NCBI RefSeq assembly: GCF_028583425.1
Contig: NC_072795.1
Span: 9,261,001 to 9,325,000 of the forward strand
Length of the DNA stretch: 64,000 nt
Reading direction: 5' to 3'
DNA from: Eublepharis macularius
Lineage: Eukaryota; Chordata; Lepidosauria; Squamata; Eublepharidae
How positions within the stretch are numbered: position 1 is the first letter of the stretch; every line of letters starts with the position of its first letter. The position numbers were made by a program, and so were the translations under genes. Positions 1 through 64,000 of the stretch are shown in pieces. The notes under the pieces were generated by a model, which saw only the letters and a program-made list of their open reading frames with translations, searched no databases and had not been told where the DNA came from.

Positions 1-570
1 TGCTCTGCATTTACCTCTCATGTTATTTGGCAGACCAGAAACAAGACATGAGCCTAGTCTCAGGTGTAACAGGAGAAGGCTCTTTGGGGAAGTTACAGGT
101 TTTGTGGACACATTTAAAGGGGAGTTGTGCTGCTACCTTGACAGACACTTGCAGAAGCAGTTATTTCATGGACAAGGAGCAACTGTGGCAGGGATGGGTC
201 TCGTGCAGGAAACAAAGACAGGTTATTTGTTTGCATTGTTTTCATATTGTGTAATCCTTCACGTCCAGTTACATTGTTTGTTGCAGGGGTCCCAGAACTT
301 TTTGCAAACACTGTAATCCCAGGAATTTAGTAGTAATCCCTTTCATGTATATAGATTCAGAGGATCTATATATTGTTCATGTATTACATTAGCATAAGAA
401 TAGGAAGGGTCAAAATTGCATGAATGGGAGGGACATATTATGTACACTCACCCTGAATTTCTAATGCTGGAAGATGGGAGTGAATGTAAGCCTTGCTGTC
501 TAAAGCATATAGAGCTGGCTAACATCAGAGACATATCTCAGCAACAGAGAGAAACTGATTCTGCATCAGC
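1..570 (+). other. Gene A intron 2 (3' part), paralogous to gene B intron 2
   Basis: Non-coding. Positions 1-240 align with 51464-51710, and about 300-570 with 56235-56450 of gene B intron 2. The short overlapping open frames here are not supported as genes. No mobile element recognised. Confidence 0.7.
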
Positions 571-578
571 ATTGCAAT

Positions 579-744
579 GAGACATGGGCACGAACCAAAA
601 AAAATCCTGAACCACGTGATTCATGGTTCGTCGCATTTCCACGAACCAGGAACCACGAGGTTCCACGACCCTTTCCCAGTTCACGAATCAGGTTTGTGGA
701 ATTTCATTATCACATACCCCAAGCCGGATTCATGCCCACCTCTA
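579..744. mobile_element. hAT-like MITE (TAGAGATGGGCA family), 166 bp
   Basis: Starts gagacatgggcacgaac and ends gcccacctcta. It is flanked by the 8-bp target duplication attgcaat (571-578 and 745-752). The interior is rich in inverted 'gaacca/tggttc' motifs. Gene B at 56441-56460 has a single attgcaat with no insert. The 8-bp duplication points to the hAT superfamily. Confidence 0.8.
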
Positions 745-877
745 ATTGCAATCTTATGGTACTTATCTATGTAAGCATTAACTTTGGTGTTTTCTGTCCA
801 GACAACCTAACCTTTTCTTTTTTAAAAACAATAATTTGCCTGAGTACTAATTTCGAAGGGGTTTTTCATGGGTGCAG

Positions 878-1027
878 GTATTGGATTTACCAATGGCCAT
901 ACCTGGAAGGAACAGAGGAAATTTTGTGTAGTTACTATGCGGAAGCTGGGACTGGGGAAGAGAGGCATGGAGCACCAAATAGAAGAGGAGGCCCATCAGC
1001 TAGCTGAAACTTTTGCAAGGGCAAAAG
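878..1027 (+). CDS. CYP2 gene A exon 3
   Basis: 150 nt, the canonical CYP2 exon 3 length. Acceptor tgcag before 878, donor gtaagt after 1027, entered and left in phase 1. It encodes [16 protein letters not shown] (helix C, with the Trp and Arg that contact heme propionate) and ends in ETFARAK. It differs from gene B exon 3 at about 8 of 50 residues, including a Cys where B has Gly (RKFC versus RKFG). Confidence 0.93.
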
Positions 1028-4000
1028 GTAAGTGATATTAAGAACCTTCGATGGCCTGTTTTGCTACTTTTTATTACTCAGGGCCAGACAACAGGAAATA
1101 TGTATTCAAAATTATAATCAACTCCAAAATAATGCAAATAACTTTCTGCAAGAACAATTTCCGTTTGGGGAAATGGTGGGGGAGGGTCAACTCCAGGTAG
1201 GGAAATACCTGGATATTTTGGGGATGAAGTTTGAGGAGGGTGTGGTTTGGGAAGGGGCTGAAGCACAGCAGGTTATAATCCTATATAGTCCACTGTCCAG
1301 AGCAGCCATTTTCTCCAGGGAAGCTGGTCTTTGTCTCTCCAGAGATCAGATGTAATTCTGGGAGATCTCCAGCCACCATCTGGAGGTTGGCAAGCCTACC
1401 CTCTCCCACACACACCACAGTTCTGAGCCAAATCAGGATCCTGAGGATTTTTAAAATTATCTTCCCTGAATGTGTTATGTGGCTGTGAAGAAAACAAGTC
1501 AGGTCCAGGGAACCTGCAAACAGACATAACATGTATCTTGGACTTCAGTGGATGCTTGAAGCAATTTGCTGTGCACAGGACTAAAAACACCCTCCTTGTA
1601 TATGCAGGGCACTGAAATTATTTCTCCTCCTCCACCAGCATTCCTAATCCATAATATATTGTTGAGTGTTCGTTGTATCTAACAAAAACAAGCAGTGTAC
1701 ATTGACTTTTCAACATCAAATTTCATTGAATAATAGAATGCTACAGAAAATGTGGAAATAAACCTCTCTATCTGCAATAAAATATCTGGAGATGTTTTAA
1801 AAATGAAAGCTGGGGATTCAGAGAAGCTTGTGCGTCATATCAATAGATTGTTGGACTACCACAAGAAGATTTTTTTAAAAGCCTGAGACAGTCCTTCTGT
1901 GGTGATGGTGGAATTATGGCTGCTGTAGGGGGCTGAAGGAAGGAATGTTCAGGGGAAACTGCCCTGGGGATACTTCATTACCGCTGAAGAACAACATGGA
2001 GAACCAACATCTGGCGGAAGCCATAGACAAATAAGGCAGTCACAATCACAAATCATCTAAGCCAGTTTTGAAAAATATTGGACTTTCACAGAATCAGCGG
2101 CTGCCAATCTGTTTGGATTCACAGCATTTAAGCCTGTTGTGAATGCTTGATGCAGACACACATTTGAAGTTCTCAGTGCAGAAACCACACCTGCCCAGTG
2201 ATCAGCTCAGGTCTGATCTCAGCAGTCAAACAAGTTCAGTTTGAGCAACAAACACATCCAGCATGCTTTTGGCATGGCTTGCCAACCTCCAGGTGTTACC
2301 AGTACAGAGAGAATCACGAGAGTCAATAGCCAAAAGATATAGCGTGACGTACTAACTAAACAATAAATCAATATTCCAATATAAATGACTTATTATTTGT
2401 AATAAATATTTTCTTATATACACAAACTGCCTTCAATATATATCATTACACGCAAACTTCCTACCACAATGGCTGTACAAAAAGTGCTAGTGCATACATA
2501 AAAATAAAGTCCTATGAACAATCATTAAGGTGCTAAAGTTCATATGAACTTTATGCTTTGAATTGCTGTTGAATATGCCTTATCTTGCCTTATTAGCACC
2601 TTAATGATTGTTCATAGGACTTTATGTTTATGTATGTACAGCCATTGTGGTAGGAAGTTTGCGTGTAATGATATATATTGAAGGCAGTCCGTGTCTACAA
2701 GAAAATATCTAAGACATTTATATTGGAATATTGATTTATTTAGTTAGTACATCACGCTATATCTTTTGGCTATTAACCTCCAGGTGGTGGCTGAAGAGCT
2801 CCTGGAATTACAACTCATCTCCAGATGACAGAGAACAGTTCCTCTGGAGGAGAAGGCTGCTTTGGACAGTGGATTCTATGAGATTATAACCTGCTGAATT
2901 CCAGCCCCTCCCTGAACCTCACCTTTCCAACTCCACCCGCCCCAAATCTCCATGTATTTCCCTACCCAGAGCTGGCAAACTTATATTGGTGGCAAACTTG
3001 CTGCTGCATGAAGAACAGATCTAGGGAAAGTTGCAAAGACTCCTGTGCCCAGAGAAACTGGGTCACATTTCCCTTCACTGCACCCTGGACTAGATCACTC
3101 TACCTTTTAAAGGGGCCTTGTAGGATCACTTGCAGTGACTGTGCTTTGAGGCACTGCCATGTCTTCAGACCTGTGAAACCCAGAGCAGCAAGGCCTACTT
3201 CATCCACCCGCACATGAGCAGCTTGTATCCATTCCAGTTTAGCCTTATAACATGAAATTAGCTATAATAAAAACAACAAAAACAACTGTGTTCAATTTAT
3301 ATACTGCCCTTCAGGAAAACTTAAAGCCCACTCAGAGTGCTTTACAAAATGTGTTATTCTTATCCCCACAACAATCACCCTGTGAGGTGGGTGGGGCTGA
3401 GAGAGATCTGGAAGAGCTGTAACTGACCCAAGGTTACCCAGCTGGCTTCACGCAGAGGAGCGGGGAATCGAACCCGGCTCTCCAGATTAGAGTCCTGCTG
3501 CTCTTAACCATGCCTGAAAACATGGAATTAGCTGTGAAAGCAGACACCTTCTGGAAGCAGCCTTTACTTCCTTGCAGCATTAGCTTTATTAGAACTGCTG
3601 AGAATAAAGAGTTTATTTGTATATTTTGGACATTTTGAAATGGAACTTGATATATTTCTTCAGATTTTCTAGTATGTAAACCAGTTTTAAGATTTCTGAA
3701 AACTCCTTTTCCTTTAGCTAACTGTACTATCATATCCCACTCTCAGTATCCACAAGGGAAGAAAATTAATGTTACCATTTTGTAAATAACTGTATTTGCA
3801 GGGCAGCCGTTTGACCCTTCATTATCCATCTCTAATTCCATCTGCAATACGATCTGTGCTGTGGCTTTTGGACACAGGATTTCTCTTGAAGATGAAGAAT
3901 TCCCCAAGTTGATGGGAGCCATTGACTATTTCTCCAAATTTTTAGGCTCCTTTTCTCATGGTGTAAGTCATCTTTTTGTTCCCTTTTGAAGTTCCATCTC

Positions 4001-7000
4001 CTATGCTTCCTATTCCTCCATCTTTGGCCTGAAAAATATACAGATTCAGAAATATTTCATATATTTATTGGTTTGATGATCGAAACATCCCTCCACTCTG
4101 TACTATATCTTTGAAACTTTTCTCCTTGATCAGAGGTGGTGCTCAACTCCACAAAGGAGAGAAAGAGACATGAAAACAACTTTTCCACAGTTTTGTTTAC
4201 CATGTTACTGAATTTCTTTGCTAGGGGACAGTATCACTGCTGTTTTCGTAGTTGTCCCCATAAATAAGTACCATCTAAATCACTTGTGTCGTACCCTCAT
4301 CTTTGTCACAGCCATATCTGAGCCATACAGCCATCTCCATTGTTTTTATCAGCCAGGTTTCCAAACACAGTTCTTGGCTGCTTTTATAATACTTTCGGAA
4401 GGTTCCACACAGATAGACTTTTCCTCGGGAACAGGATTCATTTTTTAAAATCATATCTGAACCTCGTACACGACAACTCAAAACCCCATGTGTAGCAACT
4501 TGGCAGGACCATATTAACATTCAAGAATACAAATTTTGATACAAGACTACTAGGCTACTAGGCTAGACTACTGCAACTCACTCTATGCTGGGCTGCTCTT
4601 GGGCCTGACCCGGAAGTTACAGTTGGTCCGGATTGCAGCAGCACGCGTCCTTATCGGAACGCCAATCCGAGCGCACATTCATCCTGTGCTGTGCCAGCAG
4701 CACTAGCTCCCAGTGGAATTCCGGATCCAGTTCAAGGTCTTAACCTTGGTGTTTAATGCCCTTACGGACTGGGACCTGCATACCTGCGGGACCGCCTCTT
4801 CCATTACATTCCCCTGAAGGGTGTTGCGCTCTGCAGAGAAGCAACTCCTGGTGGTCTCCGGCCTGAAGGACATCCGTCTGGCCTCAACCAGGTCCAGGGC
4901 CTTTTCTGCCCTGGCCCCAGCCTGGTGGAACACTCTCCCACTGGAGATCCGGGCCCTGCGAGACCTGCTACAGTTCCACAGGGCCTGTAAAACAGAGATG
5001 TTCTGCTGGGCCTTTGGCTGAGTACCAGCGAGTGTCCTCCTTCTTCCATCTAAGACCGCCACTTTTTCTGGGGCTGCCCTCGGCCATCTGCTATGCCCAT
5101 ATATGGACTCCCAAATATTTATTTAAATAGCCTGTGCCTGGACTATTTTAATGACATTTTAAAGGTTATTATTGATTTTATGGTTTTATGATTGATTCAC
5201 TGTGTTTTACGAATGTTGTTAGCCACCCTGAGCCCATTTGTGGGGAGGGCGGGGTATAAATCAAATCAAATCAAATAAATAAATAAATTAGAAGAGCTCT
5301 GGGCTCTGGGAAGGGTTGGATTCAACCTTTGGGAAATGTTGTGTAGTGGCAGTCAGCTTCAGATTTTCTATCCTCTAAATAATGAGTGATTCCGCACATG
5401 TTGGTAGATCCAGAGGAGTTAGCCGTGTTAGTCTGTAGTAGCAAAATCAAAAAGAGTCCAGTAGCACCTTTAAGACTAACCAATTTTATTTTATTGTAGC
5501 ATAAGCTTTCGAGAATCAAGTTCTCTTCATCAGATGCCTGATCCGAACTGGTCAAATACAGAAGAGGAGGGGAGGGGAAAGAACGGGACATATATCACAA
5601 GAAGACAGAATGCAATTAGTTCTTTCCCCTCCCCTCCTCTTCTGTATTTGACCAGTTCGGATCAGGCATCTGATGAAGAGAACTTGATTCTCGAAAGCTT
5701 ATGCTACAATAAAATAAAATTGGTTAGTCTTAAAGGTGCTACTGGACTCTTTTTGATTTTGCACATGTTGGATAATGCACTTCCAATCCTCTTTATAGCT
5801 CATTTGGAACAGATTTTTTTGTATGCGGAACAAAAAATCCACCTCAAACGACTGATAAAGTGCATTGAAAGTGCATTATCCAACGTGTGCGGAATCAGCC
5901 AATGTATTGCCACTGCAATTTTGTTCCCATGCTAATTTACCTGATTCTGAGATTCACGATGGCTAAGTTTTCTTAGGTACCTTTATAAGGGAAATTTTGA
6001 CTTTGCTATTCACTGTCTTTTTATAATTCTTGGAACAGTCAACAAGTATGGAACCTTTATTTCTACCGGGGATAGTTTAGGTGGGCAGCGGTCTGCTGTA
6101 GAACCGCAGGATGAAAGTAAATTGAGTCAGAGTCTTTAGACACAAGTAAGAATGAAGATCCTTCTCCCTTTATAGCAAAGGTAGCAAAGGAAGATGCCAG
6201 CACGTAAAGGGAAAATGCAACTTGATTTGCTACACCCCTCCCATTTAATCAAGCTGCATTGTACCTTTATATCCTGATTTCATCCCTTGTAACACCCCAG
6301 CCAGCTTTGGTTAAATTATTCCTTCTAGTGTCTGAAGAAGGGAGTTCAGACTCTCAAAAGCTTACACTCTGAATCATGTTATAAGAGACAGCCTGATACA
6401 ACTCTGGGAATTGGTTAAAAAGAGAATAAGTCCGCTGATATTGCCAATATTTTCAATATAGTGTAATAGGATTTAATAAAGGTTGTAATCTTCATTGCTA
6501 TATTGACAAACATTGAAAAAGATTACGTTTTTGTGCACTCTGTATTCTAACACTTCTCGTAGCGAACAGGTGTAAAATCTTCTTGACCTTATTATTTTCT
6601 CCTTTCCCCTTTTTTTCTTTTTGTATCCTTTCTTATATTGATTTTTTTTAAAAAAGCTTATGCTCTGAAAATCTTGTTGGTCTCTAAGGTGCCACTGGAA
6701 TCTAATCCGGCTGATTTACCTCTACTAGTCCATTAGCTGCAATACATTCAAGAATCAAAAGTTTCCAAGACTGTACAATAAGAATCCTAGTATATAAAAG
6801 GCTAGTGGTGTTCCTGAAAACTCACCTCCCACTCCGGTGCACCTCCAGATGGTGCAGCTTGGAGGAAGCCTAGACATGGCAGCCAGTCCCTCCAGAGAGC
6901 ACACCATGGCAGGAAGCCCAGCCCAGGATCAGGTGTGGAGCAAGTGGCAATACTTGCCCCCTGCTGGGATCAGGAGCAGAGCAGGTAGCAATACCTGCCC

Positions 7001-10000
7001 CCAGCCTTCATCCATCTAGGCTCAAAAATGGAGCTGGTGGCAGTGCCTATCCCCCGACTTCACCTGGCTGGGATCAGGTGTTGAGAAGAGGCAATGCCCA
7101 CTGTCCCAATGCCAGCTGCCCACCATCACCAAGCTGGGATCAGGAGTGGATCAGGTGGCAATGTTCATCCCTTCACCCAGCTTGGATCAGGAGTGAAGCA
7201 GGTGGCAATGCCTATCCCCTGACTTCACCCGGCTGGGATCAGGTTTTGAGTGGAGGCAATGCTCGTTCTCCCCTTTACCCAGCCAGATTCAGGAACAAAG
7301 CAGGTGGCAATCCCTGCCCCCCCTTCACCCAGCCAGAATCAGGCACAGAGCAGTGGGCAATACCTGTCCCCCTTCACCCAGCCAAGGTCAGGCATGGACC
7401 AGGTGGCAATGTCTGCCCCTTTCACCCAGCTGGGTTTAGGAGTGGAGCAGGTGTCAATGCCCATCCTCCACCTTCACCCAGCCAGGATCAGGCAATGTAG
7501 GTGGCAATGCCTGCTCCCCCTTCACTCAGCTGGGATCAGATGCATAGCATGCAGCAATGCCTTTCCCCTTCACCTGGATGGGATCAGGTGCAGAGCAGGA
7601 GGCAATGCCCACCCCCGCCTTCACCCAGCTGGGATCAGGTGTGGATCAGGTGGCAATGCCAGCTCCCCACCTTCACCCAGCTGGGATCAGGAGCAGAGTA
7701 GGTGTCAATGCCCACCCCCGCCATCACCCAGTTGAGATCAGGCAGGGAACAGGAGGCAATTCTCGCCCTCCTTTACCCAGCCTGAATCAGTCACGGATGA
7801 GGGGAAGGCAATGCATGCCTTCCCGCCCTTCCATTTCTAGAGCTCTTTTAATTTTTTTCCCACAACAGGCTTTGTTACTAGTTTTGAGACATTAACTATC
7901 TGCAGTTACGCTAATCACTCAAAGTAGGAGTCCAGTGGCACCTTAAAGAATAACAACATTGATTTTCTCATTAGCATTCATGAGGCAGGACTTACTTTGT
8001 GCAGTGTAGGATGCTGGAATAATTTTTGTTAGTCATTAAGGTGCCAGAGGACATTTAGTTGTTTTTCTTCAACAGACAAACTACCCCTCTGCACCGCCAT
8101 ATTGATGTTCAGGCTTAGTAACAAGGCCTCAGAAGTCACTGCTGGTGACTATGAAAGGCAGTTCACATAAGACATGTGCCAATCTTCTGACAACTTGTTT
8201 CATTAGTGAAGAGCACCTTTGGGGGCTACAATGAGGAGAGGAAAATAGTAGGGACTAGAGATGGGCACGAACTGAAATGTGAACCAAAATCAAGTACGAA
8301 CCAGGCCAGTTCGTGGTTCACGAAACACAGTTCGTCAGATCCCATTTCTAATGAACCGCCACGAACTTTAAGCTGGTTCATTTGGTTCGTTTTTGGGTTT
8401 GTAACTGCAGACAGCCTGGTACCAATCAATCAATTTCCTAGGCAACAGGGGATGGACTTCCTGCAGACCTTCTGCTGACCTGGAAGTGACCTTCTGCTGG
8501 CCCGGGAGTGATGGTTTTCTGACCTGGATGTGACATTTTCATGAACCAAACGAACCAATTTGTGAACCAGGGGCAGGTTCGAGAAAGTTCATGGTTCATG
8601 AAATTTGATGAACCACAAACCACATGGTTCATTTTTTTTCCAGTTTGTTCCCATCTCTAGTAGGGACAGCTGCTTAACCATCCTAGCCAGTTCTACTAGT
8701 GGTCCCATCTTTCACTCACTGAAAGTCAGTTGATACAATCCAAGCCATAGTTTGGATGTGGGAACCCAAAAGAGATGTTTTATGAACTGTTTCACAGAGC
8801 GGTTACAAGGTGTTGATAGGATTTTGCTTTCTTCTTTCCTGTAGCTGTATGAAGTCTTCCCATGGATCATGAAACATCTCCCAGGGCCTCACCAGAAAGC
8901 GCTTGCACGTGCAAAATTTGTGCAAACATTTGCAAAGAAGGAAATAGAAAAGCATAAGGAGCATGAGGCTGTCCATGATCCACAAGATTTCATCGATTTC
9001 TATCTATTGCATATGGAGAAAGTAAGTATTCACCTTGTACATGAAAGCAGAAACTCAATCAAATGTCAGGGGGAGGGAGGTAAATGAAAACTGTAATCTT
9101 TGAGCGTGTATGTCTACTTGCTGAATGAACTCTAGGTTCAGAAGACTGAAATGAGGCCTCCTTCCTGGCCACTGGATCTCTTTTCAGGTGCTAGGTAGTG
9201 CTGCTTACACACATTCCACCTGTGCAGAACTTAAAAACTTTTGTAACACACAGGGATTTATTGTGCTCTGTAGAACTGAAGGAAGTGGAATGAATTCAGC
9301 TGAGTAGGAAGTACTTCCAGGCATCGATGAATTATTAGCTTTCTCTGAGTTGCTGTATTTGTGTCTGTCCAAATTTCATTTTTGATGTATATGTTCTATC
9401 ACTTTTGTATAATCAGTCAAATTCTGTAGACTGATTTGTTTTTTGAGAACGCAAAAATCAATAATGACCTGCCAGTACTTTTCCTTGGGATATAATAAGC
9501 AATGCAGGATGGAGAATGCCATCTACTCTGCTTGGAGAATGTGTGAATTTTTGTAGCAAGATAAAATGCCCAGGCATATATTCTCCCATTAGCCAAAATC
9601 TTAGAGGGTTAATTGGCCTTGGCAAAGGACTGTCACTAAATGCATGTGGGAAAGTGCACACACATTTCCCTACAGGCTGTTCCCCCACTGAAGGTAGTAT
9701 CAACTAGAGCTTGCATTTTCCATTGTATCTCTCACCTTGAGGAATGGACTTCTGTGGAGGTGAGTTTGCTCTGCGGAGCCATTTATTTGCCAAGTATTTA
9801 TTTGGTAGAAACCTCAGGAGCTGCTGTGCTTGGCATCAATAATATTTTAGGAACTCAGGTGTGAAACGATTGAGCCTTGAATCTCTGTAGGGATCAAAAA
9901 CTGGTTAAAAGGCCAGAATAAACTGACATTTTTTCCCAAAGGAGGGCAATGAGTGGCAACGTCCCACAAGGAAGTGTCAACTGCAGTTCACGGACATATG

Positions 10001-13000
10001 TTTATGTGCTTACCAGTACAATCTCACCCAGAGTCACTTCTTTGGAGAAAAGCTTCATTGGATGCCCTTGAGATCTGGTGTGTGTGTTATGTGCTGTCAA
10101 GGTGCCACTGACCTATGGCAACTCTATGAATGCAAGACCTCCAGAACATCATATCACTAACAGACTTGTTCATATCTTGCTAACTAGAGGGTAAAGGTTC
10201 CCTTTATTTATAACTTTATAACTAGAGGATGTGGCTCCCTTTATTGAGTCCACCTTGGGCCTTCTTCTTTTCCTATTTCCTTCCATTTTTCCATGCATTG
10301 TTGACTTTTCCAGAGAATCTTGTCTTCTCATGATGTGACCAAAGTGCAATAGCCACAGTTTTGTCATTTTAGCTTCTAGGGAGAATTCGGGCTTGATTTG
10401 ATCTAGAACCCATTTATTTGTCTTTTTAGCCATCCGTGGTATCTGCAAAACTCTCCTCCAGCACCACATTTCAAGTGAATCGATTTTCTTCTTGTCAGCT
10501 TTCCTCATTGTCCAACTTTAACATCCATACATAATAATGGGGAATATCATAGACTGGAATATCTTGATCTTGGTTTCCAGAGAGACTTCTTCATCTTTAA
10601 GGATCTTTTCTAGTTCCTTCACAGCTGTTCTTCCAAGTCTCATTTTTTTCTAATTTAATTCCTCAGTAGTATTTGGGGAGAAAGAGACAAAGTTCTCTCT
10701 GTCTACTGCCTCTACTTCTTGCATAATTTTTATAAACTCTTATCATGTCCCAGTTTAGTCGTCTCATTTCTAAACTGAACACTCCCAGACTCTTCAGCCT
10801 TCCTCATAGGAAAGGGGCTTGAAGTCCCTAATGATCTGGGCTGCCGTCTTCTGTACTTTTTGAGCTCTGCAATGTCCTTTTGGAGATACAATGACTAGAA
10901 CTGCACACAGTATTCCAAATGAGGCTGCACCATAAATCTATTCAGGGGCACTATGATATTGGCCATTTTATTTTCAACCCCTTTCCTAATAATCCTTAGC
11001 ACAGAGTTTGCCTTTTTCACTGCTGTGAGTTGACACTTGCATTGAGCTATCCACTATAGGCCCAAGGTCTTTGTCTCTCTCAGTCTCAGCAAGTTCAAAG
11101 CCCATTAGCATATACTTCAAGTATATATTTGAAATTGTTTTTTTTATTCCAGTGTACATCCCCTTACACATACCTCCACTGAACTTCATTTGCCACTGAA
11201 CTTCATTTGCCCATTCACCCAACTGGTGGAGATCCTCCTCGAGTTCTTCGCAGTCAGTCTTGTTTTTTACCATTCTGCATAAGTTTGTGTTTTCTGCAAA
11301 TTTGGCCACTGTACTGCTCGCCCCCAGGTCCAAATTCTATATGAATAAACTAAATAGTATTGGCCCCAATACCAATCCTTGTAGGACCTCACTACTTACT
11401 TACTTCCAATTGTTGAGACATTACCATAGTTTTGAAAGGGGGTGTGGTGTGGGAATTGGCACCATTAACTGTAGGCGAACTTTTCAGTACAATAGACTTC
11501 TTTTGATTTTCAATGCAGGGAGTGCCTCAAAATGCCTGCTGTCTTCTGGAATCTTGCTATTAAATTGCTACACATTTTATTCCAAATCTAAGGAGAGATT
11601 AAATTAAGAAATAAAAGTGCAGCATACTTTAGGTGTTCCCGTGTAGGAGTCTCGGCTGCATAATAGCAAAGGCAGATTGGGGATTTGAGTATTAGAGACA
11701 CATGACATGTTGCTTAAAAGCTCTATTACTACATGTCACAGAGATAGCATGGTGTTTTTCTAGTGCAAAAAAAATAAACAGGCACCACTTGGGTTTGACC
11801 CTCCCTCCATCAAGTGCAAAAGTACATAGGCCCAAAGTCGGTCCGATCCTCGCAGATCAAATATCCAGAAAACTTGGTGTAAATGTGCATGCTGGAAAAA
11901 AACCTCTAGGTGGCGGCTGGATTTCTCCCATAATTATAACTTATCTCCAGACTATAGAAATCAGTTGCCTGGGAGGAAATGGCAGCTTCAGGGGGCAGAT
12001 TCAATGCAATGACATCTCTCTTGAGCTCTCTCCTTTCCTCAAATGCTGCCCTCCCCAAGCACTGCCTCCAAATCTCCAGAAACTGGTCAGGTCAGAGTTG
12101 GCAATCCTATCCATGGTTGTTGAGTCAAAATGCCTAGAATTCTTTGTAAACTTTTATTTTTCTTATTCTCGATGACAGAGAAAGAATGACCCCGACTCTA
12201 CATACAATGAGGAGAACCTGGTTCAGTGTATTTTTGATCTTTTCGTGGCAGGGACAGAAACGACATCCTTGACTTTGCGGTGGGCTTTGATCCTCATGGC
12301 AAATCACCCAGACATCCAGCGTAAGAGAGAATTCTACACTGATTCAAAGAAAGACCACCTTTATAATCGCAAGGAAGATTTTTCTTCTAATTTTTGTAAA
12401 GAGACTATAATTTGTCTAAGTTCTTATATTAGGCAGCAAAATTTCCTAATTAATAGTAGAAACCTGTATTCCCTTACATAGGACTAAGTGCCCTAGAATA
12501 TTATGACGTATATGTCTGAGGCTATCTTTATATGTGTGCAAACCACAAGTTTCATTGGGGGAAATCCTAACTCAACCTGCATTTAACAGCCTGAAGCTTA
12601 CCTTTAAAATGGGTGGGGGATCGGCTCCCACGCATGCATGGAGGCAGGAGCATCTTCATTAACTCTTTTCTATTTGTCTTCCTGCTGGTTCCACATATGT
12701 GGCCAAGATCTGCCTGTATCGTCTAATCATTCCTGGGGAGACACGTGAAACCAACAGTAAGACAAATAGCGTGGAGTAAACGAATCTCCTTTAACATTCC
12801 TGTGTTCCCTTAACATTCCGGTGCTGCAATTCATTTTATAATCAGCATTCTTGAATCCCTATGGAATAGTTTCAGACACTGACTAATTTTGATGAGGTAA
12901 ATGAAATGCCCAGATAAAAGCTTTCTTTTTTATTGTTTTCCTCAGAGAAAGTCCACAAGGAGATCAAAGATGTTTTGGGTTCCTCTCAGTCATTCAGCTA

Positions 13001-16000
13001 TCAAGATCGAAAAAGATTGCCTTACACCAATGCTGTGATTCACGAGATCCAGCGGTACCAATTTATTGTATTTGCTGGGATCCCCAGACGATGTGTAAAG
13101 GATGTGAACATGTTTGGTTTTCTTATTCCCAAGGTATCAAAGACTGGCATAGTTACATTCCTGAATCCAAAATGTTATTAAAGGTGCCATTTTAACAGAT
13201 GTATTCTTATGATAGTGTGCTCTGTAACGATTTCTGAAGGCAAGAAACTCACCCTATTTTCAAAACATGATACTATATTATAAAAGGATTATTGTATTAT
13301 CATAGCTGGTCCCATGTCTATTGACCTATTAGGGTTTACCTTCTTTGTTTATTTCGTAACTGTATCCACTACTTAGATGAGTATCAGTTTAATATGTTTT
13401 TCTTGAACAAAGTCAGTCTTATCCCTACAATACAGCTGGGCAGCTGGGGAAATGAGGCTGAGAGGAGTCGCTTACCCAAGGCCACCTGCAGAGTTTGTGG
13501 CAATAGAACTAGCAGAGTGCTGATTTGGAGCCCAGCCACTTAACCACTATGCTACTGCACAGGTAAATGTGTTGATCTGCAGTAGAACAGCAGAATTTAA
13601 GTCCAGTTGCGTCTTACACCCAGACTCCCTTCTTTGCTTTACCCCACCCACTTCCTGCCTGGGATATAATGTCTCAGGGATTTCCACTCCTCCTTGTATC
13701 TGAAGAAGGGAGCTTTGACTTTCAGAAGCTCATACCCTGAAAAACATGTTGGTCTCAGATGTGTCACTGGACTCAAATTCTTCTGTTCCATCTTCAGCAC
13801 ATCATTAATAATAATTTTTAAAATAACAGCACTTCACAAAGATCTTTTCACACTGAGACCTTCTGGTTTCAGAAATGAGCAGAATTCGGCTCCAGATCAC
13901 AAAGTATTCTCAGTTTACTATGACCAAGCAATATTCCAGGATATAATTGCTCTTCTCTTGTTTTTCACAATTCTGTCTACCAAAAGCACTTAATATTTTC
14001 ATTGAGTTCTCATTGATAGCTGGAATAGCATAGTAGATAAAGTGTTGGATAGATTGTTGGGCTAGGATCCAGGGAGACACGGGTTTGAATCCCTGCTTTT
14101 CCATTAAAATTCGCTGGATGACCTTTGGCCCATCACAACCTCTCCACCTACCCTACCTCATGGTGTTATTGTGAAAAATGGAGGTAGGGAGATGTTACAA
14201 GCTGCTTTGAGTTCCCAGCTAGGGGGAAAGGAAGAATATTAATAAACAAATACAAAATTCATTTTCAGAGTTCTGGTAGGGATGCATGCTGAGTCAACTT
14301 TCTTCTCCCTTCTTGCTGGGGACCAATATTATTCCCGATCTCTGCTCTATTCTTCTTGATCCTAAGCAATGGTAGAAACCAGAGATGGGCACAAACTGGG
14401 AAAATGGCAGGTCATGGTTGTTCATGAAAAGCAATGCAATTCACAAACTTGCCCCAGTTTGGAAACTGGTTTGCTTGGTTTGTAGTTTGTCACATCTGGG
14501 AGCCATAGAGCAGCCACCAGGAAAATCAGAGATGCAAAAATTACCTGGATTCCTCAGCAGGCTTTCCACCAGCCATCCTCCATGTTTGGTAATGATGGGT
14601 TGTCAGATGTTCAAGTTATAGACCCACAAAGCGGGTTACCCCAGGAAAGTTCCATTAGATATTGCAGCACCAAAACATTGCAATGAAAATCATGGGATGG
14701 AGTTAGAGAATCTTCCTCTGGGAACAGAGAGCCCAGCAGCACCAGAAGCTCAAGCACAAGCTTCAAATACTTCCATCTGTGATTTAAAAATCCAACTGCA
14801 ATCGCTTCCTGTCTAACTGCCAGCTGGAAACTGAAACCACTCGCCTGAGAGCTTCTGCTCTCAGAGAGCAGAATGGGATCTCTCTGGTTGGCAGTCAGAG
14901 CTGCCTATTAAGTTCGGAGGGCTGACATTGGTGTTTCCAAGGCTGCAGAAGGTCTGCAGACATCCATCCCCTCCATTGCCAAGGGAATAGATTGATCATT
15001 GCCAGACTGCCTGCAGTGACAAACTGAAAAATGAACCAAATGAACTGGCCTAAAGTTCGTCACAGTTCATCAGAAATGGGATCTGACAAACTGCTGGATC
15101 GCAAATCACGAACCGGTTCAGTTCATGATGAACTTTGGTTGGTATTTCGGTTCCTGCCCATCTCTAGTAGAAAGCAGTGGACTGAGTGAACAAGTAAATA
15201 AAAAAATATGTGCAAAATTTTTTTTTTTAATTTATAGGGTTTTTTTAACATTTCCAGGAGTGCAGAGCATTGTTCTTCACATCCCTCTCAGCTGAATGCA
15301 GACACTGTTTTTATTTTCTGTGTTTTAGTCTGGATGCATTCCTGAGTTAACATTTTTCTCCCCTTGCAGGGGGCCATTCTTATGCCAGACCTCCGCTCTG
15401 TTCTTTTTGATCCCAAGCAATGGGAGAAACCTCGGGAGTTCAACCCAAATCATTTTTTGGATGAGAATGGAAGTTTTTTGGAAAGAGAAGCATTTCTCCT
15501 ATTTGGTGCAGGTAAAGGCAGTACTTGGACCTCATATTTATGTAGCTACTAGCAATAAAGTCTGTTATGGGAAAAACTACAAGGGGCTCTAGAAAAGTGA
15601 GGGTGGGCAGCCGGGAATTCCATCTTCCTCCATCCCTGATCCCAGCCGAGTGTACAGGCGACAGGTATTGTCACTTGCTCCGCTCCTGATCCTGGCAGGG
15701 TGAAGGAGGGATACACATTGCCTCCTACTCTGTACCTGATTCCTGCTGGGTGAAGTGGGGGGCATTGACTCCTGCTCAATGCTTGATCCAGGCTGGGTGA
15801 AGGGGGGCAGGTATTGCCTCAAGCTCCACTCCTGAACCTGGCCAGGTAAACGGGGCAAACATGGACACCTTCTACTTGCTTGATCTCAGCCAGGTGAAGG
15901 GGGATGGGCATTGCCAACTGCTCCACTCCTGATCCTGGCTGTGTGAAGGGGGTGGACAGGCATTTCCTCTTGCTCCGCTCCTTGTACTAGCTGGGTGAAG

Positions 16001-18703
16001 GTGGGGTGCAGGCATTGCCACCTGCTCCACACCTGATCTGAGCTGGGTGAAGATGGGGTGGGCATTGCCACCTGCTCTGCTCCTGATGTTGGGGTGATGG
16101 CAAGGTGATAGCAGGGTGAAGGGGAGCAGGCAATGCCACCTGCTCTGCACCTGATCTCAGCTGGGTGAAGGTCGGGGTAGGCATTGCCACCTGCTTTGCT
16201 CCTGATCCCACCTGTGTGATGGCGGGGTGCTGGCATTGCCACTTGCTCTACTCCTGATCTCAGCCTGGTGAAGGGGGGAGAGGGCATTGCTATCTGCTTT
16301 GTTCATGATCTGAACTAGGTGAAAAGGGGGGTATTGCCATCTGCTTCGCTCATGATCTGAACTAGGTGAAGAGGGGGGGGGCATTGCCACCAACTATACT
16401 CCTGATCCCAGCTGGTTGAAGGCAGAGGGTGGGCATTGTCCCCTGCTCTGTGCCTTTACACAGTAAAGGGTGGGGGGACATTGACACCTGCTCTGCACCT
16501 GATCCCAGCTCGGTGAAGGAGGTGGGTGGGCAATGCCGCCTACTTCCCTCCTGATCCTAACTGGGTGAAGGTGAGGGCAGGAATTGCCACTTGCTTCTCT
16601 CCTGATCCCAGCTGGTGAAGATGGAGGGCAGGCGTTGCCACCTGCTCCACTCCTGATCTCAGTTGGTGAAGGTGGGGGATGGGCATTGCTGCCTTCTCTG
16701 CTCCTGATCCCAGCTGTGTGAAGGCAATGGGTGGGAATGCCACCTGCTGCACTCCTCATCCCAGCTGGGTGCAGGGCAGGCAGGCATTGCCACCTGGTCC
16801 GCTCTGAATCATAGTTGCGTGAAGATGGGGGGCAACATATAGCCGCCTGCTCCATGCCTGATTCTGGCCTTGATTTTCCACCCTGTTGCGCTCTCTGGGG
16901 GTCTGGCAGCTTCATCTGGAGGCATACCAGGGTAAGAAGTGAGATTTCTTGAATACACTTAGCCTTTTATATAGTACTCTATCATTTATAACTTAGCAAT
17001 AATGAGATACTCATTTCCTTTTTGCATAATATCATAGCGCTCTTATCCTGAGTCTTCCCTTGTGGTGTGCTCTCTGACTCTCAGATGCTTTGCAAGATTT
17101 TAGGCACAAGCTTTTTCTTGTCTTCTTCCTGGAGGTTCTTTAAGTACTGATGGCAGAAACTGAATATGGAAATTTTTGCATGAAAAGCATATGCTTCTCC
17201 ATGCAGTGATGATTTGTCCCATTTAACCTACTTCCATGGCAGTATAACATTGCAAATATCACAGCTTTGGTGTGGAGGGCAGGAGCAACTTAAGCTCCTT
17301 TTAGAACACATGAACAGGTCTTACATTTGGGAAGCAACCCAGCCATGAACTCTCCCCCATTGTCCATTGGTTGAATGCTATGCTGTAGAAAAAAGTTGTA
17401 AACAACCACATTGGTGGAGAGTGTCCTCAAGTCATAATTGATTTATGGCGACCCTGGTGGGGTTTTCATGGCGAGACACTAAGAGAGCTGATTTGCCATT
17501 GCCTGCCTCTGCAACTCTGGCCTTTGTTGGCCAGAGTTTTTGGCTTCAGTTATCAGAGAGGCAGGCAGGACTAAAAACAAAATATTGCTTTCTGTCCAAG
17601 AGTAGAAAAGCTGTACAACCTGACTGGTCAAATGGGAAGACTGGGTTTTTAAATCTCCTGGAATTGAGAGGGGAGAGATCCAAGCAGGAAGCAAAGAGTG
17701 GTAGGAAATTCCTAGTAGTATAAATCAGATTAATCTGAGGTATAAAAGTCTTTCTTTAAAAAACACTAATGCTAATGCAACAGGTCCTTTATGTTGCTAA
17801 ACAGGGCTGCTCACAGCCCCCAAAGCAAGTATATGTCCTCTTCCAGTCACTAAAGGCCAACTCAAACATTATATAAAAACAGATTACATTACTTGCCCAG
17901 ATGCGTGGACCACTCTCATTACTTGCCTTCTAGTCCCTGCCATGAACCTTTTTGATCATCGACTCATCATCCTTTTGCTAAAAACGTAATGATTAAAAAT
18001 AAAAAACCTGAAAGGATTAATGCTGTGATGACCCAATACTGGGTTCTGTGAGACTCCTTCCAGAGACAGTCTTTAGTTAAGGCGATGAAACTCAATGTTG
18101 TCCTGCTCTTTTGCTCGTTCTTTGCTGAGCCTATCATTGAGGGGAGTAGAGAAATATGAATCAAAATGGAAGCAGCTTAGCAAGAGTGGAGAAGAAGCCA
18201 TCATAGGCTGATACTGCACACGTTGGATATTGCACTTTCAATGCACTTTAACTATAGTTTGGAAGTGGATTTTTTGTTTCACACCCAAAAAATTCAGTTC
18301 CAAATGATCTCTAATGTGGATGGGAAGTGCATTATCCAACGTGTGTGGAATCAGCCATAGTAGCAATGAGAAATGATGACAGGCCATTGGAAGGAAGTCT
18401 TGGTTCACTGATTCATATTCCCCCACCAAATCCAATCTAGATGCTGCACTGGAGGATGCATGTTAGAGTCTGCATGGGAAAGTATTACACACTTTTTGCT
18501 TTGATTTCCTTGCAGGAGCCCGTGTGTGCCCTGGAGAACAGCTGGCGAAGATTGAGGTCTTCATCATCTTCACCAGCCTGCTGAGGGCATTCAGTTTTCA
18601 GTTTCCAGAAGGCATGAAAAAACTCAGCGAAAAACCTATAATAGGGGCAGGAGTGGTTCCTAAACCTTTTAAGCTCTGTGCTGTTCCCCACTGTACAAAT
18701 TAG
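878..18703 (+). CDS. CYP2-family cytochrome P450, gene A (exons 3-9, 5' end outside window)
   Basis: Multi-exon microsomal P450 monooxygenase of family CYP2. The coding sequence is the join of 878-1027, 3802-3962, 8845-9021, 12179-12320, 12946-13133, 15370-15511 and 18516-18703. Lengths and phases match the conserved nine-exon CYP2 plan. Visible motifs in order: helix C WxxxR (TWKEQR), I-helix oxygen-binding AGTETT, K-helix ExxR (EIQR), the PNHF of the PERF region, and the heme loop [10 protein letters not shown] with the thiolate Cys. There is no internal stop and every intron is GT-AG. P450s of this type oxidise lipids and xenobiotics on the ER membrane using electrons from POR; the substrate cannot be read from sequence. 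The exon set resembles the CYP2J/CYP2K-like genes expanded in reptiles, but I cannot fix the subfamily. Exons 1 and 2 should lie just left of the window: by alignment with gene B, exon 2 ends about 120 bp before position 1. Confidence 0.93.
1187..1395. mobile_element. Short TIR repeat (GTTGCCAACCTCCAGG family)
   Basis: Begins with gtcaactccaggtaggg and ends ctggaggttggcaagcc, i.e. inverted ends. The interior (cagcagccattttctccagg type) recurs at 2277-2980, 11901-12108 and 57933-58130. Probably a non-autonomous element; superfamily not assigned. The copy at 57933 is at the matching place in gene B, so this insertion is older than the gene duplication. Confidence 0.55.
1668..2276. other. Gene A intron 3 sequence absent from gene B
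   Basis: Gene A intron 3 is 2774 bp and gene B intron 3 is 837 bp. Alignment stops near 1668 and resumes near 3608 (B about 58405). I recognise no repeat in 1668-2276. Confidence 0.5.
2277..2980. mobile_element. Second GTTGCCAACCTCCAGG-family element, split by a fold-back insertion
   Basis: Outer element with the same inverted ends (gccaacctccagg at left, gagctggcaaac at right). It is interrupted at 2296-2774 by a fold-back element whose target duplication is aacctccaggtg, part of the outer terminal repeat. Confidence 0.55.
2296..2774. mobile_element. Fold-back (near-palindromic) element, 479 bp, with 12-bp target duplication
   Basis: Flanked by aacctccaggtg at 2284-2295 and 2775-2786. The left arm from about 2327 (aatagccaaaagatatagcg) is the reverse complement of the right arm ending at 2774. 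The arms are about 200 nt and meet near 2535-2590. The left end carries about 31 extra nt not present on the right. A long palindrome with a one-sided extension and a retroposition-size duplication resembles Penelope-like pseudo-LTR structures or twin-primed insertions, but no protein is encoded. Confidence 0.65.
3296..3512 (-). mobile_element. tRNA-headed MIR-like (CORE) SINE
   Basis: On the - strand the head reads ggttaagagcagcaggactc (A-box like), followed by gggttcgattccccgc (B-box). Then come a core with gggtaaccttgggtcagtta and an L2/CR1-type tail (tttgtaaagcactctgagtg). This is a pol III SINE, not a functional tRNA gene. Confidence 0.75.
3802..3962 (+). CDS. CYP2 gene A exon 4
   Basis: 161 nt, canonical. 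Acceptor ttgcag, donor gtaagt, ends in phase 0. It encodes [10 protein letters not shown], then [12 protein letters not shown] and [10 protein letters not shown], the usual helix D-E/F region of CYP2 proteins. Reading frame intact. Confidence 0.93.
4545..5289 (+). mobile_element. L2-type LINE, 3' fragment
   Basis: The translation includes [20 protein letters not shown] and [18 protein letters not shown], the C-terminal motif of L2-like LINE ORF2. It is followed by ccaccctgagcccatttg and a tail of (aaatc)n/(aaat)n repeats to about 5289. Gene B lacks it (59320-59340 reads straight through), so it inserted after the duplication or was lost from B. Confidence 0.75.
5385..5899. mobile_element. GCTGATTCC-family MITE, interrupted
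   Basis: Inverted ends (gtgattccgcacatgttgg at left, gtgcggaatcagc at right) with 5-bp duplication taatg/caatg (5380-5384, 5900-5904). Without the inner insertion at 5405-5760 and its duplication it is about 148 bp, the same as the two uninterrupted copies at 18207 and 52391. Gene B (about 59420-59430) shows the empty site ataatgtattg. Confidence 0.75.
5405..5760. mobile_element. Palindromic retroelement-like insertion inside the MITE
   Basis: Flanked by the 11-bp duplication gcacatgttgg (5394-5404, 5761-5771). The arms from about 5442 and back from 5760 are reverse complements (caaaatcaaaaagagtccag) and meet at about 5600. The left side has about 37 extra nt (agttagccgtgttagtctg). Related single-arm copies occur at 6070-6720, 13564-13790, 28870-28990 and 59600-60025. 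The class is uncertain; the architecture parallels that of 2296-2774. Confidence 0.6.
6785..7881 (+). mobile_element. Non-autonomous Helitron with internal tandem repeats, copy 1 (gene A intron 4)
   Basis: Starts TCCTAGTATATAAAAGG after an A and ends TTTGTTACTAG before a T, the A|TC...CTRR|T pattern of Helitrons, with no target duplication. About 6900-7800 is a tandem array of roughly 48-62 bp units (gggatcaggagnagagcaggtggcaatgcc type). The matching copy in gene B is 60103-61063, so the insertion predates the duplication. Open frames through the array are by-products of the repeat. Confidence 0.75.
6900..7800 (+). repeat. Minisatellite array inside Helitron copy 1
   Basis: Around 17 imperfect units of about 48-62 bp. 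Each unit carries a pyrimidine tract ending cacccag, then ctgggatcagg, then gagcaggtggcaatgcc. Unit number differs from the gene B copy, as expected of a variable tandem repeat. Confidence 0.8.
8256..8659. mobile_element. hAT-like MITE (TAGAGATGGGCA family), 404 bp
   Basis: Ends TAGAGATGGG / CCCATCTCTA with perfect 8-bp duplications gtagggac at 8248-8255 and 8660-8667. Gene B at about 61386-61400 has the empty site (agtaagaacagc). The interior has inverted gaacca/tggttc motifs. Confidence 0.88.
8845..9021 (+). CDS. CYP2 gene A exon 5
   Basis: 177 nt, canonical, phase 0 at both ends. Acceptor ctgtag, donor gtaagt. It encodes [20 protein letters not shown] (the F-G loop PGPH signature) and ends in [12 protein letters not shown]. 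About 11 of 59 residues differ from gene B exon 5. Confidence 0.94.
9022..10080. other. Gene A intron 5, unique part
   Basis: Non-coding and aligned with gene B 61751-62250 and 62920-63150. Between these gene B has an extra insertion. No repeat recognised here. Confidence 0.5.
10085..10650 (-). mobile_element. BovB-like (RTE) LINE, 3' fragment
   Basis: - strand. The translation contains [40 protein letters not shown] and [14 protein letters not shown], the C-terminal region of RTE/BovB reverse transcriptase. The 3' end (gttatgtgctgtcaaggtgc) is at the left. The frame is broken several times. Confidence 0.8.
10655..11420 (-). mobile_element. CR1/L2-clade LINE fragment
   Basis: The - strand frame at 10986-11333 reads [29 protein letters not shown] and [17 protein letters not shown], the post-palm segment of jockey/CR1/L2-type reverse transcriptase. 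The rest (toward 10655) matches the downstream 'leukaemia-like' LINE C-terminus only in broken frames. Confidence 0.65.
11901..12108. mobile_element. GTTGCCAACCTCCAGG-family element
   Basis: Begins aacctctaggtggcggctgg and ends gtcagagttggcaatcc. The interior is shared with the copies at 1187 and 57933. Confidence 0.5.
12179..12320 (+). CDS. CYP2 gene A exon 6 (I helix)
   Basis: 142 nt, canonical. Acceptor gacag, donor gtaaga, ends in phase 1. It encodes [19 protein letters not shown] followed by [16 protein letters not shown] is the I-helix groove that activates oxygen, with the conserved acid-Thr pair. The matching exon of gene B would fall beyond 64000. Confidence 0.94.
12321..12945 (+). 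other. Gene A intron 6
   Basis: 625-bp GT-AG intron. No repeat or other gene recognised. Confidence 0.8.
12946..13133 (+). CDS. CYP2 gene A exon 7 (K helix)
   Basis: 188 nt, canonical. Acceptor cctcag, donor gtatca (weaker than the other donors), ends in phase 0. It encodes [20 protein letters not shown], then [11 protein letters not shown] containing the invariant ExxR, and ends in FGFLIPK. Confidence 0.94.
13430..13562 (-). mobile_element. Degraded MIR-like SINE
   Basis: On the - strand it shows a SINE head (agtggttaagtggctgggct) and core (ggccttgggtaagcgactcc). Diverged and incomplete. Confidence 0.5.
13564..13790. repeat. Fragment of the 'aaggtgccactggactc' interspersed repeat
   Basis: Contains ctgcagtagaacagcagaat, tctgaagaagggagctttga and gttggtctcagatgtgtcac, matching the repeats at 6330-6720 and 59600-60020. 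Same family as the inner palindrome at 5405-5760. Confidence 0.5.
14019..14250 (+). mobile_element. tRNA-headed MIR-like SINE
   Basis: + strand head agcatagtagataaagtgtt, B-box-like acgggtttgaatccctg, core tggatgacctttggcccatc and an L2-like tail (gctgctttgagttcc) ending in an A-rich tract. Confidence 0.7.
14319..14379 (+). pseudogene. Vestigial duplicate of CYP2 exon 8
   Basis: A degraded second copy of exon 8 lies about 1 kb upstream of the working one. Read from 14319 it gives [18 protein letters not shown] followed by TAG at 14373-14375. The upstream 35 nt also align with the sequence before the real exon 8 (gagtcaac, then a pyrimidine-rich tract). The splice acceptor has mutated from cttgcag to cttgctg. 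A hAT-like MITE interrupts it at 14380, and little exon sequence is recognisable after that insertion. Residues such as GTxIIPDL are closer to typical CYP2 proteins than those of the working exon (GAILMPDL). It may be an old exon duplication or a relic of another CYP2 gene. Confidence 0.75.
14380..15166. mobile_element. hAT-like MITE (TAGAGATGGGCA family), 787 bp, inserted in the vestigial exon 8
   Basis: Ends CAGAGATGGGCAC / TGCCCATCTCTA. The 8-bp duplication is gtagaaac / gtagaaag (14372-14379, 15167-15174). Longest of the three bounded copies (166, 404, 787 bp). No transposase frame seen. Confidence 0.8.
15370..15511 (+). CDS. CYP2 gene A exon 8
   Basis: 142 nt, canonical. Acceptor cttgcag, donor gtaaag, ends in phase 1. 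It encodes [18 protein letters not shown], the meander/PERF segment [12 protein letters not shown], and the first part of the heme loop, AFLLFGAG. Confidence 0.94.
15549..16980 (-). mobile_element. Non-autonomous Helitron with tandem repeats, copy 2 (gene A intron 8)
   Basis: Reverse orientation. Its 3' terminus CTAG is at 15549-15552 next to an A on the + strand (T after CTAG on its own strand). The left part contains the diagnostic aataaagtctgttatgggaa. The 5' end (ccttttatatagtactct) lies near 16980 but is diverged and its first bases are unclear. A minisatellite array of about 1.2 kb fills the interior. Confidence 0.68.
16981..18201. other. Gene A intron 8, remaining part
   Basis: Mostly unrecognised. 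Only 17415-17525 stands out: the inverted tail of a 5S-type SINE (agtcataattgatttatggcgaccctggtgg region). Confidence 0.5.
18207..18355. mobile_element. GCTGATTCC-family MITE, complete 149 bp
   Basis: Inverted ends GCTGATACTGCACACG / CGTGTGTGGAATCAGC with perfect 5-bp duplications catag (18202-18206, 18356-18360). The interior has ggaagtggattttttgtttc, shared with 52391-52539. Confidence 0.8.
18516..18703 (+). CDS. CYP2 gene A exon 9 (heme-binding Cys, stop)
   Basis: 188 nt including the TAG stop at 18701-18703. Acceptor cttgcag. The first residues complete the heme loop with [10 protein letters not shown], whose Cys is the fifth heme ligand. The rest is the L helix and C-terminal sheet, ending in [14 protein letters not shown]. 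Length and position of the stop are normal for CYP2 proteins. Confidence 0.94.
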
Positions 18704-19241
18704 AGTGGCACATTTGTGTCTACCATTTGTCCGGCATTCCTGTAATTATTTTCTCCTCGGCTTCTTGATCAGAGATTGATGGGTTCCTAAATCAGTTATT
18801 ATTATTTGAAAAATATTTAGTGGTGTGCACCGAAAAAAATGTCCACTTCCATTTCAGATCCAGGGTTTGCAAACAAATTATATCCCATTATTATTTTTTC
18901 CTGATGGGGCATTGCTGGCTCTGATTTAATCCATTTGGTTTCTATCATTATAATGAATTTTGGCCCCGTCCTTTACAATGAGGGCTTCCAGGCTCTTTGA
19001 GGCAGCTGTTTTTATTCTTGACAGCACCAAAACCACACAAAACACAATCCTCTTTCTAAGCCATCACTCTGAGTTTTCCCTCAGTCACACTACACACACA
19101 ACAATGGATCCTGAATAAGGGGAATGTGGACGGTTGTACACCATAGCACAAAACTGACTGTGAAAGGGGTAATGGGGCAGTGGCAGCATTAAAAACAATC
19201 CTGCGTTATGTTCACTTTTACTTTTCTGTAGTGCTAATAAA
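18704..19241 (+). other. Probable 3' UTR and downstream flank of gene A
   Basis: Follows the stop codon. The nearest canonical polyadenylation hexamer I see is AATAAA at 19236-19241, implying a 3' UTR of about 550 nt. I recognise no repeat between 18704 and 19230. The true cleavage site needs transcript data. Confidence 0.45.
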
Positions 19242-19557
19242 TTAATACCTTTCCATCCTGCTTTTGTGTGTTGGGTTTCTATGTTTCCTTGTGCTTTGCA
19301 GCTTTGCTTGCACAATCAGGAAGTATTCTTGCATTATTTGCTGCCAGTCTCAATCGCCAAAGTGTAGGCAAGCAGGCAACATGATTGTTTGAACTGCCCA
19401 TCCCCATTAGTTTTCCTTTTGTTGTGGGAAGGCATCATTGTTTTTGTCTTCCCTTCTTACATGTCCAGCGTAATGCTGTTCGCTACCATGGGATCAGGTA
19501 GCAATTTTCCCCAATACCAGTTCAGCCACCATCTTCTGGGCATGGGGGGTGGGGGGA

Positions 19558-19652
19558 GGAGGTATTTGTGAATTGCCTGCATTGTGCAGGGGGCTGGATT
19601 AGATGATCCTGGGTATCCCTTCCAACCGTATTATTCTATGATTCTATGAAAG
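19558..19652 (+). mobile_element. CR1 LINE 3' end
   Basis: Contains tgcattgtgcagggggctgg, attagatgatcctgg and the characteristic tail ttctatgattctatga. Confidence 0.8.
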
Positions 19653-22335
19653 GGTGGAGTAGTCTAATGACTCATGGGATGGAGGGAAGAAGGAAGAAAT
19701 TCTAAACAGGAATACTCAGATGTAAGTCCCATGTTATTCAATAGCACTTACTCACAGGGAAGTGTCTTTAGAGTTGCAGCTATGTCGAACCCATCAAGTG
19801 TGACTGATTGGACAGACCACTTGCCTCCCCATGTCACTTTTCCTCCCAGCGACCGACTGTCCAAGTGGCTTGAAAAGGTGGAGAAGACAGACCAGTGCCC
19901 AGGTAGCAATGCAGAACAAACCAAGCTGTACCCCTCTAAACTGGTCTACTCAGATTCAAGTCCCATTTTATTAAATAGTACTTAACTGTTTACTCCCTGG
20001 GAATTGTCTTTAGAATTGCAGCCTATGACTGAAGTCTGCACATTCCCCCTGCTGAATGTTTTCAAAGCGGATAGGCAGGGAGGGTTCTGCCCTTGCGAGG
20101 ACTTAATTGGCAGGGAGGCAATGCCGTTGCCAGGGTAGCAATGTAAAAAATTCACTTATGTGCTTTGCACACATTCCCCTTCCTGCCAGCATAGTTAATT
20201 AATAAGTTAAGGGTTTTCTCTCCCCTTGGGATCTGATTGATGAATGCCGTTACAGAAAACAATAGGCTGCCATACAGGCCAAATGGCTGAAGAAAGAAAG
20301 AAATGAAATTCAAGAAAGAAATTACATTAAATACAAAATATTGGATGGAAGTATATTGCTATAATTTAATTTCCAGGATTTGATTCTCTGTTCTGGAAAC
20401 TACTTTAACAAAACAAAACAGTGAATTTTGCAATCTATGTTCTATGTGGTAGGTAGGTTTTACCTATTACAATGAAATCATAATAAAGGTTTTCCCTCCT
20501 GGAGCATACTCACCCATCATTGGATATCAGCAGATTAAATCAGGAGATTGATTTCTCAGTCTTCTTGTGAATTACAATATAATGCCCTGTTGCTTTAACT
20601 TGGTTTTGCGCTGTCATTCTAATCATCCCTCTAATTAGTCAACAACCTATATTTGTGACTATGATATGGTTGGGCAGCACTCAGAGAAAATGGCATAGAG
20701 AATCACTATTGCCTCACATAAAAATACCAGGAAGAATTGAGTAAGTAAAGGAAACCTTGCATTTTGAATTATATATTTACTGTAAATTTATTATGATTCA
20801 TTGTAATTTTGTGCAGCACATCTGTTGTAAATAGATTATTTATCTTATTGTAGGCAGTAGAATTCTTGGCTTGAAAAAGCAACTGCGAAACGGGCTGTCT
20901 AAAGAGCTGGCACACCTTTTGCCAACTGCCCAGGAGATTTGGGAATTTTTCCACCTGGAGCATACTCACCCATCGTTGGATATCAGTGGAAATCCTGCCT
21001 AAAAACAGAAAAACATATCAAAGAGACAATTATTGAAATCAACAGATGATTGATACTTACCTGAAAGGGACGTTGTGACAAGAGCTAATTACTGAAATCA
21101 ACAGATGATTGATACTTACCTGAAAGGGACATTGTGATAATTGATTAGTAATGTGATTTCTCCACAGGCTCTGGTTGTGATATGAACAAACCATTGCTCA
21201 ATTGTAGTAGAAGGATATTATATTATTACATATGTTTTGACCAAAACATTGCTACACTTGGTTTGACCTATACATTGTATTTATTTATACTGAGACAATC
21301 TTTATTATTGTATTAGTGGTCTCTTAGGAATTTCCTCCTTTGTTCAGTATGAGTTACCAGTAGCTGAACCCCAGTGTAGGCAGTTTTAAAAGTAAGGCTT
21401 AGATCTTATAAACAAGTGTTACATGTGCCAGGTAGTCTCTGCCATGGGGCATGTCACCTCTTGTGCTGGCCCTTTTGTTTGTGCAAGGGCTTAATGAAAA
21501 GCATCGATCTTGCCCAAGGGGAACTTGTTTGTAAGATCCTGTCCCCAGGTAGTATCCCTGGCTTAAGAGGTTTTTGAATCTCAAAAGCTGCATGAGTGTT
21601 TAGACACAAGAAGTCAATGTTGTACTCTATAGAGGTTTAGAAAAGCATCTGTAACTTCAAAAAGAGGGATAGGATAGGTGTATTTTCCTCAGCTATGACA
21701 CAACAATGCCTCAATGAGAACTGTACCAGACTGCCCAGTAAAAGGTGTCCATGTGGAATCTAACTTGCTTATTGATGGATGTCACACATGAAACTGCCCT
21801 GTACTGAATCAGCCCATCAAAGTCAACATTTTCTACTCAAGCCAAGTCTGCACGAGTTAATTTTGCCAGATCAATTCCCAAATTGAGCGGGATTTTTTTT
21901 TTTTACCATCTGTACCAGATTGGACACCATGTGTAGTCACTCCACCCACTATACAGCTTTTAACAGGGCTTTCCTGGGAGCAATTATACACTGACATTTT
22001 TTTTTTAATTCCACTTTGTGGTCAGCTTTTTTCCCATGCAGCTGTTTCCTCCCCTCTCCTGCACTCTGACAGACCACTGTATTGTGATTAGCTCCTCTGT
22101 CTGTCCAGCCACTTTCTCTCCCCGCCTTTCCATCCCCCCTCCTTTCCATCCTTCCCCCTCCCTTCTTTCCTTTTTTTTCATTTTAAAATTAAGTCCAGTG
22201 CAGGATCAATGAGACTCTGGTTTGAAACTACGCAGGAGGAAGTTTGGAATATTGTACAGGGGGATAAATACCTGGATATCAGAAATAAATATTTTAATAT
22301 GGAGTTTTGTTGTATAATTTCACATCAAAGACTCT
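19653..22335. other. Intergenic stretch with no gene seen
   Basis: Two copies of a short squamate-type repeat (caagtcccat...cttactc motif) at about 19712-19790 and 19945-20035. A repeated cctggagcatactcacccat occurs at 20500 and 20953. A tandem 58-bp duplication lies at 21029-21135. Otherwise nothing recognised. Confidence 0.5.
21029..21140. repeat. Tandem duplication of about 58 bp
   Basis: The segment tgaaatcaacagatgattga...acctgaaagggac is present twice in direct orientation with only a few differences. Confidence 0.8.
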
Positions 22336-22339
22336 TAAC

Positions 22340-23178
22340 ATATATGGGATGAGAAATGCCAGATGTTCAAGCTGGATTCACAAAAGGAAGTGGCACTAGA
22401 AATCGCAATGCAAATTTACAATGGCTAATGGAACATACCAGGGAATTTCAGAAGAAAATCAGCCTATGTTTTATAGATTACGGCAAAGCTTTTGACTGTG
22501 TAGGCCATGAAAAGCTATGGAGAGTCTTAAAAGAAATGGTGCTTCAACATCTGATTGTTTTGATGCTCAACCTGTCCTCTGGACAAGAGGCTACTGTTAG
22601 GATAGAATATGGGGAAACAGAATGGTTTCCAGTTGGCAAGGGTATCAGACAAGGATGCATATTATCTCCCTACCTGTTCAACCTCTATGCAGAGTACATC
22701 ATAAGGAAAGCTGGATTAGATCTAGAAGAAGGTGAAGTGAAAATTGGTGGGAGGAACATTCATAATTTGAGCTATGCAGATGATACCATATTACAAGCAG
22801 AAAATAGTGAAAACTTGAAGCGACTACTGATGAAGGTTCGAGGAGAAAGCGCCAAAGCAGGATTACAACTGAACATCAAGAAGACAAAAGTAATGACTAC
22901 CGAGGAATTACACAATTTTAAAGCTGACAATGAGGAAATGGCTCAATCATCTACCAACAGGGAGACTGCAACAAAGAAATCTGAAGAAGACTTGAGACTT
23001 GGAAGAACAGCTGTGAGGGAGCTAGATAACATCCTTAAAGATAAAGATGTCTCTCTGGGAACCAAGATCAAGATAATCCAAACTATGGTATTTCCCGTTG
23101 CCATGTAGGGATGTGAAAGTTGGACAGTGAAGAATGCTGACAGGAAGAAAATAGATTCATTTGAAATGTGGTGCTGAG
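22340..23178 (+). mobile_element. BovB-like (RTE) LINE reverse transcriptase, 5' half of a split copy
   Basis: The + strand frame at 22356-23107 encodes most of an RTE-clade reverse transcriptase: PDVQAGFTKGSGTR, FIDYGKAFDCVGHEKLW, GIRQGCILSPYLFNLYAEY and the catalytic YADD (NLSYADDTILQAE). It ends in a stop at 23106-23108, then continues in broken frame (ADRKKIDSFEMWC) to about 23178, where a Penelope-like insertion begins. The 3' half resumes at about 25118. Confidence 0.8.
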
Positions 23179-25117
23179 TTTGGGGAGGCTACAGTTCCAA
23201 TATGTCTACCCAACAAACTGCTAGTTTGGTTTTTTTCACCTACAGACCGGCTTTCTCAGGGGCAAAGTGCTATAAATATTATTAAAATACATTCAGTTAC
23301 AAGATTTGTCGAAAGCAGTTATCGCAAAAGCCATTTGAATTTTTCAGTTGCTCACAACAATACACCAATCATTTCTATCTCTGGACATGCTACTTGAATT
23401 TTTTGACGGTTGCTGCTTCCACAAAAAGGAGAAGCCAACACTCCCCTAATATACCCTTCAATTTAAAGGTACCATGCTGTAAAAGGCATTCCCTCTGATT
23501 TGCAATTAAATGTTACACTTAAAAGTTACAGTTTCATGCCATCAGGGCTTTTTTTCAGCAGGAACACGGTAGAACGGATTTCTGGCACCTCTTAAATATG
23601 GTCACATGGCCAGTGGCCCTGCCCCCTGATCTCCAGACAGAGGGGAGTTTAGATTGCCCTCTGCACCATTCTGCAGTGCGGAGGGCAATCTAAACTCCCC
23701 TCTGTCTGGAGATCAGGTGGCGTGGCCACCGGCCATGCAACCATTTTTGCCAAGGGCAATTTAAACTTTAAAAACTCCCCCCTTGTTCCAGCTGTCCCAA
23801 AGTGACATCATTGTGCAGTCTTGAGTTCCACCACTGAGTTCCACCACCTCCTTTCCCAGAAAAAAAGCCCTGCACGCCATCATATTAAACCAAAAACTCA
23901 ATTGGATGTACCCGCTCAAACAAAGCAGGATAGATTCCATTCCTCATTTAATCCTCTCGGGGACATCAATTTCAAGGTAAAATCCACCACGCCTCCTGCT
24001 TGAGTAACTGGCATGATTGGATCCTTCTTTCTCTATCTCGCACCACCTCCAGCACTGTGAACCTAAGATCTTTCTCAGTGTGTTTATATTGTAAAAAATG
24101 GGAAGCAAGGGGTGCTTACTCTACCTGATGACGAATTTTTAATTGATGTTCCTGTATCCAGATTCTAACAGTTTGTACTGCCTATGTAGATCTTCCCACA
24201 GGGGCACTCTATAAGGTATATAACCCCTGGTGTGCTGCAAGTAGAAAACTTTTTCATTGGTAAAGGTCTATTGGACTCCTTAACGGTGACACTACTTCCT
24301 GAAATTGTTAAATTACAGATGCTGCAATGACCACAGCTATGATGTCTCAAGGATCTGTCTCTTGAATTCTCTTGTACCTTCATGTCTGCATGTACCAAAA
24401 TGTCTCTTAGACTATTGGTACATCTGTATCCTATTCTAGGCGGATCTGCACACCACTGTAAGTGTGCAACTATATGCCAATACTGTCTAATGATATGAAA
24501 AATTCTCAAAGACAACAACATGTAATTCAGCGACCAATTGATAGGATTTTCTGTTTGCCTCTGTCTCACCATCAGTAACTCACTTCTATCCACTCGAGAC
24601 ACTCTAAGTTGAGCTTTCAATACTATCTGTGATGGATAATCTCTCACTAGCAGTTTGTCAGGCGGACATATTGGAACTGTAGCCTCCCCACGGAGCAGTG
24701 GAAGCAAGAATACAAATTACTGGCCAGTGAACTTGTTTATGAACGAACTCAGCTTTCCTGCTTTTACGAGAGGAGCACGGAACAGCAGAACAAGCAATTA
24801 GCCTTGTATTTGACATGGACTGCACCTTATGGATTGCTGGGATATACCTCAGATGAACTGAATGAATCGAATGTATTGCTATTCTTAAATGAATTATAAC
24901 TGTGTTGATTGTATGTAATTGTATAGTAATATTGTATTTATTTTGTAGTATTTATTTTGTAGTATAGACTAGTTTATAGGATATAATGCACCTTTGAAGC
25001 ACTGAGCACTTTAGAAACAGATGGACTAGTATAATATATCATTGACAATTGAGAGAGCGTCTGTGTTTGTGAGTTTGTGGTGCTCTCCTCGTGCCACACC
25101 TCTGCGTATAATAAATA
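23179..25117 (-). mobile_element. Penelope-like element remnant with GIY-YIG domain, inserted in BovB
   Basis: The - strand frame at 24165-24707 contains PPRIGYRCTNSLRDILVHA and PGVIYLIECPCGKIYIGSTN, the linker and GIY-YIG endonuclease start of Penelope-like elements. The segment at 23181-23225 (aggctacagttccaatatg) is the inverted copy of 24648-24692, as in inverted pseudo-LTRs. A hAT MITE (23543-23872) sits inside. The right portion (24720-25117) is AT-rich and unrecognised. Confidence 0.65.
23543..23872. mobile_element. hAT-like MITE (CAGGGCTTTTTTTC family), 330 bp
   Basis: Ends CAGGGCTTTTTTTC / GAAAAAAAGCCCTG with 8-bp duplications catgccat / cacgccat (23535-23542, 23873-23880). It has an internal inverted repeat around 23626-23725 (ctccagacagaggggagttt). 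Confidence 0.85.
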
Positions 25118-25432
25118 CAATGGACAGCCAAAAAGCACTAGATCAAATCAAGCCTGAATTCTCCCTAGAAGCTAAAATGACAAAATTGAGGCTATCGTAC
25201 TTTGGTCTCATCACGAGAAGACCAGATTTTCTGGAAAAGTCAATAATGCTGTGAAAAGTGGAAGGCAATAGGAAAAGAGGAAGACCTAAAACGAGATGGA
25301 TTGACTCAATAAAAGAAGCTAAGTCTTCCAGTTAGCAGGATCTGAGCAAATCTGTTAATGATAGTACCTTTAGGAGGTCTTTCATTTATAGGGTTGCCCT
25401 AGGTTAGAGGCGACTTGATGGCACATAACACA
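25118..25432 (+). mobile_element. BovB-like (RTE) LINE, 3' half of the split copy
   Basis: Resumes collinearly after the Penelope-like insertion: [20 protein letters not shown], then FGLITRRPDFLEKS. The non-coding 3' end is ggttagaggcgacttgatgg followed by cacataacac. Confidence 0.75.
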
Positions 25433-25504
25433 GAGTTTTAGATTGTCTTTTTATCCCATGGTGGAGAAACAGTTGTTTGGGGGCAACAGAAATGGAGTCA
25501 TGAA

Positions 25505-25920
25505 TAGAGATGGGCACGATCTGCATTACGATCGAAAAAAAACCACGGTAATGGCGATTGCGCGATCGGGACCCGGTGGATCGTGCTCAGGCATGGCCAA
25601 CGATCCAGCGGTCGGGAGGGGGGCTGGATCGGGGCTTGATCAGGGCGATCGTGCTCAGATCAGGAAGCCAGAGACTCAGGCGCCAGCAATCTATTCCCCT
25701 GGCAACGGAGCCAGGGGAATGCCTGAGCTGTTTGCCCTCCTTCTGTCGCCCTGGAAACCCGAATGGAAGCCCAGCTTTCCTTGATCAGCAGGGCTTCCTT
25801 CCAACCATGGAGCAGCAAAGCAGTCACCAGCTGGGAGAAGACACCCAAGGGAGAATTTCCTAGCACCACCCCTTGGGAGGTGAAGTCCCAACAAGCATCC
25901 AGGGCTGAACGACTGCCCCA
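25505..25920. mobile_element. One-ended TAGAGATGGGCACGA element fragment
   Basis: Starts TAGAGATGGGCACGATC like the hAT-like MITE family. The interior is gatcg-rich and I find no matching right end. The overlapping open frames on both strands here are not convincing genes. Right limit is a guess. Confidence 0.35.
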
Positions 25921-26860
25921 CTAGGCATGGATACTAAGATTAATAACAGCCCTATGTACAAGGTGACTGCTATCAGAACGATCCCTCATGTCAGCATCGC
26001 AGGAGGCGTAACCTGCAGCCCAAGCTGCTAGGTCAGCCAATGTGCTTTTTATATTATCCATGTACTGAAAAAAGGAAGGGGTAGCCAGAGGGGCATTGAG
26101 CCCATTAAGGCCTAACCTTTGCTTCTTTGCCATGGCATAGCGACTAAAGCGAAAGTTATGTGCAGACTGACAACCTACCCACCATATTGCACAGCTGTAG
26201 ATACGTCTGGGGCCATGAAGGCCACCGTCCTAACTAGCGCAGGCCCTAAGATGAGCTAGTCTGGGTTCTGCCTGAGTGTAAAGCACCAAAGGCATAGAAG
26301 CTATTTGGCTTCGATTGCCCAATCTGAGATGCTCTCCCCGCCTTCATGGCCTTCAAGTGTCAGGGGCATGGAGGCAGGCCCGGTGGGAAGCTGGGTGATG
26401 ATCCCAATAACAGCAGACTGAAGTGGGGACCTGTCTCTAACCCCCAAGTGAAGCCATAGTTGCTCCATCACAGGCTTAGGTTTTGCAAGGGTATGGGGGA
26501 GTATTTGGCACTGTCGGGTGAGTTAATTTTCCATCTTCTTTAATGGGGTTACCCTTTTGGAAGGAGGACCTACTCTTAGAAGTGGAGTTCCAGGTTTCTG
26601 CTGATGCTTCTGGGTTTCTCAATCTTAGTGGTAGTTTGTTGTGGTAAGGTAGCTGGTCTGCTGTCTTGTACGCTATTGGGTGACAACTTAGGTGGTAGTC
26701 CGGGTCCTCGAGACACTTTTTTCCTAGACATTTCTTCCCCTTAATGGAATTATGATACTAATCAGGCCATTTCTGCTCCTGTGCCACAGTTGAAGTGGCA
26801 GGAGTGGAGGTTCACCTGGGTAGCCTCGCAGTTAAGGCAGGCCCCTTGCCTACAGACCTA
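25921..26860. other. Intergenic, unclassified (possible left part of a retroelement)
   Basis: No recognisable domain. A - strand frame of 70 codons at 25921-26133 has no identifiable family. It may belong to the direct-repeat element to its right. Confidence 0.3.
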
Positions 26861-26864
26861 CACA

Positions 26865-27300
26865 GACTTGCTGGGCTGGGGCAGGTAGTGGCCAGATGGC
26901 TCTAGGGAGGGGGTGGTCCTCTGCCTCATGCTGTCCCACAGGGTATGCCCCCCCTTTTAGTACAGGCTCACACAGACTTACAGAGCCCAGGCAATTAGTG
27001 ACCTGATGACTTGAGGGGAGATGTGGTCCTCCACCTCACATTCTGGTCATTCACCTGGGGGCAATTACCTTGGCTTGCAGGGCATGGCCCTTTCCTTACA
27101 GGCTCACACAGGCTTGCAGTGCCCAGGCAAGTAGTGGCCTGATGGTTTGAGGGGAGGTGCAGACCTCTGCCTCACGTTCTAATCATTCGCCATGCGGTGT
27201 TGACCTTGGCTTACAGGACATTACCTCTTTCCTTTCAGGCTCACACAGGCTTGCAGTGGCCAGGCAAGTAGTGGCCTGATGGTTTGAGGGGAGGTGCAAG
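26865..27300. repeat. Tandem repeat, about 135-bp unit, about 3-4 copies
   Basis: Units carry cacacaggcttgcagtgccc, aggcaagtagtggcctgatg and tttgaggggaggtgcagac, at about 26868, 26971, 27104 and 27242. The last two are the most similar. Confidence 0.7.
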
Positions 27301-28307
27301 GGGAACCATTTGCCTGGCTGCCAGCTACAGCCATGCTTTATGGCTCACCCCCGCGGCAGTAGGGGCTCACCCAGACAGGTCAAGGCGCAAGTCATGGGTG
27401 ACCCCAGGGCTTGACCTGTACTGCTAGTTAACTAGATCCCTTTGCATATTGACAGTTTATGTTGTAATGAATAAAGTGACCCAATTTTATACCCAAGCTT
27501 TGTGTCTGCATTTTATTTCGACTGGGGGAGGGAATTTGGCCCTCCCAGCCTGCAGCACCACAGCTTGGACAGGAGCCATGTTTGCAGCCCCGGAAGAAGG
27601 AAAGGCAGCTGGGTTTTTTCCCAGGAATCCGGGAGCTTTGCTGGGAAGGCAGGGCCAAAGGCATAATAGACTGCTCCATCCTTCCCCAGCACATGGTAGT
27701 CTTTGTTGCTTGGCCCACCCACCCTCCCTTTAGCAATGCAGGATTATCTGGTTGCTATTTATCAGGGCCAGGTAAGAATTCTTCCCCTCTCCCAACTGGC
27801 ATAAGGGGAGATGTTTTTTGCCTACCTTGCACTGAGGGATGAAGTCGTGGTAATTGGTACGGTGGAGTTGTAAATGCTTGGCCACTGCAGGTTACAATGG
27901 GAAAATGAGTTGGCCAGTGACCCCCTTGGCATATCCCCATTGGTGGGGAAATGGGGTCTGTCAGGAGCGACTGGACGGCTGTACGGTAGCCAGCTGTGAG
28001 GGCAGACTGCCGCATGGCTCCCCTGTACAAGTAAGGCCCTCCTGCTGTACGGTGAGGTGCTGGAGGCTTGGAGGAAGAACCATTTTCCTGGCTGCCGAGT
28101 ATAGCCATACTTTTGTACGGCTCACCTCTGGGGAAGTGGGGGCTTGCCCAGACAGGTCAACATGGAGGTCATGCGTGACCCCAGGGCTTGACCTGTAGTT
28201 AGCTAGATCCCTTGCCGTATTGACAGTTTATGTTCTAATTAATAAAGTGGCCCAATTTTATACCCAAGATTTGTGTCTGCCTTTTATTTCGACTGGGGGG
28301 GGGGGCG
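27296..28307. mobile_element. Direct-repeat-bounded retroelement remnant (DIRS/LTR-like)
   Basis: Two direct repeats of about 240 bp (27296-27536 and 28068-28307), 772 bp apart. Both contain gtgaccccagggcttgacct, attgacagtttatgtt, AATAAAG and ttttatttcgactgggg. A 150-bp piece between them (27857-28010) recurs inverted at 28640-28797. Split direct repeats plus inverted pieces recall DIRS/Ngaro elements, but no tyrosine recombinase is visible. A truncated LTR element is the alternative. Confidence 0.4.
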
Positions 28308-28639
28308 CAATGAGCATTGGGACCAACATTTGTTCTCATTACATTCTCTTTGCAACCTGGAATGAAGCAAAAGCTACTTTTAGCTTCAGGTAAACACCCT
28401 TAGATGGACTGATCTGGAATAAGAGAAACAAAATGAGAAATAGTAGTCCTAGTGTGAACCCTGATGCCGTGAGAAGCAAAGCAGCAGAGAACAGAATCCA
28501 AAAGGGACTTAAATTTTATCCCTGTCCGGCGTTGCTTTCTACGCTTTAAACAACAAATGTAAAACTCAATTAGGATGCAATGGTCTGATAACATTTACTT
28601 GACTTCAAAGAGGAATAATGTATTGGGACCTCTGTGGGG

Positions 28640-28797
28640 AGTTGTGGATTAGCTGGCTACCATCCAGCCGTCCAGTCGCTCCTGACAGACCCCATTTCCC
28701 CACCAATGGGGATATGCCAAGGGGGTCACTGGCCAACTCATTTTCCCATTGTAACCTGCAGTGGCCAAGCATTTACAACTCTACCGTACCAATTGTT
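28640..28797. repeat. Inverted copy of 27857-28010
   Basis: The stretch ccgtccagtcgctcctgaca...gcatttacaactctaccgta is the reverse complement of the segment inside the direct-repeat element. Confidence 0.85.
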
Positions 28798-28869
28798 TAG
28801 GGTTTCCCAGTTTCAATCCCTAGCTTCTCTAGTTTTTTTAAAAAAGCACTTCATAATAGGTGAAATGAA

Positions 28870-28990
28870 GATAGTTTCAGGTGGGTAGCCGTGTTGGTCT
28901 GTAGTAGAAGAGAAAGATTCAGGTCCCATAGCACCTTAGAGACCAACTAGATTTCCAGTTTTCAAGAGTCAATGATCTTATCCTCAGTTC
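28870..28990. repeat. Fragment of the 'agccgtgttggtctgtagtag' interspersed repeat
   Basis: ggtagccgtgttggtctgta followed by tagcaccttagagaccaact; same family as the inner element at 5405-5760. Confidence 0.6.
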
Positions 28991-29224
28991 CTGGATCTAC
29001 AACCAATCAGATCGGATGTTGCTGACCTTGATAGAGAGAGATTCTGACTCAGTTAGACTCACATATGTTTAAGATGTTTATGTACAATTAATTCTAAGAA
29101 CAGTGATGGAAATTAGCACTTACCCACAGCCTTGAATTTATCACATGTCAGGAAGAAAATTCAATCCCAATAAGGCATTCAATGAATCTATTACCAACAG
29201 GAAGGGTATATATCAAAAGTGGCT

Positions 29225-30590
29225 AAGAAAATTTTAACATTCCTCACAAACTGATTTTCTTCTGAAATTCTCCATTTCTCCACAGTCAATTTGGAATATC
29301 ATCTCTAGTGCTTTTTTTCTTTTCTGAATCCAGCTTGAACACCTGATATTTCTTGTTCCATATATGGTAACAGTCTTTGTTATAGAATCTTGAGCATCAC
29401 TTTGCTTACATGGGAAATTAATGCAATGGCCTGATAGCTGCTTCAATCTTTGGCATCTCCTTTTTGGTAATTGAAATGTAGATTCGGCATTTCCTGTTGG
29501 TGGGCCATTGTTTTGTTTTCCATATTTGTTGACATATTTTTGTTAAGATTTTGATGGACTCAGTTTCTGTAGCTTGAAATAGCTCTACTGGTATACTATC
29601 TAACCATGGTGATTTGTTTCTCCTTTGAGTGCTGCTTTCATTTCATTTTCTGACATTGAAGCTTTTTGTCAAAAGATTCTTTGAAGGAATTTGTCATCCT
29701 TTCATCTCTTCTCTATAGTTCTTCAGTGTATTGTTTCCATGTTTTCTTTATTTTGTCCTGATTGGATACCGTCTTTCTGTGTTGATCTTTTATCCCTAGA
29801 TGTGGTTTGAATTTCCCCTTGATTTCCTTGTTGTTCATTTCTATTTCTTTGCACTGGTTGTTATAATAGTTCCCTTTGTTCCTGCATGCAAGTAAGGGAA
29901 AAGTTCATTTAGAACTCTGATTCTATTTCTGTCACTTTTTACTTTTGCTTCTGAGATATTTTTTGCAATTTTAAGTTTTGTCAGATATCCAGTGAGGCTT
30001 TCCTTTCCTTTTAGCTAAAGGAATAGTCTTTGCACATTCTTCCTTTGATGATATCTCTGGTTTCAGCTAAAAGTTCTTCTAGTTTATAATCAGTAATGCA
30101 AATCTGTACTTCAGGAATGTTATTTAGATTGTATTTTGGCACTAGTATTCTTTTAGGATATCTCTTCAGCTGTATTTTAATTTTTTGATATTAACAATTT
30201 ATGGTCTATACCACAATCAGCTCCTGATCTTATTTTAGCAGAGAGAAGAGAGCTTCTCCATCTTCTGCTTTTGATTATGTAATCTCTTTGGTGTCTGTAT
30301 TGGCCACTTACACAATCATGTCCTCTTACACAATCATCTATTAGGTTGCCCAAAGCATGTACTTAGGTTGCCTGGAGCATGGGTTTGCAATGAACAAGTT
30401 GTTGGCATCACAGATTTCTATGAATTGCTTTCCAGCCTCATTTTGTAATCCCAGTCAAAATTTTCTGACAATGTTTGATTCTCCTTGAAAGTTTCATTCT
30501 CCTTAAACTTGAATGATTAGGTTGATAGGCCTTCCATGAAGTTTGAGCGACATAATTCGGTGAGACTTTGTGTTATAGCTGTTGATTATG
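29225..30590 (-). mobile_element. BovB-like (RTE) LINE, internal fragment
   Basis: Read on the - strand it carries pieces of the RTE reverse transcriptase N-terminal half (an IKVKLLSGHCINFP-type diverged linker, then peqeiSGVQAG-like sequence near 29340) and upstream endonuclease-linker sequence. All frames are heavily broken. Identified mainly by similarity to the other BovB-like copies here. Confidence 0.6.
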
Positions 30591-30616
30591 AACCTTCACC
30601 AACACATACACTAACA

Positions 30617-31051
30617 CAGGGGTCATTTCATAGAAAAATAGCTGGAGGAACTCATTAGCATAACTCATTCGCATATGCCACGCTCCTTGACATCACTGGA
30701 AATGTGTCATTAGCATAACTAATTTGCAGATGCCGCACCCCCTGACATCACCTATCCAGGCTGTTTTGGACACAATCCTGGCCATTCAGGGCCGAAATTG
30801 GGCCCAAAATGGCAAAAGGGGGCTGAAAATGGCCAAAAAGGGGCCCAAAATGGTCAGGATCGGGCTGCTGCTGAGTGGGAGAGTGATCCACCACCCATTG
30901 GAGGCTTGATCTGGGCCATTTTGGCCCCAATCCAGGCCAAAATGGGCCCAAAGTGGCCAAGAGTCAGGTGGGTGGGGCCACCTGACATGTGACCTCTTTG
31001 GGGAACTAGTGGAACTGTGTTCCTGCATGTTCCCTCTCAAAATGAGCCCTG
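30617..31051. mobile_element. hAT-like MITE (CAGGGGTCATTT family), 435 bp
   Basis: Ends CAGGGGTCATTTC / AAAATGAGCCCTG with perfect 8-bp duplications cactaaca (30609-30616, 31052-31059). The interior has repeated attagcataact and an aaaatgggccc / gggcccaaaatgg segment that folds back on itself. A second copy is at 49124-49565. Confidence 0.88.
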
Positions 31052-31169
31052 CACTAACACATTTAGAAGCATCTAAAACACCACTACCAATTGGAAATCT
31101 GTAGTGTCTTGTTGGCTATGACTGTGTTTGATTCATAACTATTTATGATATGGAATGTGCACAAGTGAA

Positions 31170-31420
31170 TATTTTATGTATTTATTTATTTTATTTATAT
31201 TTCAATTTATATACCGCCTATCCCCAGGGACTCTGGATGGTGAACAGTTAAAATCGATAAAAACAAGAACTAAAATCAATATACAAACAATAAAACAAAT
31301 TAACAAAGTGCAGTGGTGGGGAGAACCCTCCCCCACCCCAAAGGTGGGACGCCGACATGGCACCGCCCCCTTCAATCACCGAATGCCTGGCGGAACAGCT
31401 CTGTCTTCCCTTTGTTTTGC
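31170..31420 (-). mobile_element. L2-type LINE 3' end
   Basis: The left end is a poly-T/ATTT tail, then ataccgcctatccccaggga. The right part contains cctggcggaacagctctgtc, matching the reverse of the L2 C-terminal coding motif. Confidence 0.65.
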
Positions 31421-31429
31421 TCTTTGTTG

Positions 31430-32190
31430 TAGTAATCTTTGTAGTGTCATTGTAGCCTCTGACCTACAGTGATCCTATGAAGGAAAGACCTCCAGAATGT
31501 TCTATCATTAACAAACTTGCTCAGATCCTGCAAACTGGAGGATATGGCTTCTTTTATTTAGTTAATCCGTGAGATTTTAGGTCTTCCTCTTTTCCTACTG
31601 CCTTTCAATTTTCCTAGCATTATTGACTTTTCCATAGAATCGTGTCTTCTCATGATGTGACCAATGTACAATAGCTTTAGTTTTGTCATTTTAGCTTCTA
31701 GGGAGAATTCAGGCTTGATTTGATCTAGTGCCCACTTATTTGTCTTTTGGCTGTCTATAGTATCTACAAAACTCTCTTCCAGTACCACATTTCAAATAAA
31801 TCGACTTTCTTCTTGTCAGCTTTCTTCACTGTCCAACTTTCACATCCATACATAGTAATGGGGAATACCATAGTTTATCTTGATTTTGATTCCCAGAGAG
31901 ACATCTTTATCTTTAAAGATTTTATCTAGCTCCCTCACAACTGCTCTTCCGAGTCTCAATCTTCTAATTTCTTGTAATATCTGTTTTGGTTGATGATTGA
32001 GCCAAGGAATAGAAAATCTTGAACAATTTCAATTTCCTCATTGTCAACTTAAAATTGTGTAATTCCTCAGTAGTTATTACTCTTGTTTTCTTGATGTTCA
32101 GGAGTAATCCTGCTTTGGTGCTTTCACCTTTAACCTTCATCTGTAGGTGTTTCAAATCTTCACTATTTTCTGTCAATAACTGATGGTTTA
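31430..32190 (-). mobile_element. BovB-like (RTE) LINE, 3' part
   Basis: - strand frames give [36 protein letters not shown] and LLLNIKKTRVITTEELHNF, the thumb-to-C-terminus of RTE reverse transcriptase, with frame breaks. Confidence 0.8.
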
Positions 32191-32816
32191 TTTAGTAGGA
32201 GTAAAACCCCGTTACTGAACTTGAGTGCTTGAGAGTGCTCTCAGGGCAGTGTGATAACTTTACTCCCGGGTGTATGCCTAGGAGCCCATTCCCACCCCTT
32301 CTCCCCCTCTGGCTAGGTGAGTAGTGGCAGGGGGCGAAGGTTGGGAGTGAGGGATCTACTGCCCCCTTACCTATGGACCTGGGATCCCAATGCTAAAGCA
32401 TTGCCTGAAATAAAATAAAAATTTTACCACAGGAAAGCTGATACTTCATAAGCAACCCTGTCTCTTACTACTTTGGGTTTGGGATACCCAGACAATAATA
32501 CTGCACCCTGTAGAGGTGTCACAGAAGAGAATTGTATTCCAAGGAGATAGTGGTGCCCTAAGTCTGTCCATCTTGCCTAAAGAGCCATCTTTGGCCTATA
32601 TATGCCTTGCATGTGTGCCTTACATTACACTAAATGTGCCTTATTAAGCTGTTTTATTTTCATCCTGGTGCAAGCTTAGACCTTGGCAGGTACGTTCCCC
32701 GTCCCAGGCATGGTGCAGAGGAGGAGGTATTCATCAGGCACCTGACCCAGGTGTAGGGGGGATTAAGATCTTGATTAATGCAGGACCATACATTCAGACC
32801 TTGAATGGGTGCCAGG
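32191..32816. other. Intergenic, nothing recognised
   Basis: No open frame or repeat with a known signature. Immediately left of the LTR retrotransposon; its last 5 bp (ccagg) are the flank of the 3' LTR. Confidence 0.5.
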
Positions 32817-33230
32817 TGTCAGACTGTGGCTAAATAAGGTACTCTCTGCAAGATTCCCTTTAGAAGCAAGAATAAGTCCAATGTCTGGCAAAGGAAGCTT
32901 TATTGCAGAAAAGGTCCATTATAGTCCACTGTCCTGAATAGGAGACTCAGGATGGTACATGATCATTGTTACCAATGAAGAGCAAGCATAGGATACAGAG
33001 TAACAATACCCATCTGGAACAGCCTCCCCCCACAGTTCTCAAAACAACATCTTGCAGTCCTGGGAAGCTGCTCTCCTTCAAGGCCAATGCCTGGTGGAAC
33101 GGTGTTAGACAAAACAGTCCTCTGGTGGGAATGCTGCCTGGGAACTGGTGCACCTGAGGAGAAAACACTTAAACACTAAAAGCATTAGAAAATGGAGTCA
33201 GTATAGTTAAGATATATACTGGACCTGACA
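32817..33230 (-). repeat. 3' LTR of the Ty3/Gypsy element
   Basis: 414 bp, TGTCAG...CTGACA on either strand. Appears base-for-base identical to 39289-39702 (constant offset 6472). Confidence 0.93.
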
Positions 33231-33244
33231 TTTCTGCCCCCCTT
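33231..33244 (-). promoter_or_regulatory. Polypurine tract (plus-strand primer)
   Basis: On the element strand the tract reads AAGGGGGGCAGAAA, directly against the first base of the 3' LTR and overlapping the last bases of the pol stop codon. Confidence 0.85.
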
Positions 33245-36200
33245 AAAATAGATCCCCCCCTGGTTTATATGGGTAGCGAGTATGAAAAGCGTTGGTCAAT
33301 CTAGGAGCATGAACATGTGCAGAGTTCACCCATTCATCGTAACCAGAATCAAAGTCCTTCCACCTAATGAGGTAAAAAAGCTGATTTCTCTTGATTTTAG
33401 AGTCCAAAATTTGTTGTACCTCATAGTGTATTTGGTCGTCAATTAAAGTTGGAATGGGTGGAGCTTTGATATGCCATTTGTTGTCGGTGGGAGCTCTCTT
33501 CAAAAGGCTGACATGGAACGTATCATGCACATGGCGAAGGTTCTTGGGCAATGTTACAGCGACAGTCACTTTATTTATTACCTTGCGCACAGGAAAAGGT
33601 CCTAAGAATTTCAAAGCGAGTTTGCGGCTTGTCTGAGCTAGCTTTAGGTTCTTTGTGGAAATATACACATGATCTCCTGGTTGTAATTCCCATGCGGCCA
33701 CACGATGGCGATCTGCGTACTTTTTGTAATCCAGTTTGGCTTTTTCAAGGTGTCTCTTAATGATAGTCCATTGCTGCACCGCCTCCCCCCACCATGAGGA
33801 TACATCTGGCAATTTAGAGGAATGGAGAGGGGGTGCGTCCAAAGGGAAGGGATTGAAGTGAGTCCCATATACAATTTTGAAGGGGGCTTCTCCCGTTGAA
33901 GCGTGTACACTGTTGTTATAGGAGAATTCAGCTAGAGGGAGAAGGTCCACCCAGTTATCTTGTTGAAAATTGATGTAGCAACGAAGGAACTGTTCTAATA
34001 TCTGATTTGTTTTTTCGGATTGCCCGTCGGTTTGTGGGTGGTGGCTTGAACTGATACCTTGTTCAATATTCAACATTTTCAAAAGCTCCCGCCAGAAGTT
34101 GGCAACGAACTGTCCGCCGCGATCCGAAATCACCTTGGACGGAAAAGAATGTAATTTTACGATGTGTTTTAGAAACAGATCCGCTAGTTTTCGAGCGGAG
34201 GGTATAGTAGTACAGGGGATAAAATGGGCTTGTTTGGAGAACAGATCTACCACAACTAAAATACAATTATGTCCTTTTGAAAGAGGCAGATCAGTGATAA
34301 AGTCCATGGAGATTACTTCCCAGGGCCTGTTCGGTGTTTCCAATGGTTGCAGGAGACCCGGAGGTTTCCCTTTTCTGGTTTTAGCGCTGAGGCAAACAGG
34401 GCAGGAACTAACGTATTGGGAAATGTCTTTGCGCATGCCCGGCCACCAGAATTGTCTTTGAACTAGGTGTAAAGTTTTCAGATACCCATAATGTCCAGCA
34501 GTGGGAGCATCATGACAGCGCTGCAAGATTTCCAACTTAAGGCTGTCCGGGACATAAAACTTGCTCCCAGCTAGCCAATCCCCCTGTGGGGATTGGGTTA
34601 GTTTGTTTCGCGGAGCTTTATTCCCCTCCTTCTCCACTTCAGTTTTAAGTTTCGATTTCCATTCTTGGTCGGCCGGGAGGGGCAGCTTAGCGCGGCTGCG
34701 AGTAGTCACCACGCCCCCAAGTTGCTTAGGCGAGAAGACCGTGTCGACAGTCTCCGCCCGCTTGCTCTTATGTTGGGGCATGCGCGATAGGGCGTCCGCC
34801 AAAAAGTTAGTTTTGCCCGGGAGATAATTGAGGGTGAAGTTGAATTTGGAAAAGAATTCTGCCCACCGCAATTGCTTGGCATTCAGTCTGCGGGGGCTTC
34901 GGAGGGCCTCCAAATTTTTATGATCTGTCCAGACCTCGAAAGGGTATCTCGCTCCCTCCAGCCAATGCCTCCAGTTAGTGAGAGCTGCTTTCACTGCAAA
35001 GGCCTCCTTCTCCCACACATTCCAATTCCTTTCTGCCTCTGAGAACTTTCTAGACAGGAATGCACAAGGCCGCAATTTCCCATCCTCCCCCTTCTGTAGC
35101 AAAACCCCCCCTATCGCCGTATCGCTGGCGTCGACCTGTACTATGAAGGGGGACTGTTCGTTGGGGTGGGAGAGGATGGGTTCCGTTACAAATTGCTTTT
35201 TTAGGCATTCGAAGGCCGTTTGGCAATCGGGGGTCCATTGTAGTTTAGCGGAGGGTTTTTTGGCTTGGTCCCCTTTCTCTTTGGTTTTCAGCAACTCTGT
35301 TAAGGGGAGTGTGATTTGGGCAAAATTTGCTATGAAGTCTCTATAGAAGTTGGCAAAACCCAGGAAGGATTGCAGTTCTTTGCGGGTGGTGGGTGTTTGC
35401 CAAGTCTGGATCGCCTGTATTTTGGCTGGATCCATTTTCAACCCCTCTTGTGAGATGCAATACCCAAGGTAAGTGAGTTCGGTTTTATGGAATTCACATT
35501 TGGACAATTTGATGGGCAGTTTATTCTTCATCAAGGTGGCCAGGACCTTTTGTACCATTTGAACATGTTCTTCCTCGGTGTCGGAATAAATTAAAACATC
35601 ATCAAGGTACACTACCACCCCTTTGTATAGAAATTCATGTAGAACTTCATTTATCATGGACATGAATACAGACGGGGCTCCCGTCAATCCAAAAGGCATA
35701 ACTAAGTATTCATATTGTCCGAGGGGCGTATTAAACGCGGTTTTCCACTCATCCCCTGCCTTGATACGAACGTGGAAGTAAGCATCTTTTAAATCTAATT
35801 TCGTAAAGATCTTACCTTGGGCCACGACGTTGAGAAGGTCTCGGATGAGCGGTATAGGATAGGCGTTGTTGGTGGACACTGCATTTAGTCCTCGGAAGTC
35901 CGTGCACAGTCTGAGCCCCCCATCCTTCTTTTTCACGAAGAGAACTGGAGCGGCGTGGGAGCTAGAGGCTGGGCGGATGAACCCTCGTTGGAGGTTGGTG
36001 TCGATGAATTTCCGGAGCTCCTCACGTTCATGGAGACTCATGGGATAGAGTCGTCCTTTAGGCAAGGAGGCTCCGGGTAAAATTTCCACCGCACAGTCCG
36101 TTCTTCGGTGCGGGGGTAGAGTATCAGCTTCCTCCTCCGAGAAAGCATTCAGAAAAGGCCAGTACGGTTCAGGTATTTGGTTGACTTCTTCTTGGGTGAG

Positions 36201-36713
36201 GAGGGCCTTTTCTTTATAAGTTGGGTCTTCGCCCCAGTTTTGATTCCAACGGTGATTTTTACAGTTGGCATGATTGAAGGTAATACATCCTTGAGCCCAG
36301 TCTATGTAGGGATTGTGATCACATAGCCATTTGCTGCCTAGAATTAACGGGTACTTGGCAGTAGAGCTGATGACAAAGGACCTCTTTTCCCAATGTTGTC
36401 CCATGCCTGTGATCACTGGGATGGTTTCAGTCGTGACCGGATTCATGTTGGTACCATCCATTTGTTCAAAAATTACTGGATTTTGTAAATCCCGAGTTGG
36501 TAAAACCAGTCCATTGACTAGAGCTGGGGCTATGATGTCTCTTGAGCAACCCGAGTCAATAAGAGCTTGCACCCGAATGTGCATTTTTCTCTCTGGGTTG
36601 ATTAAAGTCACTGGCATGAATAAAATGGACCCAGGTGGCCGGTTCCGTGCAGGGACGGGCTTGGGGCGGATCTGTCGTTTGGGCCCTTTTACGACAGATC
36701 CATCTCGTTTCCC
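33243..36713 (-). CDS. Pol polyprotein (protease, RT, RNase H, integrase, chromodomain)
   Basis: Expressed as Gag-Pol by -1 frameshift at 36707-36713. The frame itself is open upstream to 36986 but has no need of its own start. Seen in order: aspartic protease (ALIDSGCS, about 50 residues after the slip site); reverse transcriptase with YLDD near 35600; RNase H with VDAS, the KEAFAV Glu and WTDHKNLEAL; integrase zinc finger (H-H-C-C, about 34380-34510) and catalytic D, D, E (MDFITD, SDRGGQF, GQSEKTN, about 34305 to 34012); the GPF module (FLGPFPVRKV); and a C-terminal chromodomain at about 33285-33430 with Tyr, Trp and Phe in the aromatic-cage positions (YEVQQIL, IRWKDF). No stop interrupts it. 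The stop codon lies 12 bp before the 3' LTR. The chromodomain suggests integration guided by histone marks; that is family knowledge, not tested here. Confidence 0.93.
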   Translation of the reverse strand, partial: GKRDGSVVKGPKRQIRPKPVPARNRPPGSILFMPVTLINPERKMHIRVQALIDSGCSRDIIAPALVNGLVLPTRDLQNPVIFEQMDGTNMNPVTTETIPVITGMGQHWEKRSFVISSTAKYPLILGSKWLCDHNPYIDWAQGCITFNHANCKNHRWNQNWGEDPTYKEKALLTQEEVNQIPEPYWPFLNAFSEEEADTLPPHRRTDCAVEILPGASLPKGRLYPMSLHEREELRKFIDTNLQRGFIRPASSSHAAPVLFVKKKDGGLRLCTDFRGLNAVSTNNAYPIPLIRDLLNVVAQGKIFTKLDLKDAYFHVRIKAGDEWKTAFNTPLGQYEYLVMPFGLTGAPSVFMSMINEVLHEFLYKGVVVYLDDVLIYSDTEEEHVQMVQKVLATLMKNKLPIKLSKCEFHKTELTYLGYCISQEGLKMDPAKIQAIQTWQTPTTRKELQSFLGFANFYRDFIANFAQITLPLTELLKTKEKGDQAKKPSAKLQWTPDCQTAFECLKKQFVTEPILSHPNEQSPFIVQVDASDTAIGGVLLQKGEDGKLRPCAFLSRKFSEAERNWNVWEKEAFAVKAALTNWRHWLEGARYPFEVWTDHKNLEALRSPRRLNAKQLRWAEFFSKFNFTLNYLPGKTNFLADALSRMPQHKSKRAETVDTVFSPKQLGGVVTTRSRAKLPLPADQEWKSKLKTEVEKEGNKAPRNKLTQSPQGDWLAGSKFYVPDSLKLEILQRCHDAPTAGHYGYLKTLHLVQRQFWWPGMRKDISQYVSSCPVCLSAKTRKGKPPGLLQPLETPNRPWEVISMDFITDLPLSKGHNCILVVVDLFSKQAHFIPCTTIPSARKLADLFLKHIVKLHSFPSKVISDRGGQFVANFWRELLKMLNIEQGISSSHHPQTDGQSEKTNQILEQFLRCYINFQQDNWVDLLPLAEFSYNNSVHASTGEAPFKIVYGTHFNPFPLDAPPLHSSKLPDVSSWWGEAVQQWTIIKRHLEKAKLDYKKYADRHRVAAWELQPGDHVYISTKNLKLAQTSRKLALKFLGPFPVRKVINKVTVAVTLPKNLRHVHDTFHVSLLKRAPTDNKWHIKAPPIPTLIDDQIHYEVQQILDSKIKRNQLFYLIRWKDFDSGYDEWVNSAHVHAPRLTNAFHTRYPYKPGGDLF
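36667..36713 (-). promoter_or_regulatory. Programmed -1 ribosomal frameshift signal (gag-pol)
   Basis: Slippery heptamer G GGA AAC (36713-36707) lies in the gag zero frame (codons TCG GGA AAC). After a 5-nt spacer comes a perfect 11-bp stem, GGATCTGTCGT / ACGACAGATCC, around a 12-nt loop. The loop contains GGGC, which could pair with GCCC 8 nt past the stem and make an H-type pseudoknot. The gag stop TAA falls in the loop side, 8 codons after the slip site. GGGAAAC is the same heptamer used by the domesticated Sushi-derived gene PEG10. Confidence 0.92.
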
Positions 36714-39277
36714 GACTGGGGACTTTCTGGATTGACTTCTGCAGATGGGGAAGCGGGATCGTATTCCATAACTTCTTCCGCTTCCAGCCCTCTTTCTGAG
36801 GCTGGCCTTTGGGAAGCGCCGCGGCCTCTGTTTGCTCGTGGAGCTGGAGTCGGGCGTTGGAGCGCAGGGAACGGAGCAAGGGTTGGACGCCGTAATTGGA
36901 GCGGAGGTCTTTGCACAGGCCGGTAGGGGCATTGTGCTGCAAAGTGACCAGCCTGTCCGCATTGCAAACACAGCCCTTGTTGCCATCTAGCATCTCTCGC
37001 TCCACGGGTGGCGTAACCAGCTCCCCGAGCTCCCTTTTGTAAGGTCAATGGTTTTCTTTGTCCCGTTTGTTGTTGTTGCTCAACCAAACGGACTTCCAAA
37101 ATGCGATTTTCCACTTCGCAAACAAGTTGAATCCAACCTAACAGCGTAGGGGGATTGTCTTGCATGAGGGCTCTGTCCAAAAGTCTCGGATTAAGTCCTT
37201 GTTTGAACAGAATAATTTTTGTGGACTCCTCACACCTGGGGCACTTGGCAGCCAATTGTCGGAATTTCGTGATATAGTCTCTCGCTGCCATGTTGCCCTG
37301 CTTAATGGCCTGCAATTCTGTTCGGGCCCTGGTTTCCTCTAAGGGATCTTCATATTGTGCTCTAATAGCATCCACCAACCCCTGGAGAGTATCGAGTTCT
37401 GGGGCCCCGATATTATATAGTCCTACGTACCAGTTCGCTGCTTTCCCTTGTAAACGGGAGCCGAGGTGTTCAATTTGGCTGGCCTCGCTGCCGAAGAGGT
37501 GTCCCCACCGGTTGAAGAATTGCACGACTTGCACTAGAAAAAAGCCCAGTTTGGAGGGATCCCCATCAAAAGTGGCGTCTAGTTTCACCCAACCCATTGG
37601 GAGGTCTTGCCTCGGAGCCGGGGCTGGGTAGAAGTCCGCCGGAAGCCTCAATGGCACTTGAGGTATGAGGGGACCCGGTTGTGCTGGCGGTGGCCTCACC
37701 GGTTGAGCCGGGGGTGCCGGTCTCGGCTGGGCTGGTGGCGGTGCTCTCGGCAGGGCTGGTGGCAAGGCCGGAGGTGCTGGCCGTAGCGGTTGAGGTGCTG
37801 GCGGTTGAGGTTGATGTGGCGAAGTAGTAATCGGCCGCTGAGGGGTGGGTTGGTGGGGTCGCAGTGGTGTAGGTCCCATCGGTTGGGTCGGAGGCGGTCT
37901 TACGGGTTGTTCCAGTGGCAAACGTATCGGCTGCAGCGGCGGGGTTAGTTGTGGTCGAAGCGGAAGGGGCCGCAGCGGCGAAGGCCGAATGGGTGGAAGG
38001 CCGCGCGGGCTTGCCCCTCCGGGCGTTGTTGTTCTGGGAAGCGTCGGCTGGCCTTTTGGCGCTGGTAGACCATCTCCCGGAGGTTGCCCGACGGGAACAG
38101 TTTCGCGCGGTTGACCAGGGGCTCCCTCCCCTGATGGAGCCACGGGTGCTCCCGCTTGGTCCGGCCGGACCGTTGTCGGGGAAGTATGGGGGGGTATCAC
38201 CGGTGTATCACTTGGCTTTTCCTCCCCTTCCGTAGGCCTCTCAACGGGGGTCTCGTCTGGCGGCACATCCCCTCCCGTGATAGGAGGTTCGATGGGAGTC
38301 TCACCGGATGGCACAACCGGGTGGTCCCTTCTCGGTGGAGTTTCCCGCTGAGGGGGAAGTTCCTTGGGTTGTTCTCCCGATTCGCCAGGATAGGTGCCCC
38401 CCCCGCCGGTAGGCGACGACCGCTGCTGGACTTCCTCCATCGGATAGGAGATGACACTTTGAAGGGTAGCTATCTGTATCGCCATCTCTTCAGGAGACAG
38501 TCTTTCCCCTGCCCCCATTGAGGAAATTAAATGGATGGCGTGAGCCAAGCTTTCTTCCATATCCATCAGCTTAGCTTCTAATTGTTGTATACGACTTGGC
38601 CCTGGTTGTTCGCTCAGGGAACCTTCATTCGCTGTACTCACCGGGGAGAAAGGGCCCCACGGAGGAGGGTCCCCTTGAACTATTCGCGACCTCGCGGCTA
38701 GAATTCCCTTGGCCATACCCGTCACGGCCGAGATGCTGGTATCTACCGCATAGGTGCGACCTCGTATCTGCTCCCAACTTGGTTCAGGGACTTCCGTTGG
38801 CTCCTTCCACGGGGCAAGTTCGGAATAATCCCAACTCAGGGCGCCTCGGCGAGACGTGTCCCCCTCCATCTGCTCAAACGTCCTGTTCCAATATCGCCAT
38901 GGTTGGCTGCTATCTAGTTCCGGGACGGTTTCTAGGCTTCGGCGCCCGTCCATCGAGACTCGTGGATGGAGTCCACCTGCCCGGCGCTCTCTGGTTTCTC
39001 GGGGTCTGGCTCCCCACTCCGACGGGGTGGGCACCGAGATCAAGGGGAGAGCGGTTGCTTTCGGCCTTGCCCCGAGATTGCTTTCGGTCTCGTTTCGAGT
39101 ACTGAAGTCGATGAGAGGCAGGGTAGAAGTGGAAGCTCCGGTTCCGTTCCCGGTTGCTCCCAGCTCCTGGGAGTCTTGGGTTTGCACCGGTTGATTGTCG
39201 GGAGACGCATACGGATCAAACAAAGGATCCCTGTCCGGGACAACCTTGGATTCCGCTGGGCCCGACGCAGACATCAT
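36689..39277 (-). CDS. Gag polyprotein
   Basis: 862 residues from ATG 39277 (an adjacent in-frame ATG follows at 39274) to TAA at 36691-36689. Layout: an N-terminal region with a predicted coiled coil (IQQLEAKLMDMEESLAHA, about residue 230-260); a long Pro-rich linker (about 290-560, PPTQPMGP, RPAPPALPPALPRAPPP); the Ty3/PEG10-type capsid (about 570-720, TFDGDPSKLGFFLVQV, QGKAANWYVGLY, MAARDYITKFRQLAAKCP); and one CCHC knuckle (CLQCGQAGHFAAQC, about 765-780). It is longer than many Ty3 Gags because of the Pro-rich segment. The 5' leader is only 11 nt, so the start codon overlaps the primer site. Frame intact. Confidence 0.9.
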   Translation of the reverse strand: MMSASGPAESKVVPDRDPLFDPYASPDNQPVQTQDSQELGATGNGTGASTSTLPLIDFSTRNETESNLGARPKATALPLISVPTPSEWGARPRETRERRAGGLHPRVSMDGRRSLETVPELDSSQPWRYWNRTFEQMEGDTSRRGALSWDYSELAPWKEPTEVPEPSWEQIRGRTYAVDTSISAVTGMAKGILAARSRIVQGDPPPWGPFSPVSTANEGSLSEQPGPSRIQQLEAKLMDMEESLAHAIHLISSMGAGERLSPEEMAIQIATLQSVISYPMEEVQQRSSPTGGGGTYPGESGEQPKELPPQRETPPRRDHPVVPSGETPIEPPITGGDVPPDETPVERPTEGEEKPSDTPVIPPHTSPTTVRPDQAGAPVAPSGEGAPGQPRETVPVGQPPGDGLPAPKGQPTLPRTTTPGGASPRGLPPIRPSPLRPLPLRPQLTPPLQPIRLPLEQPVRPPPTQPMGPTPLRPHQPTPQRPITTSPHQPQPPAPQPLRPAPPALPPALPRAPPPAQPRPAPPAQPVRPPPAQPGPLIPQVPLRLPADFYPAPAPRQDLPMGWVKLDATFDGDPSKLGFFLVQVVQFFNRWGHLFGSEASQIEHLGSRLQGKAANWYVGLYNIGAPELDTLQGLVDAIRAQYEDPLEETRARTELQAIKQGNMAARDYITKFRQLAAKCPRCEESTKIILFKQGLNPRLLDRALMQDNPPTLLGWIQLVCEVENRILEVRLVEQQQQTGQRKPLTLQKGARGAGYATRGARDARWQQGLCLQCGQAGHFAAQCPYRPVQRPPLQLRRPTLAPFPALQRPTPAPRANRGRGASQRPASERGLEAEEVMEYDPASPSAEVNPESPQSGNEMDLS

Positions 39278-39286
39278 TGGTAACAA
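39274..39286 (-). promoter_or_regulatory. Self-complementary primer-binding site (Tf1/Sushi type)
   Basis: Two nucleotides after the 5' LTR the element strand reads TTGTTACCAATGA (39286-39274). There is no TGG start as expected for a tRNA primer. The exact 13-nt complement TCATTGGTAACAA occurs once in each LTR on the same strand (39450-39438 in the 5' LTR). A transcript starting there could fold back and prime its own reverse transcription. The site also contains both candidate gag ATGs (39277 and 39274). Confidence 0.82.
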
Positions 39287-39288
39287 AA

Positions 39289-39702
39289 TGTCAGACTGTG
39301 GCTAAATAAGGTACTCTCTGCAAGATTCCCTTTAGAAGCAAGAATAAGTCCAATGTCTGGCAAAGGAAGCTTTATTGCAGAAAAGGTCCATTATAGTCCA
39401 CTGTCCTGAATAGGAGACTCAGGATGGTACATGATCATTGTTACCAATGAAGAGCAAGCATAGGATACAGAGTAACAATACCCATCTGGAACAGCCTCCC
39501 CCCACAGTTCTCAAAACAACATCTTGCAGTCCTGGGAAGCTGCTCTCCTTCAAGGCCAATGCCTGGTGGAACGGTGTTAGACAAAACAGTCCTCTGGTGG
39601 GAATGCTGCCTGGGAACTGGTGCACCTGAGGAGAAAACACTTAAACACTAAAAGCATTAGAAAATGGAGTCAGTATAGTTAAGATATATACTGGACCTGA
39701 CA
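39289..39702 (-). repeat. 5' LTR of the Ty3/Gypsy element
   Basis: 414 bp. On the element strand the presumed RNA start (primer complement) is at LTR offset 253 and AATAAA at offset 327-332 (39376-39371). The order U3, R, U5 is therefore coherent. A weak TATTGT lies about 25-30 nt before the presumed start. Confidence 0.92.
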
Positions 39703-40580
39703 GACTGTGGCTAAATAAGGTACTCTCTGCAAGATTCCCTTTAGAAGCAAGAATAAGTCCAATGTCTGGCAAAGGAAGCTTTATTGCAGAAAAGGTCCAT
39801 TATAGTCCACTGTCCTGAATAGGAGACTCAGGATGGTACATGATCATTGTTACCAATGAAGAGCAAGCATAGGATACAGAGTAACAATACCCATCTGGAA
39901 CAGCCTCCCCCCACAGTTCTCAAAACAACATCTTGCAGTCCTGGGAAGCTGCTCTCCTTCAAGGCCTGACATTTCTCCTGACATTTCTGCCCCCCTTAAA
40001 ATAGATCCCCCCCTGGTTTATATGGGTAGCGAGTATGAAAAGCTTTGGTCAATCTAGGAGCATGAACATGTGCAGAGTTCACCCATTCATCGTAACCAGA
40101 ATCAAAGTCCTTCCATCTAATGAGGTAAAAAAGCTGATTTCTCTTGATTTTAGAGTCCAAAATTTGTTGTACCTCATAGTGTATTTGGTCGTCAATTAAA
40201 GTTGGAATGGGTGGAGCTTTGATATGCCATTTGTTGTCGGTGGGAGCTCTCTTCAAAAGGCTGACATGGAACGTATCATGCACATGGCGAAGGTTCTTGG
40301 GCAATGTTACAGCGACAGTCACTTTATTTATTACCTTGCGCACAGGAAAAGGTCCTAAGAATTTCAAAGCGAGTTTGCGGCTTGTCTGAGCTAGCTGTAG
40401 GTTCTTTGTGGAAATATACACATGATCTCCTGGTTGTAATTCCCATGCGGCCACACGATGGCGATCTGCGTACTTTTTGTAATCCAGTTTGGCTTTTTCA
40501 AGGTGTCTCTTAATGATAGTCCATTGCTGCACCGCCTCCCCCCACCATGAGGATACATCTGGCAATTTAGAGGAATGGGG
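39703..40580 (-). mobile_element. Truncated second copy of the same Ty3/Gypsy element (3' LTR remnant plus pol 3' end)
   Basis: 39703-39966 is an LTR lacking its outer TGTCA and the part equivalent to LTR1 33087-33223. A duplicated cctgacatttct follows (39965-39990), then the polypurine tract and the last about 195 codons of pol (stop at 39996). Homology stops at about 40579. Two residue differences from the intact copy are visible (NLQLAQ versus NLKLAQ; RLTKAFH versus RLTNAFH), so it is a distinct insertion or an older duplicate. Confidence 0.88.
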
Positions 40581-41203
40581 AGTCGCCTTGAAGAGCCAGC
40601 AGCAGAGCAGCAACAGATGTGGCTGCCTAAGGCAGTCCAGGCAGCAGCTAGGTTGTTAGGGGTGGGGCTAGGAGGTGGAGGCTGGGATTGGTGAAGGGAT
40701 AAAAGGGGAGTCCCCGCTACAAGCAGGGTGGAGAGTAATGAGTCAGATGAGAAGTGTGGAGAGATGAGGAGGAGACAGGAGTACCTTGAGAAGGCAGGGA
40801 CTGCAGTTAAAGGGGCAGTGGCTGACCCCAAACCCAGGGGCGCTACCAACCCAGAGGGGAGAGCGTCACAATCATATTCAAAACTTCTAGCCTGGATCGA
40901 ATTCTGTGGCAACACAAATACTATCTTACTCTCAATGCAACTAAAGATGCATAAAAGTCACCGCTCAGCCTCTGAATGTTTGTAGTTGTTTTCTGGATCA
41001 TTCCTGTTACCCCAACCCCACAGCTGGTCTACTCTTGCTGAAATCACTTCATCTCTTCTGGGTTTCCCACAGACTGCAGCAGGCTTCTAATGCATTGGCT
41101 CCTTCCTTCTCCTTCATGATTTTTACTCGGAATAGAAAAGGTATACCTTTGCTCTCCATCTTTAATCTATGTGACCGTGGTTGAGGCTGTGGCACCCTGG
41201 ACT
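40581..41203. other. Unclassified repeat-like sequence right of the truncated retroelement
   Basis: Contains a TATA-like ggataaaagg near 40697, followed by a purine-rich leader-like stretch and ending agcgtcaca near 40870. This looks like part of an LTR of another family. From 40871 to 41203 nothing recognised. Confidence 0.3.
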
Positions 41204-42045
41204 TGTCACAGCCCCCTTACCTGAAGGTGGATTGGTCACCAGCAGCAGGCGCAGGAAGCCCCTGGGATGGGGTGCAGCTCCAGCCAGCAGAAAGGGAAGG
41301 GAAAAGGGGGGCAGAGGGAGAGACCAGCCAGAGGCACGCTGCCCAACCCCACCCCAAAGGGCAAGAGGCACACACACACCTGCCCATGGTGCCAATGAGG
41401 GGGTAGAGGTATTGGAAATCGCTGCCCAGGCCCCAGGGGAAACCAGCAACAAAGGGAGCTGTCTGCACTCCAGGAGACCAGCCCAGCTCCTCGTAAGCAA
41501 AGGCAGAGGAGGCCACCTGGAAAGGCCTGGCCAGCCGTGCCCTGCAAGAAAGACTGAGGGAAGAGGGAGAGGAGGCACACCTGGGGGAAGCCCCAGCTGG
41601 GAGGCATTCACATACAGCCTCACCCTGCAGGAGAGGCCAGGAAAGCCAGGAGAAACTAGGGAATGAGAAGGAACACCTGAGGGCAGACACAGCTGGGCAG
41701 CGTCAGGAGAGAGAAGGAGCCTGGAAGGAAGGGAGGGGGAAGGTGGAGGAAACCCTATAAAAGCTGACTCGGGGGGGGGGGGTGTTTGTGGTGGGTTGTG
41801 TAGGAGTGATGGAGTGGAGAGAAGTGAGAGAATGCGAGGAGGCAAGTTGATGAAGGAGGAGGAGAGTAAGATTGGTGATGGGGTCAGGTTGAGCAGGCCA
41901 GTGAGTGGACTGAGAGGGAGCCGGGGTGAGGTATACCGCCCCCCCTTTCACAGAGCAGGGTCCTGCAGCATCCCTGACACCCCCCTGATGTTGGAGATAG
42001 GTGCACCGGCATGCTGCTTAGCAGTGTCTGCAGCAAGCCCTGACA
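41204..42045 (+). repeat. LTR-like sequence
   Basis: Starts TGTCACAGCCCCC, contains CTATAAAAGC at 41755-41764, a G run, a purine-rich leader-like stretch (gagagaagtgagagaatgcg) and ggtataccgcccccccttt, and can end at CCTGACA (41979 or 42045). No target duplication found. The long overlapping frames in it are compositional. Tentative. Confidence 0.3.
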
Positions 42046-42860
42046 TTATCCACCCTTATTTTCCAGTTCATATGGCACCACGCAGAGACGTTTTGCTCCT
42101 CTCTGTTAGTTAGTTAGATCCTCATGGGTGGAAATACTAGACACTCACTTCTCTCCTGTCCCTCCATGCCCAATTTTCCCCATGTTTACACCTTTATCTT
42201 AGATGTATCTCCTCCAAATTGGATGCGACATTTGCCCCAAGGCCAGTGCTCTGGCTCATGCTGTCTGTCACCCCTGTGCCCTCATACCTGGCCTCACCCT
42301 CAGTGGTGATCCCTTCACCTCTTCCTTCATGCCACCTCCTCCTTGACTCCCAGCTGGCTGCTGTGAGGGGAAAGGCTTTCTGCCAGGCTCTACTGGCTCC
42401 TCTCCAATCCCTTAGGACTGGGAGGTTGCTTGCATTTAATCAGGAGAACTTTTGCCCTCTCACAGTACTACACTCAATCCTTCAATAAATGTCTCTCTCT
42501 AAACCTTTTAATCTGTTTCTGTTCTTCTTTTCCTACTGAATCATGAGCCTCACAGTTACTCACAGCCACCTCATTAAGTAAGATGCATGTTCCTACTATC
42601 TGCATAAACAAGCAAGCTAATTTCTAGTCACTCTGAACACACATGTTCACATGCATGCAGGGGTGAGGAAACACCCATGGAACAAAATTTGCTATTCGTA
42701 GGTTTGGATTAGAGTATATTGATGTTTGCTAGTAAATGGTCTTCCCCATAATTATTTTGATAATATGAGTGTTACTTTAATCCATGCCTAGATAACCAGT
42801 TTCCAAAACTACTTGGCTACGGTGCTAGGAGACTCCCCATATATTTCACTTAATCTATGG
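42046..42860 (+). other. Upstream flank of gene B
   Basis: 42046-42540 has repeat-like text (tagttagttagatcctcatg; cttcaataaatgtctc with an AATAAA) that could be an LTR or SINE fragment. 42541-42860 shows no repeat signature and is the best candidate for the proximal promoter. Confidence 0.4.
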
Positions 42861-42864
42861 AGCT

Positions 42865-42871
42865 TATAAAA
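42865..42871 (+). promoter_or_regulatory. TATA box of CYP2 gene B
   Basis: TATAAAA at 42865-42871 lies 122 nt upstream of the exon 1 ATG, in a non-repeat stretch. Transcription would start near 42895-42900 and give a 5' UTR of about 95 nt. The ATG at 42993 has A at -3. Confidence 0.6.
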
Positions 42872-42992
42872 GGATGACAGCAGAAACGTGAGACAATAAT
42901 CTGTGAGGAAAGAAAAACCACTAGAGAAAGAACGTTCATCTCACCTAGCTGCACTAGACAGACACAAGGAAGGAGAAAACAAAACAAGGACA

Positions 42993-43187
42993 ATGCTGGG
43001 TGAACAGGCATTCCTTCTTTCTCTGCTGGCATGTCTCCTGATTCTGTACCTTCTGAAACGGCTCTTGTCTTGCAAGGGTGGAGAAACAGTCATGAAACAA
43101 AATTTGCCTCCAGGGCCTCCTCGGCTTCCACTCATTGGGAGCATTTGGGTATTAGGGCCGGTGATTACTCTAGAACGTCCTATTAAG
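42993..43187 (+). CDS. CYP2 gene B exon 1 (signal anchor, proline hinge)
   Basis: 195 nt, 65 codons, starting at ATG 42993 and ending in phase 0 at donor gtatgt. The first 25 residues are a hydrophobic signal anchor ([15 protein letters not shown]), followed by a basic stop-transfer patch (KR, K). Then comes [15 protein letters not shown], the proline-rich hinge that orients microsomal P450s. An in-frame upstream ATG at 42903 exists, but the homologous protein start and the TATA position favour 42993. Confidence 0.9.
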
Positions 43188-46100
43188 GTATGTAATTCTA
43201 TTTTATTTATTTAATCAATTCATTTTATCACCTCCCTTGTTTGTTGACAGTCAAGGGCAAACTACAGTATTTGTAAAAGCAATGCAATAAAGAGCATTAT
43301 ATTACACAAAATACGCAATGCTACAAGACTGGATTGCACTATTAGGCAGTAAACGATGCCATCAAGAGGAATTATGCCACTAGAGAAGAAGAAATGAAGA
43401 ACAATATAATATACAGTAAACAATGCATACAGTGGATAATATAGAGTAAATGATACATTGGTGGAGGGAATGTTATTTTTTTAAAGAACCAGACAATTCA
43501 AGCTACAGCCCTCTGTGTGTGTGTTATTCGCTGCCAAGTTGATGCAGACTTAGGGTGTCCCTATGGATGAAACACGTCCTATCATTAACAAACTTACTCA
43601 GATCTTGTAAACTGGAGGGTTTGGCTTCTTGTACTGAATCAAGCCATCTTGTTTTAGGTCTTCCTCTTTTCCTGCTGCCTTCCACTTTTCCCAGCATTAT
43701 TGACTTTTCCAGGGAACCTTGTCTTCTCATGATGTGACCAAAATACGATAGCTTCAGTCTTGTCAATTTGGCTTCCAGGGAGAACACAAGCTTGATTTGA
43801 TCTAGAACCCACTTATTTGTCTTTTTGGCTGTCCGGGGTATCCAGAAAATTCTCCTCCATCACTGCAGACCGAGGCGATGTTCATCAGAAAGGCTGAGGT
43901 CTTAGATGGAATTGTGCTTCCCATGTGTGATGGAATTGACCAACTCAGTGAATAATCTATGGTTTAAACTGGGCTCAACATCATTACTGGACAGGCAAGT
44001 TAATTAAGCTGCAAAAAATTCTTTCTGCCATTTTAATTTAAACTGGAGGATGGCTCTCTGCTTTGACCTGGACGATGTGGTAAGAAAAGTGAACCATATA
44101 TAAACTCCCAGGAGTCTTTGGCTCCATCATTCTGTAGTAAGAACAAAGATCTGAAGTCATGTTTTACCATAAGGGGTTCCATGCCATTGCACTCACAAAG
44201 ATCTGCACCAAGACCTGCGTTCAGCACGCATCGTTAAAGATCTGGTTATTATTCTAGGATCGGGGGATAAAAACAGCCACTTCTGCGCTGCTTATCTTAT
44301 CTTATTTGTCTTCTAGCAAGCTTCACGTTAATTGGCTTGTTGGGAAGAGCTTATCTAAAAGTGATACAGACACTCCCTTTGAGAGGATGTATTAGGAAGA
44401 GAACAGTTAAGTAGATTTCATTATTTGGGATGTAGATAATTCTGCACTGCCTTGCTCCATATGCTAGAAGCATTCAGAAGACATCAGCAAAATGCCATTT
44501 CCTTCTTTTCTGCTCCATCTATCTTCCATCGCAATTTCCTTCTTTCCTGCTATACCTGTCTTTAAAAATCTGTTGATTCCAGTTGCTGCAAACCTTTAGA
44601 GATGACATTGGAGATGCTGGACCAGGCCCATATGAAAACAGGTTAATGCAGGACAGTAATAGCATCATAACAGAAAAAATACAATGGGCTCTAGAAAGGG
44701 GAGGGCAGGCTGGTGGGTATTACAACCTCCTCTGTGCCTGATCCAGGCCAGGTGAAAGGGGGATGGGCATTGCCACCTGCTCTGTGTCCGATCCCGGCTG
44801 GGTGAAGGTGGGTATTGATGCCAGCACCACACATGATCCTGGTCAGGCGAAGTGGGGATGGGCATTGCCTCCTGTTTTGCACCTCACCCCGGGTAAGTGA
44901 AGAGGGAGGGCATTGCCACCTTCTCCATTCCTGATCCCTGCCGGGTGAATGCAGGGATAGGGATTACCTCCTGCTCCACACCTGATCCTGGCTGGGCAAA
45001 GAGGAGGCAGGCAGTACCTCCTACCCCACACCTGTTCCCAGGTGGGTGAAGGGGGGCAGGCATTGCCTCCTGGCCAGGTGAAGGTGGTAGAGAATTGCCA
45101 CCTGCTCTGCAGCTGATCCTGGCCAGGTGAAGGCAGGAGCAGGCATTACCACCTGCTCTGCGTCTGATCCCAGGTGAGTGAAGGCAGGAGGGCATTGCCA
45201 CCTGCTCCGCTCCTGATCCTGGCTGGATGAAGGGATCCAGACAGCATCCAGAGCATTATGATAGAAATATGCTTCAACTCAAACTTTAGAAAACACTTGA
45301 ACAAATCTGGTAGTATTTTATCTGAAATGTGATACAATAATAAACTTCTCAAGATCTCTGGCTGAGTTGAGCAGACAGCCGAGAGGACTTCTTTTCATTA
45401 AAGGGGTCACAGTTACCTACAAGTGGAGAATCTTTATTATCTCCTTTCAATTTGCACAGACTTCCTCAAATGCATTTATTCACAATTTCAATGAATGCAA
45501 AATGTCCGGGGGGGGGGGGCGGGGTGCAGTTGAGGGGGTCACAATCAGGATTTCAAAAATACTTGCTGTTTGTCTGCTAATGACAGATAAACCCCTTCCT
45601 GCGCTCTTCATCCCCTGCCCTTGCTCAATGGAGAGGTAGGGGAAAATAATGAAGGGATGACATCACCACATTGAGCAACTCTCTAGGAATTCTCCCAATC
45701 TCTATGCTCTTTACCATAAAAGACTGCGGAAATTACAGTGTTGCTTGATATTTTGACATCACTTCCCAGACTCCACCCTGAAGTGATGTTGCCATACCAT
45801 TTGACTATTCTTCTCCCCATGCCCCACTCCCAAAGCTCTGGCTATTGCAAGAAGTAGGCCTGATAAACCTAGTGAACAAGCTGCATTCTGACTGAACCAT
45901 GGAAGTCCAGATACCCTCGGCTCACTGATACTTCCATTAACTGGCTATACCTTTTCTTACATACTGCTAATTTTTTATCTTCTCTCTCAGCATCAGGGGA
46001 AGTTCAACAGTTTGTTTTCATGTCAAAACTCACATGGTGCAGCTTCTGAGGAAGCTGATTTAGTTTTTGAAAAATTTTTATGCACAATCGATAGTGGCTT

Positions 46101-49100
46101 TCGTGTTTGTGCAGAATTTCCAAATGGACAGTATTATACAACCACAGAGTTCAGAAGGGCTTATAGACTACCACATTCAATGGTTTGCTAAATGGTGAAG
46201 TCAAAGCTAGAGCACCTCCAACAGACAACTGTGCAGTTTCTGGTTGAACGCCTGCAACAACGAATTGTTTCCACTGTTGAGCCACCGTGACCATTAGTAA
46301 GCTTGTTCTAATGTTCAACTGAAATCTGGAGGTAGTGGGGAATGCTGTCAAGTCATGGCTGACTTATGGTGACCCCTGCTGGAGTTTTCGAGGCAAGAGA
46401 ATAACAGAGGTGGTTTGCCATTGCCTGCCCCTGCATCCCTGATCTTCATTGGAGGTGTCCCGTCCAATTACTTGCCAAGGCTGATCCTGCTTAACTTCTG
46501 AGATCTGATGAAATTGGGTTCCCCTAGACTATCCAGGTCAGAACAATTGCCATCAGGTACATGGCAAGAACAGAAAGCGAAAATAGGGACCACCCCGGTG
46601 CAAGCAGACAAAACCAGGGCTGTGAAGTGAAAACTCAATGAATACACATTAAGAACACTCAAATTATCAAAAATATAGTAATAATGTGTATATACAAAAT
46701 AATCCAAGCACTAAAGTAATCAAGATGTGAGTATTACAATAACCATCCCAGTAAAAACAGCACAAAAGTGCTCACTGGCACAAAACAGTAAAGGGGGGGG
46801 TGCACGCAGGCACCTCCTAAGGATTATACAACCTAAGGGCAGCGACACTCAATTACAACAATACAAGGGTGCACACTGGCACTACCATTCAATTAGGCAG
46901 CCATGAAACGGTTTACAAAGAAAACATTTAAAGGGCGAAAATGTCCAATCATATCAAGCTGCAATTGAAGAAAAGAGGCTGCGAAGAGCTGAAGGGGTCC
47001 AGCGCCAAGTCAGCAAATTCAGCCGCCTCATCAGCCACAGGACGGGATTTGCCAGCATACGTAGTATTAGCCCGTTTCGTGAATGGATCACTTCTTCAGC
47101 AGGCACATGTAGTTAGAACCCTGTGGAACAGTTTCGCATACTCTCTCAGTGAAGCCGCCATTAGTCACAGACGCTGTGAACAATTGCCATCAGGTACATG
47201 GCACCTGTTGGACTGCACAGAGACAAGGAAGCAAACAGGTTGCTTAACTATACCTCATGATTTCTTGTGTTCATGTGCATGGTCAGGCATGATACAGCCC
47301 ATCCCTTGCAGGTGTCCGTCTTTTGATTGGGATATTGGTGTGGTGGTTATGAAGCTCCAAGTGGGAAGTATTTGCAGACAACCACTAGAAAGTACAGATC
47401 AGAGCACTTTCTCCCTTCTAAGGTGAGATCTGTGCAGATGTAGCACTCATAAATGAAAGTGCCTGTATCACTTGCAAAGAATGTTGAGCCACCTGTGTAA
47501 CCCTAGGAAGAAAAAGACTGACAATGCTTCTTAAAATCTTTTTTAGCTGATTAATATCACTACTGAGATAATTGTTCAGGAAAGCATTTTTACAAATGGA
47601 GCAGGAATGTGGCAAAATGAAAGTGTGCAAAAGGAAACTTTTTATATTGGAAAACAAAACAATGGCCCACAGAGTGGAAATGGTCAGTCTGCATTGCAAT
47701 TCTGAAAAAAGGAGATGCTAAAGAGTACAGCAATGATCAGACCATAGCATTAATTTTGCACACAAGAAAGAGATACTCAGAATTCTACATCAAAGATTCA
47801 TACCATACATGGAATGAGAAATGCCAGGTGTTCAAGCTGGATTCAGAAAAGTAAGAGACTCTAGAGATCACATTGCAAATTTACAATGGCTACTGGAGCA
47901 AATGACATTTGGAGGTCTTTCATTAATAGAGTCTCCATAAGACAGAAGTGACTTTATGGCATATAACACACACACACACACAGACTCCGAATATCATCTT
48001 TGAAGTATATAATACCTCTTATATCTTCAAATATTTCATGCATCCTTGGGGGAAGAGACAGAAAATAACTCAAAAGGCATTTTTGAAAAAAAGAATGAGC
48101 TTTCTGAAGTCGCACTTTCTAGATTCTTCTACTAGAGGAATCTGGTGGCAAGAAGATTTTATTTTACTTATTTATATCATATCTGTATTCCGCCCTTCCC
48201 GCAAGCGGGTTCAGGGCGGATAACAACCTTAAAATCATTTTAAAATGTTCCATATTAAAACATTAAAACATCACATAAAAATAGCAACACGCTTTGCCTG
48301 GGGGCAGCAATACAACTATTAATGAACAATACAGCAGTACAACTAGATATAGCAGCACAGTAACAGTAGCTGAAAAACAGTGGTGGGCAGCTTTCACAGG
48401 GAGGTGGGTAGAAGTTGTATCCTCTGGCCAGCAGAGGCCCAACCTCAGCCATGAGCCTGGCGGAACAACTCTGTTTTACAGGCCCAGTGGAAATCCTGCC
48501 GGGCCCTGGTCTCAGTAGAGAGAGCGTTCCACCAGGCAGGAGCCAGGACTGAGAAAGCCCTGGCTCTAGTCGAGGGGAGGCAGGCCTCAACTAGACTGCT
48601 AAGATCGACTAGATAAATCCTTAACAGTAAAGACTTAAGATGCGTTAAGAGTGAGCAGCATTTCAGTGAGGTTGGGCTGAGGATGACAATCCACAGCATA
48701 GTTTGAACTGATGTCTGTCAAGTCCACATTTCTATAGTTTAACCTATTAGCCAGAACAATGGAAGAAACCTATCCCTAAATGGCAAGAGGAATTATTTAC
48801 AAGACAGAGATTATTTACAAGACATACGGCCAATTCTCTGTTGCACCAGTCATTGAGAAGCTTACATCAATATTGTATAAAAGCAGATTGCAAAAGTGGG
48901 AAGCAGATTGCAAAAGTGGGATGGGTCCCGGTGGAAACCACCCTCCTCATCTGATGGGAGCCTCTGCTGCTGATGGGTGCCCTCTAATCAGAAGGGCATC
49001 TTGCAGAGACGTTCCAGTTCTAGTCAGGAATTGCTGGGGCATAGGCAGAAAAGAGAAGCCTGTAAAGGCAAGCCTGATCTCGTCAGATCTCGGAAGTTAA

Positions 49101-52100
49101 GCAGGTTAGTAATTGGATGAGAACAGGGGTCATGTCGTAGAAAAAGAGCTGGAGGAACTCATTAGCATAACTCATTAGCATAACTCATTAGCATACGTCA
49201 TGCCCCTTGACATCACCAGAAGTGTGTCATTAGCATAACTGATTTGTATATGCCATGTCCCCTGACATCACCTATCCTGGCTGATTTGGACCCAATCTTG
49301 GCCATTCAGGGCCAGAATTGGGCCTGAAATGGCAAAAAGGGGCTGAAAATGGCCGGAAAAGGGCCCAAAATGGTTAGGATCGGGCCGCTGCTGAGCGGGA
49401 GAGTGATCCACCACCCGTTAGAGGCCAGATCCAGGTCGTTTCAGCCCCAATCCAGGCTGAAATGGGCCCAAAATGGATGAGGTGGGCGGGGCCACATGAC
49501 ATGTGACCTCTTTGGGGAACTGCTGGAACTGTGTTCCTGTGCGTTCCCCCTTGAAATGAGCCCTGGATGAGAATCCTCCAAGGAAGACCAGGGTTGCTAT
49601 GCAATGGCAAATCATCTCTGTTAGTCGCTTGGCATGAAAATCCCAGCAGCAGTTGCCATAAATTAGCTGTGACGATGGCACTTCCCACTACATAAAAGGG
49701 CAGCTTAGTAAATGAGACTGTCCCCAGGAGAAGGTAGTGAATCTGAAGGGAGGGACAACCATGTGAGAAAGAATGGAAAACTGTGTGGAAGAATAGGCAG
49801 AGAGGAGAACTGCACATAGCTAAGAGCTGAAGAGTGGTCATGGTGAAATAAATATTGACCATAGGTACATTTAAGAAACTGGAAATTTATTTACTATCAG
49901 TATAGGGTCTTCATGTACGGCATCCTGCCGCATGAGTACCAGCTACACAAAGAAAAAATAAAACAGTACACTATGGACTGTATACTATGTATATGCATAT
50001 TTTATACACACACACACACACAAACACACTATGGCTTGCAGAAGAATTTGCAATATGTTAGCAATCTAACCTGAGGGTGGGAAAGTTGTCTCCAGGCAGA
50101 AAACATAAAGAATATTCCACTTTATATTAGGCTTCCCAGTACCCTCCAATGGCGGGAGGTTTGCCTAATTACCCAGCAATTGCTGTCGATCAGCAGGAGC
50201 TGGCAACCTGGGAACGTGCGCACTAGGTGCGCTCCCAACAGGGAGCAATGATGTCACTTCCCAATGTGATGCCATCACATCAGCTGCAGGACTGCTCCCG
50301 TACCTTGTTGGGCCAATTTTGGCCCCAAATAAGGTGAATTGGCCTGTGCAAAAAGCAGGGGCATGTCCATGGCCAGCACGGTGACATCACTTCTTGGAAG
50401 TGACATCCCCATGGGAGAGCTGGGAACATGTATATGAGAGTAGAAGATCCCCAGGAAATGTTAGGTAAGTGCCAGGTTCCTCCCCGTCCCACCGGGAGGA
50501 TATAGGGAACTCACAGTGCTGCTTTAGATTCTAAGGAGTGAGCAAAGATTAGTTTAAACTGATCTGTGCTCACTCCTGTGCTTCCCCCTCTGTGCTGTAG
50601 CCACAGCCTAGAAGCTCTGTATTAGCCTAGAAGCTCTGTATTACTGTTAGCAGAAATATGTGCTATCTCTTTAAATACTCGGAATCATGGGAATGGTAGT
50701 TCTTCACTCTCCCCTAAGGAGAGAGGGTAATTTGAGGTATTTACAACTCATCTACCTTCCTTAAGTGATAATTTTATTATCTCACCTCCCCTCTTTGTAT
50801 GTATCTTATTCACTCCCTCAAGCAAGGATAGGAAGCCATCATGAATTTACCGCTTGTCTATGAATAAATCTAGCTCAATAAACACGTACCCACGTGCTGT
50901 TCACTGGCTTGACTGTAAATAAGGATGCCTTTGAGGTCTGGGTTTAAAAGGACAGTGTGTTGAAGCTATCCAGGATCAGCCCCCCCTTTTCCAGCTCCCG
51001 GAATACCCTCCCTTTATCTTGTGACCTTTTCATCTTTCATTCTAAATTTCATTTTTATGAAATATCCACTTCAAGAGGTAAGGAAAAATGAAGAATGTAT
51101 GTTATACTGAAGCATTCACGTTATAAGAATTCAGCTATTTTGTTTGAATGTAACTTTTGTCTCTTTTGTTGCAAATGCCAGTTGGCAAAGTTCTATGGAA
51201 ACATCTACACTCTGTGGCTGGGATCTAAACTGGTGGTTGTGCTGTCTGGATTCGAAGCGGTGAAAGAAGCGCTGATAAACCACTCAGAAGACTTTGCTGG
51301 CCGGCCCGAGACTGTTTTAAGTCAAACTATAATAAAAAAAACGCGGTAAGTTGTTGGGAATAGTAAATGAGCTTCCTTGTCTTCTCTGCAAAAAACAAAA
51401 AATACACATAGGTACAAAAGAGAGCAAAGAAAGTCGCTGAGCATTTCAGTCACTTTTAGACTGAATTGTTCTGCCTTTACCACTCATGTTATTCAGCAGA
51501 CCAGAAACAAGACATGAGCCTAGGCTCAGGTGTAATAGGAGAAGGCTCTTTGGGGAAGTTACAGGTTTTGTGGACATATTTAAAGGGGAGCCATGCTGCT
51601 ACCTTGACAGACACTTGCAGAATCAGTGGTTTCATGGACAAGGAGCAACCATGGCAGGGATGGGGCTCATGCAGGAAACAAAGGGAAGCAACAGCAGGTG
51701 CCTTGTGAAAAAGTGAGTAGGATGGTAAAGAACCAAGCAGATGATTTAAAGATTTTGGCTTTCATTTGCCCCATACCTCACCTTATTATATGTCCGATCC
51801 GATCCAAGCCACACAGTCGCGTCTGACCCTCGGCTACTCCGTAGATCGTCCCCCTCCAGGCCTTTCTGTCCTATAGTGCATCGAGGGAGATCCGCAGAGT
51901 CCCGCAGTGAAGTTTTTACAGGGTAGTTCACCATTGCTTTCCCCAACCCTTATTATATCTACCATCTTACTTTTACTGCATTGTCTTCTACCTTTGAAAT
52001 CCACTTCCTGCATTATGGTATTTCCTGCTTTAGACAAGTTTTTTTTTGGTTTGCATTGTTTTCGTATTGTGTAATCCTAGTCCCGTTGCACAGCTTATTG

Positions 52101-53936
52101 CAGGGGTCTGCAAACTTTTTGGGTCTGTGGGCACATTTGGAATTCTGATAGAGAGCTGTGGGTGCAACCACAAAATGGCTGCCAGAGGTGGCAAAGCCAG
52201 TCACAAAACCATACTCTGTTATATGTATTTATTTAAAATATTTACAGCCTACCTTCTCTCTGGGATGGAAGGCATCATAGCGGAGCCCAATCTTATCAGA
52301 TCTCAGAAGCTAAGCAGGGTTGGCTCCTGTTTGAACTTGGATGGGAAACCATTAGGGTAAACTGGGGTTACTCTGCAAAGGAAGACAACGGCTGATTCCA
52401 CACGTGTTGGATAATGCACTTTCAATGGACTTTAGCTATCATTTGGAAGTGGATTTTTTGTTTCACACTCGAAAAATTCCGCTCCAAATGATCTCTAAAG
52501 AGGATTGGAAGTGCATTATCCAACATGTGCGGAATCAGCCAACGACAAGCGATGTCTGCTTCTCACTTGACTTGAAGGCCTTTTGCTGGGCTCGCAGTAT
52601 GAAATAGAAAAACAAACCAACAAACCAACAGATCAGTTCCAAGCAAGCACCAGTTGACCCGACACAAACTAGTAATGAAACAGAATTATTCTGGAACCCC
52701 TAGAACTAGAATTGTAATGGAATCATTTTTGGCACACATCCCTATTACACAGTTTTAAGGTTTACCGTGAAGAAACGGAAATTTTTAAAGATTTGCCATT
52801 CATCAGCTCAAAAATTAACCAAAAGAGAGATTGCAACCAAGAAATCAGAAGGAGTTTGAGAGCTGGAAGGAACTGGAAAAGATCACTGGGGTCAAAGATC
52901 AAGATAATTCATACTATGGTATTCCCCATTATTATGTATGAATGTGAAAGTTGGACAGTGAGGACAGCTGACAGAAAGAAAGTTGATTCATTTGAAATGC
53001 AGTGCTGGAGGATTTATGGATACCATGGATTACCAAAAAAAGAAAAAAACACACAAATCAATGTGTTCTGGATGAAATCAAGCCTCAATTCTCCCTAGAA
53101 GCTAAAATAACAAAAGTGAGGCTATTGTGGTTTGGTCACGACATCATGAGAAGACATACTAGAAAAGACAATAATGCTAGAAAATGTGGGAGGCAGTAGG
53201 AAAAGAAGAAGGCCCAAATGAAATGTCTCGACTCAATAAAGGAAGCCACATCCTCCAGTTTGCAGCATCTGACAAAAGCTGTTAATGATAAGATGTTTTG
53301 AAGGTCATTAATTCAAGGGGCCACCATAAGTTGGAAGCAACTTGATGATACACAACACACACATTATGTGACTTCCCTCACACACTTCATAAAAGCCAGC
53401 CAGCATTCAGCCCAGGATGAGGGAAAAGAAGAGCTTTGTGCTCCACATTCAAGCTAGTCAGCTAGCTTCTGTCCCAGGTGCTGCAGCTCAGAAAAAAAAG
53501 GCTGGGGTGCGGGGATTTACCCCTGCCATTCAAGCCAGCCTTCGTGTGGAATGGTATGGTGTTGCTCAATCTTGTCAGATCTCAGAAGCTAAGCAGGGTT
53601 GGTACTTGGATGTAGGCCTACCAAAGAGGACTTTACAGAGGCAATCCACCCCTGCTCCTTACTTGCCTTAAAAGCCCATTTCTAGGGTCACCACCATATG
53701 TTGGCTGTGATGATGGCACATTCATAGAAGCGTGGGAGGAAAGAGTTAAATACTCCCCCACACACCCAGTCACCTTTGCCAAATCTTTAAAACAGCCACT
53801 TGGAGCTATTACTTATTTATATGTAAATTTTTGGCCTTCCAGTCTACAAAAAAGGAACACAACATTTTTAAAAAATGTTTAGAAATCCATGGGATATAAC
53901 AACCAACAACCAACCACCACCACCACCACCACCACC

Positions 53937-53968
<32 letters not shown>

Positions 53969-56900
53969 CAACACGGGTGGTGCAGAGTATGCCTGCTAGT
54001 ATTGGATCCACAGGAGATTGCCTCCTTGAGATCTATTAAACAAGTTGCTTTCTCAATATGTAGTAGTGCCAACGTGGTTTACTTAATCAAATGTAAATGT
54101 GATTTGTTATACGTTGGCAGCACTACATATCGGATAAGGCAACACCTGCAGGAGCATCAATCTTGCATTAAGTGCCTGAAGCTGGACATAAGAAAACTGA
54201 AATGTACCATTCTCTATGCATCCCAGGTGTCTTGGGCGGAGGCAGTTTTATTGGATTTACGTAGGAAGGAAGCCACAAAAATGGATCCACAAAATGAATA
54301 GTTTAACCCTGTGGGGTATAAATATATTAAAAAAATAATTTGACGTGTTTCCTATAACCATTATGTGTTGGTAGTCGACAGAGGGCTTGACCCTTTAACA
54401 ATTATTGTGAGCAGGGAAACCAGCTGTAACCAATATCTGTTTAAAAAGCTGTCAAACCTTTTCTGGCCAGCCTCCTGCAGGTGTAACCTGCTTTGTTCAA
54501 GAGCAATATCAAATAAATAGATTTATCTAATTTAAGAACTGGGAGAGTTCATGTCTATGACAGTGTGATCCCACCTTGTGACACTTGCATTTATAAAAGA
54601 TTACAATGAACAAACTTGAGGGAAAAAACCATCTTATTTGGAACAATACAATAATAAAGCATATATAACAACAATCATGTAACAAATCAGGCCTGTTTTA
54701 CTCAAGCAGACCCAGGTCTCAGTCTTTCTGACTTCTGTAGGGTGGTCAGTCCCTTGAATTGCAGCAACTTGTAGCTGTGCTCTACTTTGAGATGCCTTCT
54801 GTTCTTCACAGGAGCCCTAAAACATTGAGAGTTCATAGAAAGGCGTGTTTCTGAGGAGAAAGTGTTTCTCCCTGCAGTTTCAGGCCCTCCAGTCTCTCAG
54901 GGAAAATTGCGCCTTTTTTTCCTTATAAGGAATACCCCAACTGTCTATCTCCCTCTAGTGGGCAAGGGTTACACAGGGGCTTTGCAACAACGTCTTTCTA
55001 GGAGTTAGAACTACATTGATATTGTAAGTATGGACCTTACTTTGAATTATGGAGTTAGTTCTTAATTGGTTGGGGTGGGAGTATGTTATCTTTAGCCTGT
55101 TTTTTAGCCTCATTGGTATGTGTTTTGATGTAAATTTCACATTGTGACTGCTTTGAGAAAAGCAATGCAATGGGATAAAACGGCACCCGACCGCCCATTA
55201 GCTAGTCACATTTGATTGATTTCTTGGCTCTACAAAGAAAGAATTAATCAGCTTTAAAACATAACAACAGCTTTGAAGCTGAAACTGAAGTTTGATATGA
55301 TCCTCTCTGAATGTATTGAAGGAAATATGGATCTCTAACACATGCATTCCACAGTATGCTGTTTTGGACCTCAGGACTGTGACAATATATGGAGTAGAGC
55401 AATATTCAACTATTTATTGATTGATGTATTTATGTACTTATGAAATGTATTTTTTGGATATTATGTACTAGCACTTTATTGTTACAAGAATGATTTATTG
55501 CAAGTGAATTTCATACTGGTTGGAGGTTGACTCAGTGGATGTTTTCACATATTTATATTTCTGATACATGATACTACATGACATAAATATATGAAGCAGA
55601 CACAATTTTGAATTACATTCTTTATTAAATGTTTACTCTTATTTAACTTAGTCAGTTTTCACCATTTTTTTTTCTTTTGGTAAGCTCTTAATCATGATAC
55701 TCTCTGTTCTACAAAAAAGGAACAAAACTTTTTTAAAAAACAATGTTTTAAAATTCATGGGAGATCCTGTTTTGGCCCTAAAAGGCAGTTAACTCATTGC
55801 ATATTTTCTACATACAAGAAATCCTAACTTTTCTCACCTTGTGCTCGCATAGGACAAATGATACATGTGGGATGAGACAGTGGAATTGGCTTCCCAGTGA
55901 TGTGATGTCTTCCCCTTCATTAGCAGTCTTCAAGGAGTGGCTGGAAAAAATAGTTGTTGGGGAAGCTTTAGGCTGTTCCTGCAGTGGGCAGGGGGTTGGA
56001 CTGGACAAGATGGTCTGTAAGACACATTTGAACCCTTACATTCTACGATTCTATGAATTGGACGACTATGTTTCCTGCAGCCTACCCCAAGCAGATTGAC
56101 AGCTCAGGTTTACACTGTTCTCTAATGGCATGTCTGCACTTGTGTGTCATGCATGTGGGTTCTTGTGCATGTTTCCAGTAAGATACACTCATGTAGCACT
56201 AATGCTCTCTGCAGGGATTATGACTTGTGTTGGCACGTTTTGCAAACACTGTAATCCCAGGAATGTAGTAATAACTTCTTTCATGTATTACATTATCCTA
56301 AGAATAGGAAGGGTCAACATTGCATGAATTTCTTAATGCTGGAAGATGGGGGTGAAAGTATGCCTTCCTTGTCTAAAGTACATAGAGCTGGCCAACATCA
56401 CAGACATATCTCAGCACCAGACAGAAACTGATTTTGCATCAGCATTGCAATTTTATTGTACTTACTAGCAACAAAGCCGGTTGTAGGAAAAAATACAATG
56501 GACTCTAGAAAGTTGGGGCTGGGGAGGGCTGGCAAGTGGAGGAGGGGCTGGGGTGGGCTGACAGGTAGGGGAAGGCTGGCAGATGGGGCAGGCTGGGGAG
56601 GGCTGACAGGTGAGGGGCTGAGGAGGGCTGGCAGTTGAGGCAGCCCAGACTGGGAAAGGCTGAGACATGGGGGCTGGAAAGGGCTGATGAAGGGAGACTG
56701 GGGTCGCACCTTTGGAGGCCGGCAGGTGGCTCACCCTTCTCTCCCCTTGCTCGCTCAAATGGGGCTGCAGAGGGTGGCTGGCGGCTCACCCCTCCCGCCT
56801 CTTGCTCAGCTCAAGTGGGGCTGAGGAGGGCTGATGGGGGGAGCTGGGGATCGGGGCGTTGGAGGTCAGCAGGGAGCTCCCCCTCCCCTCCCCCTCCCCA

Positions 56901-59900
56901 GCTCAAGCAGGGCTTCAGAGGGCAGTGGGCGCCTTGCCCTTCCCACCCGTCCCTATCTCTAGTGGGGCTGCTGAGCATGGAGCAGACAGGCTCGCCCTTC
57001 CTACCCCTTGCCTGGCTCAAGTACTCACTGGGGAAAGAAGCATTTCCTCTCCTGCATCTATTGCAGGAGGCGCAGGGAGCACAGGCAGGGAGGAGGGCAC
57101 CCAGCAGGCTGAGCGCTCCTGACCATGCACCCAGAGGCATGGGGCGAGCAGGCAGAGAGACAAGCAGCCAGCAGGCTGAGGCGCTCCTGCACTGGGCGGC
57201 CGGAGGAGAAGGGAGAGCAAGCGAAGAGGCAGGCAGCCAGCAGGCTGACACACTTCTGCACCAGGTGCCCGGAGGTGGAGGGTGCATGGCAGGGAGCATG
57301 GGCAGTGAGGTGGGCAGCCAGCATGCCGATGCGCTCCTGCACCGGGTGCCCAGAGGCACGGGGAACATGGCAGGGAAGAGGGCAGCTGGCAGGCCAACCA
57401 TGAGGACTCACCTCTTATCCCCACTAGGGGCGCACTATCGCACCTGTGTACTGGGATAACCAGTGAGTAGTTGGAAACCCACTTACTGAATTATGTGATA
57501 GGATATATGTAAGCATTAACTTTGATGTTTTCTATCCAGGCAACTTAACCTTTTTTCTTTTTTAACAATAATTTCCCTGAGTAATAATTTCTAAGGGGCT
57601 TTTTATGGGTGCAGGTATTATATTTACCAATGGCCACACCTGGAAGGAACAGAGAAAGTTTGGCGTAGTTACCATGCGGAAGCTGGGACTGGGGAAGAAA
57701 GACCTGGAGTGCCAAATAAAAGAGGAGGCCCATCAGCTAGTTGAGACTTTTGCACGGGCAAAAGGTAAGTGATATTAGGAAACTGCGATGGCCTGTTTGC
57801 TACTTTTCATTACTCAGGGCCAAACAACAGGAAATATACATTTGAAATTATAATCAGCTCCAAAATACTGCAAATAACTCCCTGCAATGGCCATTTCAGC
57901 TTGGGGGAACGGTGGGGGAGAAGCAGTAGGTAAGGTTGCCAACTCCAAGGAGAGAAATACCTGGATATTTTGCGGGTGGAGGTTGAGGAGGGTGGGGTTT
58001 GGGAAGGGGTGAAGCACAGTATGTTATAATCCTATATAGTCCACTGTCCAGAGCAGCCATTTTCTCCAGGGAAACTGATCTCTGTCACCCAGAGATCAGT
58101 CATAATTCTGGGAGATCTCCAGCCACCATCTTCTCCCACACACACCACAGTTCTGAGCCAAATCAGGAGCCTGATAATTTTAAAAATTATCTTCCCTGAA
58201 GGAATTATGCGGCTGTGAAGAAAACAAGTCAGGTCCAGGGAACCTGCAAACATATATTAACATGTATTTTGGCCTTCAGTGGATGCTTGAGTTAATTTGC
58301 TGTGCATAAGACTGTAAATAACTCCCCTATATATGCCCAGCATTGAAATTATGTCTCCTCCTCTAGAGGCATCCCAAATACATAATATTTTATTGTGTGT
58401 TAGCTGAGTGGGTTTATTTGTATATTTTGGACATTTTGAAATGGAACTTAATATATTTCTTCAGATTTTCTAATATGTAATCCAGTTTTAAGATTTCAGA
58501 GACCTCGTTTTCCTTTAGCTAACTGCACTATCATATCCGTCTCTAAGTATCCACAAGGGAAGAAAATTAATGTTACGATTTGTAAATAACTTTATTTTCA
58601 GGGCAGCCATTTGACCCTTCATTACCCATCTCTATGTCCATCTGCAATATGATCTGTGCTGTGGCTTTTGGACAGAGGTTTTCTCTTGAAGATGAAGAAT
58701 TCCCCAAGTTGATGGAAGCCATTGCCTATTTGTCCAAATATGTTGGCACCATTTCTTATGGTGTAAGTCAACTTTTTGTTACCTGTTGAGTCTGACATGT
58801 CCCATCTCCCAAGGTCCCTAACCCTCCATCTTTGGCCTGAAAAATGTATGGATGCAGAAGAATTTAACATATTTATTGTTTTGACTATCAAAATATCCCC
58901 CACTCTGTACTATATCTTTGAAACTTTTCTCCTTGGTCAGAGGTGGTACTCAACCCCATGAAGGAGAGAAAGAGACATGAAAACTACTTTTCCACAGTTT
59001 TGTTTACCATGTTACTGAATTTCTTTGCTAGGGGACTGTATCGCTGCTGTTTTCATATTTGTCCCCATAAATAAGTACCATCTAAATCACTTCTGTCGTA
59101 TCCTCATGTTCGTCATCTGAGCTGTACAATCATCTCCATTGTTTTTATCAGCCAAGTTTCCAAACACACTTCGTGGCTGCTTTTATAGTACTTTCGGAAG
59201 GTTCCACACAGATAGACTTTTCCTCGGGAACAGGATTCATTTTTTAAAATCTTATCTGAACCTCATACACGACAACACAAAACCCCATGAGTAGCAGCTT
59301 GGCAGGAACATTCAGATTACAAATTTTGATACAAGAAGAGTTCAGGGCTCTGGGAAGGGTTGGATTCAACCTTTGGGAAATGTTGTGTAGTGGCAGTCAG
59401 GTTCAGATTTTCTATCCTCTAAATAATGTATTGTCATCGCAATTTTGTTCCCATGGTAATTTACCTGATTCTGAGATTCACAGTGGCTAAGTTTTCTTAG
59501 GTACCTTTATAAGGGAAATTTTGACTCTGCTATTCCCTGTCTTTTTATAATTCTTGGAACAGTCAACAAGTATGGAACCTGTTTCTACTGGCAATAGTTT
59601 AGGTGGGTGGCTGTGTTATTCTACAGTAGAACAGCGAGATTAGAGTCCAGTGGCACCTTAGAGAACAACAAGATTTTCAGAGCATAAACAGAGTCATAAT
59701 TTTTAGACACATGTAAGAATGGAGAGTCTTTAGACACAAGTAAGAATGGAGATCCTTATGCCTTTATATCAGAGGTAGCAAAGGAAGACATCAGGATGTA
59801 AAAGGACAATAGAACTTGATTTGCTACACCCCTCTCATCTAATCAAGCTGCATTGTACCTTTACATCCTGATCCCCCACATTGTAACACCCCAGCCAGCT

Positions 59901-61750
59901 TGGGTTGAATTATTAATGGCTCAAAGGTTTCCACTCCTACTAGTGTCTGAAGAAGGAAGTTCAGACTCTCAAAGGTTACACTCTGAAAATGTAGTTGGTC
60001 TCTAAGGTGCCACTGAAATCTAATCCAGCAGTTTTACTTCTACCCGTTCGTCAGGTGCCATACATTCAAGAACCAAAAGTTTCCAAGACTGAACAATAAG
60101 AATCCGAGTATATAAAAGGCTAGCTGTGTTCCTGACAACACACATCGTACTCTGGTGCTCCTCCAGAGAGTGCACCATGGCAGGAAGCCCAGGCCAGGAT
60201 CAGGCATGGAACAAGCAGCAATACCCACCCCCAACTTCACCCAGCTGGGATCAGGAGCAGAGCAGGTGGCAATGCCTGCCCTATCCTTCACATAGCTGGG
60301 ATCAAGACCTGAGATGGAAGCAATGCCTGCTCTCTGTCTTCACCCAGATGGGATCAGGAGTGGAGCAGGTGGCAATGCCCACCCCCCAACTTCACCCAGT
60401 TGGCATCAGTAATGTAGCAGGTGGCAATGCCTGTCCCCCTTTACCTGGCTGCCTTCACCCAGCTGGGATCAGGAGCAGGGCAGGTGGTTATGCCAGCTGC
60501 CCACCATCACCAAGCTGGGATCAGCAGCGAAGCAGGTGGCAATGCCTACCTCTAACTTCACCTTTCTGGGATCAGGTATGGAGAAGAGGCAATGCCTTCT
60601 CTCCCCTTTACCCAGTAAGAATCAGGAGCAGAGCAAGTGGCAATGCCTGCCTGCTCCCTTTACCCAGCCAGAATCAGGCACAGAGCAGGCAACAATGCCT
60701 GCCCCCTTTACCCGGCTGAGATCAGGCATGGAGCAGGTGGCAATGCCTGCCTTCACCCAGCTGGGATCAGGAGGGGAACAGGTAGCAATGCCCATCCCCC
60801 CTTCACCCAGCTGGGATCAGGAGTGGAATAGGTGGCAATGCCCACCCCTCGCCTTCACCCAGCTGTGATCAGGAGCAGAGCAGGTGCCAATGCTCATCCC
60901 CCACCTTCAGCTGGCCAGGATCAGGCATGGAGTAGGTGGCAATGCCCGCTCCCCTTCACTCAGCCGGGATCAGTCATGGAGGAGGAGGAGGCAATGCCCC
61001 CTTCCCACCCTCCCCTTTCTAGAGCCCACTGTATTTTTTTCCCACAACGGGCTTTGTTACTAATCTTGAGATATTAACTGTCCGCTGTTACACTAATCAC
61101 TCAAAGTAGGAGTCCAGTGGCACCTTAAAGAATAATAACATTGATTTTCGCATTAGCATTCATAAGGCAGGGCTTACTTTGTGAGATGCAGGATGCTGGA
61201 ATAATTTCTTAGAATCATTAAGGTGCCAGAGGAATTTTAGTTGCTTTTCTGCAACCGAAAAACACAGCTTCCCCTCTGCATCACTGTATTGATGCTCAGG
61301 CTTAGCAGTAACACATGTGCCAATCTTCTGACAACTTGCTCCATTAGTGAAGAGCACCTTTGGAGGCTACAGTGAGGAGAGAAAAATAGTAAGAACAGCT
61401 GCTTAACCATTCTGTCCGGTTCTACTAGTGGTCCCATCTTTCACGCGCTGAAAGTCAGTTGGTATAATCCAAGCCATAATGCTAATGTGGGAACCCAAAA
61501 GAGGTGTTTTACTAACTGTTTCAAAGAGTGGTCACAAGGTACTAATAGGATTTTGTTTTCTTCTTTCCTGTAGCTGTTTGAAATGTTCCCATGGATTGTG
61601 AAACATCTCCCAGGGCCTCACCAGAAAGCATTTCTACATGCAAAAGTTATACAAACATTTGCAAAGAAGGAAATAGAAAAGCATAAGGAGCATGAGGCCA
61701 TGCATGAGCCACAAGATTTCATCGATTTCTATCTATTGCATATGAAGAAA
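42993..61750 (+). CDS. CYP2-family cytochrome P450, gene B (exons 1-5, 3' end outside window; frameshift in exon 2)
   Basis: Tandem paralog of gene A. Exons seen: 42993-43187, 51182-51345, 57615-57764, 58602-58762 and 61574-61750. Exon 1 gives the N-terminal ER anchor and the proline hinge [12 protein letters not shown]. Exons 1, 3, 4 and 5 have canonical lengths and clean GT-AG sites. Exon 2 is 164 nt instead of 163 nt because of an A8 run near its 3' end. As written, exons 1-2 and exons 3-5 are in different frames. Deleting one A would make the junction read IIKKRGIIF, the expected family sequence. So this is either a recently inactivated gene or a sequence error. In gene A, exon 6 follows exon 5 by about 3.2 kb, so here it would lie just past the window edge. 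The large introns 1 (8.0 kb) and 2 (6.3 kb) are full of transposons. Confidence 0.88.
43515..43865 (-). mobile_element. BovB-like (RTE) LINE, 3' fragment in gene B intron 1
   Basis: The - strand frame at 43524-43787 reads [40 protein letters not shown] and [13 protein letters not shown], the RTE C-terminus. A cacacacaca tail at 43513-43522 marks the 3' end. Confidence 0.82.
43866..44670. other. Gene B intron 1, unrecognised stretch
   Basis: No repeat signature or open frame of note. Confidence 0.5.
44672..45237 (-). mobile_element. Helitron-type minisatellite element, copy 3, truncated (gene B intron 1)
   Basis: The left end holds the degraded 3' terminus (cagaaaaaatacaatgggct, ctagaaagg), followed by about 10 units of the tctgctcctgatcccagctg-type array. 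It breaks off at 45237 with no 5' end. Confidence 0.7.
45238..46324. other. Gene B intron 1, unrecognised stretch
   Basis: A G10 run at 45506-45516. No gene or repeat recognised. Confidence 0.5.
46325..46545 (-). mobile_element. 5S-rRNA-headed SINE with BovB-like tail
   Basis: On the - strand: cagatctcagaagttaagca (5S internal promoter region), then aattggacgggac, then the SINE body caggcaatggcaaaccacct. The tail gtcaccataagtcagccatg resembles the 3' end of the BovB-like copies. Matches the known 5S-Sauria SINE design. Confidence 0.8.
46546..47689. other. Gene B intron 1, unclassified repeats
   Basis: The segment 46800-47110 has the retroelement-like text agcccgtttcgtgaatggat and repeated 'gtgcacactggcac' motifs, possibly a Penelope-like 3' region. 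Family not certain. Confidence 0.3.
47690..47980 (+). mobile_element. BovB-like LINE, internally deleted
   Basis: Starts with RT N-terminal text (aaaaaggagatgctaaagag; aggtgttcaagctggattca) and jumps near 47900 to the 3' end (tccataagacagaagtgact) with a (ca)n tail to 47982. Confidence 0.7.
48160..48710 (-). mobile_element. L2-type LINE, 3' fragment
   Basis: The - strand frame encodes [20 protein letters not shown] and [12 protein letters not shown]. The left end carries ttccgcccttcccgcaagcg and the tail. Confidence 0.75.
49062..49690 (+). mobile_element. 5S-headed SINE split by a hAT MITE
   Basis: Left part: caagcctgatctcgtcagat, ctcggaagttaagcagg (5S sequence) to 49123. Right part from 49566: aaggaagaccagggttgcta and the SINE body. 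The insert is the MITE at 49124-49565 with duplication gatgagaa. Confidence 0.82.
49124..49565. mobile_element. hAT-like MITE (CAGGGGTCATTT family), 442 bp
   Basis: Ends CAGGGGTCATGTC / TTGAAATGAGCCCTG, perfect 8-bp duplications gatgagaa (49116-49123, 49566-49573). Same interior as 30617-31051. Confidence 0.87.
49691..51090. other. Gene B intron 1, 3' part
   Basis: Contains a (ca)n run at about 50010-50030 and a possible old LTR-like segment (tctagctcaataaacacgta, 50868-50887). Otherwise nothing recognised. Confidence 0.4.
51182..51345 (+). CDS. CYP2 gene B exon 2, carrying a +1 frameshift
   Basis: Acceptor gccag, donor gtaagt. It encodes [20 protein letters not shown], then GFEAVKEAL and DFAGRPE, all standard CYP2 exon 2 sequence. 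Length is 164 nt against the family's 163 nt. The surplus base lies in the run of eight A at 51334-51341. As written the exon ends TIIKKTR and enters exon 3 in the wrong frame. With seven A the phase becomes 1 and exon 3 continues as GIIFTNG. Confidence 0.88.
51346..52250. other. Gene B intron 2, 5' part
   Basis: 51464-51710 aligns with gene A 1-250; the rest is unmatched. No gene. Confidence 0.5.
52262..52385 (+). mobile_element. 5S-headed SINE head fragment
   Basis: cccaatcttatcagatctca, gaagctaagcagggttgg, acttggatgggaaacc: diverged 5S rRNA sequence. Its body is interrupted by the MITE at 52391. Confidence 0.72.
52391..52539. mobile_element. GCTGATTCC-family MITE, complete 149 bp
   Basis: GCTGATTCCACACGTGTTGG / CCAACATGTGCGGAATCAGC, 5-bp duplications caacg (52386-52390, 52540-52544). 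Same length as 18207-18355. Confidence 0.85.
52780..53375 (+). mobile_element. BovB-like (RTE) LINE, 3' part
   Basis: Frames give [35 protein letters not shown] and [17 protein letters not shown]. The 3' end is ccataagttggaagcaactt with an acacaca tail. Confidence 0.8.
53550..53725 (+). mobile_element. 5S-headed SINE with BovB-like tail
   Basis: tcagatctcagaagctaagc, agggttggtacttggatg, ending ggtcaccaccatatgttggc. The head is 5S and the tail resembles the BovB 3' end. Confidence 0.75.
53908..53975. repeat. Microsatellite (CAC)n(CAA)n
   Basis: Continuous run of cac then caa triplets, with caacaaccaac variants at its left edge. Confidence 0.95.
53995..54310 (+). mobile_element. Penelope-like element, GIY-YIG fragment
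   Basis: The + strand frame at 54002-54301 contains [29 protein letters not shown] and [14 protein letters not shown]. This is the GIY-YIG endonuclease plus C-terminus of Penelope-like elements, including the zinc-coordinating C-x-C that precedes the second motif. The 5' part is missing. Confidence 0.75.
54311..55849. other. Gene B intron 2, unclassified
   Basis: AT-rich. 54380-54590 has LTR-like text with AATAAA and a final gtgatcccaccttgtgacac. No gene recognised in the rest. Confidence 0.35.
55850..56062 (+). mobile_element. CR1 LINE 3' end
   Basis: Encodes [24 protein letters not shown] C-terminal text, followed by the typical gcagggggttggactggaca and tail attctacgattctatga. Confidence 0.85.
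56465..57503 (-). mobile_element. Helitron, complete, 1039 bp, with empty site in gene A
   Basis: On the - strand it runs TCCTATCACATAATTCAG ... GGCTTTGTTGCTAG, flanked by A (5') and T (3') and no target duplication. Gene A at about 759-770 shows the uninterrupted site gtacttatctatgtaagc. Its last 45 bp match the ends of the other Helitron copies here. The interior is GC-rich with ggctggggagggctgacag-type repeats and long open frames on both strands that reflect composition, not a gene. Confidence 0.85.
57615..57764 (+). CDS. CYP2 gene B exon 3
   Basis: 150 nt, acceptor tgcag, donor gtaagt, phase 1 in and out. It encodes [20 protein letters not shown], with the helix C WxxxR intact, and ends LVETFARAK. 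Confidence 0.93.
57933..58130. mobile_element. GTTGCCAACCTCCAGG-family element (gene B intron 3)
   Basis: Starts aaggttgccaactccaagg; the interior is as at 1187-1395 in gene A and occupies the same intron position, so the insertion predates the gene duplication. The right end is truncated. Confidence 0.55.
58602..58762 (+). CDS. CYP2 gene B exon 4
   Basis: 161 nt, acceptor ttcag, donor gtaagt, ends in phase 0. It encodes [30 protein letters not shown] and ends YVGTISYG. Reading frame intact. Confidence 0.93.
59600..60025. repeat. Interspersed repeat shared with gene A 6070-6720
   Basis: gtttaggtgggtggctgtgt, agtggcaccttagagaacaa, tgaagaaggaagttcagact. Present at the same place in both paralogs; class not assigned. 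Confidence 0.5.
60103..61063 (+). mobile_element. Helitron with tandem repeats, copy 4 (gene B intron 4), paralogous to copy 1
   Basis: Starts TCCGAGTATATAAAAGG after A and ends TTTGTTACTAA before T. 961 bp against 1097 bp in gene A; the difference is in the number of minisatellite units. Confidence 0.75.
61064..61573 (+). other. Gene B intron 4, 3' part
   Basis: Aligns with gene A 7882-8844 minus the 404-bp MITE. No other repeat recognised. Confidence 0.6.
61574..61750 (+). CDS. CYP2 gene B exon 5
   Basis: 177 nt, acceptor ctgtag, donor gtaagt, phase 0. It encodes [20 protein letters not shown] and ends [12 protein letters not shown]. This is the last exon of gene B inside the window. Confidence 0.93.
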
Positions 61751-62634
61751 GTAAGTATTCAGCCTGTACATGAAATCAGAAACTAAATCAAAGGTCAGGG
61801 GGAGAGAGGTAAATGAAAACTGTAATCTTTGAACATGTATGTCTACTTGCTGAATGAGCTCTAGGTTCAGAAGACTGAAATGAGGCCTCCCTCTTGGCCA
61901 CTGGATCACTTGTTCAGGTGCTAGGTAGTGCTGCTTACACACATTCCACCTGTGCAGAACTTAAAAAACATTTGTAACACACAGGGATTTATTGTGCTGT
62001 GTAGAACTGAAGGAAGTGGAACAATTTCAGAATTTCCAGGCATTGATCAACGGTTAGCTTCATGTTTGTTACTGTATTTGTATCTGTCCAAAATTAATTT
62101 TGATGCGTACCGTTATGTATAATCACTGTTAAATTATTGTATAATCACTGTCAAATTCTGTAGATTGATTTGAATGTTCTTTGGGAAAGCAGAGTGATAA
62201 TGAAACTGCCAGTACTTTTCCTTAGGATATGATAAGCAACGCAGGATGGAGAATGTCATCTGCTCTGCCTGGACCATTTCCCTTAATTTTCAGCTCAGAA
62301 GAACAATAGAATAGACTGTATATGTAAACAGAGGACAGCCAAACTGCTCTGTCATGGAGGTTGGGCTCAATCTCGATGAACTAAAGAATTTCTTTGTCCT
62401 CAGATTGAATTGTAGGGAGGGGATTGAACACCTACAAATGTGTGAAAATTGACCACATTTCAACTGGCTTTTTATTCCAGATGGCTAAAATCAGTACTTT
62501 GAATCATCAAAGCAAGATAAGGGGTTGAATCCACTGCAAAATCTCCAGTTGTGCCAGAACCCTTGCACAAGTGGAAATGGAAGAAAATGATCACAGTAGC
62601 CACTAGTGCTAAGTCAGACTTACTGTATCTGTAC

Positions 62635-62870
62635 TAGAAATGGGCATGAACCGGAAAAAAAACTGAACATGGTGTTCGTTGTTCATTGCCATCCATGAAC
62701 AACGAAGAACGAACATTGATGAACATGACCTGTACACGAACTTGTTCGTTGTTTGTGGGGTCCAGCAGGCTGTCCTCCAGCCATCAAGATCCCTACCACA
62801 CCATTCCCAGAAACCTTACCTGAGTAGACAGCAGGAAATGTACCAATATTAAATAATAACTTTTTTTAAT
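62635..62870. mobile_element. One-ended TAGAGATGGGCA-family MITE fragment (gene B intron 5)
   Basis: Starts TAGAAATGGGCATGAACC followed by gttcgttgttcat inverted motifs. The right end was not found. Gene A lacks it. Confidence 0.45.
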
Positions 62871-63149
62871 TGGGCATAAGCTAGAAGCCTCCAAATCATG
62901 ATAGAGGAGCTGGCATTCTTGGCGTCAATGATGTTTTAGGAACTCAGGTGTGAAATGATTGAGCCCTGAATCTCTGTAGGGATCAAAAACTGGTTAAATG
63001 GCCAGAATAAATTAACAATTTTCACAAAGGAGGGCAGTGAGTGGCAACATCCCACAAGGAAGTATCAACCGGTTTACAGATCTGTGTTTATTTGCCTACC
63101 AATACAATCTCACCCAGAGTCACTTCTTTGGGGAAAACCTTCATCAGAT

Positions 63150-64000
63150 ACCCTTGAGATCTAGTGTTGTGTTATGTGCCATCAAGGCGCCTCTGACCTA
63201 TGGCAATTCTATGAATGAAAGACCTCCAGAACGTTGTATCACGAACAGACTTGCTCAAATCTTGCTAACTATAGGGTGTGGCTTCCTTTATTGAGTCCAC
63301 TTTGGGTCTTCCTGTCAGGCTCTGGCAGTTAGGCCCTTATAGTACTCCACTGCACACACTCCAGTGTATGAGTTAAAGTTACTTTATTAGCGATCCATCA
63401 GTATCAGCATACACAGACAAGGATATTGGCAGACGTGACGTATAAAGGTTTGGAGGGGTTAGTTATAGGGCAAGTTCTTGCCTGTAGAATATGGACAGTT
63501 AGGATTCTGGCGCGAAAGAGCCAGGGGGAGGGGGGAAGGGGTTGAGACAGGAGGAGAGAAGAACTGGAGGAGAGAAGCAAAAAATGAAGTCATTTTTAGT
63601 TCCCAGGCTCAAGCCGGCACTCAAGGACACATTCCCAAGTGGCTGCAAAAACGAAAGTAGACACCACAGTAGGCACCTGTAATATAAGCAACTCCCAGCC
63701 AAACAGGCCACCGATATGCAACTTCTATACTCTCAGAGGATCAGTACAGAGCATAGAATACAAAAAAATACTCATGGCAGATATGTAGACAGACATATAT
63801 GACACTTCCTCTTTTCCTACTGCCTTCCACTTTTCCTAGCATTATTCACTTTTCCAGAAAATCTTGTCTTCTCCTGATGTGACCAAAGTGCAATAGCCTC
63901 AGTTTTGTCATTTTAGCTTCTAGGGAGAATTCAGGCTTGATTTGGTCTCGTACCCACTTATTTGTCTTTTTGGCTGTCCATAGTATCCGCAAAACTCTCC
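63150..64000 (-). mobile_element. BovB-like (RTE) LINE, split by a solo LTR, running off the window
   Basis: Left part 63150-63312 (3' end: catcaaggcgcctctgacct; gaaagacctccagaacg). Right part from 63805: cttttcctactgccttccac, gaattcaggcttgatttgg, the reverse of the FSLEAKM / IKPEFSLEA coding motif. Paralogous to 10085-10650 in gene A, which lacks the LTR. Confidence 0.8.
63313..63804 (-). repeat. Solo LTR, 492 bp
   Basis: TGTCAGGCTC ... ATATATGACA with perfect 5-bp duplications cttcc (63308-63312, 63805-63809) interrupting a BovB-like LINE. An AATAAAG on the - strand (about 63380) and the match in end sequence suggest the same orientation and class as Ty3/Gypsy LTRs, but it is a different family from 32817-33230. 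Confidence 0.85.

Follow-up and report, generated by a model that had tools for sequence, protein, structure and literature searches.

The locus considered here raises the question of how an LTR retrotransposon begins minus-strand DNA synthesis when the sequence beside its 5' LTR fits no ordinary tRNA. The element, a chromodomain Ty3/gypsy retrotransposon of the Tf1/sushi type, occupies positions 32817-39702 on the minus strand of the window (the whole stretch of Eublepharis macularius DNA that was analysed, 64,000 nucleotides). The initial annotation proposed that it primes itself as Tf1 does, and we put the probability at about 0.9 that the locus carries the self-priming apparatus of a Tf1/sushi-type element, with an RNA 5' end predicted from sequence. 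Self-priming is well supported, yet already known for the Tf1/sushi group, of which the element is probably a new member. The newer observation concerns the 3' edge of the primer-binding site (PBS), where genomic copies may carry a scar of primer copying. The main parts of the element are the following.

39289..39702, minus strand: 5' LTR, 414 nt
32817..33230, minus strand: 3' LTR, 414 nt, with no difference from the 5' LTR
39371..39376, minus strand: AATAAA polyadenylation signal, LTR offset 327
39464..39477, minus strand: U3 block TGTTACTCTGTATC, candidate core promoter, 29 nt before A39448
36689..39277, minus strand: gag frame, with ATG at 39277 and 39274, capsid domains and a CCHC knuckle
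33243..36986, minus strand: pol frame, with RT, RNase H, integrase, an SH3_Tf2-1 domain and a chromodomain
36668..36713, minus strand: candidate -1 frameshift signal, comprising GGGAAAC (36713), a short spacer and a stem of at least 10 bp
33231..33242, minus strand: polypurine tract GGGGGGCAGAAA, directly before the 3' LTR

The identity of the two LTRs suggests a young insertion. The gag frame includes the CCHC knuckle CLQCGQAGHFAAQC, and the Pfam domains RVT_1, RT_RNaseH, Integrase_H2C2, rve, SH3_Tf2-1 and Chromo were identified in pol. Their order is that of Ty3/gypsy elements (integrase after RNase H), with the addition of the chromodomain, and Ty3 is the top match to the pol sequence among solved structures. 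The gag and pol frames are offset by -1 and the gag stop sits in the loop of the long stem 3' of GGGAAAC. The U3 block TGTTACTCTGTATC is little changed across the window and 40 loci, and lies 30 nt before the predicted start in other lineages. The pol protein had no match in viral_contigs, and neither ARAGORN nor Rfam (at gathering cut-offs) returned a match on the window. A 15-mer had at least 120 matching stretches in viral_contigs, an observation that entered no result.

In this copy TTGTTACCAATGA (39286-39274, minus strand) begins 2 nt (TT, 39288-39287) past the end of the 5' LTR at 39289, and its exact complement lies within the LTR at offset 253-265 (39450-39438), upstream of the AATAAA at offset 327. 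These positions confirm the initial annotation, which had described a 13-nt complement with this placement. Whether the first 20 or the first 40 nt beyond the LTR were compared with it, the longest complement was 13 nt, a length that none of 5000 dinucleotide shuffles attained in either test (maximum 12). Genome-wide (2.24 Gb in 72 contigs), the 13-mer was counted 2761+2734 times, versus 43+33 for a reversed control. The first 20 nt beyond the LTR contain no TGG, the complement of the tRNA CCA end, and thus no ordinary tRNA 3' end fits, as had also been annotated. The sequences involved in priming can be divided as follows.

39438..39448, minus strand: self-primer ATTGGTAACAA, predicted RNA nt 1-11 and start of R, with A39448 as the predicted +1
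39287..39288, minus strand: TT spacer of 2 nt, from the CA end of the LTR to the PBS
39276..39286, minus strand: PBS TTGTTACCAAT, 11 nt
39274..39275, minus strand: positions 12-13 (G, A) after the spacer, a copy-specific extension to the 13-nt complement; elsewhere near-constant C

The TT spacer mirrors an AA before the 3' LTR, and the predicted DNA termini are AATGTCAG...CTGACATT. Retroviral integrase trims 2 nt from DNA ends. If such trimming is assumed here, the complement stops exactly at the expected start of minus-strand DNA. The AATAAA lies downstream of the predicted RNA start, making a U3-R-U5 order possible.

Comparison of copies shows that the conserved duplex is 11 nt long and that the 13-nt match is an exception of this copy. 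We aligned the window with 39 loci chosen via the LTR, irrespective of the PBS (alignment A1). The loci came from 40 of 100 listed places with the 13-mer, mostly with a partner 6-7 kb away; 39 of the 40 fetched had a PBS, and the one without it (L137) was left out. The PBS TTGTTACCAAT is exact in 37 of the 39 fetched loci and in the window, and the 11-bp duplex with it is unbroken in 38 of the 40 rows, with only the outermost pair missing in the other two. The copies fall into three subfamilies, A (that of the window), B and C. Junctions of type A were recognised by an exact LTR end, the PBS and a gag anchor, a pattern that fixes the PBS itself and is therefore informative on position 12 only. 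Of 1457 such junctions, 1450 (728+722) have C at that position and seven (3+4) do not: six, the window among them, have G and one has T. A 13-nt duplex as the functional unit was rejected on these counts, which point to 11.

Given a conserved unit of 11 nt and an exceptional G at position 12 of the window, the RNA probably starts at A39448, within TC|ATTGG, and not near 39450 as first annotated. A start at 39450 would be possible only if some RNAs begin 1-2 nt upstream. The LTR base immediately upstream of A39448 is C, of which the G at position 12 is the complement, so this G would have been templated by an RNA begun one base earlier. It also creates an extra ATG inside the 13-mer (39277-39275), whereas the usual ATG of the subfamily lies one base past the PBS. 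The annotated fusion of the primer site with the gag start is thus partly private to this copy. In subfamilies B and C, about 9 to 13 nt separate the PBS from the homologous ATG (from spacer lengths, with homology by alignment).

A search with a second gag type gave 324+323 junctions and zero control matches, and 40 loci were fetched from 100 listed junctions. This sample is enriched for variants, as most of its loci are PBS variants. Among the 29 loci with PBS TTGTTACGAAT, 22 have the exactly complementary primer ATTCGTAACAA. The other seven comprise four with ATTCATAACAA and two with ATTTGTAACAA, both attributable to CpG decay, and one that differs at the last base. Some of these loci are not independent: three of the four with ATTCATAACAA share a single leader (L198 and L232 repeat L197), which reduces three of the 29 loci to one. 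PBS TTGTTACAAAT occurs in five loci, four with ATTCG and one with ATTTG, in which pairing is restored. The remaining six all have primer ATTGG: two match exactly, three have one uncompensated PBS change, and the sixth matches but lacks the TT spacer. Altogether, 26 of the 40 loci match fully and 14 have one mismatch, at a CpG in ten cases. All rows with PBS TTGTTACCAAT and an assigned primer have ATTGG.

The two segments thus covary, as expected of Tf1-like self-priming, through a compensated switch in subfamily C from G-C to C-G at primer nt 4. The compensatory changes that the initial annotation called for were found, alongside single changes that are uncompensated. The double change is confined to this one pair of the primer helix and is probably a single ancestral event, followed by CpG decay; old copies decay without compensation. 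Two loci in which PBS base 6 is changed (L299 and L300) have one uncompensated mismatch each, and in another (L324) the PBS is lost. Genome-wide, 31 junctions have a base other than A at PBS position 6, but 27 of these reflect one extra T at the LTR/PBS border, and these anchors therefore reveal no further primer family.

The leader folds around the primer-PBS duplex, with strong covariation overall. The consensus fold was obtained from 44 rows of 102 distinct leaders of the three subfamilies (alignment A2), and comprises the 11-bp primer-PBS helix, a 4-bp helix, a 7-bp hairpin and inner stems. The second and third helices are located in the window as follows.

39288..39291, minus strand: ACAT at the U5 end, pairing with ATGT at 39429-39432 (PBS-upstream duplex, helix 2)
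39405..39423, minus strand: leader hairpin (helix 3), 7-bp stem with strong covariation

The primer-PBS helix is paired in 99.6% of cells. Helix 2, which joins the U5 end to a site just downstream of the primer, is paired in 97.7%, and none of its pairs changes on both sides; in helix 3 both sides change in four of seven pairs. Over the whole fold, 98.1% of cells are paired, versus 34-46% when the alignment is slid, and 70 cells change on both sides, versus 21.5 in shuffles (0/500 as high). Two of the five structure measures are not clearly distinguished from shuffles: eight pairs have a double change versus 6.8 (138/500 shuffles as high), and there are 37 pair types versus 33.5 (17/500). The window leader alone folds with a z of -2.77 (2/200 shuffles as good). 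We also considered a PBS-downstream 'pretzel' duplex, CAGACATT:GATGTCTG, which is good in the window but weak against shuffles and, by inspection, is not kept across A1 and A2; scored together with the upstream duplex, it was equalled by 65 of 2000 shuffles.

Could the complement serve something other than priming? Priming might instead rely on a host tRNA or on an internal fragment of one, leaving the LTR complement incidental or used in another step such as translation control. Primers made of tRNA halves are known in some copia elements, according to the accessible text of PMC6317226. We consider this extremely unlikely here, as the first 20 nt, lacking TGG, fit no ordinary tRNA 3' end, and a chance complement is hard to reconcile with 0/5000 shuffles and the compensated change of subfamily C. 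Alternatively, pairing of the segments within the RNA may serve packaging, dimerisation or the regulation of gag translation, with priming by something else. In the window's subfamily the duplex touches or adjoins the gag start codon, which would suit such a role, but in subfamilies B and C the duplex is still 11 bp although the homologous ATG lies farther downstream. Moreover, the duplex ends exactly at the TT spacer, where DNA synthesis should begin, and we regard a role in RNA pairing alone as very unlikely.

We therefore favour self-priming, and predict the following course. Transcription would begin at A39448, and the 5' end of the RNA would fold back onto the PBS. RNase H would cleave after nt 11, and the freed 11-mer would prime minus-strand DNA, copying first into the TT spacer. 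The plus strand would then copy the RNA primer as far as the cap, where C and a few untemplated bases may be added before transfer. Primer copying of this kind would account for the near-constant C immediately past the PBS and for the hypervariable bases that follow it.

We propose the latter steps on the basis of the PBS 3' edge, as seen in subfamilies B and C. The place of their hypervariable bases corresponds to the following positions of the window.

39270..39275, minus strand: site at which subfamilies B and C have the hypervariable spacer, occupied in the window by the gag start codon

We compiled 90 distinct B and C junctions after removal of identical ones, one of them without an assigned primer (L170-L173 were left out, and L174-L188 were used only where the B/C junction pattern matched). 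Position 12 is C in all 89 with an assigned primer. The 57 B junctions have C at position 12 throughout, A at position 13 in 45, and 32 distinct spacers; the 32 C junctions have C and A at these positions without exception, and 14 distinct spacers. In pairs of B copies with identical leaders (from the primer to the LTR end, about 160 nt), the spacer differs in seven of seven, although in one pair (L239/L261) only in the length of a T-run. Over 2.2-2.3 kb of gag, the members of these seven pairs diverge by about 1-6% (one pair by 7%, over 1.3 kb), and they are thus not sister copies. Across six disjoint pairs, picked for identical or near-identical leaders, bases 13-16 differ in five. The gag or leader rate, whichever was higher, predicts 0.65, a yardstick that may be too low because gag is coding. 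L239/L261 was left out of this comparison (short gag alignment), and L257 was paired with L252 rather than L175.

The G at position 12 is common to the window, L331 and L325. L331 matches the window base for base along the 210 nt that precede CTGACATT; the following 1533 nt contain nine differences, one of which falls exactly on position 13 (A to C). Further upstream, its LTR has more differences, with an indel. The G thus seems to be inherited in the window's lineage, and rewriting to C would not be obligatory.

We tentatively read the PBS 3' edge as a genomic trace of the capped RNA primer, at odds just short of even. On this reading, C stands opposite the cap and further bases are untemplated additions; G would mark an RNA begun one base upstream, as in the window copy, and the few bases that follow would mutate far more quickly than the sequence around them. 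The available text of PMC3185545 reports that Tf1 RT adds non-templated bases at 3' ends, and that of PMC3877366 that MMLV RT prefers C. For the edge pattern alone, a serious competitor, to which we give a somewhat less than even chance, is that it reflects relaxed selection, slippage in T-runs or recombination between lineages. The identical-leader pairs are not sister copies, some spacer differences are of T-run length only (as in L239/L261), and a second variable spot lies in U5, 12 nt before the spacer. In addition, C precedes the start codon in subfamily A and may be kept for that reason, and the G is shared by related copies. On the other side, such processes would have to produce spacer changes in five of six pairs, with the above caution on the gag-based rate, while leaving C invariant in 89 of 89 junctions directly beside the variable bases. 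They would also have to yield G in six of the seven A-type exceptions, the complement of the base just upstream of A39448. Our searches of open-access papers turned up no earlier report of the edge pattern. If copying of a capped primer is its true source, RNA starts and strand-transfer errors of self-primed elements would be readable from assemblies alone, and a simple prediction for Tf1 and further self-primed elements would follow from the pattern.

The closest functional parallel is Tf1 of Schizosaccharomyces pombe, in which, as described in the available text of PMC7175516, the first 11 RNA bases are complementary to the PBS and serve as primer, with a cut between nt 11 and 12. Tf1 also has a folded leader with PBS-adjacent duplexes, and the sections of PMC10085805 available describe these as a three-duplex 'pretzel'; here the primer-PBS and PBS-upstream duplexes are kept and the downstream one is weak against shuffles. 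The same sections give Tf1 a single ORF and no CCHC, whereas this element has a CCHC Gag and a candidate -1 frameshift, both of which they describe as usual in the Tf1/sushi group outside fission yeast. Unlike tRNA-primed Ty3/gypsy elements, whose PBS begins with TGG near the LTR, the element has none in the first 20 nt. Most Tcn1-clade chromoviruses, which are related, lack tRNA-type PBSs and are predicted to self-prime (accessible text of PMC6317226), although for SM-Tcn1 the available part of PMC2864245 gives no evidence of tRNA priming or self-priming. PMC6317226 and PMC10085805, in the parts available and citing Butler et al. 2001, describe self-priming as shared by Tf1/sushi elements, those of vertebrates among them, and the vertebrate V-clade (Sushi-ichi and Amn elements) resembles this element by description, as chromodomain Ty3/gypsy elements with predicted self-priming. 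Beyond those descriptions, this family shows compensation between copies and the PBS-edge pattern. Self-priming is thereby tested within a single genome over many copies of the family, with a fixed extent of 11 nt and one compensated subfamily change.

The full element, a minus-strand chromodomain Ty3/gypsy retrotransposon of the Tf1/sushi type (32817-39702), is adjoined at its 5' LTR, in a head to tail arrangement, by a second element of the same family:

39698-40613, truncated element containing the end of pol, a polypurine tract and a shortened LTR

A few bases are missing at the LTR-LTR junction of the two, and no target-site duplication of the full element was identified in the 10 nt flanking it on either side. 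A candidate -1 frameshift signal lies between gag and pol (36668-36713), with a stem of at least 10 bp and a loop that contains the gag stop codon. Upstream ATGs in the leader (39391-39438) open two short frames ahead of gag.

In other copies of the family, one additional T is present between the LTR and the primer-binding site (PBS) in 27 of the 31 junctions found in which PBS base 6 is not A (loci L297, L301-L323, L325 and L326, along with one place without a locus label). One copy is atypical:

G000 C1 24207240-24210240, element L163/L169, with LTR, PBS and the near-constant C that follows it

The sequence beyond these features is unlike the usual gag start. More LTR matches occur on the same contig (near 24213994 and 24220557), and thus the element is perhaps a tandem.

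Other repeats in the window are:

5441-5762 and 27852-28794, long inverted repeats (arms of 144 nt, complementarity 100% and 98%)
6943-7771, 15614-16809, 44689-45232 and 60179-60990, imperfect tandem repeats (period ~50 nt)

The tandem repeats at these four places are mutually related, and both orientations are present.
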